Below, piece after piece: positions 1 through 64,000 of a stretch of 64,000 nucleotides of DNA. A program made the position numbers and the translations under genes. The notes under the pieces were generated by a model that was not told the DNA's origin, did no database searches, and saw only the letters and a program-made list of their open reading frames with translations. Every line of letters starts with the position of its first letter. Positions within the stretch are counted from its first letter, which is position 1. The stretch comes from a virus. The stretch covers positions 1 to 64,000 of the IMG/VR virus record IMGVR_UViG_3300047372_000605; one strand, 5' to 3'.

Positions 1-1367
1 GTTCAGCTAATGCTGTAGTAACTGCCTCGGTTTCTGCTAGTACAATGACTTTTACTAAAGGTGATGCTAGCACATTTGATGTTGCTTTACCAACAAGTTC
101 TGGAGGAGGAACAGATGTTATAGCTAATCCAACAGGAAGTGCTTCTATAGCACTCTCTTCATTAAGAGTTGGAAATGTAAATTATGAAATAAGTGGAAGT
201 GGGGGAACTGATATAACATACAATTCAGATGTTTCCCAAGTAGTTCAAAATATAGTAGTACAAGATTTTGACAATGATGTTATTGTTAATTTTAATGCAG
301 GAACTTTAACATTTATATTTGGTACACCTACTGCACCAACCCCAGCATTAAATAATACAGGAGATGCTTTTGCTACAGACAGATTTAATAAAGTATTTGA
401 TACATATGATGTTGTAGGATCATTTAATTTAGGAGCTTATACATTAATAAGTGCTTCATTATTAGAAACTACAGCAGGAAGTGAAGCTACATTACAGGGA
501 CCAGTAGGAACTGGAACTAGTTTATCAGTTTCACCTAACACTACAGGATCAAGATCTTATAGATTAAATATCACTTCAAGTAATCCATCAGATGGATCAA
601 TTGTTTCATCTTCTGTAGATCTTAATTTAACTGTTACCAAATTAGCAGCAGATGTTCCAACTGTATCAACTACAGCAACAGCTCAATTAGGTGTTGGTTC
701 AAATCAAATAGAAGTAGGAGCTACAGGAACTATATCTTATACCTCATCTAGAGGTTCAAATGAAAGAAATTGGGTATTTGTTGATATGGATATGAATTAT
801 CCTCATTTCCCAGCAGGACCTGTACCATCAAATGTTAGTGGAAGTGTTAGCTTAGGCAGTTATGGAGAAGATCAACAATTCTCAATAAATGCAACAGCAG
901 CCTATTCATCTTCGGGTACAAATGGAGATGATAACTCCCCAGCATTAAAACCAAGTAATTCTGCTTTAGCATCTAGAACCTCAGCTAATACAGTTTATAC
1001 TAGAATTAGAAGTGTAAGAGTTGGAGCTTCAGCTCAAGTAGGATTTACAGATAGTGAATTATATGATTTAGCTTCTTGGGATACAACATTAGGAGGAACT
1101 ATTGGACCTATATCAAAAGGAACTACGGATCCAAATGGTTACAATGCAGATATTACATGGACAGGAGACAAATATCAATATATAGTGTATGATTCTTCTA
1201 GAGCTGATTTAGCAAGTATTAAAGAAAGATCTACTTCATTTGATGTACTACCTACTACTTTTGGAGGAGCAGTATATGCAACTGTTGGAGGATATAAAAT
1301 TTATAAATCAACAACACTACAAGCAGGATACGCAGGTACAACTGCAGAATATGTTTTAGCAACTTAA
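1..1367 (+). CDS. Tail fibre or adhesin protein, C-terminal part (5' end outside window)
   Basis: The reading frame is open from base 3, so the ATG at 45 is internal and the gene begins before the window. The residues just upstream of and at that ATG (TASVSAS then MTFTKGDAS) align with the internal segment TTASAALNVLTFTKG of the protein at 6121, which supports this. The product is rich in Ser, Thr and Gly with beta-type spacing and few charges, as in phage fibre proteins. No enzyme motif was recognised. It heads a run of four fibre-like genes and ends 13 bases before the next ATG. The exact role (fibre, hinge or adhesin) is unknown. Confidence 0.7.
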   Translation, partial: SANAVVTASVSASTMTFTKGDASTFDVALPTSSGGGTDVIANPTGSASIALSSLRVGNVNYEISGSGGTDITYNSDVSQVVQNIVVQDFDNDVIVNFNAGTLTFIFGTPTAPTPALNNTGDAFATDRFNKVFDTYDVVGSFNLGAYTLISASLLETTAGSEATLQGPVGTGTSLSVSPNTTGSRSYRLNITSSNPSDGSIVSSSVDLNLTVTKLAADVPTVSTTATAQLGVGSNQIEVGATGTISYTSSRGSNERNWVFVDMDMNYPHFPAGPVPSNVSGSVSLGSYGEDQQFSINATAAYSSSGTNGDDNSPALKPSNSALASRTSANTVYTRIRSVRVGASAQVGFTDSELYDLASWDTTLGGTIGPISKGTTDPNGYNADITWTGDKYQYIVYDSSRADLASIKERSTSFDVLPTTFGGAVYATVGGYKIYKSTTLQAGYAGTTAEYVLAT

Positions 1368-1380
1368 AAAATTAAATAAA

Positions 1381-4300
1381 ATGCCAATAGTATTACCAGC
1401 GGGATTTCAAATAACTAATAATGAACCAGTAGATTCAAGGATGACAGTTGCCGATCAGGCAGCAAGATTATCTTTTAGTGCTGTAAATGTATTTAATGGT
1501 TTAATCGTATTTCAAAGAGACACAAATGAACTTTATGTATTAACAGATACAGGTTCTTACAACTTAAATTCTGGTTGGAAATTAATAGGAAGTGGATCAG
1601 GAAGTGTACCATCAGGAACAGTATCATCATCGGCACAAATAGTAGCAGGACTACCTTCTGGTACAATTTCAGGATCTTCACAATTGCCTTCAGGCATTGT
1701 TTCTAGCTCAGTACAAACAATATCTAATTTAGGAGGAACAGGAATTTTATCAGGATCAACATCAGTACCCTCAGGAACAGTATCATCATCAGCACAAATA
1801 GTAGCAGGTTTACCTTCAGGTACAGTTTCAGGTTCAGTTCAAGTATTAGGAGGAAGTGGTGTTTTGTCTGGTTCAATATCATCTCAATTACCTTCAGGGG
1901 TTGTTTCATCTTCTGTACAAACCATATCTAATTTAGGTGGAACAGGAATTTTATCAGGATCAACATCAGTACCTTCAGGAACAGTTTCAAGTTCAGCACA
2001 AACAATTGCTAACTTAGATGGTACAGGAATTTTATCAGGATCAACATCTGTACCATCAGGAACAGTATCATCATCGGCACAAATAGTAGCAGGTTTACCC
2101 TCAGGAACAGTTTCGGGTTCAGTTCAAGTTTTAGGTGGGACAGGAATTTTATCAGGATCTATTTCTTCACAATTACCTTCAGGAACAGTTTCAAGTTCAG
2201 CACAAACAATTGCTAACCTGCCTTCAGGTACAGTTTCAGGTTCAGTTCAAGTATTAGGAGGATCGGGAGTTCTATCAGGATCTATATCATCCCAGTTACC
2301 CTCAGGAGTTGTTTCAAGTTCAGTCCAAACTATAGCAAATTTACCTTCGGGCACAGTTTCAGGTTCAGTTCAAGTATTAGGAGGATCAGGAGTTTTATCA
2401 GGATCTATTTCTTCACAACTACCTTCGGGAGTTGTTTCTGGTTCAGTTCAAACAATTGCTAACTTGGGTGGAACAGGGATTTTATCAGGATCAACATCAG
2501 TACCTTCAGGAACAGTTTCAAGTTCAGCACAAACAATTGCTAATTTACCTTCAGGTACAGTTTCGGGTTCAGTTCAAGTTTTAGGTGGGACAGGAATTTT
2601 ATCAGGATCTATATCATCCCAGTTACCTTCAGGGGTTGTTTCATCTTCTGTACAAACTATAGCAAATTTACCTTCAGGCACAGTTTCGGGTTCAGTTCAA
2701 GTATTAGGAGGAAGTGGTGTTTTATCAGGATCTATTTCTTCACAATTACCCTCAGGAGTTGTTTCAGGTTCGGCACAAACAATTGCTAACTTAGATGGAA
2801 CAGGAATACTTTCGGGATCAACATCTGTACCCTCAGGAACAGTATCATCATCAGCACAAATAGCAGGATTAGGATATATAAATCAAACTGAAACAAGTTC
2901 AATGTCTGTAGCAAGTTCATCAGTTGCTGATGTTGCAATAATAGCTACTTATACATCTGAATGGACTTTAGGAGCAAATGGTTCTTCAGATTATACGTTT
3001 ACAGGGCCAGGTTTAACTGGAGCTGAAAATGATCCAATAATATATTTAATTAGAGGCCAACAATATAAGTTTACTAATAATATGGGTGCTCACCCATTTA
3101 GAATACAATCTACCATTACAGGTTCAGCAGGTACTGCTTATAATGATGGTGTAACAAATAATAATGTTTCAAATGGAACCTTATTATGGAATGTACAATT
3201 TGATACTCCAGATGTTTTATACTATCAATGTACTTCACATCCAGCTATGGGTGGTAAAATTATTATTTTAAATACTGGTTCAGGAGCATCTATCCCATCA
3301 GGAACAGTATCATCATCTGCACAAATAATAGCAGGTTTACCTTCAGGTGTAATTTCAGGATCTTCACAGTTACCTACAGGAATTATTTCGGGATCTTCAC
3401 AATTACCTTCAGGTATTGTTTCTAGCTCAGTTCAAACAATTGCTAATCTAGATGGTACAGGAATACTTTCAGGATCAACATCAGTACCCTCAGGAACAGT
3501 ATCATCATCAGCACAAACAATTGCTAACTTAGATGGTACAGGAATTTTATCAGGATCAGTTTCAGTTCCATCAGGAACAGTTTCAAGTTCAGCTCAAACA
3601 ATATCTAATTTAGGTGGAACAGGAATATTATCAGGATCTGTAACAAGTGCTTCATATTCTGTTACTTCATCTTTTATGGTATTTGATGGTAATAGAGCTA
3701 TTTCAAATCAATATCAACCTACAGGGATATATGGTGAAAATTATGGAACTAATAATGTAGTAGATTTCTTAGAACAAGCATATTTTGCAAATACTCCTCC
3801 TGTAATTGATTCTTTAGTATTTGATGTAGATGAATATTCAGCTCAAAGTACTACAGTAGGTACTATAGCATATACAGATCCAGAAGGTGTAGTAACATTC
3901 CAAACTCAAAGTTCATACACAACTGATGATTTTAGAGTAGCTAGTAATGGTGTAATATCAGTTCAAACAACTTTATTAACAGAATCCTTAGAAAATGATA
4001 ACTCACAGGGATATGATGCAGTATTATTCCCAGTTAGAGGTACTGATATAAATGGAGCTACAGTAGATAAAAATTTATATATTAGAATAGCAGGTAATAC
4101 AGCACCTGTTTTTAGAGAAACTAGTATAGGAGGTAATGTATTATCCACAAACTTTACAGCTTCATTATCAGAAAGTTCAGCTGCAGGAGCTAAATCAAAT
4201 GGCACCGTTTATTTCACAGATATAAATAGTGATACAATCACAATACAAACAGGATCCTTATCTACAGCATTTAATAATGCTTTTACTTTAACAATTAATG

Positions 4301-6099
4301 CTACTAATGTAGTTTTAACACAAACTACATCTTCACTAGATTATGATACAAACCCAAAATATGAGTTTGTTTTAACAGCAAGTGATGAACATTATCAAAG
4401 TGGACAAGACCCAACATCTATAACTTATTTACCTTATCAAATTAGAGTATTAGATAATGCTACCCCAACCATCAATGATCAACAATTTGATATTAATGAA
4501 AATGTTAATGTTAATAATGGTCAAGGTTTAGTAAGTGGTGAGTACAGAAATGTAGGACAACTTTCAGCAGATGGTAATGATGTAGGAGATGTAATTACTT
4601 ATTCAAATTTTACACTACAATCTTTATCAATAGATGGTGTAAACGTTCCTATAGGAACATATACAGGTGGAGGTCAATCGGATCCAACAGAAGATGCTTT
4701 TGAAATAACATCAGCAGGATATATTACTAGAAAAAATGGTGTATTTGTTAATTCAGATTTAATAAATAAATATGTTTACCAAGTAACAGTTAGAGATCAA
4801 TATGATCCAGGAACTGACACAGCATTAATTGATATAGACATAGATGATGATACAGCTCCTTCTATAAATAAAAATTGGAGTACAAGAGCTTATATAATAG
4901 AATCAGCAGAAACAAATGATTTTGCTTATACTAATACTAATGGATACACTGGAACAGTAGCTAGAAATACAAGTACATATAGTGTTCAAAATGAAACAGT
5001 AACATGGACTATTAATAGCCCTTCAAGCGTACTTGATTTTAATGGAACTCAACAAATATTTGCAGCTTCAGACATTAGTGGATCATATACAGACGGTGAT
5101 CTTATTAATTTTAGTGTAACAGCTTCAAACACATTTGGAACAGAAAATAGACAATCTTATACTATAGAAGTATCAGAAAATCTTGCCCCAAGTGTAGCAT
5201 TTAGTTTAGGAGCGGGTGGATTTACAGGTTCTCAATCCCCAGGAACAACAATAGGAACAATAAATGTTTCAGATTCACAAGGAGAAAATATTGAAAGTTT
5301 AACCTTATCAGGAACAGATGCAGGTAGCTTTACTCTAGGGCCTAATCCAGGTGCAGGTTCTTCAAGAACTTGGAATTTAAATGTAGGAGCTAGTTCATTA
5401 CAAACTGGATCTTACAGTTTAAATGGTGTAGGTACTGATGCTTACGGAAAATCAACTACTCAACCAATATCAATTACTATAGCAGCACCAGCTGCAGCAG
5501 ACACAGGATATGTTTATACTATGGACTTAAATGCTGATTTTGATTTTGCTTTTGGTATATCTTCTAGAAGTGGTGCAACACCTCCAGTTCCAACAGTAGC
5601 TACTACTTATGGACTTTTAGATAGTGTTGTAAACTCTGATACTTTAGGAGATGCTTCTATTAATTTTTCATATGGAGGTCCTTATCAATCAGTAAGAAGA
5701 TTAGATGATACAGGAACTACACCTGACAATTTAATATCAGGAAGTAACCTTGGAGCAGGTACAAGTGGATTCCAAAGAGTAATAGTATTTATACCTAATG
5801 GTGGAAATATGACTGAATTACCTACAAGTTTTACAACAAGTGATCCAAATTCAGGTAACTCTACTTCAGGACAATTTGTAAATTTTGTTTCTGTAGAAAA
5901 TTCATTCCAAAATTCAACTGGAGGGTTAGATAATGATATTAAAGAAACCCAAGTATTAAACTTAACATTAGGCACTGCAGTAAATGGGTATACAAACTGG
6001 TATATGATAGCAACAACAGATCGATTTAATTCAACTGATGGTAATATTTATATGAGAATGATACCTGCAAACGCAGCAAGTGGTTCTGTACCAACCTAA
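1381..6099 (+). CDS. Giant repeat-containing tail fibre with a cupredoxin-like domain and Ig/cadherin-like modules
   Basis: This 1572-residue protein has a mosaic layout. Residues 1-70 form a unique head. Residues about 72-500 are a long array of short repeats built on PSGTVSSSAQ and LGGTGILSGS, and the array resumes at about 637-753. Between them, residues about 523-630 look like a type 1 copper domain, with His571 and the loop Cys617-x2-His620-x2-Met623. Residues about 800-1370 hold cadherin/Ig-like modules that begin with N(T/A)xPx boundaries. The last 200 residues are unique. The repeats mark it as a trimeric or filamentous fibre. Its neighbours are also fibre-like, so it probably forms part of the host-recognition apparatus. 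The copper domain assignment is an inference from the ligand pattern. Confidence 0.75.
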   Translation: MPIVLPAGFQITNNEPVDSRMTVADQAARLSFSAVNVFNGLIVFQRDTNELYVLTDTGSYNLNSGWKLIGSGSGSVPSGTVSSSAQIVAGLPSGTISGSSQLPSGIVSSSVQTISNLGGTGILSGSTSVPSGTVSSSAQIVAGLPSGTVSGSVQVLGGSGVLSGSISSQLPSGVVSSSVQTISNLGGTGILSGSTSVPSGTVSSSAQTIANLDGTGILSGSTSVPSGTVSSSAQIVAGLPSGTVSGSVQVLGGTGILSGSISSQLPSGTVSSSAQTIANLPSGTVSGSVQVLGGSGVLSGSISSQLPSGVVSSSVQTIANLPSGTVSGSVQVLGGSGVLSGSISSQLPSGVVSGSVQTIANLGGTGILSGSTSVPSGTVSSSAQTIANLPSGTVSGSVQVLGGTGILSGSISSQLPSGVVSSSVQTIANLPSGTVSGSVQVLGGSGVLSGSISSQLPSGVVSGSAQTIANLDGTGILSGSTSVPSGTVSSSAQIAGLGYINQTETSSMSVASSSVADVAIIATYTSEWTLGANGSSDYTFTGPGLTGAENDPIIYLIRGQQYKFTNNMGAHPFRIQSTITGSAGTAYNDGVTNNNVSNGTLLWNVQFDTPDVLYYQCTSHPAMGGKIIILNTGSGASIPSGTVSSSAQIIAGLPSGVISGSSQLPTGIISGSSQLPSGIVSSSVQTIANLDGTGILSGSTSVPSGTVSSSAQTIANLDGTGILSGSVSVPSGTVSSSAQTISNLGGTGILSGSVTSASYSVTSSFMVFDGNRAISNQYQPTGIYGENYGTNNVVDFLEQAYFANTPPVIDSLVFDVDEYSAQSTTVGTIAYTDPEGVVTFQTQSSYTTDDFRVASNGVISVQTTLLTESLENDNSQGYDAVLFPVRGTDINGATVDKNLYIRIAGNTAPVFRETSIGGNVLSTNFTASLSESSAAGAKSNGTVYFTDINSDTITIQTGSLSTAFNNAFTLTINATNVVLTQTTSSLDYDTNPKYEFVLTASDEHYQSGQDPTSITYLPYQIRVLDNATPTINDQQFDINENVNVNNGQGLVSGEYRNVGQLSADGNDVGDVITYSNFTLQSLSIDGVNVPIGTYTGGGQSDPTEDAFEITSAGYITRKNGVFVNSDLINKYVYQVTVRDQYDPGTDTALIDIDIDDDTAPSINKNWSTRAYIIESAETNDFAYTNTNGYTGTVARNTSTYSVQNETVTWTINSPSSVLDFNGTQQIFAASDISGSYTDGDLINFSVTASNTFGTENRQSYTIEVSENLAPSVAFSLGAGGFTGSQSPGTTIGTINVSDSQGENIESLTLSGTDAGSFTLGPNPGAGSSRTWNLNVGASSLQTGSYSLNGVGTDAYGKSTTQPISITIAAPAAADTGYVYTMDLNADFDFAFGISSRSGATPPVPTVATTYGLLDSVVNSDTLGDASINFSYGGPYQSVRRLDDTGTTPDNLISGSNLGAGTSGFQRVIVFIPNGGNMTELPTSFTTSDPNSGNSTSGQFVNFVSVENSFQNSTGGLDNDIKETQVLNLTLGTAVNGYTNWYMIATTDRFNSTDGNIYMRMIPANAASGSVPT
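1597..3640 (+). repeat. Tandem degenerate repeat array inside the fibre gene
   Basis: Units of about 30-45 bases encoding variants of PSGTVSSSAQ, SGSVQVLGG and GTGILSGS recur more than twenty times, interrupted at about 2880-3290 by the copper-type domain. DNA identity between units is high, for example the string ttatcaggatcaacatc occurs repeatedly. Such arrays are prone to length change by recombination. Confidence 0.85.
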
Positions 6100-6120
6100 T
6101 AACTAAATAAAAATTAAAAA

Positions 6121-6804
6121 ATGGCAATATCAGTACCAGAGAATTTAGTCTTAGCCGCAAGTGCTACCGGTTCACTCCCCTTAGCGGATATTAAATATAT
6201 TAAAGGAGCCTTTAAAATATTTGAGACTGCTGCAGAAATGCAGAATGCAATTGTAGAACAAGTTACAGATAATCAAATAGTTTGGTTAGAGGCTAGTTCT
6301 TCATTATATCAGGCTACTATAAATCCAGCTAACCCACCAATTTCATTTTTCCCCACAGTAACTTGGAATTCTTTTTCATTTCCAGGTGGTGGAGGAAGTG
6401 TAAATACTGGTTCATTAATGACAACTGCATCGGCAGCATTAAATGTCCTAACATTTACCAAAGGTAATGGAGATCAATTCTCAGTTACAATAGATACTGG
6501 TTCGGGAGGAAGTGGAACACCAGGTTCACCAGCTAACTCAGTACAATTTAATGATGCAGGTAGTTTTGGAGGAGATTCTAAATTTTTATTCAATAAAACT
6601 ACAGGTTTAACTCAAATAAGTGGTAGTTTTCAAATTACTAGTTCAGTATCTGATGATGTCTTTATTATTAAGAGCGGAGATACTGACTTATTTAAGGTAC
6701 AGAATAATGGAGTAGTTGTATTTGCTTCTCAATCTTCTTTACCAACAGCGGTAGAAGGAGGAATGGTATACTCTGCTTCAGCTTTTTATGTAGGAGTAGA
6801 ATAG
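6121..6804 (+). CDS. Fibre-associated structural protein
   Basis: This 227-residue protein lies 21 bases after the giant fibre. Its N-terminus, rich in Ala, Leu and Val, is followed by a Ser/Gly segment containing TFTKGNGDQFSVTIDTGSGG. That segment resembles the sequence at the left edge of the window and suggests a shared fibre module. Residues about 145-200 read NSVQFNDAGSFGGDSKFLFNK, a beta-rich stretch common in phage fibres just before shaft or chaperone parts. No catalytic motif is visible. The likely role is a short tail fibre or fibre connector; the family was not identified. Confidence 0.65.
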   Translation: MAISVPENLVLAASATGSLPLADIKYIKGAFKIFETAAEMQNAIVEQVTDNQIVWLEASSSLYQATINPANPPISFFPTVTWNSFSFPGGGGSVNTGSLMTTASAALNVLTFTKGNGDQFSVTIDTGSGGSGTPGSPANSVQFNDAGSFGGDSKFLFNKTTGLTQISGSFQITSSVSDDVFIIKSGDTDLFKVQNNGVVVFASQSSLPTAVEGGMVYSASAFYVGVE

Positions 6805-6810
6805 ATAACG

Positions 6811-6820
6811 TATTTATAAT
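6811..6820 (+). promoter_or_regulatory. Putative late promoter of the 6923 fibre gene
   Basis: The motif TATTTATAAT lies seven bases after the previous stop codon. It belongs to the TATTTATA family seen in front of many structural genes. It leaves a leader of about 100 bases, unusually long for this phage. Confidence 0.5.
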
Positions 6821-6826
6821 TGATAT

Positions 6827-6873
6827 TTAAATCGATTTAATAAAAAAATTAATTGTATCAAAGTGGTACAATT
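6827..6873 (+). other. Palindrome and strong hairpin in the leader of the 6923 fibre gene
   Basis: Bases 6827-6840 are a perfect 14-base palindrome, TTAAATCGATTTAA. Bases 6851-6873 can fold as a 10-bp stem (one T.G wobble) closed by the three-base loop AAG. There is no following T-tract, so it is more likely a 5' stabilising or regulatory structure than a terminator. The other fibre gene with the same N-terminal motif (31918) also has a structured leader. Confidence 0.5.
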
Positions 6874-6922
6874 ACTTTTAGAAAAACAAAAAACAATTAT
6901 TAATAATTAAAATTTAACAATT

Positions 6923-8500
6923 ATGGCAACATGGAAAAAAGTAGTTGTATCAGGTAGTTCGTTAGCTCAGTTAGATAACAGTACCACCAACTACATAACT
7001 TCGGCGGGTGCACCAGTACAAAGTGTATCAGGTCAAACAGGAACTGTAACAACGACTCAGATATTAGCTGGTTCGACTGTTCTTTCAGGTTCCTTCCCAT
7101 CTGCACCTGTAACAAGTGTAGCAGGTCAAACGGGAGTAGTAACGCAAACCCAAATATTTGCAGGATCAGGAGCACTATCAGGCTCAGATTCAATGACTAT
7201 TGCGGGTAGCACAGTAGCATTAGGTGGTTCAATTACAGCCGATACTATTGCAGGTCAAATCAGTAATGACACTATTACTAACGCTCAGTTAGCGAATGAA
7301 GGAATGACCATTGCAGGTAACTCAGTAAACTTAGGTGGATCAGTTTCACAAGCAAATATATTAGCTGGTTCGACTGTTCTTTCTGGATCATTCCCATCTG
7401 CACCAGTAACAAGTGTAGCAGGTCAGACAGGAGTAGTAACACAGACTCAAATATTAGCTGGTTCAACTGTTCTTTCAGGTTCTTTCCCTACAGCACCAGT
7501 AACAAGTGTAGCAGGTCAAACAGGAGTAGTAACACAGACTCAAATATTTGCAGGATCAGGAGCATATTCAGGATCTAATTCAATGACTATTGCAGGACAA
7601 ACAGTAGCATTAGGAGGATCAATTACAGCGGATACTATCGCTGGCCAAATTAGCAACGATACTATTACCAATGCTCAATTAGCAAATGAAGGAATGACCA
7701 TTGCAGGTAACTCAGTAAACTTAGGTGGTTCAGTTTCACAAGCAAATATATTAGCTGGTTCAACTGTTCTTTCAGGTTCTTTCCCTACAGCACCAGTAAC
7801 AAGTGTGGCAGGTCAGACGGGAGTAGTAACACAGACTCAGATATTAGCTGGTTCAACTGTTCTTTCAGGTTCTTTCCCTACAGCACCAGTAACAAGTGTG
7901 GCAGGTCAGACAGGAGTAGTAACACAGACTCAGATATTAGCTGGTTCAACAGTATTATCAGGTTCGTTCCCAAGTGCATTCATTTCTTCTGTAACAGATA
8001 CTTCAGGCCAAACTGGTATTGATTTTACAGTAAATGCAGGAGCATTATCAGCAGTAGCTGTTGGATTAGGAACTAGTGATGATGTTGAATTTTCAAACTT
8101 AACAGTTTCAGGTGATTTAAGTGTAGCAGGAACTGCTTCATTTAAAAACGCTACAAACTTAAACGTAGCGGATCAATACATCTCAATGAACTCAGGTTCA
8201 GCAGGAGCTGCTAATGATTCTGGTGGTATAGTAGTACTACAAGATGGTCCTAATGGTGAATTATTCGGTTGGGCAGATGCAGCTGCATCAGCAATTGGTG
8301 GTCAAAGATGGGGTATTAAAACCAACTTTAACCCAAGTTCAACTGGTAATTTTGATCCAGATGCTTATATGGCAGCTGTATTAAAAGGACAAGATAATGT
8401 TAATAGTGCCTCAGGCATTGCAGCTATTGATAGTACTTACAACAGAAAAGGTAATATTTATGTAGCAAGTAATTTGGAGGATATTTGGATTTATTCTTAA
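6923..8500 (+). CDS. Tail fibre protein with VTSVAGQTGVV repeats
   Basis: This is a 525-residue fibre. It starts MATWKKVVVSGSS, nearly the same as the N-terminus of the 31918 fibre (MPNWKKVAISGSN), suggesting a common attachment or assembly motif. Residues about 30-360 are repeats built from PVTSVAGQTGVVTQTQI, LAGSTVLSGSFP and MTIAGxxVxLGGS. Residues about 380-525 form a distinct C-terminal domain (SGDLSVAGTASF and following), typical of the distal part of a phage fibre. It has its own late-type promoter and is followed by an intrinsic terminator, so it is probably a separate transcription unit. Receptor specificity cannot be read from the sequence. Confidence 0.75.
   Translation: MATWKKVVVSGSSLAQLDNSTTNYITSAGAPVQSVSGQTGTVTTTQILAGSTVLSGSFPSAPVTSVAGQTGVVTQTQIFAGSGALSGSDSMTIAGSTVALGGSITADTIAGQISNDTITNAQLANEGMTIAGNSVNLGGSVSQANILAGSTVLSGSFPSAPVTSVAGQTGVVTQTQILAGSTVLSGSFPTAPVTSVAGQTGVVTQTQIFAGSGAYSGSNSMTIAGQTVALGGSITADTIAGQISNDTITNAQLANEGMTIAGNSVNLGGSVSQANILAGSTVLSGSFPTAPVTSVAGQTGVVTQTQILAGSTVLSGSFPTAPVTSVAGQTGVVTQTQILAGSTVLSGSFPSAFISSVTDTSGQTGIDFTVNAGALSAVAVGLGTSDDVEFSNLTVSGDLSVAGTASFKNATNLNVADQYISMNSGSAGAANDSGGIVVLQDGPNGELFGWADAAASAIGGQRWGIKTNFNPSSTGNFDPDAYMAAVLKGQDNVNSASGIAAIDSTYNRKGNIYVASNLEDIWIYS
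7030..7970 (+). repeat. Repeats within the 6923 fibre gene
   Basis: Several near-identical blocks of about 70-300 bases occur here; for example the block encoding SFPTAPVTSVAGQTGVVTQTQ appears repeatedly. Two copies of a larger unit (about 7150-7370 and 7540-7770) encode the series from SMTIAG to SVSQANILAGS. Confidence 0.85.
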
Positions 8501-8528
8501 TATTACATAATAACAATTAACCAAATAA

Positions 8529-8560
8529 GGGCTGTGTTGCATAAATGCAGCCCTTTTTTT
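8529..8560 (+). terminator. Intrinsic terminator after the fibre block
   Basis: GGGCTG at 8529-8534 pairs with CAGCCC at 8548-8553, and an inner TGCA/TGCA pairing is possible. Seven T follow at 8554-8560. It lies about 30 bases after the fibre stop codon and ends the fibre transcription unit. Confidence 0.85.
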
Positions 8561-8576
8561 AATAAAATTTTTAAAT

Positions 8577-8777
8577 ATGGGTTTTAAAGCAAAAAATATA
8601 AAATCACCTAATAAGGTATCATCATCAGTGAATTTAAAAAAAGTTAAAGTAGATTTGGATAAGCGAGAACTTAGTCTTATATTAAATGGAGTTAAAAATT
8701 CCAACTTCCAAGGTAAGGATGTTCAAGGAGTTTTTAATTTAGTATTAAAATTACAAAACGCATATTCAAAATTATAA
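8577..8777 (+). CDS. Small protein, paralogue of the next gene
   Basis: This 66-residue basic protein was not assigned to a family. Its C-terminal half (LILNGVKNSNFQGKD then KLQNAYSKL) resembles the first half of the next protein (VLIGAVQSLNIKGSD then KLQDQVSRL), with the same spacing, so the two look like a tandem duplication. The start follows an A-rich stretch just after the terminator. The stop is three bases from the next ATG. Its place immediately before the sheath gene suggests a tail-assembly or virion role, but that is inference. Confidence 0.6.
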   Translation: MGFKAKNIKSPNKVSSSVNLKKVKVDLDKRELSLILNGVKNSNFQGKDVQGVFNLVLKLQNAYSKL

Positions 8778-8780
8778 AAA

Positions 8781-8990
8781 ATGGAATTAAATATCAATGA
8801 TTACAGAGTCCTAATAGGAGCTGTACAAAGTCTTAATATTAAAGGATCAGATGCTATTTATATGGCAAGTTTACTAAATAAACTACAAGATCAAGTTAGC
8901 AGATTAGAGATAGAATCTCAAGAAGGAAAAGATTTTGATTCTCCAAAATCAGAAACCACACCAGAATCTAAACCTAAACCTAAAAAATAA
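8781..8990 (+). CDS. Small protein with charged C-terminal tail
   Basis: The first 45 of 69 residues form an amphipathic helical region similar to the preceding protein (LIGAVQSLNIKGSD then KLQDQVSRL). The tail is rich in Lys, Pro, Ser and Glu (ESKPKPKK at the end) and looks disordered. It is followed immediately by a TATTTATA motif. The function is unknown. The duplication with 8577 and the position before the sheath suggest a small structural or assembly factor. Confidence 0.6.
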   Translation: MELNINDYRVLIGAVQSLNIKGSDAIYMASLLNKLQDQVSRLEIESQEGKDFDSPKSETTPESKPKPKK

Positions 8991-8998
8991 TATTTATA
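8991..8998 (+). promoter_or_regulatory. TATTTATA motif before 9002
   Basis: TATTTATA begins right after the previous stop codon and lies only three bases before the ATG at 9002. If it is a working promoter the transcript would start at or inside the start codon, so it may instead serve later genes. Confidence 0.3.
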
Positions 8999-9001
8999 GT
9001 C

Positions 9002-9250
9002 ATGGAAAAAACAGTTTTAAATAAAGAAGAAATTACAGAATTAAAAGAAATTCAAGATCTTCAAAATGGTTTATTATATAGATTAGGTCAAATTGAGTAC
9101 CAATTAAGAAATTTAAATAAAACTAAAGAACAAACATCTTTAGAATTATCATCCTCAGAACAAGAATCAGCTAAATTAGCGAAAAAATTAGAGGAAAAGT
9201 ATGGGGTAGGAACAGTAAATATAGAAAGCGGCGAATTTATTAAAGCTTAA
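9002..9250 (+). CDS. Small coiled-coil protein
   Basis: An 82-residue, Glu/Lys/Leu-rich protein with heptad-like spacing over residues about 5-65 (EITELKEIQDLQNGLLYRLGQIEYQLRN type pattern), so it is probably a coiled coil. The end is more compact (KYGVGTVNIESGEF). It stands between two TATTTATA motifs, directly before the sheath gene. No family was recognised. A tail-assembly role is possible from position only. Confidence 0.6.
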   Translation: MEKTVLNKEEITELKEIQDLQNGLLYRLGQIEYQLRNLNKTKEQTSLELSSSEQESAKLAKKLEEKYGVGTVNIESGEFIKA

Positions 9251-9273
9251 TCAATTTTTACACCCTTCTCCAG

Positions 9274-9281
9274 TATTTATA
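9274..9281 (+). promoter_or_regulatory. Putative late promoter of the tail sheath gene
   Basis: TATTTATAAAC lies 23 bases before the sheath ATG, in the intergenic space after 9250. It is a member of the repeated late-type motif family. Confidence 0.5.
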
Positions 9282-9303
9282 AACAAAATAAACTTATTAT
9301 AAA

Positions 9304-11391
9304 ATGGCAGAAGTACTTTTATCCCCAGGTGTATTAGCAAGAGAAAATGACTCTTCACAAGTATCCTCACAACCAATAGAAGCTGGTTGTGCTATAGTGG
9401 GTCCTACCGTAAAAGGTCCAGTTAATATCCCAACAATAGTAACATCTTACTCAGATTACCAAAATAGATTTGGTACAGTTGTAGAAAGTGGTAGTAATGA
9501 ATATACTTACTTTACTTCTGTATCTGCATACAATTATTTTCAACAAGGAGGAGATTCATTACTAGTAACTAGAGTAGTTAGTGGTTCTTATACTAGTGCT
9601 ACTAGTTCTAAAATTGAAAACTCTGATACAGCGGTAGCAGGAGCAAAAGCAGCAGCATCATTTAATTATTTAGTTCCTGCTGTAAATTATGGATTAAATA
9701 TAAATACTCCAACAACAAATCCAATGTTTATTTCTTCTTCTTTTAGTTACAATCTTCCAGGAGCTGACTTGTATTATTATACAGGTTCACAAGCTGGATT
9801 TGTAGGTAAAGTAAATGAAATAATTGGATCTTCAGGAACTAATGAAATTATTATAAATGAAGATGGTGGAGCAGCATTATCTATAACAGCTTCAGTTGCT
9901 GGAATCTTATTTAATGGTTCAACTGTTAAATCTGGTTCACAAAATGCTTTACTTCAAGGAAATGGTGTAACAATAGCTACTTTAGCTGGAGGAACAGCTT
10001 CAACCTTTAATTCAACTTTAGAATTAGAAACATTAGCTGTAGGAGCAATACAAAACAATACTTCAACAGAAGGTTCTAGAGGACAATTAGCTAGTGGTAC
10101 TAAAGATAATGTTAGATGGGAAGTAATATCCCCAGATACATCCTCAGGTACATTTAGTCTTTTAATTAGACAAGGAGATGATATTACTAGCCAGAAAAAA
10201 GTACTAGAAACTTGGACTAACTTATCCTTAGATCCAAATGCTTCAAATTATGTATCAAGAGTAATAGGAGACCAAAAACAATCAGTAAAAACTGATGGTA
10301 CTACTTATTATTTACAAATGGAAGGACTATATGCTAATGCTTCTAGATATGTAAGAGTAAAATCAGTAAATTCTAAAACATTAAATTATTTTGACAATGC
10401 TGGAGACCCAAAATCTCAATATACTAGCTCTATTCCTGTAGCTGGTTCAGGTTCGTTTGGAGCTGCTTTAGGTATTGATTTTAATAATATAAGTGCTAAT
10501 TTTAACCAAAATATTAATGCTACTAACACTCAAGGTTTAATAGGAAGTAACTATACTACAGCATTAAATTTATTAGCAAATAAAGACGAATTCCAATATA
10601 ATGTTCTTTCAATCCCTGGATTATATAGAGAAGATTATGCATCTCAAATTTCATCAATGGTTAATAATTGTCAATTTAGAGGTGATTCAATAGCAGTAAT
10701 AGATGGTGTTGCTTATGACAAATCAATAACAGCGGCAAAAACACAAGCTGCAGGAGTTGATTCCTCATATGCTGCTATGTATTGGCCTTGGTTACAAACA
10801 ATTGATCCTGATTTAGGAGATCAAGTTTGGGTACCAGCTTCAGCAATGATGCCAGGAGTATTTGCTTATAACGATTCAGTTTCAGAAGCATGGTTTGCAC
10901 CTGCAGGATTAAATAGAGGTGGATTATCATCAGTAATAAGAGCTGAAAGAAAATTAACTAATGGTAATAGAGATGAACTATACCAAGCAAACATCAACCC
11001 AATAGCTACATTCCCAAACACAGGAGTAGTAGTATTTGGTCAGAAAACATTACAGAAAAAAGCTAGTGCTTTAGATAGAGTAAATGTAAGGAGATTATTA
11101 ATTGCTTTAAAAGGATTTATTTCTCAAATAGCAGATAATTTAGTATTCGAACAAAATACAATAGCTACAAGAAATAATTTCTTAGCACAAGTTAACCCAT
11201 ACTTAGAAAGCGTACAACAAAGACAAGGATTATATGCCTTTAAAGTAGTAATGGATGATAGTAATAACACACCAGATGTTATAGATAGAAATCAATTAAT
11301 TGGGCAAATATATTTACAGCCAACCAAAACAGCTGAATTTATATACCTAGATTTCAATGTATTACCAACTGGAGCAGTATTTCCATCATAA
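9304..11391 (+). CDS. Contractile tail sheath protein (T4 gp18-like)
   Basis: This 695-residue protein has the usual sheath opening, LSPGVLARENDSSQ, in which the PGV motif marks the first strand that links sheath subunits. It continues with an AIVGPTVKGPVNIPTIV segment and a long variable middle. The C-terminal third carries conserved sheath features: the WPWLQTIDP region, RAERKLTNGNRDELYQANINPIATF, then the RLLIALKGFI helix and the closing FIYLDFNVLPTGAVFPS region. The length is close to T4 gp18. The tube gene follows with its own promoter. In the virion it forms the contracting outer tube. The assignment is strong. Confidence 0.93.
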   Translation: MAEVLLSPGVLARENDSSQVSSQPIEAGCAIVGPTVKGPVNIPTIVTSYSDYQNRFGTVVESGSNEYTYFTSVSAYNYFQQGGDSLLVTRVVSGSYTSATSSKIENSDTAVAGAKAAASFNYLVPAVNYGLNINTPTTNPMFISSSFSYNLPGADLYYYTGSQAGFVGKVNEIIGSSGTNEIIINEDGGAALSITASVAGILFNGSTVKSGSQNALLQGNGVTIATLAGGTASTFNSTLELETLAVGAIQNNTSTEGSRGQLASGTKDNVRWEVISPDTSSGTFSLLIRQGDDITSQKKVLETWTNLSLDPNASNYVSRVIGDQKQSVKTDGTTYYLQMEGLYANASRYVRVKSVNSKTLNYFDNAGDPKSQYTSSIPVAGSGSFGAALGIDFNNISANFNQNINATNTQGLIGSNYTTALNLLANKDEFQYNVLSIPGLYREDYASQISSMVNNCQFRGDSIAVIDGVAYDKSITAAKTQAAGVDSSYAAMYWPWLQTIDPDLGDQVWVPASAMMPGVFAYNDSVSEAWFAPAGLNRGGLSSVIRAERKLTNGNRDELYQANINPIATFPNTGVVVFGQKTLQKKASALDRVNVRRLLIALKGFISQIADNLVFEQNTIATRNNFLAQVNPYLESVQQRQGLYAFKVVMDDSNNTPDVIDRNQLIGQIYLQPTKTAEFIYLDFNVLPTGAVFPS

Positions 11392-11407
11392 AAGCTAAAA
11401 AAATTAA

Positions 11408-11421
11408 TATTTATAATAAAT
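11408..11421 (+). promoter_or_regulatory. Putative late promoter of the tail tube gene
   Basis: The exact 14-base form TATTTATAATAAAT lies nine bases before the ATG at 11431. The same 14 bases occur before the 12020, 13126 and 35827 genes. Confidence 0.6.
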
Positions 11422-11430
11422 TAACAGAAC

Positions 11431-11919
11431 ATGCCAGTAATAGATCCAAATGAAATATTTTTTACCGCTTTTGAGCCAAAACAAGCTAATAGGTTTATCC
11501 TATACATGGATGGCATACCAAGCTTTATAGTAAAAGGGGTAAGTGCAGTATCACTAACACAAGGTGAAGTAATATTAAACCACATAAACATTCAAAGAAA
11601 AGTAAAAGGTAAAACTACTTGGAATGATATCACAATGACATTATTCGACCCAATTACACCTTCAGGTGCTCAAGCAGTAATGGAGTGGGTAAGACTACAT
11701 CACGAATCTGTAACAGGTAGAGATGGTTATTCTGATTTCTATAAGAAAGATCTAAGATTAGACGTATTAGGTCCAGTAGGTGATATAGTTTCTGAATGGA
11801 TACTAAAAGGCGCTTTTGTTAAAGAAGCAACATTTGGAGATTACAACTGGGACACTGAAAACGAAGCAAAACAAATAGAAGTAACGTTAGCAGTAGATTA
11901 TTGTGTATTAAATTTCTAA
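11431..11919 (+). CDS. Tail tube protein (T4 gp19-like)
   Basis: This 162-residue protein directly follows the sheath gene, the usual order in contractile phages. Its sequence fits the T4 gp19-like tube family. It starts with the ANRFILYMDGIPSFIVKGV strand pair, continues through the KVKGKTTWNDITMTLFDPI segment and the WVRLHH helix, and ends with a strand containing EVTLAVDYCVLNF. It builds the inner tube through which DNA passes. A clear intrinsic terminator follows, so sheath and tube may form one late unit with an internal promoter. Confidence 0.93.
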   Translation: MPVIDPNEIFFTAFEPKQANRFILYMDGIPSFIVKGVSAVSLTQGEVILNHINIQRKVKGKTTWNDITMTLFDPITPSGAQAVMEWVRLHHESVTGRDGYSDFYKKDLRLDVLGPVGDIVSEWILKGAFVKEATFGDYNWDTENEAKQIEVTLAVDYCVLNF

Positions 11920-11944
11920 TAAAGATTTAAATATTTTATTAAAG

Positions 11945-11973
11945 GGAGCTTGGCTATGTCAAGCTCCTTTTTT
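11945..11973 (+). terminator. Intrinsic terminator after the tail tube gene
   Basis: GGAGCTTG at 11945-11952 pairs perfectly with CAAGCTCC at 11960-11967 around a seven-base loop. Six T follow at 11968-11973. A late-type promoter starts eight bases later. Confidence 0.9.
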
Positions 11974-11980
11974 ATATTGA

Positions 11981-11994
11981 TATTTATAATAAAT
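11981..11994 (+). promoter_or_regulatory. Putative late promoter of the hub-assembly gene
   Basis: An exact TATTTATAATAAAT copy sits between the terminator and the ATG at 12020. Confidence 0.6.
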
Positions 11995-12019
11995 TAAAGT
12001 TATTAATAAATAAAAGATT

Positions 12020-12760
12020 ATGGCCGAATTTAAGTTACCTACTGAAGAAGTAGAATTACCCTCAAAAGGATTATTATATCCTAAAGAAAACCCTCTATCA
12101 TCTGGTAAAATAGAAATGAAATATATGACCGCAAAGGAAGAGGATATTTTAACTAATCAAAATTACATTCAAAAAGGTGTAGTAATAGATAAATTATTAC
12201 AATCTTTAATAGTTAATAAAGATATTAATTATAATGATTTATTAATAGGGGATAAAAATGCTATAATGGTAGCTGCTCGTATTTTATCTTATGGTAAAGA
12301 TTATGAATTTATTTGGGATGGACAATCTCAAAATATTGATTTATCTATTATGCAAAATAAAGAAATAGATGAAAAATTATTTCAATCAGGAGAAAATAAC
12401 TTTTCATTTACTTTACCCAACACAGAAAATCAAATAACATTTAAGTTACTAACACATGGTGATGATAAAAAAATAGATGCTGAAATAAAAGGATTAAAAA
12501 AGATAGATAAGCAAGGGGCTCATGAAGTAACAACTAGATTAGCCCACATAATTACTTCAATTAATGGTAGTGAAGAAAAAAAAGACATTAGAGAATTTGT
12601 TAAAGGGTATTTATTAGCTAAAGATGCTAGAGAGCTTAGAAATTATTATTCTAAAATATCACCGGATGTAGACATGAAAGTTTACCTAGATACAGAAGGT
12701 GGAGGAGAGGAGGTAGTAGACCTTCCTATAGGTCTTAACTTTTTTTGGCCTGACGCCTGA
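12020..12760 (+). CDS. Baseplate hub assembly protein (T4 gp26-like family)
   Basis: This 246-residue protein carries the pattern of the T4-like baseplate hub/assembly family: ELPSKGLLYP near residue 13, then IEMKYMTAKEEDIL and the NYIQKGVVIDKLLQSLI segment. The central part (about residues 100-150) is a beta domain and the C-terminal third is helical. The last sense codons (LNFFWPDA) lie just after a run of seven T at 12740-12746. The +1 frame continues for over 100 more codons with no ATG, GTG or TTG start before 12843, so a longer frameshifted product is likely. The family assignment is by pattern recognition. Confidence 0.7.
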   Translation: MAEFKLPTEEVELPSKGLLYPKENPLSSGKIEMKYMTAKEEDILTNQNYIQKGVVIDKLLQSLIVNKDINYNDLLIGDKNAIMVAARILSYGKDYEFIWDGQSQNIDLSIMQNKEIDEKLFQSGENNFSFTLPNTENQITFKLLTHGDDKKIDAEIKGLKKIDKQGAHEVTTRLAHIITSINGSEEKKDIREFVKGYLLAKDARELRNYYSKISPDVDMKVYLDTEGGGEEVVDLPIGLNFFWPDA

Positions 12761-13088
12761 GTATAGAACATTACTCTTCCAATCAATACATGATATAGTC
12801 TTTCATGGTAAAGGAGGATTTGATTATAACACAGTATATAATATGCCTATATGGTTAAGAAATTTTACATTACGTAGAATTTCAAACCATTATGAAAAAG
12901 AACATGCTGCTGCTACCGGTAAAACTGCAAAGGAACAATCTTGGGTTGATCCTTCAATGAAAAATAAAGCTAAACAATCTAACCCAGAATCTAACCAGGT
13001 TCAAATTCCAGATTTTTTACAAAATAAAAAAGCTCAAGAAACAACCAAACCTCCTTCTAACAGTAATAAGCGAACTTCATATAAATAA
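12741..13088 (+). CDS. Frameshifted extension of the hub-assembly protein (or separate small gene from ATG 12843)
   Basis: From the ATG at 12843 this frame gives an 81-residue basic protein. The frame is already open from 12732 and encodes protein-like sequence across the apparent gap (TPEYRTLLFQSIHDIVFH, then GKGGFDYNTVYNMPIWLRNF), with no usual start codon there. The MPIWLRNF segment looks like the middle of a conserved domain rather than an N-terminus. A +1 (or -2) slip on the seven T at 12740-12746 would join it to the upstream gene. The tail from about residue 45 of the ATG-started form is polar and probably disordered. A sequencing error or an unusual start cannot be excluded. Confidence 0.6.
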   Translation, partial: FFGLTPEYRTLLFQSIHDIVFHGKGGFDYNTVYNMPIWLRNFTLRRISNHYEKEHAAATGKTAKEQSWVDPSMKNKAKQSNPESNQVQIPDFLQNKKAQETTKPPSNSNKRTSYK

Positions 13089-13101
13089 CTATATTTTTAA
13101 A

Positions 13102-13115
13102 TATTTATAATAAAT
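13102..13115 (+). promoter_or_regulatory. Putative late promoter of the tape measure gene
   Basis: An exact TATTTATAATAAAT copy ends ten bases before the ATG at 13126. Confidence 0.6.
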
Positions 13116-13125
13116 CCACATTCTT

Positions 13126-15594
13126 ATGGCATTAGGAAAAGACTTTAGAAACTTAAAAGGAGATTTTGAAAAATTAAATCAGGAATCTGTTCAATTTCAA
13201 AGTGATTTAGTAGATATTGAAAAAACTATTAGACAGGTTGCAAAGGGTTCTAAGGATTTTGAATCTGCTATGGGTAATGCTGCAGCAACTGTTAAACAAT
13301 CCCAAAAGTTTGCGGAGGATTTAACTAAAGCTTCTACAGAGAATTTAAAATCTCAAAAAGAAATAGATAAAATTAAAAGAAAACAAGCTAAACTTTTAGG
13401 TGTTGAACAATCTATTAATGCTAGAATTAATTCTCTACTAGCTTTAAGAGTAAAACAAGGATCTCAAGAAGAAACTAATATTAAAAATGTTGTTAAAAGG
13501 TTATACGATGCTCAAGAAAGATTAGAAAAAATAAATGATGGTTATAGTGGTATATTAGATAAATCTGATAAAATAGCAAAATCTAATCCCTTTAAAGGTT
13601 TGGCAGATTTAGTATCAGATATTCCCGTCATTAATAAGTTATTAGGTAATTTAGTAAGTGCTTCTGATAAATATAGAAATACCATAATTGAAACTAATGA
13701 TTCATTCGAAGCTTTATTAGCGGGTTCTACGGAATATTTTAAATTATTAGCAAAAACAATTGCAATTTTTTCAATTAAAATATTAAAAGATGGAATTGTA
13801 GGTATAGATAAATCTTCTAAAGCACTGGCTGCTAATTTAGGAATTTCAAACCAAAATGCAAGAAACTTAAATAGATCATTCCAAGACCAGGCTAAGTCAT
13901 TGCAAGGAATGTTTATGACTTTTGTAAAAATAAGAGAAGCTCAAATAATACTTACAGAATTATCAGGAGTTCAAAATACTTTTTCGGCAGAAACAGCTGG
14001 TACTTTTTCTATATTAACCAAAAATTTAGGAATATCAGATGCTATTAGTTCAAAATTAAATTCTACCTCTATACTTGTAGGTTCTAATTTAAAAGACCAA
14101 GTTGAGTCAACAATAGGATTAGTTAGATTTAATAATCAAAGATTCAATATTGCAGTATCAGAAAAAGTAGTAATGCAAGAAATAGCTAACATTAGTTCTA
14201 ATGTAGCTATGTCAATGGCAGCTCAAGGAAAAAATCTTGCTAGTGCTGTTTATCAAGCTCAAAAATTAGGGCTATCAATGCAACAGATAGAAAAAACAGC
14301 ATCAAGTTTATTAGAATTTGAATCATCTATTACAAATGAACTAGAAGCTGAATTATTAATAGGTAAAGATCTTAATTTAGAAAGAGCTAGATTAGCTGCT
14401 TTAAATAATGACATACAAAGGGTAACCGAAGAAATTGGTAAACAGGGTATTACTCAAAGTAGTTTCTCAAGAATGAACGCTATTCAACAATCTTCTATAG
14501 CTAAAGCCTTAGGTATGACCGCTGCAGGAATGGGAGATATGTTTGCTAAGCAAGCTACATTTAAAAGGTTAGGAGCTCAAGATATAGGAGGAGTCCAAGA
14601 AATAATCCAACAAATGAGAAAAGATGGTTTTTCTAGAAAACAAATTCAAGATAAAATAGGAAATGATGCATTGTTAGAAGCAGCCAATAATAGAACAATG
14701 CAAGAGCAAATGCAAGATTTAATTGATACTATATCTGGAAAATTTATAGATTTAATGCTATCCATTTTACAAAAATTGAAAAGTTTATTAGATTTTTTCA
14801 CAGGAGGAGATGGTCCTAATAGAGCAATGAAAGGTGCCCTTCAAGCTACGGCATTAGGAAGTGTGGGTGCTGTATCAACTGCTGGAAGAATAGCTAAATC
14901 AACAGCTGGAATGATAGGTTTAACTGGCTTAATGAGTAAATCTGCAGGTGCTAGTGCTAGTGCTGCAGGTTCTGCATTTCAAACAGGGAGATTTGCTAGT
15001 GGACCAAGAGCAGGACAACAATTTTTCAAAGTTGGTGGAAAATTTGCCAGTGAATCAAGTTTTAGGGCTGCACAAGCTGCTTCTAGAACAGGATCAACTG
15101 CAGTAAAAACAGCGTCTAATGTTGGTAGATTTGCTAAATTTGGAGGAACAGCTATGAAAGGTTTAGGAAGAATAGCAGCACCTTTAGCTATAGCAGGAGT
15201 AGGATTTGATGCTTATCAGAATTTTAATGATAAAAGTTTATCAGGAGGAGATGCAGCCTTAAAAACATTAGATCAAAATAAAGGATTAGCAGCTGGAACA
15301 GCTGCGGGATTAGCACTTGCTCCACTTACTGGAGGAATTAGTATGTTGGCAGGACCTTTAATTGGTGGAGTTATAGATATGTTTGCGGGTACTTTTGGAG
15401 ATTATGGGGATAAAAACTTAGAAGAACAAAAGAAAACAAACGAATTACTTTTAGCTAATAACCAGCAATTAATGGCTCAAACACAAGAACTATATGAAGC
15501 TATTGCAAGAGCTAGATCTGTATCTATAGATGGGGATTTATTAACTAGTAATTCTGGTATAAATAACACCGGAGGTGGAAGGAATATTCCTTAA
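13126..15594 (+). CDS. Probable tail tape measure / baseplate hub protein (T4 gp29 position)
   Basis: The first 150 of 822 residues are strongly helical and charged, consistent with a coiled coil. The middle is helical with many Gln, Ser and Ala. Residues about 560-760 are Gly/Ala-rich with hydrophobic stretches (for example GTAAGLALAPLTGGI and MLAGPLIGGVIDMF), as is common in tape measure proteins that interact with the membrane during DNA entry. It follows the hub-assembly gene and precedes baseplate genes, matching the place of gene 29 in T4-like genomes. No peptidase motif was seen. The assignment rests on composition and position. Confidence 0.65.
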   Translation: MALGKDFRNLKGDFEKLNQESVQFQSDLVDIEKTIRQVAKGSKDFESAMGNAAATVKQSQKFAEDLTKASTENLKSQKEIDKIKRKQAKLLGVEQSINARINSLLALRVKQGSQEETNIKNVVKRLYDAQERLEKINDGYSGILDKSDKIAKSNPFKGLADLVSDIPVINKLLGNLVSASDKYRNTIIETNDSFEALLAGSTEYFKLLAKTIAIFSIKILKDGIVGIDKSSKALAANLGISNQNARNLNRSFQDQAKSLQGMFMTFVKIREAQIILTELSGVQNTFSAETAGTFSILTKNLGISDAISSKLNSTSILVGSNLKDQVESTIGLVRFNNQRFNIAVSEKVVMQEIANISSNVAMSMAAQGKNLASAVYQAQKLGLSMQQIEKTASSLLEFESSITNELEAELLIGKDLNLERARLAALNNDIQRVTEEIGKQGITQSSFSRMNAIQQSSIAKALGMTAAGMGDMFAKQATFKRLGAQDIGGVQEIIQQMRKDGFSRKQIQDKIGNDALLEAANNRTMQEQMQDLIDTISGKFIDLMLSILQKLKSLLDFFTGGDGPNRAMKGALQATALGSVGAVSTAGRIAKSTAGMIGLTGLMSKSAGASASAAGSAFQTGRFASGPRAGQQFFKVGGKFASESSFRAAQAASRTGSTAVKTASNVGRFAKFGGTAMKGLGRIAAPLAIAGVGFDAYQNFNDKSLSGGDAALKTLDQNKGLAAGTAAGLALAPLTGGISMLAGPLIGGVIDMFAGTFGDYGDKNLEEQKKTNELLLANNQQLMAQTQELYEAIARARSVSIDGDLLTSNSGINNTGGGRNIP

Positions 15595-15597
15595 TAA

Positions 15598-15605
15598 TAT
15601 TTATA
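15598..15605 (+). promoter_or_regulatory. Putative late promoter before 15620
   Basis: TATTTATAAC lies directly after the tape measure stop codon and 14 bases before the preferred ATG at 15620. Its place supports that start over the in-frame ATG at 15575. Confidence 0.5.
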
Positions 15606-15619
15606 ACAAAACAATAATT

Positions 15620-15856
15620 ATGGGACTACAAAAAAAATTAACAGTACAGGGTTCACCTTTATCTAAAAATAATGGGGCTAATGTATCTATTATGCCAGGA
15701 ACATCACCTTTATCAGAATTACATTATGAATATTCAATTAATGGAAATCCTAGTTTAGCAGGAAAGCCAAACCCATCAGATTTAGATTTAAATGGTTTAA
15801 AACCTTCTAATTCTTATGATGTAACAGCACCAACTGAAGGATTAGGTAGAATATAA
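15620..15856 (+). CDS. Small structural protein
   Basis: A 78-residue protein if started at ATG 15620 (MGLQKKLTVQGSPLSK). An in-frame ATG at 15575 lies inside the tape measure gene and upstream of the promoter motif, so the later start is preferred. It is rich in Pro, Ser and Asn (PGTSPLSELHYEYSINGNPSLAG) and probably extended. The next gene starts eight bases after its stop. It lies among baseplate genes, so a virion role is likely. No family was recognised. Confidence 0.6.
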   Translation: MGLQKKLTVQGSPLSKNNGANVSIMPGTSPLSELHYEYSINGNPSLAGKPNPSDLDLNGLKPSNSYDVTAPTEGLGRI

Positions 15857-15863
15857 TTAATAT

Positions 15864-17765
15864 ATGTCATTTTTATTAACTCTTCAAACAGATCTTAAAT
15901 CTTTAAGATTTGGAAAGGATCGTCCTGAAGGAGGCTCTAGTCAACAACCATATGTAAAAACAGCAATACCCCCTCAACAAGAAGGATATGCTGAAACAAT
16001 GAATGTACTAGGAACCCCTATAGGAACGGGGACTGATGCTTTAATAAGAGGTGGGATATCATCAGCAGAACACGTAGCTAAAGATTTAGAAAGAATAGGT
16101 AAATGGTTTTTTGATACTACAAGCCCTAGAGGACTTCAATTTGTAGCTAACCAAGGAATACTATCAGAAATATCAGTAAGAACTCAAGCTTCATTGGGTG
16201 CTAAACCAAATCAAGGTTTTTATTCTCCATTACAAACTTTATATCAAATAGGAACTAACAATGTAGGAGGTCATTCCAATAGATTTTTAAAAGGTTTATT
16301 AAATCCCCTTAAACAAACAAGAGGATATTTAGATTCAACTGGAACCCCAGGAGCATCTACTGTAACACCAAATTTTGTAACAAATCGTATTATAGGAGGG
16401 GCTGATGGGAGTGAAAATAGACTTGTATTATTAAACGAAATTAAACAACTTAACTTAAAAACAGACAAAACCCAAGCAGGTGCTTTAAAAATATCCAAAG
16501 CTTTACTTAATAATAATATTCAAATTAGTGCACCTAATGAAATATTTGAATATCAGGGAGGACCTAATTCAATTTTAGGAGCAGGAAATACCCAAATAAA
16601 GTTTGCTACTGATCAAACAGGAGCACCTTTAAGAACAGGAATTAATAATTTTAGAATTAAAGAAAGTTTAGGAAATATAGATTATAAAATAGTTAGAGTA
16701 GGTTATTCTTTAAAAGATCTTTCATCAATAGATGATTTTAGAAAACCAAAATTAAAAGACCAAAAATCTTCAATTATAATGGGTCTTTCACCTAATTATT
16801 CACAAGCTTCATCTGGAACAAATTTTACAATTGCTGGTAAATCAGATTCTAGAATTCATTATAAATCCCCAGGTCAAAGAGGAAATGTAATAGATTATAC
16901 TTTTGGTAAGACAGACCCACAAGGAAATCCTATAGGAGCTGTAGATTTAATTAATGCCCAACCTATATATAGATCAAGTGGGGTTAGAACTGATGAGGGA
17001 ATAAAAAAGAATGATTTAGTAAAATTTAGGATCGCAGCTATAGATACAGAAGACCCTAATAAAAAAGAATTTATACATTTTAGAGCATTTATAAATAATT
17101 TCACAGATAACTACCAAGGAAATTGGAGTACAGTGTCTTATATGGGTAGAGGAGAAGATTTTTATAGATATTCTAAATTTGGTAGAAATATTAATATGGA
17201 TTTTACAGTAGCTGCCCAATCAAAACCAGAAATAATGGAACAATATAGAAAATTAAACTTTTTAGTTTCTAATACTTTTCCAGATTACACAACAGCAGGT
17301 TATATGGCAGGACCTTTAGTCCAATTAACTATGGGAGGTTGGTGTTATGAATTGCCTGGTTTTTTAAATTCAATAACTTTAGATATTCCACAAGAATCCC
17401 CATGGGAAATTGGTATAAATACTTTAGGTAAGTTTGATAAATCAGTAAAAGAAATGCCTCATATGTGTAATGTAACTATGCAATTTACTCCAATTCACCC
17501 ATTTAGACCACAAAAACAAAATAATACTTATACTGAAGATAATCAAAATGAAATTGGAAAATATGGAAAGGAGCATTATATTCAATTATCCACAGGAGGA
17601 AAAAATAACAATTATGACAATGATAGATTTTTCAAACCAGACCCAAGATTTAATCTAAAACAACCACCCCCACCTCCAACTCAAGAAGAAAATGAAATGG
17701 ATGTTTTTGAAGAATTACCAAATCAAGATCTTATAAACAAGTATGGAAATTTAAATAGTTTTTAA
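15864..17765 (+). CDS. Baseplate or tail-completion structural protein
   Basis: This 633-residue protein has an N-terminal third rich in Gly, Thr and Pro. The compact C-terminal part, about residues 390-560, includes FIHFRAFINNFTDNYQGNW, YMGRGEDFYRYSKFGRNINM and the ESPWEIGINTLGKF region. These read like a beta-sandwich tail or baseplate domain with a Trp-rich core. The end is Pro-rich and acidic. It stands between the tape measure and a gp53-like gene, where T4-like phages place tube-cap and baseplate proteins (gp48/gp54). The exact equivalent was not determined. Confidence 0.6.
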   Translation: MSFLLTLQTDLKSLRFGKDRPEGGSSQQPYVKTAIPPQQEGYAETMNVLGTPIGTGTDALIRGGISSAEHVAKDLERIGKWFFDTTSPRGLQFVANQGILSEISVRTQASLGAKPNQGFYSPLQTLYQIGTNNVGGHSNRFLKGLLNPLKQTRGYLDSTGTPGASTVTPNFVTNRIIGGADGSENRLVLLNEIKQLNLKTDKTQAGALKISKALLNNNIQISAPNEIFEYQGGPNSILGAGNTQIKFATDQTGAPLRTGINNFRIKESLGNIDYKIVRVGYSLKDLSSIDDFRKPKLKDQKSSIIMGLSPNYSQASSGTNFTIAGKSDSRIHYKSPGQRGNVIDYTFGKTDPQGNPIGAVDLINAQPIYRSSGVRTDEGIKKNDLVKFRIAAIDTEDPNKKEFIHFRAFINNFTDNYQGNWSTVSYMGRGEDFYRYSKFGRNINMDFTVAAQSKPEIMEQYRKLNFLVSNTFPDYTTAGYMAGPLVQLTMGGWCYELPGFLNSITLDIPQESPWEIGINTLGKFDKSVKEMPHMCNVTMQFTPIHPFRPQKQNNTYTEDNQNEIGKYGKEHYIQLSTGGKNNNYDNDRFFKPDPRFNLKQPPPPPTQEENEMDVFEELPNQDLINKYGNLNSF

Positions 17766-18065
17766 ATGAATAGATATTCTCAAATACCAGAAACAAGATC
17801 CCCAGGGAAAAAATTAATGTACGAAACTGTACGTTATCCTGATATCCCTAAGTCATCTGAAGATACTTATGTTTATACTACTATTGGTGATAGATTTGAT
17901 ACTCTAGCTCAACAATTTTATGGAGATTCTACTTTATGGTGGATAATTTCAATTGCTAATGATAATTTAGTTCAAAATTCTTTAACACCCCCAATGGGTT
18001 CTCAAATAAGAATCCCACCTAACCCATCTCCAATTATAGCAAAGTTTAAATTAATAAATTCCTAA
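17766..18065 (+). CDS. Baseplate wedge protein with LysM-like fold (T4 gp53-like)
   Basis: This 99-residue protein starts on the base after the preceding stop codon. Residues about 35-85 have the LysM-type pattern found in gp53-like wedge proteins: GDRFDTLAQQFYGDSTLWWI, then SIANDN, then PPMGSQIRIP. The family holds baseplate wedges together. In this position the LysM-like fold probably serves assembly and not wall binding. The tight packing with 15864 and 18069 shows one baseplate operon. Confidence 0.75.
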   Translation: MNRYSQIPETRSPGKKLMYETVRYPDIPKSSEDTYVYTTIGDRFDTLAQQFYGDSTLWWIISIANDNLVQNSLTPPMGSQIRIPPNPSPIIAKFKLINS

Positions 18066-18068
18066 TAT

Positions 18069-21000
18069 ATGGCTAATTTAATAGGAGAAGGTTTTAATGA
18101 TTATGTTAGAAGACAAATAAACGATAGACAAAAAATTTATGGTTCAGGTGCTCAATCTAATACTTTAAGAACCGAAAAAGAAATTACTTATTTAAATTCT
18201 AGAACAGCCTGGATAAAAGTTGCTTCTTCTGTTTCTTTAGATGCTAAAACTGGAGAAAATGGAGATTTAACAATGGCTAAACTAAGAAGAAAAAATTTAG
18301 ATTTAGTAGGCGAAATTGCTTTAAAAAAAGATTTAGCTAAAAAATTTGTTTTATTTAATGGAGTTTCAAGTTTAAATAAAGATAGTGGTGATATTCTTAA
18401 ACAAAGGTCTGGAATTATAAATTCAAATGAAAGCCCTAAATCTGTACATAATTCTGCTTATGGTATGGGAGGATTAGAATTTGGTTTACAACCTATGCCT
18501 GGTATTATTAGTATGGATATTGAAGCTTTAAATATGGGTTCTTTAAAAAAAGCAATAATAAAAATAAAGGCTTATAATAAAGAACAATTAGCAATATTAG
18601 ATGTTTTATACCTAAGATTAGGTTACACTTTACTTGTAGAATTTGGAAATAATTTATATATAGATAAAAGTGGAGAAGTTCAAAATATAGGTTCTACTAT
18701 AATAGAAGAGAAATTCTTTACAGAAGAATTAGTAGGTAAATCTTATAGAGATTTACTTCCTGAAATAGAGAAAAAAAGATTAGAATATTGTGGAAATTAT
18801 GATGGTTTTTTTGGGAGAATAACTAATTTTAGTTGGGATTTTAACCCTGATGGAAGTTATGATATTATAATTAATTTATACAGTTTAGGAGATGTTATAG
18901 AATCTTTAAAATTAAATCAAGTAAATACCCAAGGATTATTACAAAAATATAAAAATGCAGATGAAGCCCAGCAAAAACACATGGCTGCTAGATTTAAGTT
19001 AGATTATAATGATGAAAATATATTAACTTTTTTACAACAACAAGAAAGAGAAAGAGATAAAATATATGAATATCTTAAAGAAATACAATCTTTTAATTAC
19101 TTAAAATTTACACAAGAAAGTGAGGTAACTAGAACAGCTAGAGTACAATCACAACAAACGGCTGTAATAAATGATGCATTGCAAAGTAGCCCTCACTATG
19201 GTATAGATAATGTTGATAATGATCCCCAAATCCAAAATGCAATAAATGCACAATTAAAATTAGATGAACAAAAAAGACTAGAAGATCTTATTGCTGTTGA
19301 AGTTCTCTCAGGAGATAGGTATGTTCCTAAAATTTCATTTGACCCATCTGTCCCTCCATTGTATTATAAGTTAGTACCAAATGATCCTGATTTAACTGCA
19401 ACATTTGATGATAAGACAAATCCCCCAATTACACAAGAAGAATTTGATAATTTAGGAGGAAGTTTAGATGCTTATAAAAATAAATCTTCAAATTATAATG
19501 AAGTAGAACTTACAGATTTTACAGAAGAATTTAAAGGAGTTATTTATACAGTTAAATTATATAGGTTTACTAATAGTTTTATAGAAGATGAAAAATATGT
19601 AGGAAACCAAATTAAACTTGCCTCTATTGAGGGTATGGGGACTGACTTATTAGGTAGTTCACAACAACAAAATATTGAGGCTGGATTTACACCTATTAAT
19701 TTTTTTACTAATGGTAAAGAATATTCTCTTACTTCTTTAGGTCCAAAAACTAGTGAAATTTTTGAACCTACTAAAGCTATTCAAACCCAAGGGACATCAC
19801 CTAGAAATAGAGTCCCATTCCCTTCAGATTTTGATAGAGAAATTCTTAGCAAGAATAATAACAAACTAAGACAGGCACAGCAAAAAATCCAAGCTGAACA
19901 AGATCAAATTATTGATTTAATTAAAAAGGAAAAAAGCCAAAAAACCCTACCTAAATCAAATAATGTATATATAGCTGCAACTCCCTTTAAGAAAAAAACG
20001 AAACTTGAAACTATAGGAAATATCATTAATAGATCAACAGGTTGGGATTCAACAAAACTTTACAAATCTTCATCAGATAAAGCTGATCATGTTTTTATTA
20101 AAAAGTATAATCCTATTGATAATAGTTATTTTATTAGGTTTGGAACACTTTTAGAATTTATTAAAGAAAATATTCTTTATAAAGTAGATAATGGTGGGGA
20201 CAAAAAAACTAACCCTCCTATTTTTACATTAGATACTGATATAGATTCTAATATTATGTACACATTACCTAACCATATTTCATTAGATCCTACACAAGCT
20301 ATAGTTAATATAAATGTTAAATCTATAGGTTCTAATATTAAAACTTTTGAGGGATTAGAAGAATTTCAAAATACTGAACCTTTTTATGGTAAGATAATGA
20401 ATATTTATTTATCTCATCAATTTATTTTTAATCAAATTTCTGCAAATACTGATGAAAAACATAATCTTATATTATTTGATTTTTTAGATTCTATATGTTC
20501 ACGCTTAAATGTTATTTTTGGAGGAATTAATAATCTTCACCCTTCTATAGATGAAACTACAAATTGTATTAAAATTTATGATGATACCCCAGTACCTAAT
20601 TTAGAAAAAATATCTCAATATTTAAGAGCTAAAGATCCTAAAAAATATAAATTTTTTGAAGACGTAAAGAATTTTCAATGGAATTGTAATACACTCCCAA
20701 ACCAAACAGTACCCTATACTCTTAATCTTTATGGTTATGATGGTACTTCTAATAATTCAAATTTTGTAAATAATGTAAAAATAGCAACTAAAGTAACAAA
20801 AGATATGTCTACTATGTTATCTATAGGAGCTACGGCTAATGGTTACGTAGTAGGAGAAGAATCAACAGCTTTTTCAAAATGGAATTTTGGTATGAGAGAT
20901 AGGTACTATGAAGAAATTGTTGATGCTGAATATGATGAAAAAATAAAAGCTGAATTAGCTGAAAGGCTAAAAAAAGATAATGAAGAAATTCAAAGAAATT

Positions 21001-22364
21001 ATGCTTTTATGATTTTTAATAATTTTGAATTTTCAACAAGAAAATATTATAGTGGGGCTTATGAAGTATTATCTAACCCTGTAGAAAATGAAACTGAAGA
21101 AGACAGACAACAACGTATAATAATAGAAGGAAAACCACCCCCTGAAGCAACTACTACTATAAAATATGGAGGAGGTGTAATTATGCCTTTTCAAATTGAA
21201 GAAAACCTTTCCACAGGAACTTCTTTTTACCAATATTTAATTGCTAGTGCTTCTGCTGCTTCTAATAGTACTAAACCCATTGCTAATCTTCAAGGTTTTT
21301 TGCCTATTACTTTAGATGTTAGTTTAGATGGAATTTCAGGTCCTAAAATATATCAAAAATTAAATGTTGATACTAAATTTTTACCTAATAATTACCCAGA
21401 TGCTATGGATTTTATAATTAGGGGAGTATCTCATACTTTAGATAATAATAGTTGGAGTACTAAATTATCAACTTTAGCTACTTCTCAATTATCCAATAAA
21501 ACTGTGTATTTACCAGATTTCAATTACAATATTGATTTAATAGCTGAAGAAAGTTCAAATATTGTACCTTCAGATAACCCTTATCCTAATCGTACTTCAG
21601 TAAGGAATTGGAGAGATAATAAATATCCTATAATTGTTAAATCTGAAAAAGTAAAACAAAATTATTTAAAAATTTATGGAAAAGAATTAAATAAACCAGG
21701 GTTTTTTAAAGGAGAGATTGAATTTGATAATTTTTTAATAAAACCTGGTGAGGGAAATCCAAATTCTTATACGACTAAATTTACTCAATTTTTAGAAAAA
21801 AATAGTTCTGATGTAAGAATTGCATTAAAAGGGGGATTTAAAAATACCCAAAGAAGTGAAAATCAATTAGGAAATGGAGGTGATATTCATGAAGAATTAT
21901 ATGTAGCTTTATTAAACCTATATGACCTCTTAGGAAAAGATAAATACAAACCTTATTTACCTATAACAATAACTGCAGGTAATGATGCATTCCATCATGG
22001 ATCCACACTTCCAGGTTCAGGAGGTTATAGTGATTCAGGAGCAAAGGTTCAACCTTATAACACTACTCATGTAAGAGGGTTAGCTTTAGATATTGCACAA
22101 GCAAGCCCTGCATCTAGTGATTTTAACAAGTTAAGGAATAGAGCTATTCAAGATGCACTTTGGGAAATTGGGTTTAAAGGTATTATATGGCACGAACCCC
22201 CTCACATACATGCAAACCTTTCAACAACCCCAGGTGTAAATGAAACTTTACAAGAATCTAATAATATATCTAATATTCAAAAAGATGTTCAATCCCAATC
22301 TCAAAATTTTGGTTTTAAACCCCCACAATTTATTGATGTAAATACGGGTAATATAACTTATTAA
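18069..22364 (+). CDS. Large baseplate hub protein with C-terminal M15-type peptidoglycan peptidase domain
   Basis: This 1431-residue protein has hub-like sequence over about residues 130-290: LEFGLQPMPGIISMDIEALNMGS, then LYLRLGYTLLVEFGN, then FFGRITNFSWDF. This pattern is common in T4-like hub proteins of marine phages. The middle is long and charged, with a helical stretch near 600-650. Residues about 1290-1390 carry a D-Ala-D-Ala peptidase-like zinc site: His1334-x6-Asp1341 in THVRGLALDI and the closing His1379/His1381 in PHIH. It is therefore probably the tail-tip lysin that opens the cell wall during injection, the job that the lysozyme domain of gp5 does in T4. Confidence 0.72.
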   Translation: MANLIGEGFNDYVRRQINDRQKIYGSGAQSNTLRTEKEITYLNSRTAWIKVASSVSLDAKTGENGDLTMAKLRRKNLDLVGEIALKKDLAKKFVLFNGVSSLNKDSGDILKQRSGIINSNESPKSVHNSAYGMGGLEFGLQPMPGIISMDIEALNMGSLKKAIIKIKAYNKEQLAILDVLYLRLGYTLLVEFGNNLYIDKSGEVQNIGSTIIEEKFFTEELVGKSYRDLLPEIEKKRLEYCGNYDGFFGRITNFSWDFNPDGSYDIIINLYSLGDVIESLKLNQVNTQGLLQKYKNADEAQQKHMAARFKLDYNDENILTFLQQQERERDKIYEYLKEIQSFNYLKFTQESEVTRTARVQSQQTAVINDALQSSPHYGIDNVDNDPQIQNAINAQLKLDEQKRLEDLIAVEVLSGDRYVPKISFDPSVPPLYYKLVPNDPDLTATFDDKTNPPITQEEFDNLGGSLDAYKNKSSNYNEVELTDFTEEFKGVIYTVKLYRFTNSFIEDEKYVGNQIKLASIEGMGTDLLGSSQQQNIEAGFTPINFFTNGKEYSLTSLGPKTSEIFEPTKAIQTQGTSPRNRVPFPSDFDREILSKNNNKLRQAQQKIQAEQDQIIDLIKKEKSQKTLPKSNNVYIAATPFKKKTKLETIGNIINRSTGWDSTKLYKSSSDKADHVFIKKYNPIDNSYFIRFGTLLEFIKENILYKVDNGGDKKTNPPIFTLDTDIDSNIMYTLPNHISLDPTQAIVNINVKSIGSNIKTFEGLEEFQNTEPFYGKIMNIYLSHQFIFNQISANTDEKHNLILFDFLDSICSRLNVIFGGINNLHPSIDETTNCIKIYDDTPVPNLEKISQYLRAKDPKKYKFFEDVKNFQWNCNTLPNQTVPYTLNLYGYDGTSNNSNFVNNVKIATKVTKDMSTMLSIGATANGYVVGEESTAFSKWNFGMRDRYYEEIVDAEYDEKIKAELAERLKKDNEEIQRNYAFMIFNNFEFSTRKYYSGAYEVLSNPVENETEEDRQQRIIIEGKPPPEATTTIKYGGGVIMPFQIEENLSTGTSFYQYLIASASAASNSTKPIANLQGFLPITLDVSLDGISGPKIYQKLNVDTKFLPNNYPDAMDFIIRGVSHTLDNNSWSTKLSTLATSQLSNKTVYLPDFNYNIDLIAEESSNIVPSDNPYPNRTSVRNWRDNKYPIIVKSEKVKQNYLKIYGKELNKPGFFKGEIEFDNFLIKPGEGNPNSYTTKFTQFLEKNSSDVRIALKGGFKNTQRSENQLGNGGDIHEELYVALLNLYDLLGKDKYKPYLPITITAGNDAFHHGSTLPGSGGYSDSGAKVQPYNTTHVRGLALDIAQASPASSDFNKLRNRAIQDALWEIGFKGIIWHEPPHIHANLSTTPGVNETLQESNNISNIQKDVQSQSQNFGFKPPQFIDVNTGNITY

Positions 22365-22366
22365 TA

Positions 22367-23020
22367 ATGTATTATCCAAAATCCCAAATAAAATCCAATC
22401 TTTATACTAATGGGGATAAATATGCTCTTTCTACTAATCAAAAAGCATATACAGGATATTACTATTCTACTTCAGGTGGAACTAATTATACAGGTAAATA
22501 TCCTAATGATGGAAAAAATATAAGGTTAATACCTATAATTCCTCCTTCTTCTAACCAACAAGAAAATGACAATGTATTTTCTCCAAATACAATTATGGTT
22601 CAAAAAATCCCAATGGAAACTTATGGTTCTGAGGGTATAAATTATAACAATAATGTAAGTTATAGTAACCTATCCCCAAAACAAAAATCAAATGATAGGT
22701 CTCTTCCTATTCCATCCCAACCATCTCCTTTATCTAAAGATTACATTAATGGATACTTTATTAGATATTTTGTTAAAAAAAATAATGAATCACTTTATTT
22801 TGAAATATCACCTATTTATTACAATTTACTAAAACTTGAAGACCCTACGGTAGCTTTTGAACTTTACAGTTGTATAGAAGTAAAATGGAGGTTAAGGGGG
22901 AATAAAAGTGTTGTTTATGCCGTAAATAAATCATTAATTAAAAATGTAGAAAAAAAAGAAATATGGCCTGGATTTTTTAATTATTTTGATTATAATTTTT
23001 CACAATATAACTTGGAATAA
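22367..23020 (+). CDS. Structural protein of unknown role
   Basis: This 217-residue protein starts two bases after the hub gene's stop. The first 130 residues are rich in Asn, Tyr, Ser and Pro (extended, beta-like). Residues about 125-200 form a more compact domain (YINGYFIRYFVKKNNESLYFEIS, then the CIEVKWRLRGNK segment). It ends the baseplate run; a host-type promoter follows at once. A baseplate or fibre-attachment role is likely from position. No family was recognised. Confidence 0.6.
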   Translation: MYYPKSQIKSNLYTNGDKYALSTNQKAYTGYYYSTSGGTNYTGKYPNDGKNIRLIPIIPPSSNQQENDNVFSPNTIMVQKIPMETYGSEGINYNNNVSYSNLSPKQKSNDRSLPIPSQPSPLSKDYINGYFIRYFVKKNNESLYFEISPIYYNLLKLEDPTVAFELYSCIEVKWRLRGNKSVVYAVNKSLIKNVEKKEIWPGFFNYFDYNFSQYNLE

Positions 23021-23042
23021 TTAAGTTTTATAATTATATTTA
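23012..23042 (+). promoter_or_regulatory. Host-type promoter before the polymerase A gene
   Basis: TTG at 23012-23014, a 20-base spacer, then TATATTTA at 23035-23042. This matches the Bacteroidota promoter pattern (TTTG, 19-21 bp, TAnnTTTG). It overlaps the end of the preceding gene and ends five bases before the TTG start at 23047. Confidence 0.6.
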
Positions 23043-23046
23043 ATTA

Positions 23047-24309
23047 TTGTTTTGGCTAATTGAAAATACAGACCAATTAAAAGGTTTTTACAATAAAGGT
23101 TACAAAGAAGCTTATATAGAAGTTATACCATATTCTTATAAAACTCACCCTGTAACTAACAAAGTATCCTTAGTATATGTACATCCTTTAGATGCGCATA
23201 AGGGCTATATCATTTCAATAAACCATAGTGAATCTATGCCATTAAACAGCGAATATATTGCTGAATTAATTGGTAGTTATAATACATTGTATGTTTGGGG
23301 TAAAAAGGAATTTTTGCATTATTATGTGCATAAAAACATAATAGATATTTCTTTAACATCCCCAGAATATGAAATGGAAACTACTAAAGCTCACCAAATA
23401 TTATCACAAAGAGCTAAAAATAAGTTGGATATTAACAGAATAGTTCCTATCGTTAAACATTATGAAACGTGTGAAAAAAATTATAATAATCTAAAACAAT
23501 ATTTTAATGCACCAGTCAACGAATTTTACAATAGCAGAGTACCATTGGTATTCAACTCCATCGAAAGGAATGGTTTACGAGTTAATAGAGAACTCTTTAA
23601 AGAACACTTCAATAAAGATTGGGGAGATAAAGTTTACACACAATATAATTATAGAACAACAACAACAAGGCCCTCAAATAGGTTCGGAGGGGTCAATTTT
23701 GCCGCTTTAAATAAAGAAAATGGAACAAGAAAAACATTTATTCCTGAAAATGATAGATTGGTTGAAATTGACATTTCAGCTTATCACCCTACTCTTGCTA
23801 GCTCCCTTATTCATTATAACTTTGGTGATGACGATATTCATAGATCATTTGCGCGATTATATAACGTTGATTATAAAAAAGCCAAAGAATTAACATTTAA
23901 ACAACTTTATGGTGGTGTTTTTAAACAATATCAACACTTAGAATTCTTTCAAAAGATTCAAACTTACATAAATAAAATATGGAGTCAATTCCAAAATGAA
24001 GGTTTTATAGAATGTCCTATATCAAAATATAGATTTGAGCGGGATAAATTGGATAATATGAACCCACAAAAATTATTCAATTATTTGTTACAGAATTTGG
24101 AAACTGCAACAAATGTTTGTATATTATGGGAAATAATTAAGATATTAAAAAGCAAAAAAACTAAACTAATTCTTTATACTTACGATGCGTTTTTGTTAGA
24201 TGTACATAAGGGAGAGAAAGAGGAGATAAAATTAATACTAGATGTATTTAAAAAACATAAACTAAAAGTAAAGATTAAACATGGAAGCAACTACGATTTT
24301 ACAGAATAA
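23047..24309 (+). CDS. Divergent small family A DNA polymerase
   Basis: The three palm/finger motifs of family A polymerases can be read in this 420-residue protein. Motif A is around Asp242 (VEIDISAYHPTLAS). The finger helix has the K-x3-F-x3-YG signature at Lys280, Phe284 and Tyr288 (KELTFKQLYGG). Motif C is around Asp380 (LYTYDAFLLDV), where the usual His-Asp-Glu is Tyr-Asp-Ala. An Arg-rich loop before motif A (TRPSNRFGGVN) fits the primer-binding region. The N-terminal 150 residues may be a decayed exonuclease fold, since no acidic exonuclease motif is evident. The only start close to the promoter is TTG 23047, preceded in frame by a stop. The phage also has a family B replicase at 45560/47486, so this is probably an accessory, repair or bypass enzyme. 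Confidence 0.75.
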   Translation: MFWLIENTDQLKGFYNKGYKEAYIEVIPYSYKTHPVTNKVSLVYVHPLDAHKGYIISINHSESMPLNSEYIAELIGSYNTLYVWGKKEFLHYYVHKNIIDISLTSPEYEMETTKAHQILSQRAKNKLDINRIVPIVKHYETCEKNYNNLKQYFNAPVNEFYNSRVPLVFNSIERNGLRVNRELFKEHFNKDWGDKVYTQYNYRTTTTRPSNRFGGVNFAALNKENGTRKTFIPENDRLVEIDISAYHPTLASSLIHYNFGDDDIHRSFARLYNVDYKKAKELTFKQLYGGVFKQYQHLEFFQKIQTYINKIWSQFQNEGFIECPISKYRFERDKLDNMNPQKLFNYLLQNLETATNVCILWEIIKILKSKKTKLILYTYDAFLLDVHKGEKEEIKLILDVFKKHKLKVKIKHGSNYDFTE

Positions 24310-24325
24310 TACTGATATTTATAAA

Positions 24326-24751
24326 ATGAATTACGACTTTGAAAGTCCTTATAATATTGGAGATTTGAATAATAAATTATTTTGTACATTTACTACATTA
24401 GATAATTTAGAGGGACTTGTATCTAGTCTCTCTTCTAAATACTCAATCATGTATAACAAAATGTTTGCGTTATATGTTAAGAGTAATGATGAATATGTTC
24501 TGACTTATAATGTAGACCAAGGTAACGTAAGTGAAATTCCTGATAACACAATATTAGTACATAGAAAAAAAGAAACAAATACTCTATATACTATAAACGC
24601 CTTAAACGAGCTAATCAAAAGCCTAAACGGAGGAGTAGTAAACACTAAATTCCCTATAGATTGGAAACACTATAGAAATTGTATACTATTAACCCAACAT
24701 AATGAGTTAAAACAACTCAATACCAAAATACACAAAATAATCGAACTATAA
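24326..24751 (+). CDS. Unknown protein between polymerase A and SSB
   Basis: This is a 141-residue protein if started at ATG 24326. The longer frame from 24281 would overlap the polymerase gene by 29 bases, so the later start is preferred. A TATTTATA string sits two bases before it, inside the spacer, but is too close to be a normal promoter. The protein is mixed alpha/beta with no known motif (for example LFCTFTTLDNLEGLVSSLSSKY and YVLTYNVDQGNVSEIPDNTILVHR in separate stretches). It is cotranscribed with the polymerase. A replication accessory role is possible but not shown. Confidence 0.55.
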   Translation: MNYDFESPYNIGDLNNKLFCTFTTLDNLEGLVSSLSSKYSIMYNKMFALYVKSNDEYVLTYNVDQGNVSEIPDNTILVHRKKETNTLYTINALNELIKSLNGGVVNTKFPIDWKHYRNCILLTQHNELKQLNTKIHKIIEL

Positions 24752-24783
24752 TTTGGATTCCAAATAATCAGTTTGTATATTCA
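24752..24783 (+). promoter_or_regulatory. Host-type promoter of the SSB gene, with operator-like palindrome
   Basis: TTTG at 24752-24755, 20 bases, then TATATTCA at 24776-24783. The predicted start point is about 24788, giving a leader of roughly 25 bases. Bases 24752-24764 form the palindrome TTTGGA-T-TCCAAA over the upstream element, a possible operator. Confidence 0.6.
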
Positions 24784-24813
24784 TGTCGAAATTTTTAAAA
24801 AACAGTTATAATT

Positions 24814-25644
24814 ATGGATTTAAGCAAAATCAAAAATCGCTTGGACAACCTAAACCAGGCCTCCAAGCCCAAAAACACGGAAAAAAAGGACTATACATTA
24901 ATCTATTGGAAACCCAAATCAGAAGGAAAATTCCAAATCAGGTTTGTACCTTCGAAACTCAACAAAGACAACCCATTCCAGGAAATTTTCATGCATTATG
25001 GCATTGGAAAATTTCCAATAGTGGCATTAACCAATTGGGGAGAAAACGATCCTGTAGTTGAATTTTCCAAAAAACTAAGAACATCATCTGACTCTGAAAA
25101 CTGGAGACTAGCAAAACAACTAGATCCTAAAATGAGAGTATTCGCTCCTGTTATTGTTAGAGGAGAAGAAGAAAAAGGTGTTAGATTATTTGAATTTAGT
25201 AAAACATTATACATGGAATTATTATCAGTTGCTGATGATGAGGATTATGGTGATTTTACAGACATTAATCAGGGATTTGACTTTGTAGTAACAGCTACTA
25301 AAGTACAAGACAGACCTGGATTTGGATTAAGTCTAAGACCAAAGCCAAAACAAACACCACTTAGTGATAATGCTGATACTATTAAAACATGGTTAGAAAA
25401 TCAACCACTTTTATTAGAAGAAAGATACAAGTACACTTATGATAAACTAAAAGAAGAATTACAAACATTCATATCTGGAGGTGAAGAGCAAGAAGATACT
25501 ATAGTATCAGAACCAGCTGTAGCATTCGAATCAGAAGCACCAGCTAAAGAAGAAAAAAAATTCACATTATCAACCCAAGGTACACCTAAAAAAGCAAAAT
25601 CAGAGGAATTTGATTCACTTTTTGAGGATGATTTACCATTTTAA
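24814..25644 (+). CDS. Single-stranded DNA-binding protein (T4 gp32-like)
   Basis: This 276-residue protein has the layout of gp32-type SSBs in marine T4-like phages. A basic N-terminus for cooperativity (MDLSKIKNRLDNLNQ) is followed by an OB-type core at about residues 25-200 (IRFVPSKLNKDNPFQEIFMHY, then FPIVALTNWGENDP) and an acidic tail. The tail ends with EEFDSLFEDDLPF, the type of acidic, Phe-ending tip that binds replication partners. The Cys/His zinc ligands of T4 gp32 are not present. It coats ssDNA at forks and in recombination, and is followed by UvsX. Confidence 0.87.
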   Translation: MDLSKIKNRLDNLNQASKPKNTEKKDYTLIYWKPKSEGKFQIRFVPSKLNKDNPFQEIFMHYGIGKFPIVALTNWGENDPVVEFSKKLRTSSDSENWRLAKQLDPKMRVFAPVIVRGEEEKGVRLFEFSKTLYMELLSVADDEDYGDFTDINQGFDFVVTATKVQDRPGFGLSLRPKPKQTPLSDNADTIKTWLENQPLLLEERYKYTYDKLKEELQTFISGGEEQEDTIVSEPAVAFESEAPAKEEKKFTLSTQGTPKKAKSEEFDSLFEDDLPF

Positions 25645-25654
25645 TTAGATTTAT

Positions 25655-26731
25655 ATGCCAAGAGTAAAAAAATCACTATCGGAGGCAGTCTCCAAAGAAA
25701 TAAAATCCAAGTTTAATTTAAGTTCCTTCAAAGAAAAGAAGGGACTTAAACAAAATGTCAAATTTAAAGACCAAGAATGGATTCCACTATCATCTGCATT
25801 TCAAGATGTTACATCAATACCAGGTATTCCTACAGGACATATTGTCTTACTTAGAGGACATTCTGATACAGGTAAAACAACAGCATTATTAGAATCTGCA
25901 GTATCAGCTCAAAAAAGAGGTATACTACCTGTTTTTATTATTACAGAAATGAAATGGAATTGGGAACATGCTAAACAAATGGGATTACAAGTTGATGAAG
26001 TAGTAGATAAAGAAACTGGAGAAGTTGTAAACTATGAAGGTGAATTTATTTATGCTGATAGAGAAACAATCCACAGTATAGAAGATGTTGCTAAATTTAT
26101 TTTAGATTTAATGGACGAACAAAAGAGAGGTAATTTACCATACGATTTATTATTTTTATGGGATTCAATTGGATCAGTTCCTTGTGAAATGTCTATTAAA
26201 TCAAATAAAAACAATAATGAATGGAATGCTGGAGCAATGTCTACACAATTTGGAAATAGTGTTAACCAAAGGATTACATTATCAAGAAAAGAATCATCTG
26301 AATATACTAATACATTAGTTTGTATTAATAAAGTATGGACAGCAAAAGCAGAATCACCTATGGGTAAACCCAAGCTAATGAACAAAGGCGGATTTGCTAT
26401 GTGGTTTGATTCTACATTCGTAGTTACATTTGGTAATATTTCAAATGCTGGAACATCTAAGATTAAAGCAATTAAAGATGGTAAGCAAGTAGAATTTGCT
26501 AAAAGAGTTAATCTACAAATTGATAAAAACCATATTAATGGAGTTACTACAAGAGGTAAAATTGTAATGACACCACATGGATTTATCAATGACGATGATA
26601 AAGAATTAAAAGCCTACAAAGATCAAAATGCTAAAGCATGGAAAGATATTTTAGGGGGAACTGATTTTCAAATCGTAGAAGAAGAACAAGCATACAACGA
26701 TATAACTTCCTACTCAGAGGAACCACAATAG
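25655..26731 (+). CDS. uvsX: UvsX/RecA-like recombinase
   Basis: In this 358-residue protein the Walker A loop is GHSDTGKTT near residue 71 and Walker B is LLFLWDSIGS near 165. These are followed by the GNSVNQRITLSRKES loop and a C-terminal segment rich in charged residues. The arrangement and length match T4 UvsX, which forms filaments on ssDNA, acts in strand exchange and starts recombination-dependent replication. It follows the SSB gene by ten bases, a natural partner. It could also be called RecA-like, but the context favours UvsX. Confidence 0.85.
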   Translation: MPRVKKSLSEAVSKEIKSKFNLSSFKEKKGLKQNVKFKDQEWIPLSSAFQDVTSIPGIPTGHIVLLRGHSDTGKTTALLESAVSAQKRGILPVFIITEMKWNWEHAKQMGLQVDEVVDKETGEVVNYEGEFIYADRETIHSIEDVAKFILDLMDEQKRGNLPYDLLFLWDSIGSVPCEMSIKSNKNNNEWNAGAMSTQFGNSVNQRITLSRKESSEYTNTLVCINKVWTAKAESPMGKPKLMNKGGFAMWFDSTFVVTFGNISNAGTSKIKAIKDGKQVEFAKRVNLQIDKNHINGVTTRGKIVMTPHGFINDDDKELKAYKDQNAKAWKDILGGTDFQIVEEEQAYNDITSYSEEPQ

Positions 26732-26737
26732 AAAATT

Positions 26738-27763
26738 ATGGACAAGAAAAACTTACTTAAACTTCTCAATGATACTGAGGAGAATGATACCGGCTCATCT
26801 AAAGGTACAAGAACACTACTTATAGATGGTTTAAATTTATTTTTTAGAAATTTCGCTATGATGAATATGGTTAATCCAAGTGGTATTCACATAGGAGGTT
26901 TAGGTGGGTTTTTCCGTTCACTAGGTGCTGAAATTCGTAGAACACAACCTGATCAAGTTTATGTTATATTTGATGGAGCAGGATCCACTACAAACAGAAA
27001 AAACATATTATCAGAATATAAATCAGGTAGAGAAGACCAACGAGTTACTAATTGGGAAGTATTTGATTCTTTAGATGATGAGCATGATTCTAAAGTAGAC
27101 CAAATAGTAAGAGTAATACATTATTTAAAAACACTACCAGTTAAAACAGTTATATTAGATAAGGTAGAAGCAGATGATATCATCGCTTATCTGTGTGATA
27201 AATTACCAAATCACCCAGATGATAAAGTATTCATAGTATCCAGTGATAAGGATTTTCTACAGTTAGTAAACAAAAATGTTATTGTTTACAGACCAATGGA
27301 AAAAAAATACTATACAGAAGAAGTATTTAAAGCTAAATACAAAATGTCTCCCCAAAACTTTATTTTACATAAAACCCTTTTGGGAGATGCTTCAGATAAA
27401 ATTAAAGGTGTTAAAGGTTTAGGTGAAAAAGGATTACTTAAAAAATTCCCTGAATTATCAGAACGTGATCTTACATTTGATGATATATTTGAAATATGTG
27501 AGAAAAAATTCAAAGACCATGTTGTATACGCTCGTATTATACAAGGTGTAGATGATTTAGAAAAAAACTACAAAGTAATGGATTTATCAAATCCTATGAT
27601 GGATAAAAATGAAAAAAAATACTTAGATGAGGTTGTTAAATTAAAAGAATTAAATTATATTCCTGAGCAGTTCATTTCATTGTATAATGAAGATCAGTTA
27701 GGTGGAATGATTAGAAATTTAGATTATTGGTTAAAAGAAAATTTTGAAAGGTTATATAAATGA
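26738..27763 (+). CDS. 5'-3' exonuclease / RNase H (T4 rnh-like FEN family)
   Basis: This 341-residue protein starts with the FEN-family metal site TLLIDGLNLFFRNF near residue 26. It continues with VYVIFDGAGSTTNRK, the acidic cluster KVEADDIIAYL near 147, and FIVSSDKDFLQLV near 167. The helix-hairpin-helix part (GDASDKIKGVKGLGEKG) follows near 220. These residues bind the two metal ions and the DNA. In T4 the equivalent removes RNA primers and nicks flaps. Its stop overlaps the helicase start (ATGA), which suggests coupled translation. Confidence 0.87.
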   Translation: MDKKNLLKLLNDTEENDTGSSKGTRTLLIDGLNLFFRNFAMMNMVNPSGIHIGGLGGFFRSLGAEIRRTQPDQVYVIFDGAGSTTNRKNILSEYKSGREDQRVTNWEVFDSLDDEHDSKVDQIVRVIHYLKTLPVKTVILDKVEADDIIAYLCDKLPNHPDDKVFIVSSDKDFLQLVNKNVIVYRPMEKKYYTEEVFKAKYKMSPQNFILHKTLLGDASDKIKGVKGLGEKGLLKKFPELSERDLTFDDIFEICEKKFKDHVVYARIIQGVDDLEKNYKVMDLSNPMMDKNEKKYLDEVVKLKELNYIPEQFISLYNEDQLGGMIRNLDYWLKENFERLYK

Positions 27764-29112
27764 CATTAAAAAGTATACAAGAATACGGTCCCAAATTTCA
27801 AGTTAAAGTACTATCATCTTTACTAACCCATAAAGAGTTTTTAGTAAACATATATGATATATTAAATGAGGAAGATTTTAATAATCAAGCACATAGATGG
27901 ATTGTAAAAGAAATACTTCAATACTACGACAAATACCATACAACACCTTCATTAGATATTCTAAAGGTAGAAGTTAAGAAAGTAGAAAATGAAGTATTAC
28001 AATTATCTATAAAAGAACAATTAAGAGAAGCATACATAGCCTCAGATGAAGATTTAAAATATGTCCAAGAGGAATTTACAGGGTTTTGTAAAAATCAACA
28101 ATTAAAAAAAGCATTACTATCATCTGTAGATTTACTTAAAGCAGGAGATTATGATTCTATTAAAATAATGGTTGAAGAAGCACTAAAAGCAGGTGCTGAT
28201 AAAAACATAGGACATGAATATAATCTAGATATTGAAACTAGATATAGAGAAGACAATAGAAAACCAGTTGCTACACCTTGGCCTAAAATAAATGAATTAC
28301 TACAAGGTGGATTAGGGCAGGGAGATTTTGGTTTAATATTTGGTAATCCTGGAGGAGGTAAAAGTTGGTCATTAGTAGCATTAGGAGGACATGCTGTAAG
28401 AATGGGTTACAACGTTTTACATTATACTTTAGAATTAGGTGAAGATTATGTAGGTAGAAGATATGATTCATTTTTTACCAAAGTACCAGTTAACCATATT
28501 TCTTCTCATCAAGACCAAGTAAGAGAAATTATTCCTCAAATACCAGGTAAATTAGTTATTAAAGAGTTTCCAATGGGAAAAGCCACAATCCACACAGTAG
28601 AGTCACATATTAGAAAGTGTACTGATTTAGATATCCAACCAGATCTTGTAATAATAGATTATGTTGATCTTCTTTCATCAAGAAGGAAAAATGTTGACCG
28701 TAAGTATGAAATTGATGATATTTATACAAGCACAAAAGGTCTTGCTCGTGAACTAAATGTACCAATTTGGTCGGTTTCACAAGTTAATAGAGCTGGTGCA
28801 AAAGACGATGTCATAGAAGGAGACAAAGCAGCGGGATCTTACGATAAGATTATGATAACTGATTTTTGTCTTTCGTTGTCTAGAAAGGCAAAAGATAAAG
28901 TAAATGGCACTGGAAGGTTTCATGTAATGAAAAACAGATACGGTATGGATGGTTTAACATATGGAGTAAAAGCAGATACATCAACAGGACATTTTGAAGT
29001 TCATGATTATGATGAAGATAGCGAATTAGAATCCCCTTCAAGACCAGTTAATCCTAACTCTAATTTTGATCATTTTGATCTTAAAAAGTTAAATCAGGAA
29101 TTTAATTCCTAA
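27760..29112 (+). CDS. DnaB-type replicative helicase (T4 gp41-like)
   Basis: This 450-residue protein has an N-terminal helical domain (about 1-130) and a RecA-like motor. The motor holds Walker A GNPGGGKSW near residue 198, the catalytic Glu in TLELGEDYVGRR and Walker B LVIIDYVDLLSS near 300. The following VPIWSVSQVNRAG segment is the conserved H3/sensor strand. Such hexamers unwind DNA ahead of the polymerase. No separate primase gene was seen in the window. The last 40 residues are polar. Confidence 0.9.
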   Translation: MTLKSIQEYGPKFQVKVLSSLLTHKEFLVNIYDILNEEDFNNQAHRWIVKEILQYYDKYHTTPSLDILKVEVKKVENEVLQLSIKEQLREAYIASDEDLKYVQEEFTGFCKNQQLKKALLSSVDLLKAGDYDSIKIMVEEALKAGADKNIGHEYNLDIETRYREDNRKPVATPWPKINELLQGGLGQGDFGLIFGNPGGGKSWSLVALGGHAVRMGYNVLHYTLELGEDYVGRRYDSFFTKVPVNHISSHQDQVREIIPQIPGKLVIKEFPMGKATIHTVESHIRKCTDLDIQPDLVIIDYVDLLSSRRKNVDRKYEIDDIYTSTKGLARELNVPIWSVSQVNRAGAKDDVIEGDKAAGSYDKIMITDFCLSLSRKAKDKVNGTGRFHVMKNRYGMDGLTYGVKADTSTGHFEVHDYDEDSELESPSRPVNPNSNFDHFDLKKLNQEFNS

Positions 29113-29125
29113 AATTAAATAAATT

Positions 29126-30112
29126 ATGGCTAAAACAAATTTACTCCAGGAAAGGATAGTATATAAACCTTTCGAATACCAAGAAGCAGCTGATTACTGG
29201 CTAAAACAACAGCAAGCACATTGGTTACACACAGAAGTTCCAATGATGTCAGATGTTAACGATTGGAAACAAAACCTATCAAAAACAGAAAAAAACATTA
29301 TAGGGTCAATATTAAAAGGTTTTGCTCAAACTGAAACAGTTGTAAATGATTATTGGAGTGGATTAGTAACAAAATGGTTTAGAAAACCTGAAGTTATAAT
29401 GATGGCTACTACATTTGGAGCATTTGAAACAATACATGCTGAAGCTTATTCTTTATTAAATGAAACACTAGGTTTAGAAAATTTTGCTGAATTTATGGAA
29501 GATGAAGCAACAATGGCTAAAATAGAAAATTTAACAGCCGTTAGAGACAGCTTTAATGGTGAAAAAGACATACATGAAATAGCAAAATCATTAGCTATAT
29601 TTTCTGCATTTACAGAAGGTGTAAATTTATTTTCTTCATTTGCAGTTTTACTATCTTTTAAAATGCAAAATAAACTTAAAGGAGTAGGTCAGATAGTAGA
29701 ATGGAGTATTAGAGATGAATCATTACACTCAGAAGCTGGATGTTGGTTATTTAGAACATTAATAGCTGAAAACCCAAAAATAAAAACACCAGAATTAGAA
29801 GCAGCAATAAATGAAGCAGCTTTATTATCACTACAATTAGAACTTGATTTTATAGATAAAGTATATGAACTTGGTGATTTAGAAGGATGTTCAAAATATG
29901 ATTTAGTTAATTTTATAAAAAACAGAGTTAACACAAAATTAGGAGATTTAGGATACAATCCTATAATAGGAGATGTAGACATGACAGCGGTAAATAATAT
30001 GAAATGGTTTGATGCTTTAAGTGCAGGTAAACAACATACAGATTTTTTCGCTTCAAGAGTAACAAATTATGCAAAAGGTACTAAAGACTGGGATGCAGCA
30101 ACATTATTTTAA
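29126..30112 (+). CDS. nrdB: Class I ribonucleotide reductase small subunit (NrdB)
   Basis: In this 328-residue protein the metal ligands are readable: Glu70, Glu101 and His104 (ETIHAEAY), a second Glu in FTEGVNLFSSF, and Glu/His in IRDESLHSEAG. Glu70 occupies the place of Asp84 of E. coli NrdB (same 31-residue spacing to the next ligand). The radical tyrosine position is kept as Tyr108. No ATP cone is present. It makes the radical that starts ribonucleotide reduction and lies four bases before nrdA, the reverse of the common A-B order. The metal content cannot be told from sequence. Confidence 0.92.
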   Translation: MAKTNLLQERIVYKPFEYQEAADYWLKQQQAHWLHTEVPMMSDVNDWKQNLSKTEKNIIGSILKGFAQTETVVNDYWSGLVTKWFRKPEVIMMATTFGAFETIHAEAYSLLNETLGLENFAEFMEDEATMAKIENLTAVRDSFNGEKDIHEIAKSLAIFSAFTEGVNLFSSFAVLLSFKMQNKLKGVGQIVEWSIRDESLHSEAGCWLFRTLIAENPKIKTPELEAAINEAALLSLQLELDFIDKVYELGDLEGCSKYDLVNFIKNRVNTKLGDLGYNPIIGDVDMTAVNNMKWFDALSAGKQHTDFFASRVTNYAKGTKDWDAATLF

Positions 30113-30115
30113 GAT

Positions 30116-31825
30116 ATGGATAACAATTTAATAGCAGACACAACAAATTGGGAAAAGGGTAAAGATTATCCTGAGTGGATGAATGAAGTAGCACTAGCAA
30201 CTATTTCTAAAGGATATTTAATCCCTGGAGAAACACCTAGAAAAGCCTATAAAAGAGTATCAGGTGCAATATCTTCAAAATTAAACAGACCAGATCTAGA
30301 AAGCAAATTTTTTAAGTATATTTGGAATGGTTGGATTGGTTTAGCATCACCTGTTTTATCTAACACAGGAACAGATAGAGGTTTACCTATTTCATGTTAT
30401 GGTGTTGATACGCCCGATTCAATTAGAGGTATAGGTTTAACAAATGCAGAATTAATGAAACTTACCTCAGCAGGAGGAGGTGTTGGTATTTCTTTATCAA
30501 GAATTAGAGAAAGAGGTGCACCTATAAAAGGAAACGGCCAATCTGAAGGAGTAGTTCCATGGGCTAAAATATATGATTCAACTATAATAGCTACTAACCA
30601 GGGTAGTGTACGAAGAGGTGCTGCTAGTGTTAATTTAGACATTAATCACCCTGATATTAGTGAATATCTTCAAATTAGAAGACCAAAAGGTGACCCAAAT
30701 AGACAATGTTTAAATTTACATCAATGTGTAGTAGTAGATGATGCTTTTATGAGAAAGCTAAACGACAGAGATGAAGAAGCTATGGGATTATGGTTAGAAA
30801 TTTTAAAAGCTAGAGTTGAAACAGGTGAACCTTACATAATGTTTAAAGATAATGTTAATAAAGATAATCCAATGGCTTATCTAATGAATAATTTAGATGT
30901 TTCAATGACTAATATTTGTTCTGAGATTACATTACATACAGATGAAGAGCATAGTTTTATATGTTGTTTAAGTTCTTTAAATTTAGCTAAATACGATGAA
31001 TGGAAAGATACAGATGTAGTAGAAACTGCTACATATTTTTTAGATGGTGTAATGCAAGAATTTATTGATAAAACCAGTGGTCAAGAATCAATGAAACGAA
31101 CACATAGACATGCTGTTAAAGGAAGAGCATTAGGTTTAGGTGTAATGGGTTGGCATACATTTTTACAGAAAAAGGATTTACCATTTAATTCAATAGCATC
31201 TACAGCTTGGACACATACTATATTTTCTCAAATAAAATTAAAAGCTGAAACAGCATCTAGACAATTAGCAGATGAATATGGAGAGCCTTTATGGTGTAAA
31301 GGAACAGGTATGAGGAATACTCATTTACTAGCAGTAGCACCAACAGTATCAAATTCAAGAATATCAGGATGCTCAGCAGGGATAGAGCCACAACCTGCAA
31401 ATGTTTATACATTTAATGGAGCTAAAGGTACTTTTATAGTTAAAAATCCAGAATTAGTAGCTAAATTAAAAACTACTAAAAACAATACTGATAAAATATG
31501 GGATCAAATTTTAGCAGATAATGGTTCAGTACAAAATTTACCTGCAGAAGTACTACCTGAAGAAGATAAAGAAGTATTTTTAACATTTTCTGAAGTAAAT
31601 CAATTAGGTTTAGTTCAGCAAGCAGCTATAAGACAAAAATACATAGATCAAACACAATCATTAAATCTATGTTTTGATCCTACAGATTCTCCTCGATGGA
31701 TTAATCAAGTTCATTTAGAAGCTTGGAAATTAGGAGTAAAAACATTATATTATTTAAGAACAGATTCAGTTATTAAAGGAGATTTAGGATCTCGTGTAGC
31801 AGATTGTGTATCTTGTGATGGATAA
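30116..31825 (+). CDS. nrdA: Class I ribonucleotide reductase large subunit (NrdA), short form without ATP cone
   Basis: At 569 residues this is about 190 shorter than E. coli NrdA, because the N-terminal allosteric ATP cone is missing. The active site is present: Cys in LPISCYG, Asn266-x-Cys268-x-Glu270 in the MTNICSEITL loop and Cys in FICCLSSLNL. The C-terminal Cys pair (DCVSCDG) that passes electrons is also kept. It reduces ribonucleotides to supply phage DNA synthesis. Without the cone it should not be shut off by dATP in the usual way. The gene directly follows nrdB. Confidence 0.92.
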   Translation: MDNNLIADTTNWEKGKDYPEWMNEVALATISKGYLIPGETPRKAYKRVSGAISSKLNRPDLESKFFKYIWNGWIGLASPVLSNTGTDRGLPISCYGVDTPDSIRGIGLTNAELMKLTSAGGGVGISLSRIRERGAPIKGNGQSEGVVPWAKIYDSTIIATNQGSVRRGAASVNLDINHPDISEYLQIRRPKGDPNRQCLNLHQCVVVDDAFMRKLNDRDEEAMGLWLEILKARVETGEPYIMFKDNVNKDNPMAYLMNNLDVSMTNICSEITLHTDEEHSFICCLSSLNLAKYDEWKDTDVVETATYFLDGVMQEFIDKTSGQESMKRTHRHAVKGRALGLGVMGWHTFLQKKDLPFNSIASTAWTHTIFSQIKLKAETASRQLADEYGEPLWCKGTGMRNTHLLAVAPTVSNSRISGCSAGIEPQPANVYTFNGAKGTFIVKNPELVAKLKTTKNNTDKIWDQILADNGSVQNLPAEVLPEEDKEVFLTFSEVNQLGLVQQAAIRQKYIDQTQSLNLCFDPTDSPRWINQVHLEAWKLGVKTLYYLRTDSVIKGDLGSRVADCVSCDG

Positions 31826-31828
31826 CCG

Positions 31829-31836
31829 TATTTATA
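31829..31836 (+). promoter_or_regulatory. Putative late promoter of the 31918 fibre gene
   Basis: TATTTATAAACAT lies four bases after the nrdA stop codon, giving a leader of about 75 bases that contains the structured element at 31856-31900. Confidence 0.5.
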
Positions 31837-31855
31837 AACATATAAAAATAAATTT

Positions 31856-31900
31856 GTTGGCCCTAATAAAGGGAAGTGGACTTCACCGTAAGTAGCCAAC
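31856..31900 (+). ncRNA. Multi-hairpin structured leader of the fibre gene
   Basis: GTTGGC (31856-31861) pairs with GCCAAC (31895-31900), enclosing two small hairpins. One is CCC/GGG around TAATAAA (31861-31863 with 31871-31873); the other is GAAG/CTTC around TGGA (31873-31876 with 31881-31884). This makes a small branched fold in the 5' leader. It fits no riboswitch class recognised here. It may stabilise the mRNA or control translation. Confidence 0.45.
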
Positions 31901-31917
31901 CGCAAAAATAAAAAATT

Positions 31918-33717
31918 ATGCCAAACTGGAAAAAAGTAGCGATATCTGGGTCCAATGTATCGCAATTCAATAACGACGGAACTTATATAAAAATGAATGG
32001 GAATACCACAAATGGTCTCCTAACATTTGAAGCTGCAGATTGTGCAACAGTAGAATCTAAAGCAACTTATAATGGTACAACCCAAGAATTAAATAATCAT
32101 GGTAAAATAGTAGCATTTTCAGGTTCACAATTTTCAACTGCTTCTCCACCTGCTGGGAATGGGGCTTTAGTAGGTTTCAAATCCCCACTTGTAGGTTCAC
32201 CTTGGTCCCCTATTTCAGGTTCAAGAAATCATTCTATATCAGCTACTACTAGATATACTAATTTTGGTAGTGGTAATCAATGCGCTGCTACATTAGGTAT
32301 AACAGCTCAAAAAGGAGTTTCTGATAAAAATGCAACTGTAGAATTAACTAGTATAGCAAAAGAAGATGGATGCCATGATGCTATATTTTCATTAGCTGTA
32401 AAACAAGATGCAGGAGCTGGTGCTGGTTTCCATCCAGTAAGAGAATTATTTAGAATAGATGGTAGAGATGAAACTATTTTTCTTTCAGGTTCATTATCTA
32501 TTAAAACTTCTAAAATGGCAACTACTGCTTCGGCGGGAAATATATTAGTTTATGATAATTCCACAGGGCAAATAAAAAAATCATCAGCTACAATTAATAC
32601 AGGAACTGCAGTAAATAGTGTAAACGGAGCAACTGGAACAGTAACTACAACACAAGTATTAAATGGTTCAACTGTTCTTTCAGGTTCATTCCCATCTACT
32701 TCACCTGGAGGAGCTTCAGGAAATGTTCAATATAATGATGGGGCTAGTGGGTTTGCTGGTGAAGCAGCTTTTACATGGAATTCAACTACAGATAAATTAA
32801 CAGTTAAAAATCCTGGATCAGGTGCTGGTGGTTTAGTAACAAATAATATTGAAGGTGGTGGAAGTACATTAACTATTAGTGATGGTGGAAATGATCAAAA
32901 TATGTTATTATGTGTTGGGGATGCAAACATTAATATTTGCAACTATGGAAATAATATGGTATCAATGGGAGACTCATCAATTTCTATTTGCCAACAGGTA
33001 AAGTTACCTGATTTATCCCTTAATGCAGAAACACATTGTATAGTTAAGATACATGCAACTACAGGAGAACTTTATTGTGCTGCACCATCTGCAGGAACAA
33101 CACCAACTTTAGATGCAGTAACTACACAAGGTAATACTACTACAAATGGTATGTGTATGACAGGACAAATTTGTGTAGGAGATGGTTCTACTTCTAGCCC
33201 TTCTATAGTATTTGCTAGTGATAGTAGTGTTGGATTTTCGAGACCTGGAACTGATTGTTTAAGAGTAATAGTTGGAACATCGGCACAAAGTTTAGCTACT
33301 TTTAATACTGATGGGTTAAATATGTGTAACGGAGCTTTATCAGTGGGTAATATAAGCACTTCAACAACAACAGGTAGAATAGATGCTTCAAATGATATAG
33401 TAGCATATTCAACTTCAGACTGTAGGTTAAAGAAATATGTTAAACCTATTAAAAATGCTTTAGATAAAATTGATAAAATTAGAGGTGTAGAATTTGACTG
33501 GAAAGTTACTGATGAAAAGATGAAAGAAGAAGTACACTCATTTGAAGGGCATGATATAGGAGTTATAGCACAAGAGGTAGAAGAAATACTCCCAGAAGTA
33601 GTTGCAACAAGGGATAATGGGTATAAAGCAGTTAGATATGAAAAAATAGTTCCATTATTAATTCAAGGTATAAAAGAATTAAAAGAAGAAGTAGAAATCA
33701 TCAAATCTAAAATATAA
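31918..33717 (+). CDS. Tail fibre with C-terminal S74 self-cleaving chaperone
   Basis: This 599-residue protein has the same N-terminal motif as the 6923 fibre (MPNWKKVAISGSN). The middle is Gly/Ser-rich with unusually many Cys (for example CVGDANINICNYGNNM). The last about 100 residues are an intramolecular chaperone of the endosialidase/S74 type. It opens with the Ser500-Asp501 pair and RLKKYVKPIKNALDKI, then VEFDWK, then HDIGVIAQEVEEILPEVV. This domain trimerises the fibre and then usually cuts itself off at the Ser-Asp region. The stop overlaps the next start (TAATGA). Confidence 0.85.
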   Translation: MPNWKKVAISGSNVSQFNNDGTYIKMNGNTTNGLLTFEAADCATVESKATYNGTTQELNNHGKIVAFSGSQFSTASPPAGNGALVGFKSPLVGSPWSPISGSRNHSISATTRYTNFGSGNQCAATLGITAQKGVSDKNATVELTSIAKEDGCHDAIFSLAVKQDAGAGAGFHPVRELFRIDGRDETIFLSGSLSIKTSKMATTASAGNILVYDNSTGQIKKSSATINTGTAVNSVNGATGTVTTTQVLNGSTVLSGSFPSTSPGGASGNVQYNDGASGFAGEAAFTWNSTTDKLTVKNPGSGAGGLVTNNIEGGGSTLTISDGGNDQNMLLCVGDANINICNYGNNMVSMGDSSISICQQVKLPDLSLNAETHCIVKIHATTGELYCAAPSAGTTPTLDAVTTQGNTTTNGMCMTGQICVGDGSTSSPSIVFASDSSVGFSRPGTDCLRVIVGTSAQSLATFNTDGLNMCNGALSVGNISTSTTTGRIDASNDIVAYSTSDCRLKKYVKPIKNALDKIDKIRGVEFDWKVTDEKMKEEVHSFEGHDIGVIAQEVEEILPEVVATRDNGYKAVRYEKIVPLLIQGIKELKEEVEIIKSKI

Positions 33718-34583
33718 TGACTTTACCTGCTTCAGGGCAAATATCAGTATTACAAGCAGCTGATGAATTAGGTCTTCCTACTCAATCAGTTGGAACAACT
33801 TGTCCCCATGCTGGAGTTTCAATAGAAGTTATGGGTAAAATGATTGATGACCAGCAAGGATCATCAACTACATATAATTTTCCTCAAGATGGTTTTTATG
33901 GGTATGATTTTAGTGGTGATTGTATAGCAGCTTTTGATGCTAGAGATGCTAGATCTAAAAAATCAGGTGTATCTACTTGGTATGATTTATCAGGAAATGA
34001 GAATAATATGACCATTCTTAATTCTCCCTTATTTTATACTAATGCTAATGCCGCTGGTGGATCTTTTTACTTTTATAGTAGTAATTATGGAACACTTTCT
34101 GGTTTAAATAATGAAAATGAAACTATTGCATCAACGGGTTTAACTATTGAAATATGGTCACAAAGAACTTCTGGAACAAATGCTCAATATTTATGGGATG
34201 CCAGAGGTACTAATGGACAATCAACAGGTTACATGTTAACTGAATATGCAGGTTATGATTGGAATTGGGCAAATGCAGTTAGATATAATTCTAGCAATGG
34301 ATATAATAATTGGCACCAATGGGCAATAAGTATGAGTCCTACATTTAATGAGGCAAGAGGAGGATATCCAGCCACAGGATATCTCAACGGGACTTCAGTT
34401 GCAACTGGGTATCAATCTCAAACACCAGCTTTACCTAATACTTTTTATATGGGAAAAAGATTCTCTGGTACTGGTTATCTTACAGGTTATGTTCAAATTT
34501 TTAAAATTTATAGCAAACAATTATCTGCTAAACAAATACAGGGTTCATATGATTTTTACAAAGGAAGATTTGGTTTAACTTAA
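33717..34583 (+). CDS. Concanavalin/LamG-like lectin tail protein
   Basis: This 288-residue protein's start overlaps the fibre stop codon. After a short N-terminal region (ISVLQAADELGLPTQSVG) there is a jelly-roll type sequence: WYDLSGNENNMTILNSP near residue 90, TIEIWSQRTSG in the core and a closing FKIYSKQLSAKQIQGSYDF strand and helix. This pattern is typical of LamG/concanavalin-like domains that bind sugars. Together with the S74 fibre it probably forms the tip for host glycan recognition. Confidence 0.72.
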   Translation: MTLPASGQISVLQAADELGLPTQSVGTTCPHAGVSIEVMGKMIDDQQGSSTTYNFPQDGFYGYDFSGDCIAAFDARDARSKKSGVSTWYDLSGNENNMTILNSPLFYTNANAAGGSFYFYSSNYGTLSGLNNENETIASTGLTIEIWSQRTSGTNAQYLWDARGTNGQSTGYMLTEYAGYDWNWANAVRYNSSNGYNNWHQWAISMSPTFNEARGGYPATGYLNGTSVATGYQSQTPALPNTFYMGKRFSGTGYLTGYVQIFKIYSKQLSAKQIQGSYDFYKGRFGLT

Positions 34584-34588
34584 ATAAA

Positions 34589-34858
34589 ATGGAAACACTT
34601 GATCATATAATTTTTGCTACTTTATCTAGTTCATACTTAGAACAGATAAATTATTCTCAGATATTAGAAACAAATTCTACAACAGTAGGTAAATCAATAG
34701 ATGAGTCTTTATTTTCTATATCCTGGTATACCAGTAGTATTCCTACATTTATAAGTGATAACTCAGTTGAATTAAACTGGTCTGGATCTTATACTAATTG
34801 GTTAGATATAAGAAGTAGCACATCTTGGACTCCTTTAGACCCTGAAGCTGAAGAATAA
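34589..34858 (+). CDS. Small protein after the lectin gene
   Basis: The 89 residues are rich in Ser, Thr and Trp with an acidic end (DPEAEE). Sequences such as FSISWYTSSIPTFI and VELNWSGSYTNWLDIRS suggest beta strands. It starts five bases after the lectin gene and ends at a host-type promoter, so it closes the fibre unit. It may be a fibre accessory or tip protein. No family was recognised. Confidence 0.6.
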   Translation: METLDHIIFATLSSSYLEQINYSQILETNSTTVGKSIDESLFSISWYTSSIPTFISDNSVELNWSGSYTNWLDIRSSTSWTPLDPEAEE

Positions 34859-34890
34859 TTTGGTATCTTTAAATTAATTTATTATATTAT
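34859..34890 (+). promoter_or_regulatory. Host-type promoter of the glycosyltransferase gene
   Basis: TTTG at 34859-34862, exactly 20 bases, then TATATTAT at 34883-34890. The ATG at 34905 follows an A-rich leader of about ten bases. Confidence 0.55.
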
Positions 34891-34904
34891 ATTAAAATTA
34901 AGTT

Positions 34905-35789
34905 ATGTCAAAGTATTCAATATTCCATATTGAAGGTGGATTAGGTAAACATGTAGCAGCAACCGCTGTAGCTAAATGTATAAAAAACAACCACCCAAAT
35001 AGAAAATTAATAATAGTTTGTGGATGGCCTCAAGTTTTTTTAGGGCTTGATTTTGTAGAAAAGGTTTATAGACATAACATGACTCCTTACTTTTATGAGG
35101 AATATATAGAAAATAAAGATTCCATTATTTTTAGACACGAACCTTATTTTACCACAGAACACATAGTAAAAAGAAAACCATTAATAGAAAATTGGTGTAG
35201 GCTATATAAGCTAAAATATACTAATGAAACCCCAGAGTTAAAGTTTAATTTAAGACAAAAACAAATAGGGGCTAATAAATGGAGAAGAGATAAACCAGTA
35301 TTATTAATCCACACAAACGGTGGACCTTTACAGGGTCAAAAACATGACTATGCTTGGACAAGAGACTTACCAGGAAAAAATATAGTAGAAGTAGCAAATC
35401 ATTTTTTAAAAAAAGATTATCACATAATTCAAATATGTAGAAAAAAGGAACAATGTATAGAGGGTATTGAACACGTTTATGAATCGATAGACAATCTAGA
35501 ACTTTTCCAGTTACTAGCCTATGCAGATAAACGTTTACTTATTGATTCGTGTTTACAACACGCTGCTTATGCGATGAATTTACCTTCTACAGTATGTTGG
35601 ATAGGAACACCTCATACTATATTTGGGTATGATTTCCATAAAAATATCCAGGCTACATTACCTAAATATAATTTCCCAGATAGGTATATGTTTGATTCTC
35701 AATTTACAGGAGAAACAATGGAATGTCCTTTTGAAAGCGATAACATATTAGATAGTGCACAAATTATTAAATCATTGGAAGAACAATGA
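34905..35789 (+). CDS. Glycosyltransferase family 9-like protein
   Basis: This 294-residue protein has the GT-B layout of heptosyltransferase-like enzymes. The N-terminal Rossmann part begins YSIFHIEGGLGKHVAATAVA, with the Gly-rich donor loop. The second half starts at PVLLIHTNGGPLQGQ and contains LFQLLAYADKRLLIDSCLQHAAYAM. The last of these is the site where family 9 enzymes bind the sugar nucleotide. It is likely to add a sugar to the cell surface or to a virion component. It stands alone between fibre and lysis genes under its own host-type promoter, so early expression and a change of the host surface are plausible. Confidence 0.68.
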   Translation: MSKYSIFHIEGGLGKHVAATAVAKCIKNNHPNRKLIIVCGWPQVFLGLDFVEKVYRHNMTPYFYEEYIENKDSIIFRHEPYFTTEHIVKRKPLIENWCRLYKLKYTNETPELKFNLRQKQIGANKWRRDKPVLLIHTNGGPLQGQKHDYAWTRDLPGKNIVEVANHFLKKDYHIIQICRKKEQCIEGIEHVYESIDNLELFQLLAYADKRLLIDSCLQHAAYAMNLPSTVCWIGTPHTIFGYDFHKNIQATLPKYNFPDRYMFDSQFTGETMECPFESDNILDSAQIIKSLEEQ

Positions 35790-35798
35790 TTTTTTTAG

Positions 35799-35812
35799 TA
35801 TTTATAATAAAT
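35799..35812 (+). promoter_or_regulatory. Putative late promoter of the AT-hook/lysis region
   Basis: An exact TATTTATAATAAAT copy, 14 bases before the ATG at 35827. Confidence 0.6.
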
Positions 35813-35826
35813 CAAAAAAATAAAAA

Positions 35827-36057
35827 ATGAAATATTTAAAAAGATTTTGGAACTGGTTACTAGGAAAAACTACTATTGACGAGAAGATTGAAGCTAAAGT
35901 AGACGAAGTTGTCGAAGAAGTAAAAGAACGAGTTAGTAGAGTAAAAGAAGAAGTTGCTGATGTAAAAAAAGCAGCTAAAGAAGTAGCTGACCAAGCAAAA
36001 GATGTAGTTGATGCTGCCAAAGGTAAAAAAAGAAGAGGCAGACCAAAGAAAAAATAA
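35827..36057 (+). CDS. Lysine-rich helical protein ending in an AT-hook
   Basis: A 76-residue protein. Residues 1-15 are aromatic and basic (KYLKRFWNWLLGK). Residues 18-65 are a long helix with alternating acidic and basic residues, probably a coiled coil. The last residues, KKRRGRPKKK, are a textbook AT-hook (GRP core with basic flanks) that binds the minor groove of AT-rich DNA. It could compact or package the AT-rich phage DNA. It has a late-type promoter and lies just before the holin and endolysin. The function is inferred from composition. Confidence 0.68.
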   Translation: MKYLKRFWNWLLGKTTIDEKIEAKVDEVVEEVKERVSRVKEEVADVKKAAKEVADQAKDVVDAAKGKKRRGRPKKK

Positions 36058-36091
36058 TCAATTAAATTAATAAGTTTTAAAAAATAGTTTT

Positions 36092-36361
36092 ATGAATAGA
36101 ATTACAAATTATATAAAACATAAACTTATGTCATTTAGGAATATTTTTAAGGATGAAAACGACATCAATGAAAAAAATGTAGTTGGATTTGCAGCATTTA
36201 TGGTAATGGTAGTATTTGCCGCAGTAGATATTATTACAGGAATTTCAGGCAAACATTTAGAAATTCAAGAATATATTTACAATTCATTTGTTATAATCGC
36301 ACTAGGTAGCTTTGGTATAGCTGAAGCAGGAAAAATATTTAGTGGTAAAAAAGAAGAATAA
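36092..36361 (+). CDS. Putative holin
   Basis: This 89-residue protein has two hydrophobic segments at about residues 30-50 (VGFAAFMVMVVFAAVDIITG) and 63-81 (YNSFVIIALGSFGIAEAG), with charged ends (GKKEE). The stop shares a base with the endolysin start (TAATG), which suggests coupled translation. Size, two membrane spans and the neighbour fit a holin. The second segment is only mildly hydrophobic, so the assignment is based mainly on context. Confidence 0.62.
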   Translation: MNRITNYIKHKLMSFRNIFKDENDINEKNVVGFAAFMVMVVFAAVDIITGISGKHLEIQEYIYNSFVIIALGSFGIAEAGKIFSGKKEE

Positions 36362-37308
36362 TGCTATTAAAAAAAGGGTCTAAAGGACCAGATGTTAAAG
36401 ACTTGCAAGAGGCCTTAGGACTAGCAGCTGATGGTATATTTGGCTCTGGTACAGAAGCAGCAGTAAAAGAATTTCAAAAAGAAAATAACTTAACCGTTGA
36501 TGGTTTAGTAGGTAGAGGAACTTGGGAAATGCTAGGTTTAGATACTGATGAATCAGGATGGGATGCTGCAACTGATAAAGATGATAAACTAGAACGTTTA
36601 GGTAAATATACAACTAAGGGTGGTTTAGAAATAGATAGAGCTTATTTAGATGGAGATGAATTTGTTAGAGACTATGGTAAGATAGAACCATTAGGGTTTT
36701 TTATTCATCACACAGCTGGTTGGGATAATCCTTACAACACAATTAATAACTGGAACCGAGACACAAGAGGTAGAGTAGCTACACAATATTGTATAGGTGG
36801 TACTAATGTAAAAGGTAAAGATGCACCTCATGATGGTGTAGTAGTAGAATGCTTCCCAAATAACTATTTAGGATGGCATTTAGGTAAAGTAGGAGGATTT
36901 GCTATATCTAAATTTTCAGGAGGTGTAGAATTAAATAATTTTGGTTATTTGACTAAAAAAGGAGATAAATACTACACTTATGTTAATACAGAAGTAAAAC
37001 CAGAATATGTTTGTGATTTAGGATATAAATTTAGAGGTCACCAATACTGGCATGCTTATTCAGATAAGCAAATAGAAAGTTTAAGACTACTTATTTTACA
37101 TTTAAAAGACATTTATCCAAAAATGGACTTAGAAAATGGTATTCCTAAAATGTTAAAAGAAGGAGTACACCCAAAAGAAGCATTTGAATTTAATGAAGAT
37201 GCTTATAATGCAAAACAATTTGGGTTATGGTCACACACATCTGTAAGAAAAGACAAGTTTGATTGTTTTCCTCAAGAGGAACTTGTCAATATGCTAAGAA
37301 ATTTGTAA
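36361..37308 (+). CDS. Endolysin: peptidoglycan-binding domain plus N-acetylmuramoyl-L-alanine amidase
   Basis: The first 58 of 315 residues are a peptidoglycan-binding type 1 domain (GSKGPDVKDLQEALGLAADG, then FGSGTEAAVKEFQ, then VGRGTWEML). Residues about 110-280 are an amidase_2-type zinc domain with FFIHHTAGWDNPY near 115, ATQYCIGG and GWHLG, and the FRGHQYWHAYS region near 225. The first His pair and the later His are the probable zinc and catalytic residues. It cuts the bond between MurNAc and the peptide and frees progeny. It overlaps the putative holin gene by one base. No signal peptide is present, so it needs a holin. Confidence 0.88.
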   Translation: MLLKKGSKGPDVKDLQEALGLAADGIFGSGTEAAVKEFQKENNLTVDGLVGRGTWEMLGLDTDESGWDAATDKDDKLERLGKYTTKGGLEIDRAYLDGDEFVRDYGKIEPLGFFIHHTAGWDNPYNTINNWNRDTRGRVATQYCIGGTNVKGKDAPHDGVVVECFPNNYLGWHLGKVGGFAISKFSGGVELNNFGYLTKKGDKYYTYVNTEVKPEYVCDLGYKFRGHQYWHAYSDKQIESLRLLILHLKDIYPKMDLENGIPKMLKEGVHPKEAFEFNEDAYNAKQFGLWSHTSVRKDKFDCFPQEELVNMLRNL

Positions 37309-37317
37309 ATTAATCTT

Positions 37318-38481
37318 ATGATTAAAAAAATAACAGATAGGATATTCCCTGCTTTAATAGCACTATCGGCACTTTCCGTATCTGCTTCGGCAGCATTTTA
37401 TTCAATTAGTGGGTTAAGTAAATTATTTGCAGGAGCAGCATTTGCAGTTATAGTAATGGCAGCTTCATTGGAGATAGCCAAATTAGTAATAGCATCTTTA
37501 CTTTACCAATATAGAAAAACACTACCTTTTTTACTTAAAGCTTATTTATCAATTGCTTGTGTGGTATTAATATTAATTACTTCAATGGGCATATATGGGT
37601 TTTTATCTGCTGCTTACCAAGATACAGCAAATAAAGAAGGTAATGCTGAAGCCCGAATAGTGCTTATAGAAACTAAAAGAGATAATGTTAAAGAACAATT
37701 AGAAGTTTATACTGAAGAAAAAACATCTATAAATGAAGCAGTAGCTGAACTTAGAAAAGGTTTATCTAATAATAAAGTTCAATGGAGAGATAAAGAAACT
37801 AATCAAATTATTACTTCAACTTCTAGTAGAACTAGAAAAGCACTAGAAAAACAATTAGATCAAGCTATAATCAGACAAACAGAAATAAATGCTAAGGTAG
37901 ATGTTTTAAATGAAAAAATATTTGAATATGAAACCGAAATAGTAGAAACAAGAATAGGAGATGGTTCTACAAGTGAATTAGGCCCTCTTAAATATCTTTC
38001 AGGTTTAACAGGTTTACCTATGGATAAAATAATAAATTATCTTTTATTAACAATAATATTTGTGTTTGATCCTTTAGCAATAGCACTAGTAATAGCAGCT
38101 AACTTCGCATTTGCTAGATTAAGAAAACCAACTAAAGAAAATTTATATGGCGAGACAGTAGAATGCTCTGTGCCCGAAGGTAGAGAATTTAATACTCCCT
38201 ATGATATAGATGATTTAATACCTAATACTCCTTATACAGAAAAAGAAGTTAATAAAGTTATAAAAAATGAAGTTGAAAAAATAGAAAAAGAACCACCTGT
38301 TGATTTTGATGATGATTCTCAAACAATAAGTGATACTGGATCCAAAATTAAATCATTAGAATCTCAAAAAGAAAAAATCCAAAGAAATGGAGGTACTGCT
38401 AAAAAAGTAGGAGATGCTTTAGCTCAAATAGATAAAAAAATTAAAAAATTAAGAGACGAAGATAATACAATTACTTATTAA
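37318..38481 (+). CDS. Four-span membrane protein with long periplasmic coiled coil
   Basis: This 387-residue protein has membrane spans at about residues 10-32, 36-62 and 72-97, then a charged helical stretch (about 105-215), then a fourth span at about 236-262 (IINYLLLTIIFVFDPLAIALVIAANFAF). The tail is polar and acidic with a second small coiled coil. It starts ten bases after the endolysin. It could be a lysis accessory (spanin-like bridge) or a membrane-based exclusion protein. No family was recognised with certainty; it is an integral membrane protein by composition. Confidence 0.65.
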   Translation: MIKKITDRIFPALIALSALSVSASAAFYSISGLSKLFAGAAFAVIVMAASLEIAKLVIASLLYQYRKTLPFLLKAYLSIACVVLILITSMGIYGFLSAAYQDTANKEGNAEARIVLIETKRDNVKEQLEVYTEEKTSINEAVAELRKGLSNNKVQWRDKETNQIITSTSSRTRKALEKQLDQAIIRQTEINAKVDVLNEKIFEYETEIVETRIGDGSTSELGPLKYLSGLTGLPMDKIINYLLLTIIFVFDPLAIALVIAANFAFARLRKPTKENLYGETVECSVPEGREFNTPYDIDDLIPNTPYTEKEVNKVIKNEVEKIEKEPPVDFDDDSQTISDTGSKIKSLESQKEKIQRNGGTAKKVGDALAQIDKKIKKLRDEDNTITY

Positions 38482-38486
38482 AATTA

Positions 38487-38518
38487 TTTGGCTTCCCCAA
38501 TAAAGGTTCGTATATTTA
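38487..38518 (+). promoter_or_regulatory. Host-type promoter of the DNA-modification cluster
   Basis: TTTG at 38487-38490, exactly 20 bases, then TATATTTA at 38511-38518. It ends only three bases before the ATG at 38522, so the transcript may be leaderless for that gene. Confidence 0.6.
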
Positions 38519-38521
38519 AGC

Positions 38522-39034
38522 ATGACTAAAAATTATATTTACGATGTAGATGAAGATACAGTTTTAGAAAAAATATCACAACTGCAACCCCTTAATTATA
38601 ATCAATTTAGATGGTGGAGAAGATTTGATTCTCCAAACAAACCATTACACAAATATTCTGATTTACTAGATAAAATCCAAAATGGTGATTATGAATTCTC
38701 TCATTATTACTGGCAAGCAAGATATGCCGAAATGGAAATAAATCATTTACACCATGAAACATATCCCGATGCTGTTTTATTTAATGAAAAAAATGCTATG
38801 AACGGTGCTAGAAGAAAACGTTTGTGGGATGATTTTGAAAAAGACGAAAAAGAACGTATTAATAGTATTGAAAAAGATTTCTATATGAAGTTCAAAATGT
38901 CTCGAAAGCAAGTAAAAGAAGAAATGGGAGGGTTTGGAGGTACACTAGAAAATTTTTATCATTATTGTGATAAAGAATTTGGAACAAGACGAGAAAAATT
39001 ACAAACACGAGGAAGACCAAGAAAAGTTATATGA
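38522..39034 (+). CDS. Unknown protein with C-terminal AT-hook-like motif
   Basis: This 170-residue charged, Trp/Tyr-rich protein (for example QFRWWRRFDSPNKPLHKYSD and FSHYYWQARYAEMEINHLHHE in separate parts) is mainly helical. The C-terminus, TRGRPRKVI, is an AT-hook-like basic GRP tail similar to that of the 35827 protein. Its stop overlaps the start of the DpdA-like gene (ATGA), so it is the first gene of the modification operon. It may help the modification enzymes reach DNA or may control the operon; both are inference. No family was recognised. Confidence 0.6.
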   Translation: MTKNYIYDVDEDTVLEKISQLQPLNYNQFRWWRRFDSPNKPLHKYSDLLDKIQNGDYEFSHYYWQARYAEMEINHLHHETYPDAVLFNEKNAMNGARRKRLWDDFEKDEKERINSIEKDFYMKFKMSRKQVKEEMGGFGGTLENFYHYCDKEFGTRREKLQTRGRPRKVI

Positions 39035-39822
39035 AAGTATCACATGAAGCACCAATTCCCTACATGAAACAAGTTAGGGGGTTAATTGATTATGACTATT
39101 GTTTACCACACTTGCTAGATGAAAGCGAAGAATATAAACAATATTTTCAAGAATCTAAAGAAATGCAACGTTATATTATTATGGATAATTCCTTACATGA
39201 ATTAGGAGAACCATATGATTCAGAACGCCTAGCCCATTGGTTATATTATTTTAAACCTGATGAATTTATAGTACCAGATTACTGGCAAGATAAAACAGCT
39301 ACATTAGTATCAGCTAAAGAATGGGTTAATAAAAAATATCCTGAAAATACAACCCCAGTAGCTGTAGTACAAGGTAAAAATGAAGGTGAAGCTAGAGAAT
39401 GTTATAGAATATTAAAATATCAAGGTTATGAAAAAATAGCATTTAGTTATGGTGCAGATTGGTATTATGGTAAGGGAAAAGAAACATCTAAAAATATAGA
39501 AAATATAACAGTAACAAAAGCTCATGGTAGATATAACTTTATAAAAGAATTATATGAAGAAGATACTATTAAAAAATCAGATAGAATACATTTATTAGGA
39601 TGCAATATTCCTCAAGAATTTAAATGGTATAAAAATATGCCATTTATTAAAACAATAGACACATCAAACCCAGTTATACATGGTTTATCAGGAATAAAAT
39701 ATGAGCCCTGGGGATTGGATAACAAAATATCTACTAAGGTAGATAAATTTAAAGGAGAAGCTGAACATTGGGAAACAGCAATTTATAACATACAATTATT
39801 TAAAACATTTATACCAACATGA
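39031..39822 (+). CDS. dpdA: DpdA-like DNA-guanine transglycosylase (TGT superfamily)
   Basis: This 263-residue protein resembles the short phage branch of the tRNA-guanine transglycosylase superfamily that inserts 7-deazaguanines into DNA. Readable signatures are YIIMDNSLHELGEP near residue 49 (the first catalytic Asp), EFIVPDYWQDKTATL near 87, VAVVQGKNEGEA near 112, and IHLLGCNIPQEF then IKTIDTSNPV near 190-212 (the probable nucleophile Asp). The zinc cysteine cluster of tRNA enzymes is absent. With QueC, QueD, QueE and FolE all nearby, it probably exchanges guanine in phage DNA for preQ0. Both ends overlap neighbours by four bases. Confidence 0.75.
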   Translation: MKVSHEAPIPYMKQVRGLIDYDYCLPHLLDESEEYKQYFQESKEMQRYIIMDNSLHELGEPYDSERLAHWLYYFKPDEFIVPDYWQDKTATLVSAKEWVNKKYPENTTPVAVVQGKNEGEARECYRILKYQGYEKIAFSYGADWYYGKGKETSKNIENITVTKAHGRYNFIKELYEEDTIKKSDRIHLLGCNIPQEFKWYKNMPFIKTIDTSNPVIHGLSGIKYEPWGLDNKISTKVDKFKGEAEHWETAIYNIQLFKTFIPT

Positions 39823-40688
39823 AACAAGCAGTATTAAGTTTAAGTGGTGGAATGGATAGCAGTACACTATTACTTCACCTATTAGCAAACGATTATAAAG
39901 TAACAGCTCTTAGTTTTGATTATGGTCAAAAACATAGAGTTGAATTAGAAAGAGCACAACAATTAGTAGATTACTTAAATAGTAAAGCAAGTGAAACTTT
40001 AGCTAAAAATGATTTAGGAGAAACTATTAAACATAATTTTGAGCCTATTACATATCAATCTATTAAATTAGACGGTTTAACATCACTATTAGATTCAGCT
40101 TTAGTAGAAGGTGGAGATGATGTTCCTGAAGGACATTATGAAGAAGATAATATGAAAGCAACAGTAGTGCCTAATAGAAATAAAATATTTTCATCACTAA
40201 TACAATCTGTAGCATTATCAATTGCTAACAAAACAGAATCAGCGGTAAAAATAGCAATGGGTATTCATGCTGGAGATCATGCAATTTATCCTGATTGTAG
40301 ACAAGAATTTAGAGATGCAGATTATAAAGCATTTTCGGAAGGTAACTGGGAAGCATCAAGGGTATCATTATACACACCATATTTAAATGGAGATAAATTT
40401 GATATTTTAAAAGATGGAGAAGTATGTTGTAAAGAATTAGGGATTGATTTTAATGAAGTATATAAAAGAACTAATACATCATATAAACCAACAGCTGAAG
40501 GATTATCAGATTATAAATCAGCATCTTCAGTAGAAAGGATAGAAGCATTTTTAAAACTAGGTAGAAAAGACCCTGTCATATATGTAGATGGTTGGGACAC
40601 AGCAAAATCTCATGTTGAAAAATTATTAGCCGATCATGCAAATAAGCCTAACATGAATGATACTATCGACATGGTAAATAATATGTAA
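39819..40688 (+). CDS. queC: 7-cyano-7-deazaguanine synthase QueC, zinc site replaced
   Basis: QueC converts carboxy-deazaguanine to preQ0 using ATP and ammonia. This 289-residue protein keeps the ATP loop LSLSGGMDSSTLLL near residue 7, SFDYGQKHRVELERA, TVVPNRNKIF and the HAGDHAIYPDCR region. The C-terminal zinc site, normally CX8CX2CX2C, is missing. The aligned residues are Tyr222, Asp231, Ser234 and Ser237 at exactly the same spacing, just before the conserved VERIEAF. The fold may be held in another way. The residues after it (about 250-289) are extra compared with cellular QueC. It overlaps the DpdA-like gene. Confidence 0.85.
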   Translation: MKQAVLSLSGGMDSSTLLLHLLANDYKVTALSFDYGQKHRVELERAQQLVDYLNSKASETLAKNDLGETIKHNFEPITYQSIKLDGLTSLLDSALVEGGDDVPEGHYEEDNMKATVVPNRNKIFSSLIQSVALSIANKTESAVKIAMGIHAGDHAIYPDCRQEFRDADYKAFSEGNWEASRVSLYTPYLNGDKFDILKDGEVCCKELGIDFNEVYKRTNTSYKPTAEGLSDYKSASSVERIEAFLKLGRKDPVIYVDGWDTAKSHVEKLLADHANKPNMNDTIDMVNNM

Positions 40689-40689
40689 T

Positions 40690-40845
40690 ATGAAGCAACC
40701 AGACGCAAAAAAGCATCAAGTAATAAGTTTTATAAAATCAGGAATTCGTATCTTAGGATATGGATTTCTTGTAATTAATTTGCCTATTGCAGTAATTTTA
40801 CTTATATTAAGTGAAGCAGTAGGAATAATAGAAGAATTAGTATAA
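40690..40845 (+). CDS. 51-residue membrane microprotein
   Basis: The reading frame runs from ATG 40690 to TAA 40843-40845 and fills the whole gap between queC and queD. The stop shares a base with the queD start (TAATG). The first 18 residues are basic and polar. Residues about 19-42 form one hydrophobic segment (ILGYGFLVINLPIAVILLIL), and the end is acidic (GIIEELV). It is a likely inner-membrane protein. The tight packing and the typical start suggest a real gene. Function is unknown. Confidence 0.65.
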   Translation: MKQPDAKKHQVISFIKSGIRILGYGFLVINLPIAVILLILSEAVGIIEELV

Positions 40846-41309
40846 TGGGAAAATTTCAATCAAGTAAAGTTTTTGACGGGTTTAGTACAGTGTTTCGTCA
40901 ATGGAAAGCTGAAGATACACACTGTAGGTTTTTACATGGGTATGGTATTTCATTTAAAGTATATTTTGAAGGTGAATTAGATGGTAGAAATTGGGTTTGG
41001 GATTTTGGAGGAATGAAAAGAGCCAAAACTAAAATTGATGGTAAATCTCCTAAAGAATGGTTTGATTTTATGTTTGACCATACTGTAATAATAGCAGAAG
41101 ATGACCCAGGAATGGGTGGTTGGGAAACAATGAATAAATTGGGAGTTATTCAATTAAGAGTTATTGAAGCAACAGGAGCAGAAAAATTTGCAGAGTTTAT
41201 CTTTAATAAAGTAAATGATTTTGTCCATGAAGAAACTGAAGGTAGAGTAAGAGTTACTAAGGTTAAATTTATGGAACATGGTAAAAATGCAGCTTACTAC
41301 TGTGAATAA
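40845..41309 (+). CDS. queD: 6-carboxytetrahydropterin synthase QueD-like protein with altered zinc site
   Basis: QueD makes carboxytetrahydropterin, the second step toward preQ0. In this 154-residue protein the active-site pattern is Cys27-x3-His31-Gly-Tyr33, where cellular enzymes have CxxxHGH. The first zinc His of the AAHR motif is replaced by Phe17. The catalytic Cys27, the Asp-His pair in MFDHTVI near residue 78 and the Glu in KFMEHGK remain. So only one of three zinc ligands is kept in the usual place. The length is normal. It may bind metal in a different way or be specialised. Confidence 0.72.
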
Positions 41310-41316
41310 AAAAATA

Positions 41317-41401
41317 GGAAAGATGGCAGAGCGGTCGAATGCGCTGGTCTTGAAAACCAGTTTACTGAAAAGTAACGGGGGTTCGAATCCCTCTCTTTCC
41401 G
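41317..41401 (+). tRNA. tRNA-Ser (TGA)
   Basis: GGAAAGA at 41317 pairs with TCTTTCC at 41394-41400. The anticodon arm is CTGGT-CTTGAAA-ACCAG with anticodon TGA. A long variable arm (TTACT/AGTAA) and the T-loop GTTCGAATC confirm a serine tRNA. There is no encoded CCA. Confidence 0.93.
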
Positions 41402-41408
41402 CAAAAAT

Positions 41409-41479
41409 TACCGGGTCGTCTAGTGGCAGGACATTTGGTTTTGGTCCAGAGAACGGAGGTTCGAATCCTTCCCCGGTAA
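41409..41479 (+). tRNA. tRNA-Gln (TTG)
   Basis: TACCGGG at 41409 pairs with CCCGGTA at 41472-41478. The anticodon loop reads TTTTGGT with anticodon TTG. The T-loop GTTCGAATC is present. It lies seven bases after the previous tRNA. Confidence 0.92.
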
Positions 41480-41488
41480 CTATTAAAT

Positions 41489-41565
<77 letters not shown>

Positions 41566-41579
41566 CTAAAATTAAATAA

Positions 41580-42350
41580 ATGAAAAGAATAGAAGATTAT
41601 AATAAAGTATTACCAGTTTTAGAAGTATATAGGTGTGTACAATCAGAAGGATCTAGATTTGGTAGACCTACAATAGCAGTTAGAACAACAGGTTGTACTC
41701 ACAGATGCTATTTTGGAGAAGGTGGTTGGTGTGATTCTTGGTATACAAGTATACATCCAGAAAAAGGTACATTTACATTTAATGATATTATTAAAATATA
41801 TGATGATAATCCTCATGTAAAAGAAATGATGTTAACAGGTGGTTCACCTACAATGCACCCTGCTTTAGTAAATGAAATAACACACTTTGCAAATGAAAGA
41901 AATATACTTGTTACAATTGAAACTGAAGGTTCTCATTTTCTTGAAACCGATTATCCCTTGGATCTTATTAGTCTTAGTCCTAAGTTTTCTAATTCAGTTC
42001 CTGTAATAGGAGCTATTACACCTAATGGAGCAGTAGCAGATGAAAGAATGATTAAAGTCCATAACAGACTTAGATTAAATAAAGAAGCTATAGGAAAAAC
42101 AATTGCATACCATAAAGACTATCATTTTAAACCAGTATGGGATGGCACAGATAAAAATTTAGAAGAAATAGAGGCATTTAGAGTTGAAATGGATATACCA
42201 AAGGACAAAACATTTATTATGCCAGCTGGAGATACTAGAGAAACACTAATAAAAATGTATCCTTTAGTATTTGAATTATGTGCTGAAAAAGGATATAATA
42301 TGACAGGTAGAGACCATATTATAGCATTTGATACAGAACGAGGTGTCTAA
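41580..42350 (+). CDS. queE: QueE-like radical SAM enzyme (7-carboxy-7-deazaguanine synthase) with unusual cluster spacing
   Basis: This 256-residue protein has the QueE opening EVYRCVQSEGSRFGRPTIAVR and the radical SAM cluster, but the cysteines are Cys39-x3-Cys43-x7-Cys51 and not the usual CX3CX2C. The loop that follows SAM's methionine part is TGGSP (Gly87-Gly88-Ser89), where most members have GGE. The later ISLSPKFSNS segment fits QueE. It makes carboxy-deazaguanine, the substrate of QueC. The start follows a tRNA by 14 bases with an A-rich leader. A GTG-started small ORF overlaps its end. Confidence 0.8.
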   Translation: MKRIEDYNKVLPVLEVYRCVQSEGSRFGRPTIAVRTTGCTHRCYFGEGGWCDSWYTSIHPEKGTFTFNDIIKIYDDNPHVKEMMLTGGSPTMHPALVNEITHFANERNILVTIETEGSHFLETDYPLDLISLSPKFSNSVPVIGAITPNGAVADERMIKVHNRLRLNKEAIGKTIAYHKDYHFKPVWDGTDKNLEEIEAFRVEMDIPKDKTFIMPAGDTRETLIKMYPLVFELCAEKGYNMTGRDHIIAFDTERGV

Positions 42351-42477
42351 GGAGGAAGCATTAGAAATATTAGAAGAAATAAAAGAAAACGTAAACGTTT
42401 GTTGTGCCATTACTATGGAACCAGACGAAGTATTAGATTTAATAGAAAAATTAGAAGAATATTTAAGAAATGAATAA
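42343..42477 (+). CDS. 44-residue acidic microprotein
   Basis: The GTG at 42343 overlaps the last codons of queE by eight bases, and the stop overlaps the next ATG by eight. The product is helical and acidic (SKEEALEILEEIKENVNVCC, then EPDEVLDLIEKLEEYLRNE). An in-frame GGAGG lies just inside. It fits exactly between the two genes, which supports it being real. Function is unknown. Confidence 0.5.
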   Translation: MSKEEALEILEEIKENVNVCCAITMEPDEVLDLIEKLEEYLRNE

Positions 42478-43045
42478 AATAAAAATAACATTAATTTTAA
42501 TACTTAGCAGTGTTTTAAATTATAGTCAAGTAATAAAAACTGACATATTTACAGTTAAATATTCTGAAGAATATCAACAACCAATTTGGTTAGAATATAC
42601 AATACAATGCCCAAACGGACACGCTGAAAGAACAGGTATGAATTTTTGGGTACCTAAAGGGGTAAAAACATCAGATGATGCAGATTATGTAGATAATATT
42701 TACGATAAAGGTCACTTAGCACCTGCGGCAGCATTTAACTGTGATAAAGAAACCCTACTTAAAACATTTTCATACTTAAACTCAGCTTTACAACATGAAG
42801 GACTAAACAGAGGACAATGGGCAAGACTAGAATCATTTGAAAGAAGTTTAGCTAATTTCTTTGATAAAGAAGTAAAAGTAAGAGTAGATGTCTTATTCGA
42901 AGGTAAATTAAAAAAGGTAAAAGGTGGAGCTACAATACCTAGTGGCTTTAGAAAAACAATAATAATGGGAGATATTAAAAAAATATTTGAATTTCCAAAC
43001 GCCGATACAAAAGGTACAAGTTGGATAGAATATCTCAAAAAATAA
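42470..43045 (+). CDS. Secreted DNA/RNA non-specific endonuclease (beta-beta-alpha-metal type)
   Basis: This 191-residue protein has a signal peptide of flavobacterial style at residues 1-20 (MNKIKITLILILSSVLNYSQ). The NUC motif DRGH appears as Asp79-Lys-Gly-His82 in DKGHLAPAAAF, with His82 the general base. The metal-binding Asn region LNSALQHEGLNRGQWARLE follows, with Asn104 and Asn113. It should degrade DNA and/or RNA in the periplasm or outside the cell, and so cannot attack phage DNA inside the cytoplasm. It might destroy DNA of competing phages at entry or release nutrients. Host origin by transfer is plausible. Confidence 0.78.
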   Translation: MNKIKITLILILSSVLNYSQVIKTDIFTVKYSEEYQQPIWLEYTIQCPNGHAERTGMNFWVPKGVKTSDDADYVDNIYDKGHLAPAAAFNCDKETLLKTFSYLNSALQHEGLNRGQWARLESFERSLANFFDKEVKVRVDVLFEGKLKKVKGGATIPSGFRKTIIMGDIKKIFEFPNADTKGTSWIEYLKK

Positions 43046-43051
43046 AAAATT

Positions 43052-43207
43052 ATGAAAGTAACAAATTTATGGAATAAACTTAGAATATTAAGTGGTAATA
43101 TTTTAGAAATTAAGATTAGGATAAGTAAATTTATAATATTAGATTTATTTGTAAGTACAAACAGATTTAAATTAATGATTTTAAATATTGGATTTGAAAG
43201 CAAGTAA
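43052..43207 (+). CDS. 51-residue basic hypothetical protein
   Basis: The frame runs from ATG 43052 to TAA 43205-43207. It overlaps the start of the next gene by about 20 bases. The product is rich in Leu, Ile, Lys and Asn (LWNKLRILSGNILEIKIR, then KFIILDLF), probably amphipathic. It fills the only gap between the nuclease and the lipoprotein. Start and reality are uncertain; function is unknown. Confidence 0.4.
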   Translation: MKVTNLWNKLRILSGNILEIKIRISKFIILDLFVSTNRFKLMILNIGFESK

Positions 43208-43763
43208 AATATTACTTATACTTTTAGTTTTAATAGGTTGCAATAAAGAAGATGAAGATGGTTATAGAGTTTATACTATAGATAGAGGTAACCATTACTC
43301 AGATGGCCCTATAGATAAATTATTTGGTAATAATAATAGAGCTGAATCATGGGAATGGGAAGTTATATTTGAACCATCTTGTATTTACTCAGAATCAGAT
43401 TTATTTAATCCCTCAAATTATTTAGACGTTAATAAATTAATAGGTTTTTCAGATTGTGACAGACACCATTCTCAATATTCATGTAGAATAGGTTGGAGAG
43501 CATCAGGTGATTCTATTGAATTACTAATATATAAGAGGGATGATAATAATATAGAATTTAAATCCCTTAAAAAAGTATACCCAGACCAAATAGTAAACGT
43601 TACTTTAGATTTTAAAGACACTATTTACACATCTTGTATAGATGGAACTTGTGATACGTTAATAAGACCTTGTCCAGATTGGTCAGGTAGAAAATATTCA
43701 CTGTTTCCATTCTTTGGTGGTCAAGAAACGGCACCACATAAAATGAAAATTAGAATAAAATGA
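43188..43763 (+). CDS. Surface-exposed lipoprotein
   Basis: A 191-residue protein if started at TTG 43188 (TTG 43194 is also possible). It has a short hydrophobic signal ending in the lipobox LVLIGC, so it is a lipoprotein. The residues after the lipidated Cys are Asn-Lys-Glu-Asp-Glu-Asp, matching the Cys-X-Lys-acidic-acidic signal that sends lipoproteins to the cell surface in flavobacteria. The mature part has several Cys (FSDCDRHHSQYSCRIGW, later YTSCIDGTCDTLIRPC) and looks beta-rich. A phage surface lipoprotein may block receptors against other phages. The family was not firmly identified. Confidence 0.68.
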   Translation: MDLKASKILLILLVLIGCNKEDEDGYRVYTIDRGNHYSDGPIDKLFGNNNRAESWEWEVIFEPSCIYSESDLFNPSNYLDVNKLIGFSDCDRHHSQYSCRIGWRASGDSIELLIYKRDDNNIEFKSLKKVYPDQIVNVTLDFKDTIYTSCIDGTCDTLIRPCPDWSGRKYSLFPFFGGQETAPHKMKIRIK

Positions 43764-44197
43764 AAAAATACAATGTAGATTGGGATGAAATAAAAGCTTT
43801 AGTATTCAGGCTATCCCATAAAATAATTACCAACGATTTAGAATTTAAAAACATATATGGTTTACAAAGAGGAGGTTTAATACCTGCAGTAATGTTATCT
43901 CACCAATTAGGAATACCTATGGCTAAAGGTGATATAGGACCTGACACTTTAATAGTAGACGATATTTGTGATAGTGGAGAAACACTAGATAATTTAGTAA
44001 AAAAATATCAAACATTATATTCTTACCCATTTAACCTTAAAACAGCAGTTTTACATTATAAACCTCATACTTCATGTTTTGAACCAACTTTATATGCCGA
44101 AAAATGGAATAAGGATGTTTGGTTAATATATCCTTGGGAAAAAGAAGATTCAGAAGCTATACAAGATTACAAAGTAAAAGTTGGAGAATTGCAATAA
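43760..44197 (+). CDS. Phosphoribosyltransferase
   Basis: This 145-residue protein has a type I PRTase fold, with IYGLQRGGLIPAVMLSHQL near residue 32 and the PRPP loop TLIVDDICDSGETL near 65, where the two Asp residues bind PRPP. The C-terminal YAEKWNKDVWLIYPWEKE resembles xanthine/hypoxanthine PRTases. It probably salvages a purine base, and could in principle act on a deazapurine given the neighbours, though that is speculation. It overlaps the lipoprotein gene by four bases. Confidence 0.8.
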   Translation: MKKYNVDWDEIKALVFRLSHKIITNDLEFKNIYGLQRGGLIPAVMLSHQLGIPMAKGDIGPDTLIVDDICDSGETLDNLVKKYQTLYSYPFNLKTAVLHYKPHTSCFEPTLYAEKWNKDVWLIYPWEKEDSEAIQDYKVKVGELQ

Positions 44198-44211
44198 TTT
44201 TATTATATTAA
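44181..44211 (+). promoter_or_regulatory. Host-type promoter of folE
   Basis: TTG at 44181-44183, 20 bases, then TATATTAA at 44204-44211. The ATG at 44227 follows by 15 bases. Confidence 0.55.
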
Positions 44212-44226
44212 CGTAAAAATTAGTTA

Positions 44227-44922
44227 ATGGAGAACAAACGAAGAAAAATACACGAGGAGTTAGAAGTAGTAAAAGAAGGTTTTGCAAACGGAGTTGCACC
44301 TGGTTTTCCACTCCCACAATCTGAAAAAGATAAGATGATAGATAAAGCAGAATTGGCGTATGGTCAATTTTTAGATGCTTTAAAATGTGATTGGAGAAAT
44401 GATCCAAATTCAATGGAAACACCTAGACGTGTAGCTAAAGCTTATGTTAATGATTTATGGGCGGGTAGATACACAGCAATGTCTCCTATTACATCTTTTC
44501 CTTCTGATGGTTATGATGGTATTATTATAGAAAGAAACATACCTTTAACATCAATGTGCTCTCATCATCATCAAACAATTGGAGGTGTAGTTCATATTGG
44601 TTATATAGCAGGAGAAGGTGGTCAAGTAATTGGGTTATCAAAACTAAACAGAATTGTAGAATTATTTGGTAGAAGAGGAGCAATACAAGAGCAACTAACC
44701 TCAGCAATTCATAATGCCGTATCTAAAATTACAGAAGGTAATAAAGGTGTTATAGTTACAATAGTAGGTACTCATAATTGTGTTAGTTGTAGAGGAGTAA
44801 AACATCAAGGAGCAGCCATGGTTACAACTAAAGCTTCAGGTGTGTTTAGAGAAAACGATAATTTAGCTAGAAAAGAATTTTTTGACAGCCTAAAGATTAA
44901 CAACGGAGGGCATAATATATAA
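44227..44922 (+). CDS. folE: GTP cyclohydrolase I (FolE), first step of preQ0 synthesis
   Basis: This 231-residue protein keeps the zinc and catalytic residues: Cys and His in TSMCSHHHQTIGG near residue 111, and Cys in GTHNCVSCRGVKHQGA near 188. The substrate-binding VIGLSKLNRIVELFGRR and IQEQLT segments are intact. It makes dihydroneopterin triphosphate, which QueD then uses. In contrast to QueC, QueD and QueE here its metal site is complete. It has its own host-type promoter and is followed by a MazG-like gene. Confidence 0.92.
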   Translation: MENKRRKIHEELEVVKEGFANGVAPGFPLPQSEKDKMIDKAELAYGQFLDALKCDWRNDPNSMETPRRVAKAYVNDLWAGRYTAMSPITSFPSDGYDGIIIERNIPLTSMCSHHHQTIGGVVHIGYIAGEGGQVIGLSKLNRIVELFGRRGAIQEQLTSAIHNAVSKITEGNKGVIVTIVGTHNCVSCRGVKHQGAAMVTTKASGVFRENDNLARKEFFDSLKINNGGHNI

Positions 44923-44925
44923 ACA

Positions 44926-45567
44926 ATGAGTAAACAAAGAACATTAAATGAGCTGAGACAAACTAAGGATGCACATTATATTCCAAAGTATGATCCTCAA
45001 ACAGGAGATAAAAATCCTCATTATAAAGAACTAACAGGTGAAGAACTTGAAGAGATGATGAATGAAACAGATGCACCTCCAGGAGTTCAATTTGTAAATG
45101 AAGTAGAAATATTTAATGCCACATTTGGTAAACCAAACAACTATGTCCCAACAATCCCAGAAAAGAAAGAAACAGATTTCGTCTACGACTTTTGTATCGA
45201 AGAAATCACAGAATATCAAGAAGCTTGCAAAAACGGAGACATCGTGGAAATTTTGGATGCTATTTGCGATATTGCTTATGTTACCTTGGGGAATGCCACT
45301 ATGTTACATGGCCTTAAAGATAAGATTTGGCCAGCGTATAAAGAAGTCCAGGCGTCAAATATGTCTAAGTCTTGCAAAACTGAAGAAGAAGCAGCACAAA
45401 CTGTCACTCAAAGAGCTAAGGAACAAGGTGAAGAATGCCATTTTGAAAAAGTAGGAGATAGATATGTTGTATACAGAACAAGAGACAGAAAGGTTATGAA
45501 ATCTATTAACTATTTTAGACCAGATTTAAAGCAGTTTTTCACTGAAGAGGAATTAAAAAATGTTTAA
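44926..45567 (+). CDS. MazG-like nucleotide pyrophosphohydrolase
   Basis: This 213-residue protein carries the MazG-type metal motif in residues about 88-115: FCIEEITEYQEACKNGD, then EILDAICDIAYVTLG. That is a Glu-Glu-x2-Glu helix and an Asp-x3-Asp helix. The IWPAYKEVQASNMSK segment after it is typical of phage members. It would hydrolyse (d)NTPs or abnormal nucleotides. The N-terminal 60 residues and the C-terminal 60 are extensions of unknown role. It overlaps the polymerase gene by eight bases. Confidence 0.8.
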   Translation: MSKQRTLNELRQTKDAHYIPKYDPQTGDKNPHYKELTGEELEEMMNETDAPPGVQFVNEVEIFNATFGKPNNYVPTIPEKKETDFVYDFCIEEITEYQEACKNGDIVEILDAICDIAYVTLGNATMLHGLKDKIWPAYKEVQASNMSKSCKTEEEAAQTVTQRAKEQGEECHFEKVGDRYVVYRTRDRKVMKSINYFRPDLKQFFTEEELKNV

Positions 45568-47236
45568 AAAAGCATTTGCACGAAGAATAGGAGGAAACAA
45601 ACATTTAATACATCTTTGGACTGACACAGGTTATGAGAAAGTTGAATGGACAAACTTTGCCTATAAAGAATGCAGTGAAGCAGATGCTGATTATATAGGT
45701 TTAAATGGCGAACCACTAAGAAAGACTAGTAAATGGGGTCCTGATGATTCAGGACTCCATTTTCATGACATGAAAGCATATCAAAAATTCTTAATTGAAA
45801 AATATGGTACTAATGATGAACCATCTACTACACACAGAGAATTATTTTTTGATATTGAAACTGAAATGGGTGATGCTTTAACACCTGAATACATTCAAAA
45901 TGCACCTAAAAAAGTTACATCTATAGCTTGGTATGATAAACAAGTAGATGAATGGGGTATATTAATTTTAGATACTAAAAACCAATTAGAACATACTAAA
46001 GCTAGAAACAAAGAAATTACACCTTGTAAAACCGAAAGTGATTTACTAGCTAAATTCTTAGAAAAATTTAGAGAAATCGATCCTGATATTATAATAGGAT
46101 ACAATAGTGATTATTTTGATATACCATACCTATACTACAGAATGTGTAATGTATTAGGTGAAGATTGGGCTAGACATTTATCTCCTATTGGTTATGTAAG
46201 AGAAACACCTTGGTTTAAAGACCAATATATTCAAATAGCAGGTGTTGAATCTCTTGATTACATGCGTTTACATAAAAAGTTTAGTTGGAAAGATGAACCA
46301 TCATGGAAATTAGATGCTATTGGAGAAAAATATGCAGGTATAAATAAAGTTGAATATGAAGGTAATTTAGATTCTTTATTTGAAAGTGACATAAATAAAT
46401 TCATCCAATATAACTTTGTTGATGTTGAAATACTAGTTGAATTAGATAAAAAATTAGAATATTTAGCTTTAACTAAAAATCTATCACATAAAGGTAAACA
46501 TAACTATAGTGAGGTATATGCTAATACAAATACCCAAGATGGTGCTATTTCGGCTTACTTATTATCCCAAAATATTATCCCACCTGCTAAAGACAAAGAC
46601 TTAAAAGCAGAAAAAGGATATGCTGGAGGTTATTTATTTTGCCCTAAAGCAGGAATATACAACTATATGTTTGATGAGGATTTAACTTCACTATATCCCT
46701 CAATTATTATGTCTCTTAATATAGGTAAAGAAACATTAAAAGCAAGAATCATAGATGCTGATGATAGAAATAATAGATTAGGATTAAATGATTTAAAAGC
46801 TAAAGACCCAGATAGTACTATTATTATTAAAAACCATAAAGGCAAACGAGCTGAAGTTACAATAGCTAACCTATTAAAATTTATAGAAGGAAATCAATTT
46901 ACTATATCAGCTAATGGTACTATGTTTGCTACAAATAGACAATCAGTACTATCAACTATACTAGCTAAATGGTTTGGTGAAAGAGTATTATATAAAGGTA
47001 AAATGAAAAAAGCATACCAAGCTAAAGATAAAGAAGCAGGAGCTAAATATCATTTACTACAATATACAATGAAAATTTTATTAAATAGTTTATATGGTGC
47101 AACAGCATTACCTAGTTTTAGATATGGTAATGTTAATTTATCAAAAGCTATAACACTTTCAGGACAAAGAATTATTCAAGAATCAGCTTTAATAGCAAAT
47201 AAAAAAATGAACGAGGAGATAAAAAATGTTAAGTAA
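45560..47236 (+). CDS. Family B DNA polymerase, N-terminal chain (T4 gp43-like, split)
   Basis: This 558-residue chain holds the 3'-5' exonuclease (ELFFDIETEMGD near residue 97, PDIIIGYNSDYFDIPYLY near 176, YNFVDVEILVELD near 290). It also holds the first half of the polymerase domain: motif A EDLTSLYPSIIMS near 375 and motif B MKILLNSLYGATA near 507. It stops just after the finger/palm helix (ANKKMNEEIKN), before motif C. The missing part is on the 47486 gene, in the same frame, 249 bases on. The two chains probably join to form the replicase. Confidence 0.9.
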   Translation: MFKKAFARRIGGNKHLIHLWTDTGYEKVEWTNFAYKECSEADADYIGLNGEPLRKTSKWGPDDSGLHFHDMKAYQKFLIEKYGTNDEPSTTHRELFFDIETEMGDALTPEYIQNAPKKVTSIAWYDKQVDEWGILILDTKNQLEHTKARNKEITPCKTESDLLAKFLEKFREIDPDIIIGYNSDYFDIPYLYYRMCNVLGEDWARHLSPIGYVRETPWFKDQYIQIAGVESLDYMRLHKKFSWKDEPSWKLDAIGEKYAGINKVEYEGNLDSLFESDINKFIQYNFVDVEILVELDKKLEYLALTKNLSHKGKHNYSEVYANTNTQDGAISAYLLSQNIIPPAKDKDLKAEKGYAGGYLFCPKAGIYNYMFDEDLTSLYPSIIMSLNIGKETLKARIIDADDRNNRLGLNDLKAKDPDSTIIIKNHKGKRAEVTIANLLKFIEGNQFTISANGTMFATNRQSVLSTILAKWFGERVLYKGKMKKAYQAKDKEAGAKYHLLQYTMKILLNSLYGATALPSFRYGNVNLSKAITLSGQRIIQESALIANKKMNEEIKNVK

Positions 47237-47489
47237 ACAATCCATAAGAAAAGAACACATTATACTTTTAAATAGAGTAAAAATGTCAAAAGATGAAATC
47301 ATAGAAATATCTAAAGATTTCACAGAACCTGAAGAACAACGATTTAGAAAAATATTACAACAAGGTGGTAAAATTTCTATTCAAGGTAAAAAATTTGAAA
47401 TAGTAAAAGATTTAAAAGACTATGCTAGAAATAGTAAAGGTGAATATGAAGCTCCAGCTAAACCTCATAGAAACGAAGACTGGGAATGA
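47226..47489 (+). CDS. 87-residue ORF inserted between the two polymerase chains
   Basis: The ORF is in the +1 frame relative to both polymerase pieces. Its start overlaps the first chain by 11 bases and its stop overlaps the next ATG (ATGA). The product is Lys/Glu-rich (SKDEIIEISKDFTEPEEQ, then LQQGGKISIQGKKFEIVKD). No intein, homing endonuclease or other family was recognised. It may be a remnant of a mobile gene or a small subunit that bridges the two chains. Both overlaps suggest coupled translation. Confidence 0.6.
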   Translation: MLSKQSIRKEHIILLNRVKMSKDEIIEISKDFTEPEEQRFRKILQQGGKISIQGKKFEIVKDLKDYARNSKGEYEAPAKPHRNEDWE

Positions 47490-48463
47490 AGCATTTAGAA
47501 GACACACCATGGTGGATATGTGATCCTGAAGATACTAACTATTGTGCTTATGTAGACACAGATAGTAATTATTTTCATGCTGAACCTTTATTAAGACATA
47601 GATTTCCTAATTTTGATGGAATGTCTGATAAGGAAAAGGATACTGAACTAGAAAAAATTGCCCTAGAATATCAAGATATTATTACAGACCATTACAATAA
47701 TGTAGCTAAGGACGTTTTTAATATAAATCAATTTGAATGGTTTGATAAGCCACATTGGTTAGAAATGAAAACTGAATGTGTAATAAGATCAGCTTATTTT
47801 AGAGCAACTAGAAGGTATGCACAATGGATCACTAAACAAGAAGGTGTTGAAAAAGAAACACTTGATATTAAAGGTTTAGAGTTCCAAAAATCTAATTTTC
47901 CACCTATACTAGGTAAATTCTTTAATGATGTTTTAGTAGACGTTTTAAAAGGTGAAACACAAGATGATATAGATGCTAGAGTAAAAACATTTAAAAAGCA
48001 AGTATTAGATGGAACCATACCATTAACAGATTTAGGTAACCCAACATCAGTAAAACAAATAGGTAAACATCAAGGCAAACCAGCCAGAAAAGGAGAAATG
48101 TTATCAACATTTAATCATGTAGAAAATAAAGTAGGCAGAAAATTAGGTGCACCTGCAGCAGTAAAAGCAGCTATTAGATATAACGATTTACTTAGATTTT
48201 GGAAATTAGATAGCAAATACGAATTAATTACCAATGGTACTAAAATAAAATGGATTTATCTTAAAAATAACCCATATCAAATTGAAGAAATAGCATTTCT
48301 AGATTATGATATGCCAGAAAAAATTCGTACATTCATTGAGCAGTATGCTGATAGAAAAAAAGTATTTGAAAGTATTTTATTAAATAAATTAGAGGGATTC
48401 TATGGTGATTTAGAATGGAACTTAAACTTAAACCCCTACATTAATCAATTTTTTGACTTATGA
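47486..48463 (+). CDS. Family B DNA polymerase, C-terminal chain (T4 gp43-like, split)
   Basis: This 325-residue chain begins shortly before motif C, YCAYVDTDSNYFH near residue 18, whose two Asp residues complete the active site. Residues about 100-140 carry the thumb-side pattern (TECVIRSAYFRATRRYAQWI, then ETLDIKGLEFQKSNFPP). The rest is the thumb. It must act with the 45560 chain. Its stop overlaps the clamp gene by four bases. The C-terminus (NLNPYINQFFDL) may bind the clamp. Confidence 0.9.
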   Translation: MKHLEDTPWWICDPEDTNYCAYVDTDSNYFHAEPLLRHRFPNFDGMSDKEKDTELEKIALEYQDIITDHYNNVAKDVFNINQFEWFDKPHWLEMKTECVIRSAYFRATRRYAQWITKQEGVEKETLDIKGLEFQKSNFPPILGKFFNDVLVDVLKGETQDDIDARVKTFKKQVLDGTIPLTDLGNPTSVKQIGKHQGKPARKGEMLSTFNHVENKVGRKLGAPAAVKAAIRYNDLLRFWKLDSKYELITNGTKIKWIYLKNNPYQIEEIAFLDYDMPEKIRTFIEQYADRKKVFESILLNKLEGFYGDLEWNLNLNPYINQFFDL

Positions 48464-49200
48464 TAAGTAAAACACAATTACAATCAATAATATCTAAATA
48501 CCATTTAGGTGAAATAGAACAAATCAAATGGGAAATCGAAGACAACCATTTACAAATAAATTTTATAGCACCATCAAATATGGTATTAGGATCAGTTAAA
48601 TGCAACGATTTCCAAATGCAAGATGCAGATTTAGCTATATACAACACAAAAAAATTAGCTAATTTAATTTCAATATGTAGTGGGGATTTAGTATTAGATT
48701 TAGAAAGACAAAGAGAAATAATTACTAAATTAAAAATAGCTGATTTGAACTTTAATTTAGAATATGCTTTATCAGATCCTTTATTAATCAAAAAAGTAGG
48801 TAAAGCTAAACCAGTAGATAGTTGGTATGTTGAACTACAATTAAGTAGTGAAGAAATATCTAACATATTAAGAGCTAAAAGCGCTATGTCAGAAGTAGAA
48901 CAATTTTTAGTTACCACTACAAAAGATTTAGATAATATGGATGTATGTGAACTTATATTTGGAGATGAAATAGGTCACAACAATAAAATATCATACCAAT
49001 TACAAGGTACGATAAATAAAGAATTTATGAAAATAAAATATAACTCTAATATGATGAAAACTATATTAAATGCAAATAAAGATATGGATGAAGGTACATT
49101 CAAAATATCTAATGCAGGTTTAATGTATTTACATTTTACAGATGGTGTTATAGAAAGCGAATATTACATGGTTCCTACAGAGGACGGTATTATTTCTTAA
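48460..49200 (+). CDS. Sliding clamp (T4 gp45-like)
   Basis: This 246-residue protein directly follows the polymerase and has the mixed strand/helix pattern of gp45 clamps. The end, GTFKISNAGLMYLHFTDGVIES followed by EYYMVPTE, is the typical final beta region. The length is close to T4 gp45 (228). It would form a ring that holds the polymerase on DNA and, in T4, also activates late transcription. The sequence match is weak outside the C-terminus, but the context is strong. Confidence 0.82.
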   Translation: MISKTQLQSIISKYHLGEIEQIKWEIEDNHLQINFIAPSNMVLGSVKCNDFQMQDADLAIYNTKKLANLISICSGDLVLDLERQREIITKLKIADLNFNLEYALSDPLLIKKVGKAKPVDSWYVELQLSSEEISNILRAKSAMSEVEQFLVTTTKDLDNMDVCELIFGDEIGHNNKISYQLQGTINKEFMKIKYNSNMMKTILNANKDMDEGTFKISNAGLMYLHFTDGVIESEYYMVPTEDGIIS

Positions 49201-49208
49201 TTTTCATA

Positions 49209-49216
49209 TATTTATA
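49209..49216 (+). promoter_or_regulatory. Putative late promoter of the hsp20 gene
   Basis: TATTTATAG lies just after the clamp gene; about 90 bases of leader with hairpins follow. Confidence 0.4.
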
Positions 49217-49219
49217 GAT

Positions 49220-49235
49220 GCAAACTTAGGATGCA
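49220..49235. repeat. Left arm of the inverted repeat around hsp20
   Basis: GCAAACTTAGGATGCA here is the reverse complement, with one mismatch, of 49733-49748. The arms lie on the two sides of the Hsp20 gene, about 500 bases apart. Confidence 0.75.
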
Positions 49236-49249
49236 CAAACAGCTCACCA

Positions 49250-49269
49250 AAATGGGAGCTTAGTAATTT
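49250..49269 (+). other. Hairpin in the hsp20 leader
   Basis: AGCTC pairs with GAGCT and CCA with TGG across a one-base bulge, with loop AAA. There is no T-tract. Possible leader structure, perhaps temperature-sensitive, but this is not shown. Confidence 0.4.
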
Positions 49270-49308
49270 AATAACAGGGTAGTTTAAACACCCACAAAAC
49301 TAAATGAT

Positions 49309-49725
49309 ATGAGTACATTATTTCACGAACGAACACCGTTCGACATTTTATTCAAAAACTTCTTTCAAGCAGAAGGAAAATTTCAACCAACAACATTCGA
49401 AAACAAACAACCTCACCCACTAGATATATTCTATAATGATGATGGTCTCAATTTTGAGATTGCCTGTACAGGTTTAACTAAAAAAGATATACAATTAAAA
49501 ATTGATGGAGATCAATTAAATATATCTTATGATAAACCATCAGAAGAAGAATCATATGAGGGTTATATCTATAAAGGACTAGCTAAAAGGTCTTTTAAAC
49601 TAGGATATAAAATAGCAGCTAAATTTGATTTATCAAAAATAGAAGCTAAAATGGAAAATGGTTTACTCCATTTATTCATCCCAACAGCCGCAGATAAAAA
49701 ATCAAAAATAGTAACAATAAAATAA
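49309..49725 (+). CDS. Small heat shock protein (Hsp20/alpha-crystallin)
   Basis: Residues about 38-130 of this 138-residue protein form the alpha-crystallin domain (GLNFEIACTGLTKKDIQLKID, then YIYKGLAKRSFKLGYKI, then KIEAKMENGLLHLFIP). The short N-terminal arm contains FDILFKNFFQ. It holds unfolding proteins and lies just before GroES and GroEL, forming a chaperone block. The gene is enclosed by a 16-base inverted repeat and has a structured leader. Hsp20 genes are common in marine T4-like phages. Confidence 0.88.
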   Translation: MSTLFHERTPFDILFKNFFQAEGKFQPTTFENKQPHPLDIFYNDDGLNFEIACTGLTKKDIQLKIDGDQLNISYDKPSEEESYEGYIYKGLAKRSFKLGYKIAAKFDLSKIEAKMENGLLHLFIPTAADKKSKIVTIK

Positions 49726-49732
49726 AAAAAAC

Positions 49733-49748
49733 TGCATCCTAGGTTTGC
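49733..49748. repeat. Right arm of the inverted repeat around hsp20
   Basis: TGCATCCTAGGTTTGC pairs with 49220-49235. It also contains the TTTG element of the groES promoter. Confidence 0.75.
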
Positions 49749-49774
49749 TTATTAAACTATTTTTATTATATTAC
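49744..49774 (+). promoter_or_regulatory. Host-type promoter of groES-groEL
   Basis: TTTG at 49744-49747, 19 bases, then TATATTAC at 49767-49774. The ATG at 49801 follows an A-rich leader. Confidence 0.55.
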
Positions 49775-49800
49775 CCACAAACATTAAATTAAATTAAGTT

Positions 49801-50166
49801 ATGGAATTAGAAGCATTATTCGATGCCGTTATTGTTAAACCTCAAGAAGAGGAAGAGACACAATATGGATCAATAGTAGTACCCGATTTAGGAAAAGACA
49901 GAAACGAACATGGAGAAGTAGTTGCTGTGGGTCCTGGAAGACAAGTAGCAGGAATTGGCTTTGTAGAAACTAATATTAAAGTTGGAGATAAAGTAATTCT
50001 ACCAACAATAGGTTTTACTAAACTTGAACATAAAGGAGATGAATATTATATCGGTTCTGAAAATCAAATATTAGCAAGAATAAATAATACAACATCAGTA
50101 GAGGATGTTTTAGCAGAAACAGAAGTATCAGAGGAAGATTTTGATGCTCTTAAATCAATAGATTAA
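49801..50166 (+). CDS. GroES-like co-chaperonin
   Basis: This 121-residue protein has the GroES barrel (LFDAVIVKPQEEEET then the VVPDLGKDRNEHGEVVAVGPG loop and roof). The mobile loop at about residues 15-33 includes an Ile-Val-Val that would touch GroEL. It then adds a 25-residue acidic tail (EDVLAETEVSEEDFDALKS) not found in short cellular GroES. The GroEL gene starts one base after its stop. T4 replaces only GroES (gp31); here both parts are encoded. Confidence 0.88.
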   Translation: MELEALFDAVIVKPQEEEETQYGSIVVPDLGKDRNEHGEVVAVGPGRQVAGIGFVETNIKVGDKVILPTIGFTKLEHKGDEYYIGSENQILARINNTTSVEDVLAETEVSEEDFDALKSID

Positions 50167-50167
50167 G

Positions 50168-51775
50168 ATGAGTAAAATTATAGAATTTGGCCCTGAAGCC
50201 AGAAAAAAACTAGTAAAAGGAATAGACCAAATAGCAGATGCTGTAGTATCTACATTAGGTCCAAATGGTAGGAATGTTGTTATTTCTAAACCAGGCCAAA
50301 CACCACAATCAACAAAAGATGGTGTAACAGTAGCAAAAAATATTTCATTAGAAGATCCAACTGAAGAGTTAGGAGTTCAAATGCTTAAACAAGCAGCTAT
50401 TAAAACCGCAGATAAAGCAGGAGATGGTACAACTACTTCTACTCTATTAGCTAGAGAAATGGTTAAAGCAGGTTTATCAGCTTTAGATAGTGGAGCAAAT
50501 GCTGTTGATATTAAAAGAGGAATTGATAAAGCTGTAGAACAGGTAATTCACCATTTAACCCCATTTCAAGAAGATGTCTCATCTCAAGAACAATTAGAGC
50601 AAGTAGCTACTATTTCAGCTAATAACGATGAAACTATAGGTAAATTAATTGCTACTGCAATGGAAAAAGTAGGTAGAGAAGGGGTAGTACATATTGAAGA
50701 ATCTAAAACAGGTGAAACTTATCTTGAAACCGTAGAGGGTATGCAATTTGATAGAGGTTATAAATCTCCTTATTTTGTTACTGATAATAATACTATGTCT
50801 ACTACTTTGAATGATTGTTATGTTTTAATAGCAGATCATACTTTTACCCAAGTAAAAGAATTATTACCGATATTAGAAAGTGTATCAAATACAAATAAAT
50901 CCCTTTTAATCATTGCCAAAGACATAGACAATGAAGCATTAGCTACCCTTATTGTAAATAAAATGAGAGGTTCATTAAAAGTATGTGCTGTTAAAGCTCC
51001 TGAATTTGGAGATAGACAAAAATTAGTTCTAGATGACATAGCTGTTCTAACTGGAGGTCAAGTATTCAGTAAAGAAAAAGGTATGAAACTAGAAAAGTTT
51101 AGTTGGGAATGGTTTGGTGAAGCTAGAGTATCTACTATTACTAAAGAAAAAACTACAATTGTAGATGGTAAAGGTTCAGAAGAAGCAATTACTGCTAGAG
51201 TAGAAGAATTATCTCAACAAATAGAAAGAGCTGATACACCATTTGCAATGGAAAAGTTACAAGATAGAATGTCTAAATTCGTAGGTGGAGTAGCAATTGT
51301 TCATGTAGGTGGAAATACTGAAACTGAGATGAATGAAAGAAAAGATAGAGTAGATGATGCCCTTAATGCCACAAAAGCAGCTATTGAAGAAGGTATTCTA
51401 CCAGGAGGAGGAGTTGCAATAGCAAGAGCTACACAGTGGGTAGAATATAATGGTAATGTAGATTTTAACATTGGAGTAGATATTGTTAAAATAGCATGTC
51501 AAAAACCATATGAACAAATCTTAAAAAATGCTGGAATAAATGAAATTCCTGAATTGGCAGAAGATGGAGAGTGGGAAGGATTTGATATTAGACAAAATAA
51601 AATGGTAGACTTTAAAGAAGCGGGTATTATAGATCCATTTAAGGTTACTAGAAGTGCATTACAAAATGCTGCATCAATAGCTGGAACTATTCTGTTAACA
51701 GAAGCCACAGTTGTTGATAAACCATCAGAAAATACAACACCAGAAATAGATCCATCCATGATGGGTATGATGTAA
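50168..51775 (+). CDS. groL: GroEL-like chaperonin
   Basis: This 535-residue protein is full length, with all parts in order: equatorial VSTLGPNGRNVVISK near residue 30, the GDGTTTSTLLA ATP loop with Asp near 87, apical and hinge regions, and the VDDALNATKAAIEEGILPGGGVAIA catalytic Asp region near 397. The C-terminus is MMGMM, like the flexible cellular tail. It may fold phage structural proteins or replace the host chaperonin. Full GroEL genes are uncommon in T4-like phages. It could be recently host-derived, but base use looks like that of its neighbours. Confidence 0.92.
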   Translation: MSKIIEFGPEARKKLVKGIDQIADAVVSTLGPNGRNVVISKPGQTPQSTKDGVTVAKNISLEDPTEELGVQMLKQAAIKTADKAGDGTTTSTLLAREMVKAGLSALDSGANAVDIKRGIDKAVEQVIHHLTPFQEDVSSQEQLEQVATISANNDETIGKLIATAMEKVGREGVVHIEESKTGETYLETVEGMQFDRGYKSPYFVTDNNTMSTTLNDCYVLIADHTFTQVKELLPILESVSNTNKSLLIIAKDIDNEALATLIVNKMRGSLKVCAVKAPEFGDRQKLVLDDIAVLTGGQVFSKEKGMKLEKFSWEWFGEARVSTITKEKTTIVDGKGSEEAITARVEELSQQIERADTPFAMEKLQDRMSKFVGGVAIVHVGGNTETEMNERKDRVDDALNATKAAIEEGILPGGGVAIARATQWVEYNGNVDFNIGVDIVKIACQKPYEQILKNAGINEIPELAEDGEWEGFDIRQNKMVDFKEAGIIDPFKVTRSALQNAASIAGTILLTEATVVDKPSENTTPEIDPSMMGMM

Positions 51776-51776
51776 T

Positions 51777-52040
51777 ATGAAAACAGAAGTTATAGAAAGA
51801 AATGAGTTAATAGCTACTAGAGTTCCACCTGGAGACAGATGGAATCTAGTAGATGACTCAAAAAAAGTTATTCACAAAAGTTTAACAGATGCTTTGGAAG
51901 CCTACCTAGGAGTTACTAACTTTAAGGGTGAGTATAGATTAGATCCTATTGGGAGTAAATTATATGCTATTAAAACTTCTGAAGAAGAGGTTAAACCTGA
52001 ACCAATAAAGAAGTATAACATTTATGGAGATGAATATTAA
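51777..52040 (+). CDS. Unknown 87-residue protein
   Basis: It starts one base after groEL's stop. The first 35 residues include RVPPGDRWNLVDDSKK, the middle is helical and the end is acidic and polar (EEEVKPEPIKKYNIYGDEY). No family was recognised. It is probably cotranscribed with the chaperonin genes. Confidence 0.55.
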   Translation: MKTEVIERNELIATRVPPGDRWNLVDDSKKVIHKSLTDALEAYLGVTNFKGEYRLDPIGSKLYAIKTSEEEVKPEPIKKYNIYGDEY

Positions 52041-52059
52041 AATTGATGAGTCCTAAATT
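52041..52059. repeat. Left arm of the inverted repeat around 52078
   Basis: AATTGATGAGTCCTAAATT here is the reverse complement, apart from one inserted base, of 52355-52372. Confidence 0.75.
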
Positions 52060-52077
52060 ACCTAAAAAACAACGCTT

Positions 52078-52347
52078 ATGGAAAATTTAGATATAATTAT
52101 AGGAACCCTGATTGGATCAGGTTTAACTACTTTAGTGGCATTTTTTATTACTAGGGTTTCAAATCGATTCAAACAGATAAATCAAGATTTACATGATGTA
52201 AATCAAGAACAATCAGCTCAATTGAATGAGATGTACGAAAGTACTTCAAAAGAAATTGAGAATTTACATAGAGAACTTGATTCTCAAATTAATAAACTAG
52301 AATCTAGATTGGTAAAACAATTTAAAGATTATAATTACAATAAATAA
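52078..52347 (+). CDS. Membrane-anchored coiled-coil protein
   Basis: Residues 5-26 of this 89-residue protein are a membrane span (DIIIGTLIGSGLTTLVAFFI), followed by a long helix with heptad repeats to about residue 82 (NRFKQINQDLHDVNQEQ, then ESTSKEIENLHREL). It may act at the membrane; nothing more can be said. It is the only gene inside the inverted repeat at 52041/52355. Confidence 0.6.
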   Translation: MENLDIIIGTLIGSGLTTLVAFFITRVSNRFKQINQDLHDVNQEQSAQLNEMYESTSKEIENLHRELDSQINKLESRLVKQFKDYNYNK

Positions 52348-52354
52348 TTAACCA

Positions 52355-52372
52355 ATTTAGGACTCTCAATTT
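52355..52372. repeat. Right arm of the inverted repeat around 52078
   Basis: AATTTAGGACTCTCAATT pairs with 52041-52059. It ends just before the clamp-loader ATG at 52374. Confidence 0.75.
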
Positions 52373-52373
52373 T

Positions 52374-53297
52374 ATGAAAGAACATTCATTATTAGTAGAA
52401 AAATATAGATCAAAAGATTTAACAGAGTATGTAGGAAATGAACACATTAAAACACAAATACAAAAATATCTAGACCAAGATGATATTCAAAACTTTATAT
52501 TCTATGGTCCTGCTGGTACTGGAAAAACAACCCTTGCTAAACTTATTGTTAATAATCTGGAGTGTGACTACCTTTACATCAACGCTTCTGATGAACGAGG
52601 TATCGAAACTATTAGGGATAAAGTCACAAGTTTCTCAAGCACTATATCGTTTAAAAAGATTAAAGTTGTCATCCTTGATGAGGCGGATTTTCTCACCATC
52701 CAAGCACAAGCATCTCTAAGAAATACAATTGAAACGTTTTCAAGAACCACACGTTTCATCCTCACTTGTAATTTTATAGAGCGTATTATAGATCCGCTTC
52801 AATCAAGGTGTCAAACATTAAAAATAGTACCACCAAGCAAAAAAGAAGTAGCAAAACATATAAAAGGGATACTAGACAAAGAACAAACAAAGTTCAAAAT
52901 TGAAGCTCTTGTTAACATAGTTAATAAACATCATCCGGATATACGAAAAATGTTAAACACTATTCAGTTATCAACACAAAATAATGAATTAGTATTAGAT
53001 GAATCTATTTTAGTATCATCCAATTATATTAAACAAATTATAGAAGAACTAAAACAGAAAAAAACCGATTTTAGAAAACTAAGGCAAATAATAGCCGATT
53101 CTCAAGTACGTGATTTTGAAGAATTATATAGAGCATTATTTGATCATGCCTCCGAATATGCCATTGGTAGAGAAGGAAGTGTAGCCATAATTTTAAATGA
53201 GCATCAATATCATTCTAACTTTCGTATTGATAAGGAAGTCAATATAGCGAGTGCATTAGCCAAAATAATTGAAATAAAAAAACCTCAAGTAATATAA
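52374..53297 (+). CDS. Clamp loader large subunit (T4 gp44-like AAA+ ATPase)
   Basis: In this 307-residue protein Walker A is FYGPAGTGKTTLAKL near residue 43 and Walker B is KVVILDEADFLT near 97. Sensor 1 is FILTCNFIERI near 128 and the SRC motif is in QSRCQTLKI near 144. Two helical domains follow, the second being the collar. With the gp62-like protein at 54143 it would load the sliding clamp. The start follows the inverted repeat directly. Confidence 0.9.
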   Translation: MKEHSLLVEKYRSKDLTEYVGNEHIKTQIQKYLDQDDIQNFIFYGPAGTGKTTLAKLIVNNLECDYLYINASDERGIETIRDKVTSFSSTISFKKIKVVILDEADFLTIQAQASLRNTIETFSRTTRFILTCNFIERIIDPLQSRCQTLKIVPPSKKEVAKHIKGILDKEQTKFKIEALVNIVNKHHPDIRKMLNTIQLSTQNNELVLDESILVSSNYIKQIIEELKQKKTDFRKLRQIIADSQVRDFEELYRALFDHASEYAIGREGSVAIILNEHQYHSNFRIDKEVNIASALAKIIEIKKPQVI

Positions 53298-53840
53298 ATG
53301 GATTTTTATTATCAAATAGGTCCTGTTATAACAACTACACCATGGATAACCCCTCCTCCATTAGATAAAGTAAATGATTGGTGGAATGATTTTTCTAAAA
53401 ATAGTTTTGAAGACTATAATGTATGGATAGGAGGAAAATATGTTATTGATCCAGATAATACTAATGACGTAGATATAATACTAACAGGACCTGTCTATGA
53501 TTATATTAGATTATTTAACTTATTTAAAAATGCAACAGAATTAGGATTCAAAAACCAAATACTAATAGACATATGTCATTATGATAGTATAGATTTTTTT
53601 AAATATCCTAGGAATAAAGATTTTATAAGGTATCATTTAAGGACAAAATTAAGTGGGAAAGAAATTAAAAAAATAGATGGTAAAACTGTTTTAGAAAATG
53701 AATCTACAACATCACTATTAAACCACAATATTCCAAAGGAATTAGCAGTTAATTTAATTAAATTTCCTATGGAAAAACAAATAGAAGATAGTAGGATATA
53801 TGATCCTATATTATTAAATAGAAAAAAAATAAATAAATGA
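53298..53840 (+). CDS. Putative nucleotidyltransferase-fold protein
   Basis: In this 180-residue protein the segment YVIDPDNTNDVDIILTG near residue 50 has the Asp-x-Asp of polymerase-beta-like nucleotidyltransferases, preceded by WIGGKY. A later acidic strand is LIDICHYDSIDFF near 93. The usual Gly-Ser motif is not clear, so the assignment is tentative. It starts right after the clamp loader and overlaps the next gene by four bases. The substrate is unknown. Confidence 0.5.
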   Translation: MDFYYQIGPVITTTPWITPPPLDKVNDWWNDFSKNSFEDYNVWIGGKYVIDPDNTNDVDIILTGPVYDYIRLFNLFKNATELGFKNQILIDICHYDSIDFFKYPRNKDFIRYHLRTKLSGKEIKKIDGKTVLENESTTSLLNHNIPKELAVNLIKFPMEKQIEDSRIYDPILLNRKKINK

Positions 53841-54082
53841 AAAATCCACAACAACAAGGAATGAATATTGACTTTAAAAACACAACCTCAATTGAAGGAT
53901 TCGATGGAGGTTTATTATTTGGTCAAGCATTTGTATTAAGAAAAGTATCAAAATTCGTAGCAGGAACAGATGAAGATGCAATGCTTCCAATACCTGTATT
54001 TTATGATTTAGAGACTAAAAAAATAATAGCTGATTCTTTACCAAAAGAAATTAGAGAAGATTATAAAGATATTACGATATGA
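53837..54082 (+). CDS. Unknown 81-residue protein
   Basis: The start overlaps the previous stop (ATGA). The protein is mixed strand/helix (FDGGLLFGQAFVLRKVSKFV, then LPIPVFYDLETKKIIADSLP) and of the sort found as small conserved proteins in replication blocks. Its stop overlaps the next microprotein. No family was recognised. Confidence 0.6.
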   Translation: MKNPQQQGMNIDFKNTTSIEGFDGGLLFGQAFVLRKVSKFVAGTDEDAMLPIPVFYDLETKKIIADSLPKEIREDYKDITI

Positions 54083-54171
54083 TATATGTAGGAATTACAT
54101 TTGCGATAGGATTAATTTTAATAGGAATTTGGGTATACAAAGGTGAGCAAGAACGAAAAGGACAAGATTAA
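54079..54171 (+). CDS. 30-residue single-span membrane microprotein
   Basis: The frame runs from ATG 54079 (overlapping the previous stop, ATGA) to TAA 54169-54171. The product is almost all one membrane segment, VGITFAIGLILIGIWVY, with a short charged tail (KGEQERKGQD). It overlaps the GTG start of the clamp-loader small subunit by 29 bases. Packing on both sides supports it, but it is very short. Confidence 0.5.
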   Translation: MIYVGITFAIGLILIGIWVYKGEQERKGQD

Positions 54172-54580
54172 AAATATTTTTGACTGGTTACAACATATAA
54201 CGTTGTATAAGACACCTGCTTCAGAATTCACGGATAACGACTGGGAAAAATTTAATTCATATATGGTGCATAGATTTGTTAGTATGCACGTATATTACGT
54301 TGAAATCGCAGATTATGCGCAAAGTATGTTACCAACTATGAAAAAACAAATATATAATTTTTATAAAGAAATGTTACCTAAAAAGAAAGTATGGTTACAA
54401 TATATAAAGTCAAAAACTGAAAACATTAACAAAGATTTAGTAGAAGACATAGCAAAATACTATGAAGTTGGAGCAGCAGATGCTCTTTCATATATTACAG
54501 TAATGACTAAAGAAGAAATACCCATTATATTACGTGAAATGGGTAAAGACGAAAAAGAAATTAAAAAATTACTAAAATGA
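54143..54580 (+). CDS. Clamp loader small subunit (T4 gp62-like)
   Basis: This 145-residue protein starts at GTG 54143. Its residues about 102-135 (VEDIAKYYEVGAADALSYI then VMTKEEIPIILREMG) resemble the same region of T4 gp62 (AKRYQVNTNDAINY, then LPLVLKELKG). The protein is helical, slightly shorter than T4 gp62 (187). With gp44 it opens the clamp. It lies in the replication block with the gp44-like gene, separated by three small genes. Its end overlaps the next start. Confidence 0.78.
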   Translation: MSKNEKDKIKNIFDWLQHITLYKTPASEFTDNDWEKFNSYMVHRFVSMHVYYVEIADYAQSMLPTMKKQIYNFYKEMLPKKKVWLQYIKSKTENINKDLVEDIAKYYEVGAADALSYITVMTKEEIPIILREMGKDEKEIKKLLK

Positions 54581-54729
54581 GCAGGTTAGAAGAATTACTT
54601 TATAGTGCTGAAGAACATGGCAAACGACAACAAATGTTTGAAGAAATTTTAAAAGTAAGAGATCAAAATCCTAAATTCACTTTAGAACAACAGTACGAAC
54701 AAGCATATCAAAATGTAATGAAAACATGA
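54577..54729 (+). CDS. 50-residue helical microprotein
   Basis: ATG 54577 overlaps the gp62-like stop (ATGA), and the stop at 54727-54729 overlaps the next ATG. The product is helical and charged (SRLEELLYSAEEHGKRQQ, then FEEILKVRDQNPKFTLEQQ). Tight overlaps on both sides make it a credible gene. Function is unknown. Confidence 0.6.
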   Translation: MSRLEELLYSAEEHGKRQQMFEEILKVRDQNPKFTLEQQYEQAYQNVMKT

Positions 54730-54953
54730 AAAAAAGTAAAGTTATACAAGCTTTAACTGCACAGGCTAATGCAGATAAAGCAAAAGCCATGATGGCACTA
54801 GATTTATTAGAAAACCAGGCAGTAGGAATTGGTGATCACACAGTAAATGATTTTATGAAAGATGCTACAGAAGCATTAGAATTATTAACTGATGCAGATG
54901 ATAGATTAGAAACATTAAATAAATATTGGGGTGAACAACCTCTACCTTTTTAA
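54726..54953 (+). CDS. Small helical protein
   Basis: 75 residues, Ala- and Asp-rich helices (VIQALTAQANADKAKAMMAL, then ATEALELLTDADDRLETL) with a short end WGEQPLPF. It lies in a run of overlapping small genes after the clamp loader. No family was recognised. Confidence 0.6.
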   Translation: MKKSKVIQALTAQANADKAKAMMALDLLENQAVGIGDHTVNDFMKDATEALELLTDADDRLETLNKYWGEQPLPF

Positions 54954-54954
54954 T

Positions 54955-55329
54955 ATGAATAAGGAAGAATTAATAAAAGAATTAGAAGAATCAGACCACA
55001 TAGTGGCTCATTTTGAAAAAGAATATCCTGAATTATCTCAGGAATTTAAAATAATCCAGGATGAAATGTATAGAATGTTTGCTGCTAAACATATGGATTA
55101 TGGTTTGCAAAACATTTCATTAGGAGGAGATTTAACTAAAGAAAACGATAAAAAATTTTCATTAACAGGTTTAGCTATTAGGTTAACAGATAAAATTTCA
55201 AGATTAAGAAATTTACTTACTAATGGTAGGAATTTTGTTAAAGGTGAAGGAATGGAAGACACGTTTATAGACATAGCTAATTATGGTATAATTGGTTTAC
55301 TAGTAGGACGTGACAAGTGGAAAAAATAA
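54955..55329 (+). CDS. Nmad1/DUF1599-like protein
   Basis: A 124-residue protein from ATG 54955. The in-frame GTG at 54931 lies inside the previous gene, so the ATG is preferred. The pattern AAKHMDYGLQNISLGGD near residue 42, LAIRLTDKISRLRNLL near 75 and DTFIDIANYGIIGLL near 103 matches the DUF1599 family, named nucleotide modification associated domain 1. These look like MazG-type helices that may act on nucleotides. In a phage with a deazaguanine pathway a role in modified nucleotide control is possible but not shown. Confidence 0.68.
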   Translation: MNKEELIKELEESDHIVAHFEKEYPELSQEFKIIQDEMYRMFAAKHMDYGLQNISLGGDLTKENDKKFSLTGLAIRLTDKISRLRNLLTNGRNFVKGEGMEDTFIDIANYGIIGLLVGRDKWKK

Positions 55330-56277
55330 ATGGCTAAAACACCTGCAATAGTAAAAGAGATACAACTAGCTCCTAAAAGGGAATTAGATTATTCTTATCA
55401 AAAGAACATTTCATATTCACAATATACAATGTGGAAAAAATGTCCTAAACAATGGGCATTACAATATAGAGATGGTCACAAAGTATATAAACCAAGCATT
55501 CACACAGTATTTGGAAAAGCATTACATGAAGCATTTCAACATTATATTCAAACAATGTATGAAACAAGTGCAGCAGCAGCTGATAGGGAAGATATTAATG
55601 AAATGCTTAAAGACCAACTTAGAGCACACTATCAAGATGAATATAAGAAAAATAACAAACAACATTTTTCTAACCCAGGTGAATTAAGTGAATTTTATCA
55701 AGATGGTGTTGAAATATTAAATTACCTAAAAAAACATAGAGGTAAATATTTTTCTAAACGAGGTTGGCATTTAGTAGGAATAGAAACACCTATATTAATG
55801 CCTCCTGTAAAATATAACCCTAATATTTTATTCATGGGTTATTTAGACATTGTAATGTACAATGAAAAATTAAATAAATTTAAAATAATAGACATTAAAA
55901 CCTCTACTAATGGTTGGAAATTAGATTATGTTAAAAAAGACGAAGACAAACAATTCCAACTTATACTATACAAAAAATTCTTTGCAGAACAATTTGGAGT
56001 AGACGAAAAAGATATTGATATTGAGTTTTTTATTACAAGAAGGAAAGTATACGAAGAAGGAGATTTCCCACAGAAACGATTCCAAATGTATTCTCCCCCT
56101 TCAGGTAAGATAAAAATAAGTAGGGCAACTAAAGCAATAGAAGAATTTATGAGTGAATGTTTTATAAAAAATGAACACTCAACAAAAGAAATGTTACCTA
56201 ACCCAAGTAAATGGAACTGTACTTTCTGTGCTTTTAAAGAAGACAAAAAACTATGCGGTTTAGGTGCATTTTTATAA
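55330..56277 (+). CDS. Cas4/RecB-like PD-(D/E)XK nuclease with probable Fe-S cluster
   Basis: This 315-residue protein begins with ISYSQYTMWKKCPKQWALQY near residue 30, continues with VFGKALHEAFQHY, and has the nuclease core MGYLDIVMYNEKLN then KIIDIKTSTNGW near 185. The catalytic Asp and Asp-x-Lys are readable, and the Gln-containing FQLILYKK helix follows. The end has WNCTFC, then six residues on, KKLCGLG. With the early Cys this gives four cysteines, as in Cas4/AddB-type iron-sulphur nucleases. It may trim DNA ends during recombination or packaging. Confidence 0.82.
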   Translation: MAKTPAIVKEIQLAPKRELDYSYQKNISYSQYTMWKKCPKQWALQYRDGHKVYKPSIHTVFGKALHEAFQHYIQTMYETSAAAADREDINEMLKDQLRAHYQDEYKKNNKQHFSNPGELSEFYQDGVEILNYLKKHRGKYFSKRGWHLVGIETPILMPPVKYNPNILFMGYLDIVMYNEKLNKFKIIDIKTSTNGWKLDYVKKDEDKQFQLILYKKFFAEQFGVDEKDIDIEFFITRRKVYEEGDFPQKRFQMYSPPSGKIKISRATKAIEEFMSECFIKNEHSTKEMLPNPSKWNCTFCAFKEDKKLCGLGAFL

Positions 56278-56286
56278 AAATTAGTA

Positions 56287-56294
56287 TATTTATA
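56287..56294 (+). promoter_or_regulatory. TATTTATA motif before the ribbon-helix-helix gene
   Basis: TATATTTATATAT sits between the nuclease and the 56321 gene, 26 bases before the ATG. Confidence 0.4.
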
Positions 56295-56320
56295 TATAAA
56301 GTTTTAATAAATTAAAGATT

Positions 56321-56509
56321 ATGAATAATAAAAAAGAAAAAACACTAACCAGTGTTAAAATACAAAGTGATTTATTTCAAGATTTCAAAATAGAGTGCGT
56401 AAAACGTAAATTTTCCTTCCAGAAACTTGCCGACCGTGCTATTTATTTGTATCTTACAGATGAAGATTTTAGAAGAACGATTAGTAATCAAACCAATTTA
56501 GAATTATAA
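56321..56509 (+). CDS. Small ribbon-helix-helix-like regulator
   Basis: A 62-residue protein with one strand and two helices: KTLTSVKIQSDLFQDFKIEC then RKFSFQKLADRAIYLYL. This is the pattern of Arc/CopG-type DNA-binding proteins, in which the strand inserts into the major groove. It lies at the start of the sugar cluster and ends two bases before the first glycosyltransferase, so it may control that cluster. The assignment is by pattern only. Confidence 0.55.
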   Translation: MNNKKEKTLTSVKIQSDLFQDFKIECVKRKFSFQKLADRAIYLYLTDEDFRRTISNQTNLEL

Positions 56510-56510
56510 A

Positions 56511-57968
56511 ATGAATAAAGATTATAAGTACCTTCCTAAAGACCAAAGGAAAAAAATACTACTAATATGCGATGATATTAGAGTACATTCAGGGGTAGCA
56601 ACTATAGCCCAACAAATTGTTAAAAAAACATGCCAACATTATAATTGGGTTCAAATTGCAGGGGCAATTAAACACCCTGATCAAGGTAAAAAATTATCAC
56701 TAGATAAAGAAATGGCAAAAGAGACAGGAGTAAAAGATCCAAGTATAATGTTATATCCAGTACATCAATATGGTGATAGCACTTTTCTTAGACAAATTAT
56801 CAACCACGAAAAACCAGATGCTATAATGATATTTACAGATCCTAGATATTTTGCTTGGTTATTTGCTATAGAAAATGAAATTAGAAAAAATATCCCTATT
56901 ATATACCTTAATATTTGGGATGATTATCCAGCTCCTTTATATAATAAAGAATTTTATGAGTCGTGTGATTTATTATTTGGAATTTCAAAACAAACAGTAA
57001 ATATAAATAAAATTGTTTTAGGAGATAAGGCAGCGGATAAAATTATAGAATACCTTCCACATGGTTTAGACCATACTGATTATAAACCTTTATCTGAGTA
57101 TAATGAAGAAGAAAGTAAGGGGTTAGAAAAAATGAAAAAGTATTTTTTTGGTAAAGATGAAGTAGATTTTTGTTTATTTTTTAATTCTAGAAATATTAGG
57201 AGAAAGCAAATTCCTGATACATTATGGGCTTTTAGAATGTTTTTAGATAATTTACCTAAAGAAAAAGCAGATAAATGTAGATTTTTATTACATACAGAGA
57301 TGGTATCTGAAGCAGGAACTGATTTAAGAGCTGTAGCTGAATTATTATTCGGAGATGGTAAATATCCTAAAGCTATTATTTTTGATACTAAAAGATGGGA
57401 AGTTAAAGACTTAAGATACTTATATAATATTTCAGATTGTCAAATTCTTTTAACATCAAATGAAGGATGGGGATTAACAATAACAGAGGGGATACTTTCA
57501 GGTAACCCTATTATAGCTAATACAACAGGAGGAATGCAAGATCAAATGAGATTTAAAGATGAAAAAGGAAAATGGTTTACACCATCACCAGAAGTACCTT
57601 CAAATAATACAGGCAAATATAAAAAACATGGTGAATGGGCATTTCCGGTTTATCCAACTTCTAGATCACTTCAAGGATCACCTGTTACACCTTATATTTG
57701 GGATGATAGATGTAAACCTGAAGATGCAGCTGATAGAATAAGAGAAGTATATGATTTAGGACCAGAAAAGAGAAAAGAAGCAGGTCTTAAAGGTAGAGAA
57801 TGGGCACTCAGTGATGAAGCTGGATTTACAGCTGAGGCACAAGGTAAAAAATTTATCGATGTTACTGATAAATTATTTAATACCTGGGAGTCAAGAGAAG
57901 CTTTTGAAGTAATAGATACTGATGAAGCTAATATTTTAAGAATTCAAACACATGATTTAGTATATTAA
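56511..57968 (+). CDS. Glycosyltransferase, GT-B fold (family 4-like)
   Basis: The N-terminal half of this 485-residue protein begins KILLICDDIRVHSGVATIAQQIV. The C-terminal half has the donor-binding pattern LLTSNEGWGLTITEGILSGNPIIANTTGG at about residues 318-345, with the Glu-x7-Glu-type motif. It would transfer a sugar from a nucleotide sugar. The acceptor is unknown; candidates are phage surface proteins, host envelope or phage DNA. It is followed two bases later by a related gene. Confidence 0.75.
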   Translation: MNKDYKYLPKDQRKKILLICDDIRVHSGVATIAQQIVKKTCQHYNWVQIAGAIKHPDQGKKLSLDKEMAKETGVKDPSIMLYPVHQYGDSTFLRQIINHEKPDAIMIFTDPRYFAWLFAIENEIRKNIPIIYLNIWDDYPAPLYNKEFYESCDLLFGISKQTVNINKIVLGDKAADKIIEYLPHGLDHTDYKPLSEYNEEESKGLEKMKKYFFGKDEVDFCLFFNSRNIRRKQIPDTLWAFRMFLDNLPKEKADKCRFLLHTEMVSEAGTDLRAVAELLFGDGKYPKAIIFDTKRWEVKDLRYLYNISDCQILLTSNEGWGLTITEGILSGNPIIANTTGGMQDQMRFKDEKGKWFTPSPEVPSNNTGKYKKHGEWAFPVYPTSRSLQGSPVTPYIWDDRCKPEDAADRIREVYDLGPEKRKEAGLKGREWALSDEAGFTAEAQGKKFIDVTDKLFNTWESREAFEVIDTDEANILRIQTHDLVY

Positions 57969-57969
57969 T

Positions 57970-59292
57970 ATGAAAAAAACAGTTATAATAAGTTGTCCTA
58001 TAGACACATACTCAGGTTATGGAGCAAGAGGAAGAGATGTAGTTAAAGCATTTTATGAGTTAGATAATTACGATGTAAAAGTATTACCTCAAAGGTGGGG
58101 AGATACACCTTGGGGTTTTATAGATGACCATGAAGAAGAGTGGGGTTTTTTAAATCCTCTTTTAATAACCCCAGAAACGGGTCAATTACAACAGCCTGAT
58201 ATTTGGGTGCAAATAACAATACCTAATGAATTTATGCCTCAAGGAAAATTTAATATTGGTATTACTGCAGGGATTGAATCTAATTTAGCACCTGCTGATT
58301 GGCTAGTAGGATGTAATAGAATGAATTTAGTATTAGGTTCATCTAAACATACAATTGAGGTTCTTAAAGCTAGTAAATGGGAACAACAAGATAAAAGAAC
58401 AGGTCAAAAACAATCAGTAATGGTAAACCCTAACTTACCTATGGATATTTTATTTGAAGGTTTTAATGAAAAAAATTATAAAAAAACAACTGATAAATTA
58501 GATTTGCCCGAAATTAAAGAACAGTTTTGTTTCTTATTTACTGGAATGTGGATTCAAGGAGACTTTGGACATGATAGAAAAAATATAGGAGTAATGATAA
58601 AAACATTTTTAGATACTTTTAAAAATAAACAAAAACAACCAGCTTTAATTCTTAAAACAAGTGCTGGAAGTGCTTCTTATTCTAGTAGACAACAAATATT
58701 AAAAAGAATTAATGATATTAAATCTCAAGTAAAAGGCAAATTACCTAAAATATATTTAATTCATGGAGATCTTACTGATGGAGAAATGAATCAGTTATAT
58801 AACCACCCTCAGGTAAAATGTATGGTTAGCGCTACAAAAGGAGAAGGATTTGGTAGACCATTACTTGAATTTACCCAAACTAAAAAACCTATAATAGCTT
58901 CAGGTTGGTCAGGTCATGTTGATTTTCTTAAACCAGATATGAGTTATTTAGTTCAAGGGAAATTACATAATGTTCATCCAAGTGCAGCTAATAAATGGTT
59001 AGTTAAAGAATCTCAATGGTTTGACATTGACACAGCAGCTTTAAATAATGCTTTTAAAACGATATATTTAAAATATAAAGACTGGGTTGTAAGAGCTAAA
59101 AAACAGGGAAACTTTACTAAAGAAAATTTTAGTTATACAGCTATGAAAGAAAAATTAGGTAATATTTTAAAAGAAAAAACTGGGAATATGCCTCAACAAG
59201 TTGGGTTGAGTTTGCCTAAACTTAAAAAAGTAGGAAAAAATGATAAACCTGAACTTCCTAAATTAAAACTACCCAAACTTCAAAAATTGTAA
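57970..59292 (+). CDS. Glycosyltransferase, GT-B fold, with Lys/Pro/Leu tail
   Basis: This 440-residue protein starts IISCPIDTYSGYGARGRDVV. The donor site region is CMVSATKGEGFGRPLLEFTQTKKPIIASGWSG at about residues 278-308. The last 35 residues repeat LPKLKK-like units (LPKLKLPKLQKL at the end) and probably form a basic, extended tail. It is likely to work with the preceding enzyme on the same glycan. Confidence 0.75.
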   Translation: MKKTVIISCPIDTYSGYGARGRDVVKAFYELDNYDVKVLPQRWGDTPWGFIDDHEEEWGFLNPLLITPETGQLQQPDIWVQITIPNEFMPQGKFNIGITAGIESNLAPADWLVGCNRMNLVLGSSKHTIEVLKASKWEQQDKRTGQKQSVMVNPNLPMDILFEGFNEKNYKKTTDKLDLPEIKEQFCFLFTGMWIQGDFGHDRKNIGVMIKTFLDTFKNKQKQPALILKTSAGSASYSSRQQILKRINDIKSQVKGKLPKIYLIHGDLTDGEMNQLYNHPQVKCMVSATKGEGFGRPLLEFTQTKKPIIASGWSGHVDFLKPDMSYLVQGKLHNVHPSAANKWLVKESQWFDIDTAALNNAFKTIYLKYKDWVVRAKKQGNFTKENFSYTAMKEKLGNILKEKTGNMPQQVGLSLPKLKKVGKNDKPELPKLKLPKLQKL

Positions 59293-59294
59293 AA

Positions 59295-59756
59295 ATGGAA
59301 TCAGATAAATTACAAATTTGTCCCAGATGCGGATCCGACGCTTGTTATGTTACTGAGGTAAATCAAGATATAAATAATTATTATTGTTATGGTTGTGGTT
59401 TTCAATCTAATACTTTATTAAGAGAAGGAGAATTATTATTTGATGAACAAATGGAAACTTTACCAGAATTGTATAAAGATCTTAAATTTGAAGATAAAAA
59501 TGGTCAAATGTGGTTTCCTACAACTGTAAATTTAACTGAGCAAGGAATGGTATTTGCAAATGGCTCTTCAACCGAAAACTGGAAATGGGGAGCAGTTTTA
59601 GCAATTGAAGTAACAGAAGAAGAAAAACATAAATACCCTATCCCCGGAAAAGAAAATGAGTTTTATAAATGGAGAATGGATATGAGTACATTAAAACAGT
59701 TTGAAGAACGTGATTTTATGGAAGCTCTTTCGTATATTGGAGTATTACCAAGTTAA
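59295..59756 (+). CDS. Zinc-ribbon protein
   Basis: This 153-residue protein begins with a four-cysteine ribbon in residues 9-35: CPRCGSDAC then YYCYGCGF. The remaining 110 residues form a separate compact domain containing MWFPTTVNLTEQGMVF and WGAVLAIEVTEEEK. A nucleic-acid or protein-binding role is possible. It lies between glycosyltransferase genes with short spacers. No family was recognised beyond the ribbon. Confidence 0.6.
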   Translation: MESDKLQICPRCGSDACYVTEVNQDINNYYCYGCGFQSNTLLREGELLFDEQMETLPELYKDLKFEDKNGQMWFPTTVNLTEQGMVFANGSSTENWKWGAVLAIEVTEEEKHKYPIPGKENEFYKWRMDMSTLKQFEERDFMEALSYIGVLPS

Positions 59757-59759
59757 GAT

Positions 59760-60383
59760 ATGAAAATAAGTTATGCAATTCCAGTTTGTAATGAATTTGT
59801 AGAAATTCAACGTTTATTAGGTTTTTTAATGCAAAATAAACGTAAACAAGATGAAATTATAGTATTATATGATACTAATAATGGTACAATTGAAGTAGAA
59901 AAAATTTTAAATCATTACTTGCAATTAAACCAATATTCTTTATATAAATCACCTTTTAATAAACATTTTGCAGAGTGGAAAAATCAATTATCTTCTTATT
60001 GTACTGGGGATTATATTTTTCAAATAGATGCAGATGAAATGATTACAGAAGTTTTAATTGGTAATTTACCTACTATACTAGAAAATAATCCCAATAATGA
60101 AGTTTATTTAGTCCCCAGAGTAAATACAGTATCTGGTTTAACTCAAGAACATATTACAAAATGGGGATGGAATGTAGATAAAGAAGATAGGGTAAATTGG
60201 CCTGATTATCAATGGCGTATTTGGAAAAATAAACCTGAAATAAAATGGGTAAATAAGGTACATGAAAAATTAGAAGGATTTAACACTTATGCTCCACTTC
60301 CTCAAAATCCTGAATTAGCTCTACAGCATCACAAGACAATAGAAAGACAAGAAAAACAAAATAATTATTATGACACATTATGA
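59760..60383 (+). CDS. Glycosyltransferase family 2-like protein
   Basis: A 207-residue GT-A enzyme. It opens with ISYAIPVCNEFVEIQRLLGFL and contains the metal-binding DxD region YIFQIDADEMITEVL near residue 83. A later VNWPDYQWRIWKN then VHEKLEG is typical of short family 2 enzymes. It adds one sugar to an unknown acceptor. Its end overlaps the HAD gene by four bases. Confidence 0.8.
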   Translation: MKISYAIPVCNEFVEIQRLLGFLMQNKRKQDEIIVLYDTNNGTIEVEKILNHYLQLNQYSLYKSPFNKHFAEWKNQLSSYCTGDYIFQIDADEMITEVLIGNLPTILENNPNNEVYLVPRVNTVSGLTQEHITKWGWNVDKEDRVNWPDYQWRIWKNKPEIKWVNKVHEKLEGFNTYAPLPQNPELALQHHKTIERQEKQNNYYDTL

Positions 60384-60673
60384 AAATTTATGTAGATATT
60401 GATGAGACAATATGTTTTTATGATGGAGAACGTGAATACCCCAACGCTATACCTAGTAAAGAAAATATAGCTAAAATAAATAAGTTATATGATGAAGGTC
60501 ATGAAATAACTTATTGGACAGCAAGAGGAACTGTTACGGGCATTAATTGGTTTAATTTAACAAAAGAACAACTTACAAAATGGGGATGTAAATGGCATAG
60601 TTTAGTTGTTGGTGTAAAACCTGCTTATGATTTACTGATATGTGATAAAACTAAAAGAATAGAAGAAATATGA
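60380..60673 (+). CDS. HAD-superfamily phosphatase, small
   Basis: In this 97-residue protein the nucleophile motif DIDETICFYD is at residues 6-15, TYWTARGT near residue 37 is the second motif, and the acidic end CDKTKR is near 89. Such small HAD proteins are found in capsule and sugar clusters, where they remove a phosphate from sugar intermediates. It overlaps both neighbours by four bases. Confidence 0.75.
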   Translation: MKIYVDIDETICFYDGEREYPNAIPSKENIAKINKLYDEGHEITYWTARGTVTGINWFNLTKEQLTKWGCKWHSLVVGVKPAYDLLICDKTKRIEEI

Positions 60674-61371
60674 AAAATGAAATATTAGATAATTTAAATA
60701 AAGTAGGAATATGTGTAATTGAAGATTATTTCAATTCGGATTGGTGTGATAAAGCAGTATTAGACTTAGAGGATTCTTTAATAACTTATAAAGATAAGAT
60801 ACAATCTGAAGCTAAAGAGGAAACATCTGGGGATTTTAGAATATTTAAGATGGAAAATCAATATGATACTGCTAAAACATTTGCTAATGATAATTTTTTA
60901 TTAGATATTGGTAGTGAATATTTTGGTTATAAAATAGTTAGTCATTTTGTATTAGGAGGAAAAGTTCAATATAATCCAAATCAAATAACTAATAGTGGAG
61001 GAGGATGGCATAGAGATAATAGAGGTAAACAGATAAAAACAATTGTATATCTTACAGATGTAGAAGAAACATCGGGTCCTTTTTCATTTTTACCTTTATC
61101 TAATCAGTTCGATCTACAAACTAGAGATGGTATTGGAAAAGCAACAAGATATGATGATGATATAGTTAATGAATTTTGTAAAAAAAATAATATAGAACCT
61201 TTTAAGGTAATAGGAAAGAAAGGAACTATAATTTTTGTAGATACATCTTACATACACAGAGGTTTAAATATCCAATCAGGTTCTAGATATACTTACACTA
61301 ATTATTATTTTGAGGATCATCCCCAACGATTCCAACTAACAGAAGATAAATGGGGTAAAATGTTCATATAA
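60670..61371 (+). CDS. Phytanoyl-CoA dioxygenase-like Fe(II)/2-oxoglutarate oxygenase
   Basis: In this 233-residue protein the metal site is His-x-Asp in GGGWHRDNRG near residue 115 and the distal His in DTSYIHRGLN near 197, with the 2-oxoglutarate-binding Arg in SGSRYTYTNYYF. The sequence between them (TIVYLTDVEETSGPFSFLP) is typical of the PhyH family. It would hydroxylate a small molecule or sugar, which fits its place among glycosyltransferases. The substrate is unknown. Confidence 0.78.
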   Translation: MKNEILDNLNKVGICVIEDYFNSDWCDKAVLDLEDSLITYKDKIQSEAKEETSGDFRIFKMENQYDTAKTFANDNFLLDIGSEYFGYKIVSHFVLGGKVQYNPNQITNSGGGWHRDNRGKQIKTIVYLTDVEETSGPFSFLPLSNQFDLQTRDGIGKATRYDDDIVNEFCKKNNIEPFKVIGKKGTIIFVDTSYIHRGLNIQSGSRYTYTNYYFEDHPQRFQLTEDKWGKMFI

Positions 61372-62432
61372 TGGCTCATATTTTTAAATATCCTAAAGAT
61401 AATAGTAAAGGTATTATAGTTTTTACTCATAAGGAATGGCCTTGGTTGCTACAAAATGCTTTATCAACCCTCCAGGATTTAAAACAAATGTTTTACTTAG
61501 GTTGGAACCAAGGAACATATTTTGGAGAAATTCAAATGCCTAATATTGTTGATTTTTCATTCTCATCTCCTTCTACTCTTACTTATAAAGATAATGGAAA
61601 TACTTTATATATTCCTTTATGTGGGAGAAATTTTTTAACTAGTGATTTTAAGAATTTAGATATTAAAGAAAAAAATTTTGATATAATATCAACTAGTAGA
61701 GCAGTTAAAATTAAACAACTCCCCCCATTATTACATTCTATTAAAAAGTTAAACAATAGAGGAATATATCCTAAAACTTTATTTATAATTCCCACAGCCG
61801 AAAATGAAACCCCAGAATATGCTGATATTAATATTGTAAAAACTTTTAATGAATTATTTACTGTTGAAGAGAAAAAACATATAACTATGATGAGGCTCTC
61901 TCCAGAATTAGGTTTTTTAGGAATTAATCAACAAACTTTAAATTGGTTTTATAATAATAGTAAAATACTTTACATAGGATCTAAAAGTGAAGGAAATTGT
62001 AGAGTAGTTCATGAAGCTCTTATGGGTGGATGTAATATTGTTTATTATAAAAACCATAAGGGAGCTTTAGTGGATTATTTAGATAAAACTAATAGTACAT
62101 CATATGATACCCATGAAAATATTGATATCGCATTAGAAAAGGCTTTAAAAAGTTATACTTACTCAAAAATAAAAACAGATTCTTATGAAGACATTTTAAG
62201 TGAGAGAACTTCATTGAAAAAATTAATCCCCTATTTTGAAAAATTATATGAGTTAAATAATTCAAAATTTGATGGAGAATTAATAAATTATGATAATTTA
62301 TCCAATAGATTCCCAGCTCATTATTTAGATGTTCCTTGGAATAGCAAAGATCCTAAAGTCCCAACGGCTGATATTAAAACTCTAGATCAGTTAACTATTT
62401 TCATAAATTATATAAATGGAAATTGGAATTAG
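61371..62432 (+). CDS. Glycosyltransferase-like protein (GT-B type)
   Basis: The C-terminal half of this 353-residue protein carries a donor-site pattern (ILYIGSKSEGNCRVVHEALMGG, then CNIVYYKNHKGALVDYL) like that of family 4 glycosyltransferases. The N-terminal half is less clear but has LYIPLCGRNFLTSDF. The start shares a base with the previous stop (TAATG). It is likely part of the glycan pathway. The fold assignment is moderate. Confidence 0.58.
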   Translation: MAHIFKYPKDNSKGIIVFTHKEWPWLLQNALSTLQDLKQMFYLGWNQGTYFGEIQMPNIVDFSFSSPSTLTYKDNGNTLYIPLCGRNFLTSDFKNLDIKEKNFDIISTSRAVKIKQLPPLLHSIKKLNNRGIYPKTLFIIPTAENETPEYADINIVKTFNELFTVEEKKHITMMRLSPELGFLGINQQTLNWFYNNSKILYIGSKSEGNCRVVHEALMGGCNIVYYKNHKGALVDYLDKTNSTSYDTHENIDIALEKALKSYTYSKIKTDSYEDILSERTSLKKLIPYFEKLYELNNSKFDGELINYDNLSNRFPAHYLDVPWNSKDPKVPTADIKTLDQLTIFINYINGNWN

Positions 62433-62453
62433 TAAAAATTTATCGTATATTTG
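62423..62453 (+). promoter_or_regulatory. Host-type promoter of the neuB-like gene
   Basis: TTG at 62423-62425, 20 bases, then TATATTTG at 62446-62453, the best match to TAnnTTTG in the window. A leader of about 35 bases follows. Confidence 0.65.
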
Positions 62454-62493
62454 AAAAGCAATAGTTTAGTATAAACAAATAAAAAATAAAAAT

Positions 62494-63957
62494 ATGTTAT
62501 ATATATTTGAAATGGCAAATAATCATATGGGTAGTGTTTCCCATGCCAAAACTATCATTGATGAATTTGCAAATTTATCAAAAAAATGGAAAATAACAGC
62601 AGGAATTAAATTACAATTTAGAAATCTAGATACTTTTATTCATCCTGATTTTCAACAGCGTAATGATTTAAAATATGTTAAAAGATTTAATGAAACTAGA
62701 TTATCTAAATCAGAATTTAAAGAAATAGTTGATTATATTAAATCTACGGGATTATTAGCCATTACAACTCCTTTCGATAATGAATCAATCCCTATGACTT
62801 CAGAATTAAATATTGATGTATTAAAAGTAGCAAGTTGTTCTGTGGATGATTGGCCCTTATTAGAAGAATTATCAAATATAAATAAAAAAATAATTATATC
62901 AACTGCAGGGGTTGAGTTAAATACTTTACGTAAGGTTTATAGAATATTTAAACAAAAAAGAAGAGATTTTGCATTTATGCATTGTGTTGGTGAATACCCA
63001 ACAGCTAACGAAGTTGCAAATTTAAATAGAATTAAAGAATTAAAAAATGAATTTCCTGATATAGAAATAGGATTTTCAACACATGAATCTCCTTTAGAAA
63101 AATCAATGACTCCTTATGCTGTAGCTATGGGATGTACAATAGTTGAAAAACATGTTGGGGTGCCTACAGATGAATGGTCTTTAAACGCTTATTCATTAAC
63201 CAGTAATCAAATGGATAAGGTATTGTTTGAAATTGATGAATTATTAAGAGCATCAATAGGTAAATCTAATGAGCAAATTAAATCATTAAAATCTTTAAAA
63301 CGTGGAGTTTATGTAAAAAATGATCTAAAAAAAGGCCATAAAATTAGTAAAAATGATATATATTTTGCAATGCCAGTTCAAGATGGTATGCTAGATGCTT
63401 CTAACTATTATGATATTTTAAATTCTCATATTAAAACAGATAAAGTAAAAAATGAAGGGTTATATTTAAGTAATGTTGTAAATTTAGATCGAAAAGAAAT
63501 AATAGAAAAAATAAAATCCCAAGTTAAAAAACAACTATCAGAAGCTAATGTTACAATTACGGATAAGGATGATATAGAAATTTCATCTCATTATGGGTTA
63601 GAATCATTTTTTGAAACAGGTTGTGTTATTATTTCAAAAATCAACCGTAAATATTGTAAAAAAATATTAGTAGTTTTACCAAATCAATCTCATCCTACCC
63701 ATAGACATATGATAAAAGAAGAATCATTTGAATTATTATCTGGAGATTGTAAATTAGTTTTAAATGGAAGGGATATAGATCTTAAATTAGGGGAACCAAA
63801 GCTTATTAATACAAAAGTTGATCATTCTTTTAGTAGTAAAAAAGGATGTGTAGTAGAAGAAGTGTCAACAACTCATATTCCTGGGGATTCTATATATCAA
63901 AATCCTGAGATAAATAAATTATCTTTAAGTGAACGTAAAATTAAAATATCTTTATAA
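62494..63957 (+). CDS. Nonulosonic (sialic-type) acid synthase NeuB with SAF and cupin domains
   Basis: A 487-residue protein. Residues 1-245 are a NeuB barrel: FEMANNHMGSVSHA at the start, ITTPFDNESIPM, LKVASCSVDDWPLLEEL and GFSTHESPLEKSM. Residues about 268-320 are a SAF-type domain (LKRGVYVKNDLKKGHKI), as in sialic acid synthases. Residues about 385-487 form a cupin with HPTHRHMIKEESFELL and a later DHSF. The enzyme condenses a sugar with phosphoenolpyruvate. The cupin may be an isomerase or lock the domain. The next gene looks like the activating cytidylyltransferase. Confidence 0.82.
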   Translation: MLYIFEMANNHMGSVSHAKTIIDEFANLSKKWKITAGIKLQFRNLDTFIHPDFQQRNDLKYVKRFNETRLSKSEFKEIVDYIKSTGLLAITTPFDNESIPMTSELNIDVLKVASCSVDDWPLLEELSNINKKIIISTAGVELNTLRKVYRIFKQKRRDFAFMHCVGEYPTANEVANLNRIKELKNEFPDIEIGFSTHESPLEKSMTPYAVAMGCTIVEKHVGVPTDEWSLNAYSLTSNQMDKVLFEIDELLRASIGKSNEQIKSLKSLKRGVYVKNDLKKGHKISKNDIYFAMPVQDGMLDASNYYDILNSHIKTDKVKNEGLYLSNVVNLDRKEIIEKIKSQVKKQLSEANVTITDKDDIEISSHYGLESFFETGCVIISKINRKYCKKILVVLPNQSHPTHRHMIKEESFELLSGDCKLVLNGRDIDLKLGEPKLINTKVDHSFSSKKGCVVEEVSTTHIPGDSIYQNPEINKLSLSERKIKISL

Positions 63958-63961
63958 AAAT

Positions 63962-64000
63962 ATGGGTACTCATTTCATAATACCTGCTCGAAAAAATTCA
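63962..64000 (+). CDS. Start of a probable CMP-nonulosonate cytidylyltransferase (NeuA-like), 3' end outside window
   Basis: Only 13 codons are visible: MGTHFIIPARKNS. FIIPAR followed by Lys-Asn-Ser is the usual opening of NeuA-type cytidylyltransferases (IIPARxxSK), which activate nonulosonic acids with CTP. It starts five bases after the NeuB-like gene, the usual partner. The call rests on the short motif and the context. Confidence 0.55.
   Translation, partial: MGTHFIIPARKNS

Follow-up and report, generated by a model that had tools for sequence, protein, structure and literature searches.

A small family A DNA polymerase with an apparently missing thumb, co-inherited with a partner protein in T4-like phages

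Introduction

The thumb is the part of a DNA polymerase that binds double-stranded DNA, as stated in the accessible text of a review of phage polymerases whose thumb passages there are general or concern DpoZ (PMC8775771). In the PolA of phage Tt72, the accessible part of the published description places the thumb at residues 230-336 and 366-375, 117 in all, and reports that an Ala mutant at the position equivalent to E710 of E. coli Pol I retains 35% activity, that the E883 position is naturally Ser, with an Ala mutant there retaining 76%, and that two Asp mutants drop to 4% (PMC9324360). A homologue of the polymerase examined here already carries the annotation 'DNA polymerase family A'. Searches of open-licence papers, which make up part of the literature, turned up no account of this family or of its missing thumb, His gate and partner, and this includes the accessible text of PMC12602537, PMC8775771, PMC5332604, PMC7544198, PMC9324360 and PMC13136892. 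The accessible text of the review PMC8775771 speaks neither of 'two DNA polymerases' or a 'second DNA polymerase' nor of a 'steric gate'.

Here we analyse a gene for such an enzyme in a stretch of 64,000 nucleotides (the window) from the viral IMG/VR record IMGVR_UViG_3300047372_000605, and compare it with its relatives in other phages.

Results

The gene and its promoter

Two features define the start of the locus.

23047-24309, + strand: small family A DNA polymerase, 420 aa, predicted to lack a thumb and proofreading residues (ORF, profile and model)
23012-23042, + strand: promoter-like element TTG-N20-TATATTTA, ending 4 nt before the polymerase start codon

The start codon is TTG. At the aligned position many relatives have ATG and the closest ones TTG, which makes the TTG start credible. 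Compared with five close relatives, the window gene has Nei-Gojobori dN/dS ratios of 0.07-0.22. The upstream element resembles the Bacteroidetes-type -33/-7 promoter and would yield a nearly leaderless mRNA. Of 48 family members, counting the window, 35 have TATATT in the 70 nt before the gene, compared with 367 of 4900 random positions, which are mostly coding; at the level of this pattern, the host-type promoter that had been predicted for the gene as head of the replication block is supported. The exact form TAnnTTTn stands 2-8 nt before the start in only 19 of the 48, and is combined with an upstream TTG in 10. Across the window, the strict pattern TTG-N19-21-TATATTT[AG] occurs three times on the + strand and twice on the - strand, where simulation of a single strand gave 0.6 on average, and a sigma-70 scan gave no clear excess over shuffles (22 vs 17.5, sd 4.3). 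A second copy of TTG-N20-TATATTTA lies at 38488-38518, 3 nt before the ORF at 38522 and upstream of the deazaguanine genes, which suggests that whole gene blocks of this phage may be transcribed from nearly leaderless promoters.

Family A identity and active site

The Pfam profile DNA_pol_A (PF00476) matches the window protein weakly (18.8 bits, below the cut-off of 34.3), and PHROGs gave no match to it at E 0.1. The homologue gp001 of phage immuto passes the Pfam cut-off with 42.7 bits, and PF00476 matches at E<=0.1 in 13 of 49 family members. In profile-profile comparison (hhalign), a 131-row family profile matched the palm and fingers of PolA with E 3.7e-11; this match needed an alignment of 23 full-length PolAs, a single PolA sequence being insufficient as target. 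Searched singly against PolA-derived HMMs at E<=0.01, 19 of the 131 family sequences matched the palm and fingers, one matched the exonuclease and none the thumb. Among the sequences of solved structures, neither of two profiles found a relative at E<=0.01, and a single-sequence search returned one unrelated match (E 0.31). In an AlphaFold model of the small polymerase (pLDDT 92.2, pTM 0.90), 390 of the 420 residues aligned with Bacillus Pol I, beginning at residue 1 (Z 25.9, rmsd 3.7), and the top Foldseek match of the model had an E of 8.5e-19. Taken together, the Pfam score of immuto gp001, the palm/fingers profile match and the fold of the model identify the gene as a family A polymerase. 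The original prediction, which had called it a second, highly divergent member of that family and had proposed profile search and structure prediction as the check, is confirmed by both. To that prediction the present analysis adds the apparent loss of the thumb, the invariant His at the steric gate, the co-inherited partner gene and the occurrence of the enzyme beside a full-length PolA replicase in some relatives. By descent the gene belongs to the PolA superfamily; it is not a canonical Pol I.

The active site was located by alignment with E. coli Pol I (equivalents in brackets).

23770-23787, + strand: motif A, with D242 (D705) and with H247 at the steric gate (E710)
23884-23910, + strand: fingers O-helix, with K280, F284 and Y288 (K758, F762, Y766)
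24184-24186, + strand: motif C catalytic D380 (D882), flanked by Y379 and A381

The Klenow alignment is in register at R668, D705, E710, R754, K758, F762, Y766, N845, Q849, H881, D882 and E883. Residues were counted after removal of near-identical rows, which left 126 distinct sequences, 106 of them at least 380 aa long. The residues picked out beforehand from the sequence (D242, K280, F284, Y288 and Tyr-Asp-Ala in motif C) had all been named correctly, with Y379-D380-A381 corresponding to H881-D882-E883. R208, D242, K280, Y288, Q349 and D380 are identical in all 126 sequences, and F284 and N345 are kept in 125; that is, R668, D705, K758, F762, Y766, N845, Q849 and D882 of Pol I are each retained in 125 or 126, and the two catalytic aspartates of motifs A and C in all 126. 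In a 23-row alignment, 36 of the 420 positions are invariant, and these include seven of the eight kept canonical residues (hypergeometric p 1.4e-7).

Other positions have changed. The steric-gate E710 is His in 126/126, the H881 position is Tyr in 125, the E883 position is Ala in 69 and Ser in 57, and the R754 position is Tyr in 105 sequences, with Arg kept in one. The activity remaining in the Tt72 PolA mutants, as given in the accessible text, indicates that the changes at the steric gate and at E883 need not kill the enzyme (PMC9324360).

A reduced architecture

Two regions of the protein depart from the Pol I plan.

23047-23514, + strand: vestigial 3'-5' exonuclease-like domain, residues 1-156 (seen at the level of structure; no sequence-profile match)
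23572-23670, + strand: thumb region, residues 176-208, with 32 residues; thumb absent or one short helix (length and model)

The protein had been described as having only 420 residues and no clear exonuclease, and this was right: a domain with an exonuclease-like fold seems, from the model, to remain in residues 1-156, and its catalytic acids are not conserved. Across the 126 distinct sequences, no column in this stretch is acidic in as many as 95% of the rows, and Asp nowhere reaches 80%; the alignment that holds the ERNG match misplaces the N-terminal domain and was left out here. An exonuclease profile did not match the family profile (E 0.063). The acidic residues of the exonuclease are lost in Bacillus Pol I too.

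In E. coli Pol I, 124 residues lie between the G of the ERNG motif and R668. Among the 131 rows of the family, 91 have 31-38 residues from the ERNG position to R208 and the other 40 have 15-21, and the model places a single 8-residue helix in the thumb region. A thumb-only profile gave no match to the family profile (E 0.27), in a comparison where the divergent T7 gp5 itself scores just 0.011. The alignments are without confidence between residues 157 and 190, as is hhalign in the thumb region, and one alignment sets Klenow otherwise there, with 36 residues before R668; the case for thumb loss therefore rests on length, the secondary structure of the model and the ERNG match. A thumb of about 100 residues is predicted to be absent, mainly because the small polymerase has no room for it. 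The fingers are also shortened, from 53 residues in Klenow to 38 here between D705 and K758, and from 79 to 57 between Y766 and N845. The part of the enzyme that grips DNA seems to have been lost.

A protein with no thumb, with R754 lost, with altered neighbours in motif C and with a decayed exonuclease active site might have become a catalytically silent PolA fold that acts as a scaffold or regulator of the replisome. We hold this to be highly doubtful, because the polymerase catalytic residues are unchanged throughout the family, down to about 28% identity with the window protein, whereas the exonuclease-like domain of the same protein has kept no such acidic column.

Replicase, clamp system and primase

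The window contains a second set of replication genes downstream of the small polymerase.

45560-47236, + strand: family B replicase, N-terminal part (exonuclease, motif A)
47486-48463, + strand: family B replicase, C-terminal part (YVDTDS motif)
48460-49200, + strand: putative sliding clamp, so labelled for its size and its place in the block (PHROGs gave no match, Pfam none better than chance)
52374-53297, + strand: gp44-like clamp loader
54143-54580, + strand: gp62-like clamp loader small subunit

The family B replicase that the original prediction had placed in this phage is thus present, though split into two ORFs. The break in this T4-type PolB falls just before the DTDS motif, and an 86-residue ORF (from 47226) lies between the halves. 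In the related genome G019, PolB is split at nearly the same site around a different ORF of about 213 aa, and it is intact in G001 and G018. Hsp20-like, GroES and GroEL genes follow the replicase and clamp block in the window (49309-51775); GroES and GroEL occur in all six genomes examined gene by gene, and Hsp20 only in G000 and G020. Further on, at 56511-63957, the window holds glycosyltransferase-like ORFs and, at 62494-63957, an ORF resembling a sialic acid synthase, as judged by eye from the translations.

A separate full-size replicase was found in all 10 records longer than 75 kb that carry the small polymerase, namely PolB in G000, G001, G018, G019, G021, G022, Microcystis phage Mel-JY01 and LR756508, and PolA in immuto and G020. 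Among 22 shorter contigs, two have one, and the others may be too short. In the six genomes examined gene by gene, gp44, gp62 and the putative clamp are present in G000, G001, G018 and G019, and none of them was detected at E<=0.01 in immuto and G020 (best match, G020 gp44 with 0.03). A full-length PolA stands there where the others have the PolB set (immuto NC_055915.1, 37898-40231; G020, about 101874-104231), as if PolB, gp44, gp62 and the putative clamp had been exchanged as one set. The small polymerase is independent of the type of replicase: it occurs beside PolB, gp44 and gp62 in four genomes and beside a full PolA without them in two. In a tree of the small polymerase, in which few branches are firm, the two genomes with a PolA replicase are not grouped (1% of bootstrap trees). 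The small polymerase had itself served to find all these genomes, so that its presence there proves nothing, and a selection independent of it was applied to contigs with a PolA replicase. Twelve contigs longer than 120 kb were picked by an immuto-type PolA replicase; the small polymerase and its partner are both present in 11 of them, and the twelfth (120 kb, possibly a fragment) has neither.

These genome comparisons contradict the idea that the small enzyme is the phage's main replicase. Its polymerase fold and its position at the head of the replication block would suit that role, which is nevertheless scarcely credible for an enzyme that lacks proofreading and thumb room and that is accompanied by a full-size replicase in all ten long records tested. 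On this point the earlier proposal of a bypass, repair or primer-extension enzyme stands, inasmuch as the protein is an accessory enzyme and not the replicase.

With immuto as query, a DnaG-type primase was found in 5/5 long relatives tested (PHROG primase E 1.6e-41). None was seen in the 93-kb record from which the window comes; this record is probably incomplete, as relatives measure 147-160 kb. The presence of the primase in the five relatives rules out the small PolA as the only primase.

The partner gene and the replication block

Downstream of the small polymerase, five genes continue the block on the same strand.

24281-24751, + strand: partner protein, 156 aa, alpha/beta fold without recognised match, gene overlapping that of the polymerase by 29 nt
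24814-25644, + strand: gp32-like single-stranded DNA-binding protein (SSB)
25655-26731, + strand: UvsX/RecA-like recombinase
26738-27763, + strand: 5'-3' exonuclease (Pol I N-terminal or FEN type), proposed functional partner
27760-29112, + strand: gp41/DnaB-like replicative helicase

The partner is co-inherited with the small polymerase. A tblastn search of 50,697 phage records found the polymerase in six, namely four immuto isolates, Mel-JY01 and the uncultured phage LR756508 (484 kb), and the partner in the same six and no others; the neighbouring SSB and 5'-3' exonuclease were found in 35 and 1,229 of these records. Eighty loci were collected with the partner alone, and 78 of them carry the polymerase; in the other two, the contig ends at most 1 base upstream of the partner ORF. 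Conversely, 115 loci collected with the polymerase form 86 distinct sequence groups, and 73 of these have the partner. In another 12 the sequence stops no more than 39 bases after the polymerase, and in the last one the polymerase fragment is too short for recognition; the two collections overlap in contigs. At 80 distant loci (67 groups), the partner is present in 71, of which 59 at a distance of at least 1 kb, and at the remaining nine none was seen in the 0-1963 bases of downstream sequence covered.

The partner model has a pLDDT of 78. Foldseek found nothing in the PDB at E<=0.001 and, among viral models, one uncharacterised homologue (A0A6J5MCY5, E 3e-13). The top 17 VIA rows are origin-binding domains of polyomavirus T antigens, with Z of 5.6-6.5, too low for naming the fold. 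RegA, gp59 and other known T4 factors were considered and found no support, PHROGs and Pfam giving scattered weak matches only.

The order polymerase, partner, SSB, UvsX, 5'-3' exonuclease and gp41 on one strand is kept in 84/84 groups that show all six genes, with insertions at some loci and with NrdB and NrdA usually next; Mel-JY01 and LR756508 retain most of it. Correlation of evolutionary distances over 63 loci gave the small polymerase its strongest partial r with the 5'-3' exonuclease (0.54, bootstrap 0.41-0.64), followed by 0.30 with the partner and 0.29 with SSB, and values near zero with UvsX and gp41. In the 37 loci with NrdA and NrdB, the polymerase-exonuclease value of 0.59 was second only to the positive control NrdA-NrdB (0.95). 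The partner, in the 63 and 37 loci respectively, gave 0.32 and 0.44 with gp41, with wide intervals, 0.30 and 0.25 with the polymerase, and 0.06 and 0.04 with the exonuclease. Because the pairwise distances depend on one another, and because correlation comes more easily to fast-evolving genes, these values are suggestive only, and that for gp41 makes the partner also compatible with a role at the helicase.

The shared block and the tracking of gp41 by the partner are among the observations that would fit a ribonucleotide-tolerant polymerase making or extending primers at the gp41 helicase, a family A counterpart of Pol alpha/PrimPol. The invariant change of the steric-gate Glu to His and the lack of thumb room agree with it, as a missing thumb and an altered gate would allow de novo or RNA/DNA primer synthesis. 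We nevertheless find such an enzyme improbable, given the DnaG-type primase of the long relatives and the retention of F762 in all sequences except one; T7 RNA polymerase has Met at that position.

Occurrence

A scan of IMG/VR confirmed at least 577 stretches among 599 candidates listed, and a scan with a query built from distant members at least 575 among 600 candidates listed. The contigs kept from three polymerase scans and one partner scan make up at least 217 distinct sequence groups. When 84,980 bacterial and archaeal genomes were scanned by pattern, four loci came up, all on MAG contigs, and two of them hold the whole phage block. On a contig binned as Rickettsiaceae (L225), a 38% identical copy lies at 7902-9182 together with a partner and an SSB gene; this is probably a phage contig. 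The small polymerase looks like a phage family, carried by many T4-like phages of marine and freshwater bacteria.

Deazaguanine genes

At 39031-44922 the window has a deazaguanine cluster with a DpdA-like protein, QueC, QueD, QueE and FolE. The DpdA-like protein (263 aa) has no Pfam match, matches PHROG 19058 (unknown function) and matches immuto gp206, which is annotated DpdA. These genes bear on the main rival to the role proposed below, namely a polymerase with an open, exonuclease-less site that is used for lesion bypass or for modified bases where the replicase stalls at 7-deazaguanine or damage. We consider it unlikely, if worth keeping in view. The absence of conserved proofreading acids, the shortened fingers and the missing thumb would suit such an enzyme, five of seven relatives tested match the window's DpdA-like gene, and QueC occurs in the window, immuto, G001, G018 and G019. 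However, the O-helix residues are canonical, and in Mel-JY01 and LR756508, which carry the polymerase and partner, neither DpdA (E<=0.01) nor QueC was matched; in G020 the DpdA-like match is weak and QueC is missing, and a divergent modification pathway in these three could have been missed. The suggestion that the enzyme is needed to copy modified DNA is weakened by the two genomes that keep the pair without detectable DpdA or QueC.

Discussion

Proposed role

The results point to the pair as an undescribed two-protein helper in phage DNA replication. The reading that we favour, with confidence just short of even, is that the small enzyme is an active family A polymerase, non-proofreading and thumbless, which together with its 156-residue partner performs short distributive synthesis, likeliest gap filling beside the 5'-3' exonuclease. 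The enzyme would consist of a vestigial exonuclease fold, a palm and short fingers, and would work inside the T4-like replication and recombination module. It would fill short gaps and extend fragment ends while the co-encoded exonuclease takes out primers, the two halves of a bacterial Pol I, placed on separate genes, thereby providing for lagging-strand maturation and fragment joining. The partner, which may bind the polymerase, would supply contacts to DNA or protein, and bulk synthesis would stay with the replicase.

Several observations weigh against gap filling. Loss of the thumb could prevent the enzyme from holding the primer-template, and R754 is almost never kept. The correlation between polymerase and exonuclease could partly reflect fast evolution of both genes, and the partner is nearly uncorrelated with the exonuclease. 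To our knowledge, T4 itself matures its Okazaki fragments without such an enzyme. A two-subunit polymerase is conceivable as well, though on balance we doubt it: the partner would act as a thumb in trans and the His gate would relax sugar selection, and the complex would make or extend short stretches of RNA/DNA, either at the gp41 helicase or in gaps. If true, T4-like phages of aquatic bacteria would share an accessory polymerase of a new kind.

A PolA active site kept in 126 sequences without apparent room for a thumb, always together with one small protein, would show how small a working polymerase can be and what can stand in for its missing parts. The relatives provide a natural experiment, in which the replicase, clamp loader and putative clamp vary and the pair is present in both kinds of genome. 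Confirmation would also explain lagging-strand completion in an abundant phage group, and the enzyme might prove useful as a compact polymerase whose sugar selection is altered.

Comparison with known systems

Phage RM378 is reportedly a precedent for a split PolA. We rejected it as such, since its protein Rm378p092 has a PolB-like LDFTSLYPS motif (by eye); a profile scan of the first 50 kb of RM378 (L139) gave no match to the small PolA or its partner.

A named relative is gp001 of Flavobacterium phage immuto (YP_010114413.1, 'DNA polymerase family A'), a homologue with about 38% identity and the same neighbours, known by annotation only; in immuto, a full-length PolA (gp199, 777 aa) replaces PolB. 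According to the accessible part of its description, the PolA of phage Tt72 is likewise divergent and is active with Ser at the E883 position; unlike the small polymerase, it possesses a thumb, proofreads strongly and has Glu at the 710 position (PMC9324360). The archaeal PolB that acts as a lagging-strand specialist beside PolD, as presented in the accessible text of PMC13136892, shares the idea of a second polymerase for Okazaki-fragment maturation, and serves as an analogy only, from other polymerase families and another domain of life. With the large fragment of bacterial Pol I (Bacillus, Klenow), the small polymerase has in common the fold over 390 residues. Compared with Klenow (605 aa), it is 185 residues shorter, without apparent thumb room or conserved proofreading acids, and with E710 changed to His, E883 to Ala or Ser, H881 to Tyr and R754 mostly to Tyr. 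Where bacterial Pol I carries its 5' nuclease in the same protein, the phage encodes it on a separate gene, four genes downstream.

Follow-up and report, generated by a model that had tools for sequence, protein, structure and literature searches.

A phage gene cluster for probable 7-deazaguanine DNA modification, with a QueC devoid of the hallmark zinc cysteines

Results and Discussion

The stretch of viral DNA analysed here (the window, 64,000 nucleotides), part of a record of 92,958 bases whose completeness is not established, probably belongs to a phage of marine Bacteroidetes. With a probability that we put at a little over three in four, it encodes a working phage 7-deazaguanine DNA-modification pathway, whose product is most likely dPreQ0 and in which QueC, and perhaps QueD, works without the textbook zinc site. 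FolE, QueD, QueE and QueC would make preQ0 from GTP; guanine in phage DNA would then be exchanged for preQ0 by the DpdA-like transglycosylase, with resistance to restriction as the likely result. The original prediction of a preQ0-type DNA-modification cluster, with enzymes forming a separate lineage, fits everything tested. The observations below concern the genes and their motifs, sequence conservation, purifying selection, the predicted folds and the distribution in cellular genomes; the activity of the enzymes, their metal content and the modified base of the virion DNA are inferences.

Organization of the gene cluster

Profile matches and ORF coordinates place the five predicted pathway genes where they had been claimed, all on the plus strand: the DpdA-like DNA guanine transglycosylase (39031..39822, 263 aa; phrog_19058, E=2.3e-46), the Cys-less QueC (39819..40688, 289 aa; PF06508, E=7.5e-38), a QueD variant (40845..41309, 154 aa; PTPS, E=3.5e-13; PF01242), a QueE variant (41580..42350, 256 aa; PHROG QueE, E=3.6e-48) and the GTP cyclohydrolase I FolE (44227..44922, E=9.2e-42), whose metal motifs SMCSHHH and NCVSCRG are intact, as the prediction held. 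On the same strand, three tRNA genes (Ser-TGA, Gln-TTG and Ala-TGC; 41317..41566) are situated between queD and queE, and the cluster also includes a DNA/RNA non-specific endonuclease (42470..43045; PF01223, E=3e-25) and a phosphoribosyltransferase of the purine type (43760..44197). A MazG/PRA-PH-like pyrophosphohydrolase (44926..45567, plus strand) follows FolE. FolE, QueD, QueE, QueC and a DpdA-like protein are all gathered in one cluster; the combination of the first four with DpdA predicts dPreQ0 (PMC6884629). No QueF had been seen in the window, and neither QueF nor a formyltransferase was found in the whole 92,958-base record.

QueC lacks the four zinc cysteines

The window QueC contains none of the four zinc cysteines and displays Ser221, Asp231, Ser234 and Ser237 instead (residues 218-240, TNTSYKP..SDYKSASSVER, encoded at 40470..40538 on the plus strand). 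The last three positions had been correctly predicted, whereas the first, given as Tyr222, was off by one: gap-free alignment with the close cysteine-bearing relatives L152, L161 and L169 (TCYxPxxxGxxCGxCGSCxER) puts Ser221 at the first cysteine, and members of this subfamily space their cysteines as C-x9-C-x2-C-x2-C, not as the CX8CX2CX2C that had been proposed. Tyr222 is itself invariant and equals Tyr189 of E. coli QueC, which is essential and catalytic (PMC13329287). The motif C-x8-CxxCxxC has been named a hallmark of QueC as late as 2026 (PMC13329287); it is absent here, yet the family signature is otherwise complete, with the PP-loop SGGxDS, YGQxHxxE, VPNRN, YPDC and Tyr222. SGGxDS, YGQxHxxE, RN, YPDC and Tyr222 are, among others, invariant in both four-Cys and Cys-less QueC, and the invariant residues coincide with those required in E. 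coli (PMC13329287). On these motifs, the window QueC is best classed in a Cys-less variant lineage rather than as a canonical QueC.

Every one of the related QueCs retrieved from viral contigs (80/80) shows the S/D/S/S pattern and has no zinc cysteine, which is far beyond chance. Among the closest relatives, dN is 0.04-0.19 and dS 0.36-1.34, a low dN/dS indicative of purifying selection. This conservation and the low dN/dS rule out a decaying gene or pseudogene; such decay in relatives, which according to the prediction would have spoken against it, was looked for and is not the case. Structure prediction, proposed at the outset as a check for QueC, QueD and QueE, gave confident folds for QueC and QueD; the alignments used for folding excluded rows that came from database hits. 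The AF2 model of QueC (pLDDT 92.6) has as nearest solved folds the canonical QueC of Erwinia carotovora (2pg3) and B. subtilis (3bl5), with which, as with that of E. coli, it shares the fold and the catalytic signature but not the four-cysteine zinc site. The window QueC scores 123 bits, under the NCBIfam equivalog cut-off of 150.

QueD, QueE and the DpdA-like protein

In the window QueD, Phe17 and Tyr33 stand where two of the three zinc histidines would be, as predicted, and His31 alone is kept; the PTPS fold and the catalytic residues Cys27, Asp78-His79 and Glu144 are retained. His26, Cys27, His31, Asp78, His79 and Glu144 are invariant in variant QueD. The AF2 model (pLDDT 94.2) is nearest to the PTPS-fold 3jyg and QueD 4ntk, and the protein scores 27 bits, under the NCBIfam equivalog cut-off of 89.

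QueE had been described as carrying Cys39-x3-Cys43-x7-Cys51 and GGS in place of GGE. These residues stand, while their reading as an altered metal site needs refinement: since the three cysteines and the radical-SAM domain are retained, QueE is a spacing variant whose metal site is not lost. The CX3CX7C spacing is lineage-wide, and GGS is found in nearly all relatives, with GGA in Cysteiniphilum. The protein scores 55 bits, under the equivalog cut-off of 206.

The product of 39031..39822 may be called DpdA-like from the annotation of its relatives and from a profile match that is weak. It shows 37% identity to the protein annotated DpdA of the Flavobacterium phage immuto (E=1e-48) and also 37% to a protein of Campylobacter phage CP220, and matches the DpdA profile of the Queuovirinae 9g/CAjan/Iggy/Ares only weakly (E=1.9e-4 over 104 columns). 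No Pfam or NCBIfam match was obtained for it, and no invariant cysteine exists among 44 relatives. In most phage loci examined, DpdA adjoins or is near QueC.

Distribution of the variant enzymes

The separate lineage of the prediction is not confined to phages: the Cys-less QueC is found as well in Poseidoniales, Pirellulaceae, Neomarinimicrobiota and Fangiales, and has more than one origin. The loss is seen in hundreds of phages and across entire archaeal and bacterial groups; a genome scan rules out a phage-only oddity. In the QueC tree scored for the cysteines, another check put forward with the prediction, parsimony requires four or more changes of the site, two of them forced by well-supported branches, which rules out one single loss; Pseudomonas phage Iggy is among the lineages with a change. 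A Planctomycetota-wide loss is ruled out too, four cysteines being present in 50/50 fetched sample loci.

Cys-less QueC is the sole QueC of sampled Poseidoniales archaea, Pirellulaceae, Neomarinimicrobiota and Cysteiniphilum/Facilibium: in the 12 cellular genomes sampled with such a QueC, no other QueC scored above about 30 bits. TGT is present in 10 of these 12, and QueF in all eight of the sampled Fangiales, Pirellulaceae and Neomarinimicrobiota genomes. Cysteiniphilum/Facilibium possess, besides TGT and QueF, queC, queD and queE as a chromosomal set in which the sites are of the variant type, all three of them in Cysteiniphilum litorale. Judging from these sequences, QueC can apparently dispense with its zinc site.

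The HGY variant of QueD is also found in phages of Pseudomonas, Rhizobium, Stenotrophomonas and Cellulophaga, and the four Fangiales genomes have no PTPS other than variant QueD. The HGY variant is uncoupled from the cysteine loss of QueC: Cellulophaga phage phi38:2 combines a four-Cys QueC with an HGY QueD and Poseidoniales show the reverse combination.

Metal sites

Cysteine-containing and cysteine-less paralogues of ribosomal proteins illustrate how a structural zinc knot is replaced by non-cysteine residues. By analogy, QueC would have kept its ATP- and substrate-handling residues and exchanged its structural four-cysteine zinc knot for the conserved Ser/Asp/Ser/Ser, which may hold the same loop via hydrogen bonds. 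The cysteine-less ribosomal form is a zinc-starvation spare, whereas Cys-less QueC is an enzyme of which the sampled genomes hold no other copy. QueD, with its catalytic Cys27/Asp-His/Glu set, could bind metal differently or not at all, because only one of three zinc histidines remains. These enzymes would then have different metal needs, as had been proposed.

It is rather doubtful that zinc is still bound by other ligands, namely His26/Cys27/His31 in QueD, or Asp and Ser with water in QueC. The three QueD residues do not vary in an alignment of 56 variant QueDs, and Asp231 is conserved in the phage QueC lineage. Nevertheless, the gammaproteobacterial variant QueD L378 has Asn preceding Cys27, none of the four positions of the window QueC is occupied by Cys or His, and the variable residues found there in Poseidoniales and Pirellulaceae (SSSD, SHTD, SNTD, SASD) are ill-suited to a metal site.

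At even odds, a broader reading would be that QueC, QueD and phage DpdA, which has no invariant cysteine, shed zinc sites repeatedly and independently, leaving FolE as the sole zinc enzyme of the pathway. It could just as well be true as not that this extends over phages, marine archaea and bacteria, the hallmark zinc site of QueC then being structural and replaceable. Marine zinc scarcity as the cause in all cases is unsupported: Rhizobium phages from agricultural land and Pseudomonas phages from wastewater have also lost the site.

The base inserted into phage DNA

Among the closest systems is that of Flavobacterium phage vB_FspM_immuto_2-6A (NC_055915), with QueC 64%, QueD 70%, QueE 68%, FolE 61% and DpdA 37% identical and the same altered QueC, QueD and QueE sites. 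The phosphoribosyltransferase has a counterpart in its cluster, and its MazG-like homologue likewise lies directly downstream of FolE. Next to its DpdA, immuto additionally has genes for QueF and a formyltransferase as well as a kinase-like gene; none of these was found in the window record and a simpler base, dPreQ0, would therefore be expected. Pseudomonas phage Iggy (Iggyvirus) also combines a Cys-less QueC and an HGY QueD with QueE, FolE and DpdA, but differs by its position in the QueC tree, a normal CX3CX2C QueE and another DpdA family. Iggy DNA is reported to carry dPreQ0 (PMC11008142, citing doi 10.1093/nar/gkad622). In Iggy-like cases, preQ0 could come from the host's own QueC and QueD.

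It is unlikely, in our view, that QueC is inactive or altered and that the phage inserts CDG, the QueE product, or the amide ADG, preQ0 not being used. Cellulophaga phage phiST (KC821604) would be a precedent: it shares QueD (63%), QueE (63%) and FolE (62%) and the same QueD/QueE variants, with a very divergent DpdA-like gp042, and no QueC was found near its cluster. Moreover, dADG, dCDG and dDG are phage bases already known, the last two reportedly from Cui et al. 2023. The window DpdA is nearest to the family of immuto and Campylobacter phages, the latter carrying dADG (PMC6884629). Against this, the entire QueC signature is invariant under purifying selection, bacteria bearing TGT/QueF have the Cys-less QueC alone while queuosine needs preQ0 unless salvaged, and immuto-type loci carry downstream a QueF, which needs preQ0.

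That the pathway acts on host tRNA (queuosine or archaeosine) and not on phage DNA is very improbable: cellular relatives of Cys-less QueC do occur in TGT-bearing genomes, but here a DpdA-like gene adjoins QueC, as DpdA stays near it in most phage relatives, and the record has no detectable QueF. A protein ligase of Cap9 or QatC type is scarcely credible, for although QueC-fold proteins are known to be repurposed as ligases (PMC13329287, PMC13279940), QatC and Cap9 keep the zinc cysteines, no CD-NTase, qatA, qatB or qatD partner was seen nearby, and QueC lies amid a full set of preQ0 pathway genes.

Significance

A large and abundant lineage which is under purifying selection without the hallmark zinc site, and whose Cys-less form sometimes provides a free-living organism with its sole QueC, would change the definition of the QueC family. 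Such a lineage would explain why these proteins are missed by database cut-offs. Its members would also represent natural zinc-free enzymes for mechanism studies.

Gene cluster and its surroundings

The 92,958-base IMG/VR record, whose bases 1-64000 form the window, carries at 39031-44922, all on the + strand, DpdA-like, queC, queD, three tRNA, queE, non-specific endonuclease, unknown, phosphoribosyltransferase and folE genes, followed by a MazG-like gene. The gene at 39031 is a putative DpdA, identified through its annotated relatives together with a weak profile match. Among annotated clusters, those of Flavobacterium phage immuto_2-6A and Cellulophaga phage phiST are the closest. The DNA/RNA non-specific endonuclease (42470-43045) lies within the modification cluster and, speculatively, might be aimed at unmodified host DNA.

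Elsewhere, the family B DNA polymerase appears split (45560-47236 and 47486-48463, with an 87-aa ORF at 47226-47489 between them), and a Pfam search of the second half gave no match of its own. Phage genes for a small heat-shock protein, a GroES-like protein and GroEL occupy 49309-51775. A sialic-acid-type cluster, preceded by several glycosyltransferases, extends over 62494-63957 and record positions 63929-67267 (L004:929-4267, a fetched stretch of the same record); it encodes NeuB (PF03102, E=4e-39), a NeuA-like cytidylyltransferase assigned by eye with no Pfam match, a family-29 sialyltransferase (PF00777, E=1e-29) and an FkbM methyltransferase/GT2 fusion.

Altered metal sites under conservation

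None of the four zinc positions of window QueC is Cys; they are occupied by Ser221, Asp231, Ser234 and Ser237 (S/D/S/S), as assigned by gap-free alignment to the close Cys-bearing relatives L152, L161 and L169. The original prediction had the last three right but placed the first at Tyr222, adjacent to the true position. Tyr222 is invariant in 69/69 aligned QueCs and equivalent to E. coli Tyr189, whose replacement by alanine inactivates the enzyme (PMC13329287). The rest of the signature is unbroken (SGGxDS, YGQxHxxE, VPNRN, YPDC). Alignment also bore out the other proposed features: Phe17 and Tyr33 in place of zinc His in QueD (the HGY form, HGH being the ordinary one), CX3CX7C plus GGS in QueE, and an intact, ordinary FolE. 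QueD retains Cys27, His31, Asp78-His79 and Glu144, and its His26 is invariant across the variant QueD alignment. AlphaFold2 models of QueC and QueD are confident (pLDDT 92.6 and 94.2), their nearest solved folds being QueC 2pg3 and 3bl5, and PTPS/QueD 3jyg and 4ntk, respectively. In QueC, hydrogen bonds would replace the zinc knot.

At least 552 relatives of window QueC turned up in a scan of viral contigs, and every one of the 80 fetched displays S/D/S/S in the conserved context SD[YF]KSA[SA]SVER, preceded by a loop of varying length. The QueD variant is common to these loci and the QueE variant is found in nearly all; in L029, L046, L057, L073 and L085, this Cys-less QueC is accompanied by a different QueE, which has GGE and a long insertion (>30 residues) separating cluster Cys two and three. 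Among close relatives, pairwise dN/dS lies between about 0.05 and 0.36 for QueC, QueD, QueE, DpdA and FolE; these values and the 80/80 conservation rule out decay of the variant enzymes.

Repeated change in QueC

The zinc motif is given as a QueC hallmark in a 2026 family survey (PMC13329287), and no account of Cys-less QueC was found in the literature searched. A QueC tree scored for the four cysteines, as the original prediction had proposed, was built by a short search with zinc-loop columns left out. It requires at least four changes between the two states, two of them forced by well-supported branches. The tree is unrooted, and loss rather than gain is the likely direction because the four-Cys form is widely spread. 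Cys-less QueCs fall into the phage/Fangiales S/D/S/S clade; a Poseidoniales-Pirellulaceae-Neomarinimicrobiota group (SxTD/SxSD); phages near Cellulophaga phi38:2, within loci L215-L249, whose form TDYNG...NPA[ST]xLR puts Asp, Asn and Ser/Thr at three of the four Cys positions; and Pseudomonas phage Iggy. The QueC of Rhizobium phage RHph_X3_2, left out of the tree, resembles that of Iggy.

HGY QueD is more widespread than Cys-less QueC, occurring in Iggy, Mendera, RHph_X3_2, phi38:2 and MA9V-3, whereas Poseidoniales combine ordinary HGH QueD with Cys-less QueC. Thus, the QueC and QueD losses are independent traits that coincide in the window phage.

The probable modified base

DpdA and the four preQ0 genes are encoded, and no QueF was found in the whole record; such a set is the minimal one, giving dPreQ0 (PMC6884629). 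dADG is also a possible base: the family closest to the window DpdA is that of immuto and Campylobacter phages, and dADG occurs in Campylobacter phage DNA (PMC6884629). Iggy DNA is reported in PMC11008142, citing doi 10.1093/nar/gkad622, to contain dPreQ0; as the Iggy host could supply preQ0, this supports activity of a Cys-less QueC without proving it. In other fetched loci (L009, L016, L019, L027, L084 and L001), DpdA is followed by a formyltransferase, a kinase-like gene and QueF, gene sets that suggest formylated preQ1-type bases.

Cys-less QueC in cellular genomes

Bacterial and archaeal genomes hold homologues at 43-57% identity to window QueC, nearer than E. coli QueC (33%). Of 80 loci from a scan of such genomes, 75 lack Cys at all four positions, one carries Cys at only one of them and three at every one; the remaining locus is unscorable. 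Several S/D/S/S loci are phage-like contigs in cellular MAGs; L090-L097 (except L096), phage cluster contigs binned in bacterial or archaeal MAGs (Pelagibacter, Woesearchaeota), are probably misbinned phage. The Cys-less set includes Poseidoniales archaea, Pirellulaceae, Neomarinimicrobiota and the gammaproteobacteria Cysteiniphilum, Facilibium and Thiotrichales bacterium 19S9-11, the last three of which we take to be Fangiales. Twelve sampled genomes with the Cys-less gene contain no other QueC, their further PF06508 matches being weak and partial (~30 bits or less); TGT is present in ten of the twelve, and QueF in four Fangiales, three Pirellulaceae and one Neomarinimicrobiota. QueC scores are bimodal in a phylum sample around a Poseidoniales genome, the fetched low scorers being Cys-less (20/20) and the high scorers four-Cys (30/30). 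All 50 fetched sample loci from Planctomycetota are of the four-Cys type, which limits the Cys-less form to part of this phylum.

The strongest single locus is that of Cysteiniphilum litorale (L099), which adjoins the housekeeping genes enolase and ispD. Its queC encodes SDYQSASS, its queD the Phe/Tyr variant, and its queE CTHRCHFGEHGGWC and GGA. Since this genome contains no other QueC or QueD, and TGT and QueF are present at other places, its gene content indicates that preQ0 must come from the three variant enzymes acting together, unless the bacterium relies on salvage.

What the first reader, a model, noticed from the sequence alone, without database searches (positions are those of the whole stretch)
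42470..43763. Secreted nuclease plus surface lipoprotein: a possible exclusion module
Seen: a signal peptide and DKGH nuclease motif, then a small basic ORF, then a lipoprotein with Cys-Asn-Lys-Glu-Asp after the lipobox. Known: in flavobacteria Lys-acidic-acidic after the Cys directs lipoproteins to the cell surface, and phage lipoproteins can block receptors. Inference: during infection the cell exports a nuclease and covers a receptor, protecting against other phages. The pair sits inside the DNA-modification cluster.
Basis: partly seen in the sequence, partly recalled or inferred. Interest (0 to 1): 0.7.

Follow-up and report, generated by a model that had tools for sequence, protein, structure and literature searches.

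The report
Phage-exported nuclease beside a lyase-like lipoprotein
A virus of marine Bacteroidota-type bacteria carries two neighbouring genes for exported proteins, a DNA-cutting enzyme that hundreds of related viruses also carry and a surface-type lipoprotein shaped like a sugar-polymer-cutting enzyme; they look like two independent add-on genes rather than one purpose-built 'keep other viruses out' module.

Summary
ORF 42470-43045 is an exported EndoG/NucA-type nuclease (PF01223, E=3e-25; model Z 19-24 to EndoG, NucA and Serratia nuclease; DKGH, N113, E121 kept). ORF 43188-43763 is a lipoprotein starting C-NKEDE, a textbook surface-export signal. They are the only two clear signal-peptide proteins in the window and sit among QueC, QueD, QueE, FolE and DpdA-like genes. 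The nuclease is a common phage gene: a viral scan found 386 related stretches, and the 80 kept form 47 clusters. None of 30 nuclease records searched has the lipoprotein, which is absent from the closest relative (91% identity). Secreted genes are not enriched beside the nuclease. Thirteen nuclease-bearing records of 83-349 kb carry no FolE, so the nuclease does not depend on deazaguanine DNA. The lipoprotein belongs to an unnamed family of Bacteroidota chromosomes and phages, predicted to be a jelly roll closest to PL14/PL36 alginate lyases with the catalytic lysine kept throughout, pointing to polysaccharide binding or cleavage rather than a receptor plug. Best reading: a periplasmic DNA-degrading nuclease, plus a separately acquired surface carbohydrate-active lipoprotein.

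The parts
42470..43045 (+). exported EndoG/NucA-type DNA/RNA non-specific endonuclease, 191 aa
   Evidence: PF01223 E=3e-25; AF2 pLDDT 90.3, Z 19-24 to EndoG, NucA, Serratia nuclease; 386 related viral stretches
42470..42526 (+). signal peptide, cleavage inferred S19^Q20
   Evidence: sequence; signal-like N-terminus in 78 of 80 viral relatives, the other two lacking a complete N-terminus
42704..42715 (+). DKGH catalytic motif (general base H82)
   Evidence: aligned to Serratia DRGH; D79, G81, H82 invariant in 38 phage homologues
42803..42832 (+). LNRGQWARLE: metal ligand N113 and E121
   Evidence: aligned to Serratia LNQGAWARLE; N113, R114, E121 invariant
43052..43207 (+). small basic ORF, 51 aa, function unknown
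   Evidence: 90% identical in L005, dN/dS 0.15; absent from L006-L017 next to the nuclease
43188..43763 (+). lipoprotein, 191 aa, PL14/PL36-like beta-jelly-roll; gene inserted between the 51-aa ORF and the phosphoribosyltransferase
   Evidence: AF2 pLDDT 85.6; Z 12.8 to vAL-1 (PL14), 12.7 to Aly36B (PL36); hhalign 88.7% to PL14/PL36, control 0.3%; absent from L005
43239..43256 (+). lipobox cysteine and export motif C-N-K-E-D-E
   Evidence: fits C-X-K-(D/E)2-X (PMC5080379); strict motif only in window and L018, Lys at +3 in all 12 phage entries listed
43434..43436 (+). K83, counterpart of catalytic K143 of Aly36B
   Evidence: aligned; invariant in 21 of 21; K143 located from the K143A mutant sequences
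43479..43499 (+). S98-x-R100-x-G-W-R104 motif, aligned with S-x-R-x-x-W of PL14
43530..43532 (+). Y115, counterpart of the PL14/PL36 active-site tyrosine
   Evidence: aligned; replaced by Phe in L048-L054
39031..39822 (+). DpdA-like (phrog_19058)
   Evidence: 37% to immuto DpdA
39819..40688 (+). QueC-like
   Evidence: TIGR00364 E=1e-35, below curated cut-off
40845..41309 (+). QueD
   Evidence: PF01242, phrog_2389
41580..42350 (+). QueE
   Evidence: TIGR03365 E=1e-14, below curated cut-off; homologous to annotated QueE of immuto and phiST
42328..42477 (+). 49-aa ORF between QueE and nuclease
   Evidence: 90% in L006, dN/dS 0.09
43760..44197 (+). phosphoribosyltransferase
   Evidence: PF00156, phrog_8995
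44227..44922 (+). FolE
   Evidence: TIGR00063 E=2e-40

Best explanation
Two independent exported accessory proteins, not one module. (a) The nuclease is a phage-lineage member of the EndoG/NucA superfamily. The signal peptide takes it across the inner membrane (shown by sequence; in a few relatives a lipobox would tether it to the membrane), and the DKGH/N/E site cuts DNA and RNA non-specifically in the periplasm (inferred from family chemistry). The most likely benefit is degradation of DNA that reaches the periplasm of an already infected cell, chiefly superinfecting genomes, while the producer's own genome stays safe in the cytoplasm or capsid through compartmentation, not base modification. 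(b) The lipoprotein is a later insertion. It is anchored in the outer membrane and, by its C-NKEDE motif, probably flipped to the surface. There its PL14/PL36-like jelly roll binds or cleaves an acidic polysaccharide of the host's slime or capsule, changing the cell coat for adsorption or release. Shown: sequence features, folds by prediction, conservation, independent distribution. Inferred: enzyme activities, location and benefit.
For: Nuclease: PF01223, model Z 19-24 to EndoG, NucA and Serratia nuclease, catalytic residues invariant in 38 diverse phage homologues, signal-like N-terminus in 78 of 80, lipobox variants L100, L108, L114, L119, L121 that would keep the enzyme on the envelope, dN/dS 0.13, 386 related viral stretches. 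Compartmentation rather than modification: no FolE in 13 nuclease-bearing records of 83-349 kb. Lipoprotein: lipobox and strict export motif, fold, profile match with catalytic Lys and Tyr aligned (control), K83 in 21 of 21, purifying selection, home family in Chitinophagaceae. Independence.
Against: No activity, localisation or expression data exist. Exclusion is not distinguished by sequence from lysate or slime DNA clearance or from nucleotide scavenging. The nuclease's neighbours vary widely (que cluster, ribonucleotide reductase, thymidylate synthase, lysis genes, tail genes), which does not single out one role. For the lipoprotein, Y115 is Phe in the L048-L054 clade, so at least some members may bind without cutting; a shared jelly roll does not prove lyase activity. 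Pfam gives no PL14 match.
Confidence: 0.42

Rival explanations
1. The nuclease acts at and after lysis. Accumulated in the periplasm, it is released with the progeny and digests host DNA and extracellular DNA, thinning the lysate or biofilm so that virions spread; with the lyase-like lipoprotein this would be slime clearing.
For: In the clade of L091-L116 the nuclease lies directly downstream of holin-like and lysis-region genes, and in L122, L126, L131, L133 beside an amidase gene on the opposite strand. A PL14-like fold suits slime.
Against: In the window group it lies in the DNA-metabolism region; the lipobox variants would not be released; the lipoprotein does not accompany it elsewhere.
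Confidence: 0.25
2. The nuclease scavenges nucleotides: it breaks environmental or periplasmic nucleic acid into nucleotides that the cell imports for phage DNA synthesis in phosphorus-poor water.
For: Neighbours include ribonucleotide reductase (L118; immuto), thymidylate synthase (L157), dihydrofolate reductase-like (L134) and the que/FolE/phosphoribosyltransferase/MazG genes.
Against: No nucleotidase or transporter was seen beside it; flavobacterial cells often have their own PF01223-type enzymes (69 of 149 genomes).
Confidence: 0.18
3. First reader's module: the nuclease spares deazaguanine-containing virion DNA and the lipoprotein covers a receptor, together excluding other phages.
For: Adjacency in this one genome; nuclease within 10 kb of deazaguanine genes in about 20 of 47 clusters in three different arrangements; strict surface-export motif.
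Against: The pair occurs only here; the nuclease is common in records without FolE; the deazaguanine phages phiST and phi19:2 gave no nuclease match; the lipoprotein fold is lyase-like and it has chromosomal relatives.
Confidence: 0.07
4. The lipoprotein is a non-catalytic surface lectin or masking protein that blocks adsorption of other phages to a polysaccharide receptor.
For: Jelly-roll fold also common in lectins; Y115 lost in one phage clade; surface-export motif.
Against: K83, S98, R100 and the PYFGG end are conserved across 21 sequences including bacterial ones, more than a mask would need.
Confidence: 0.25

Closest known systems
Endonuclease_NS superfamily: Serratia marcescens nuclease, Anabaena NucA, mitochondrial EndoG/EXOG
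   Same: Fold (Z 19-24), catalytic His, metal-ligand Asn and Glu, export signal as in Serratia nuclease and NucA (recalled)
   Different: Phage-encoded, single 170-residue domain, DKGH instead of DRGH in 79 of 80, forms its own family (cell homologues score at most 83 bits)
phrog_14168 (phage nuclease)
   Same: E=3.7e-11 over most of the length
   Different: Exported location and breadth in Bacteroidota phages are not stated in the family's record
PL14 / PL36 alginate lyases (vAL-1, AkAly30, Aly36B)
   Same: Jelly-roll fold (Z 12-13), GKLPG-like Lys motif, S-x-R-x-x-W motif, Tyr
   Different: Shorter, lipid-anchored, no Pfam PL14 match, Y115 lost in one clade, activity untested
T5 Llp / T1 Cor exclusion lipoproteins
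   Same: Phage-encoded lipoprotein
   Different: Llp is small and acts on FhuA from the periplasmic face (PMC9586334); this one is 191 aa with an enzyme-like domain and a surface-export motif
Deazaguanine phages (Flavobacterium phage immuto, Cellulophaga phage phiST)
   Same: QueD-QueE-FolE block 71-73% identical at DNA level
   Different: immuto's nuclease lies 20 kb from its que cluster; phiST gave no nuclease match

Membership tests
Endonuclease_NS / EndoG-NucA nuclease | PF01223 profile above its curated cut-off | tested here: met
   89.6 bits against cut-off 23
Endonuclease_NS / EndoG-NucA nuclease | D-R/K-G-H motif with catalytic His, plus metal-ligand Asn and Glu | tested here: met
Endonuclease_NS / EndoG-NucA nuclease | beta-beta-alpha-metal fold | tested here: met
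   predicted model only, Z 19-24
Endonuclease_NS / EndoG-NucA nuclease | Mg-dependent non-specific DNase/RNase activity | not testable with these tools
   needs purified protein
Flavobacterial surface lipoprotein (export-signal carrying) | lipobox Cys followed by X-K-(D/E)2 | tested here: met
   C-N-K-E-D-E
Flavobacterial surface lipoprotein (export-signal carrying) | surface exposure | not testable with these tools
   needs labelling
Polysaccharide lyase family 14/36 | jelly-roll fold of this family | tested here: met
   AF2 model; top two families by Z, but PL7 and PL28 within about 1 Z unit
Polysaccharide lyase family 14/36 | catalytic Lys in G-K-L/V motif | tested here: met
   K83 aligned, 21 of 21
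Polysaccharide lyase family 14/36 | active-site Tyr | tested here: inconclusive
   Y115 in the window, Phe in L048-L054
Polysaccharide lyase family 14/36 | Pfam Polysacc_lyase_14 (PF21294) score above cut-off | tested here: not met
   no PF21294 match for any of 21 members at E up to 1; so not filed as PL14
Llp/Cor-type exclusion lipoprotein | small periplasmic-facing lipoprotein encoded beside the receptor-binding protein | tested here: not met
   191 aa, surface-export motif, beside que genes
Two-gene exclusion module | co-occurrence of the two genes in related phages | tested here: not met
   0 of 30; 0 of 5 reciprocal

The most novel reading that the evidence does not exclude
A large, unrecognised phage strategy in Bacteroidota: phages export a broad-spectrum nuclease (soluble or lipid-anchored) into the periplasm of the infected cell as an 'outer' immune barrier that shreds any incoming phage DNA regardless of its modification; some lineages add a surface-displayed uronate lyase-like lipoprotein that strips the adsorption polysaccharide.
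Probability: 0.25. Interest if true: 0.8.

Novelty: new variant of a known kind. Interest (0 to 1): 0.5.

Why it matters
A nuclease family with hundreds of viral relatives, nearly always exported, is an overlooked common accessory gene of Bacteroidota phages, and its role can be tested with isolates such as Flavobacterium phage immuto. If it destroys superinfecting DNA, it would be a phage-encoded periplasmic immunity that works by compartment rather than by marking self DNA. The lipoprotein family has no Pfam, NCBIfam or PDB match; the predicted lyase-like fold with a conserved catalytic lysine gives a concrete hypothesis for phages remodelling the host's polysaccharide coat from outside during infection.

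Tried and rejected
Sequence search of the lipoprotein against Pfam, NCBIfam, PHROGs and PDB gave nothing usable; only the fold and profile comparison did. PADLOC found no known defence protein. The idea that exported genes gather around the nuclease was tested and rejected: 5/240 genes within three positions against 33/484 further away, if anything fewer. The idea that the 51-aa ORF is an obligatory inhibitor (like NuiA of NucA) was rejected because it occurs in one other cluster only. Promoter and terminator scans were uninformative for a Bacteroidota-type sigma factor. Literature searches found no paper describing a phage-exported PF01223 nuclease in flavophages and none held on T4/endonuclease I exclusion, so that precedent stays a memory. 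PF21294 searches in 148 and 198 genomes served only to obtain PL14-type sequences.

Full report
What is there. The window is part of a 92,958-base IMG/VR virus record, 30.8% G+C, whose closest isolates over this region are Flavobacterium and Cellulophaga phages. At 42470-43045 lies a 191-residue protein with an N-terminal signal peptide ending in the Bacteroidota-type xSQ and a PF01223 domain at E=3e-25. Its DKGH and LNRGQWARLE motifs align with DRGH and LNQGAWARLE of Serratia nuclease. An AlphaFold2 model (pLDDT 90.3) superposes on mouse EndoG, Anabaena NucA and Serratia nuclease with Z 23.6, 20.7 and 19.4. A 51-codon basic ORF (43052-43207) follows, then a lipoprotein (43188-43763) with lipobox LVLIG-C and mature N-terminus C-N-K-E-D-E. 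This fits the C-X-K-(D/E)2-X signal shown to drive surface display in Capnocytophaga canimorsus (PMC5080379). In F. johnsoniae the consensus was SDDFE, so the motif is strong but not universal. These two are the only clear exported proteins in the window by a crude scan, and all three ORFs show purifying selection (dN/dS 0.13-0.19). The neighbours are QueC, QueD, QueE, FolE, a phosphoribosyltransferase and a DpdA-like protein.

The pair is not a conserved module. In the nearest relative, L005 (nuclease 91% identical), the same gene order is present without the lipoprotein: the 51-aa ORF runs straight into the phosphoribosyltransferase, and the two DNA sequences align up to exactly that junction. 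The lipoprotein gene therefore looks like a clean insertion in the window's lineage, using a TTG start inside the end of the 51-aa ORF. A profile of the lipoprotein family finds nothing in 30 further nuclease-bearing phage records, while the same profile rings in records known to carry it. The five lipoprotein-bearing phage records tested have no PF01223. These records may be fragments, so single absences are weak, but the pattern is consistent. Across the 47 nuclease clusters, exported proteins are not enriched next to the nuclease.

The nuclease is a common phage gene. An alignment-based scan of IMG/VR matched 386 related stretches, and the 80 best fall into 47 clusters at 90% identity. All 80 keep D-K/R-G-H, and 78 show a signal-like N-terminus, the two exceptions lacking a complete N-terminus. 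A few (L114, L119, L121, more loosely L100, L108) have a lipobox instead and would be membrane-tethered. Flavobacteriia genomes carry more distant homologues in 69 of 149 cases, at most 83 bits, mostly longer proteins, so the phage genes form their own lineage. Invariant residues in 38 diverse phage members include D79, G81, H82, N113, R114 and E121.

Link with DNA modification. About 20 of 47 clusters have que, FolE or DpdA genes within 10 kb, in three arrangements: QueE-nuclease-(phosphoribosyltransferase)-FolE; DpdA-kinase-nuclease-QueF; and lysis region-nuclease-DpdA-QueC (QueF by Pfam). Yet 13 nuclease-bearing records of 83-349 kb have no FolE anywhere, and immuto's nuclease is 20 kb from its que genes. 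Conversely, the deazaguanine phages phiST and phi19:2 gave no nuclease match. The nuclease therefore does not depend on deazaguanine modification, and the proposal that it spares modified virion DNA is not needed: a periplasmic enzyme is kept from the cytoplasmic phage genome by the membrane. Caveat: a phage without FolE could use host precursors, and only FolE was searched across whole records.

What the lipoprotein is. Relatives occur in Chitinophagaceae and Roseivirga chromosomes and in 13 viral loci, including phages (L045-L047) where it also lies just downstream of QueE. The window protein, L018 and L045-L047 form one phage clade (99/99 support). No Pfam, NCBIfam or PDB sequence match exists. 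The model (pLDDT 85.6) is a jelly roll whose best matches are vAL-1 (PL14, Z 12.8) and Aly36B (PL36, Z 12.7), followed by PL14 AkAly30, PL7 and PL28 lyases. Profile-profile comparison with four PL14/PL36 sequences gives 88.7% probability, against 0.3% for the nuclease profile as control. It places invariant K83 on the GGK lysine and Y115 on the YAY tyrosine. In Aly36B that lysine is K143: the K143A mutant sequences differ from wild type at this position, and the enzyme's reference title names lysine as both catalytic base and acid (cited in PMC8618178). K83 is kept in 21 of 21 family members; Y115 is Phe in the L048-L054 clade. The protein is therefore PL14/PL36-like, but it is not filed as PL14 because the Pfam model does not recognise it. 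The strict K-(D/E)2 signal is found only in the window and L018, while Lys at +3 is general.

Mechanism. The best-supported reading keeps the two proteins apart. The nuclease is exported and most likely attacks DNA that enters the periplasm of the infected cell. Degradation of superinfecting T4 DNA by the host's periplasmic endonuclease I is a precedent recalled from memory and not found in the held papers. Rivals are DNA clearance at lysis and nucleotide scavenging; gene contexts exist that fit each, so exclusion is only the leading option. The lipoprotein is most likely surface-exposed and acts on, or binds, an acidic host polysaccharide. T5 Llp, the best known exclusion lipoprotein, is periplasmic and jams FhuA (PMC9586334); nothing here resembles it beyond being a phage lipoprotein.

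Verdict. Observation confirmed; interpretation partly supported. The nuclease is a new, widespread phage branch of a known nuclease kind. The lipoprotein is an undescribed family with a lyase-like fold. The joint exclusion module is unlikely (about 7%).

Noticed in passing
window 45560-48463: Family B DNA polymerase is split into two ORFs (45560-47236 and 47486-48463) with an unrelated 87-aa ORF between them; the same split is in L005.
   Followed up: partly
window 41317-41566: Three tRNA genes (Ser-TGA, Gln-TTG, Ala-TGC) lie between QueD and QueE.
   Followed up: no
L003:4533-7428 (Flavobacterium phage immuto): After its nuclease, immuto encodes three exported proteins: a C-type lectin, an unknown, and a cohesin protein with a Por_Secre_tail type IX secretion sorting domain, unusual for a phage.
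   Followed up: partly
L009:5562-6473 and equivalents in L012-L017: A QueF (preQ0 reductase) gene directly follows the nuclease, suggesting a preQ1-type DNA modification in those phages.
   Followed up: partly
L100, L108, L114, L119, L121: A subgroup of the phage nucleases carries a lipobox instead of a plain signal peptide, so the nuclease itself may be a lipoprotein.
   Followed up: partly
L004:639-1139 and L021:2914-3372: Homologues of the lipoprotein domain without signal peptide occur in a 636-kb phage and in Pseudanabaena phage Pan5, in the latter a few genes downstream of a heparin-lyase-like gene.
   Followed up: no
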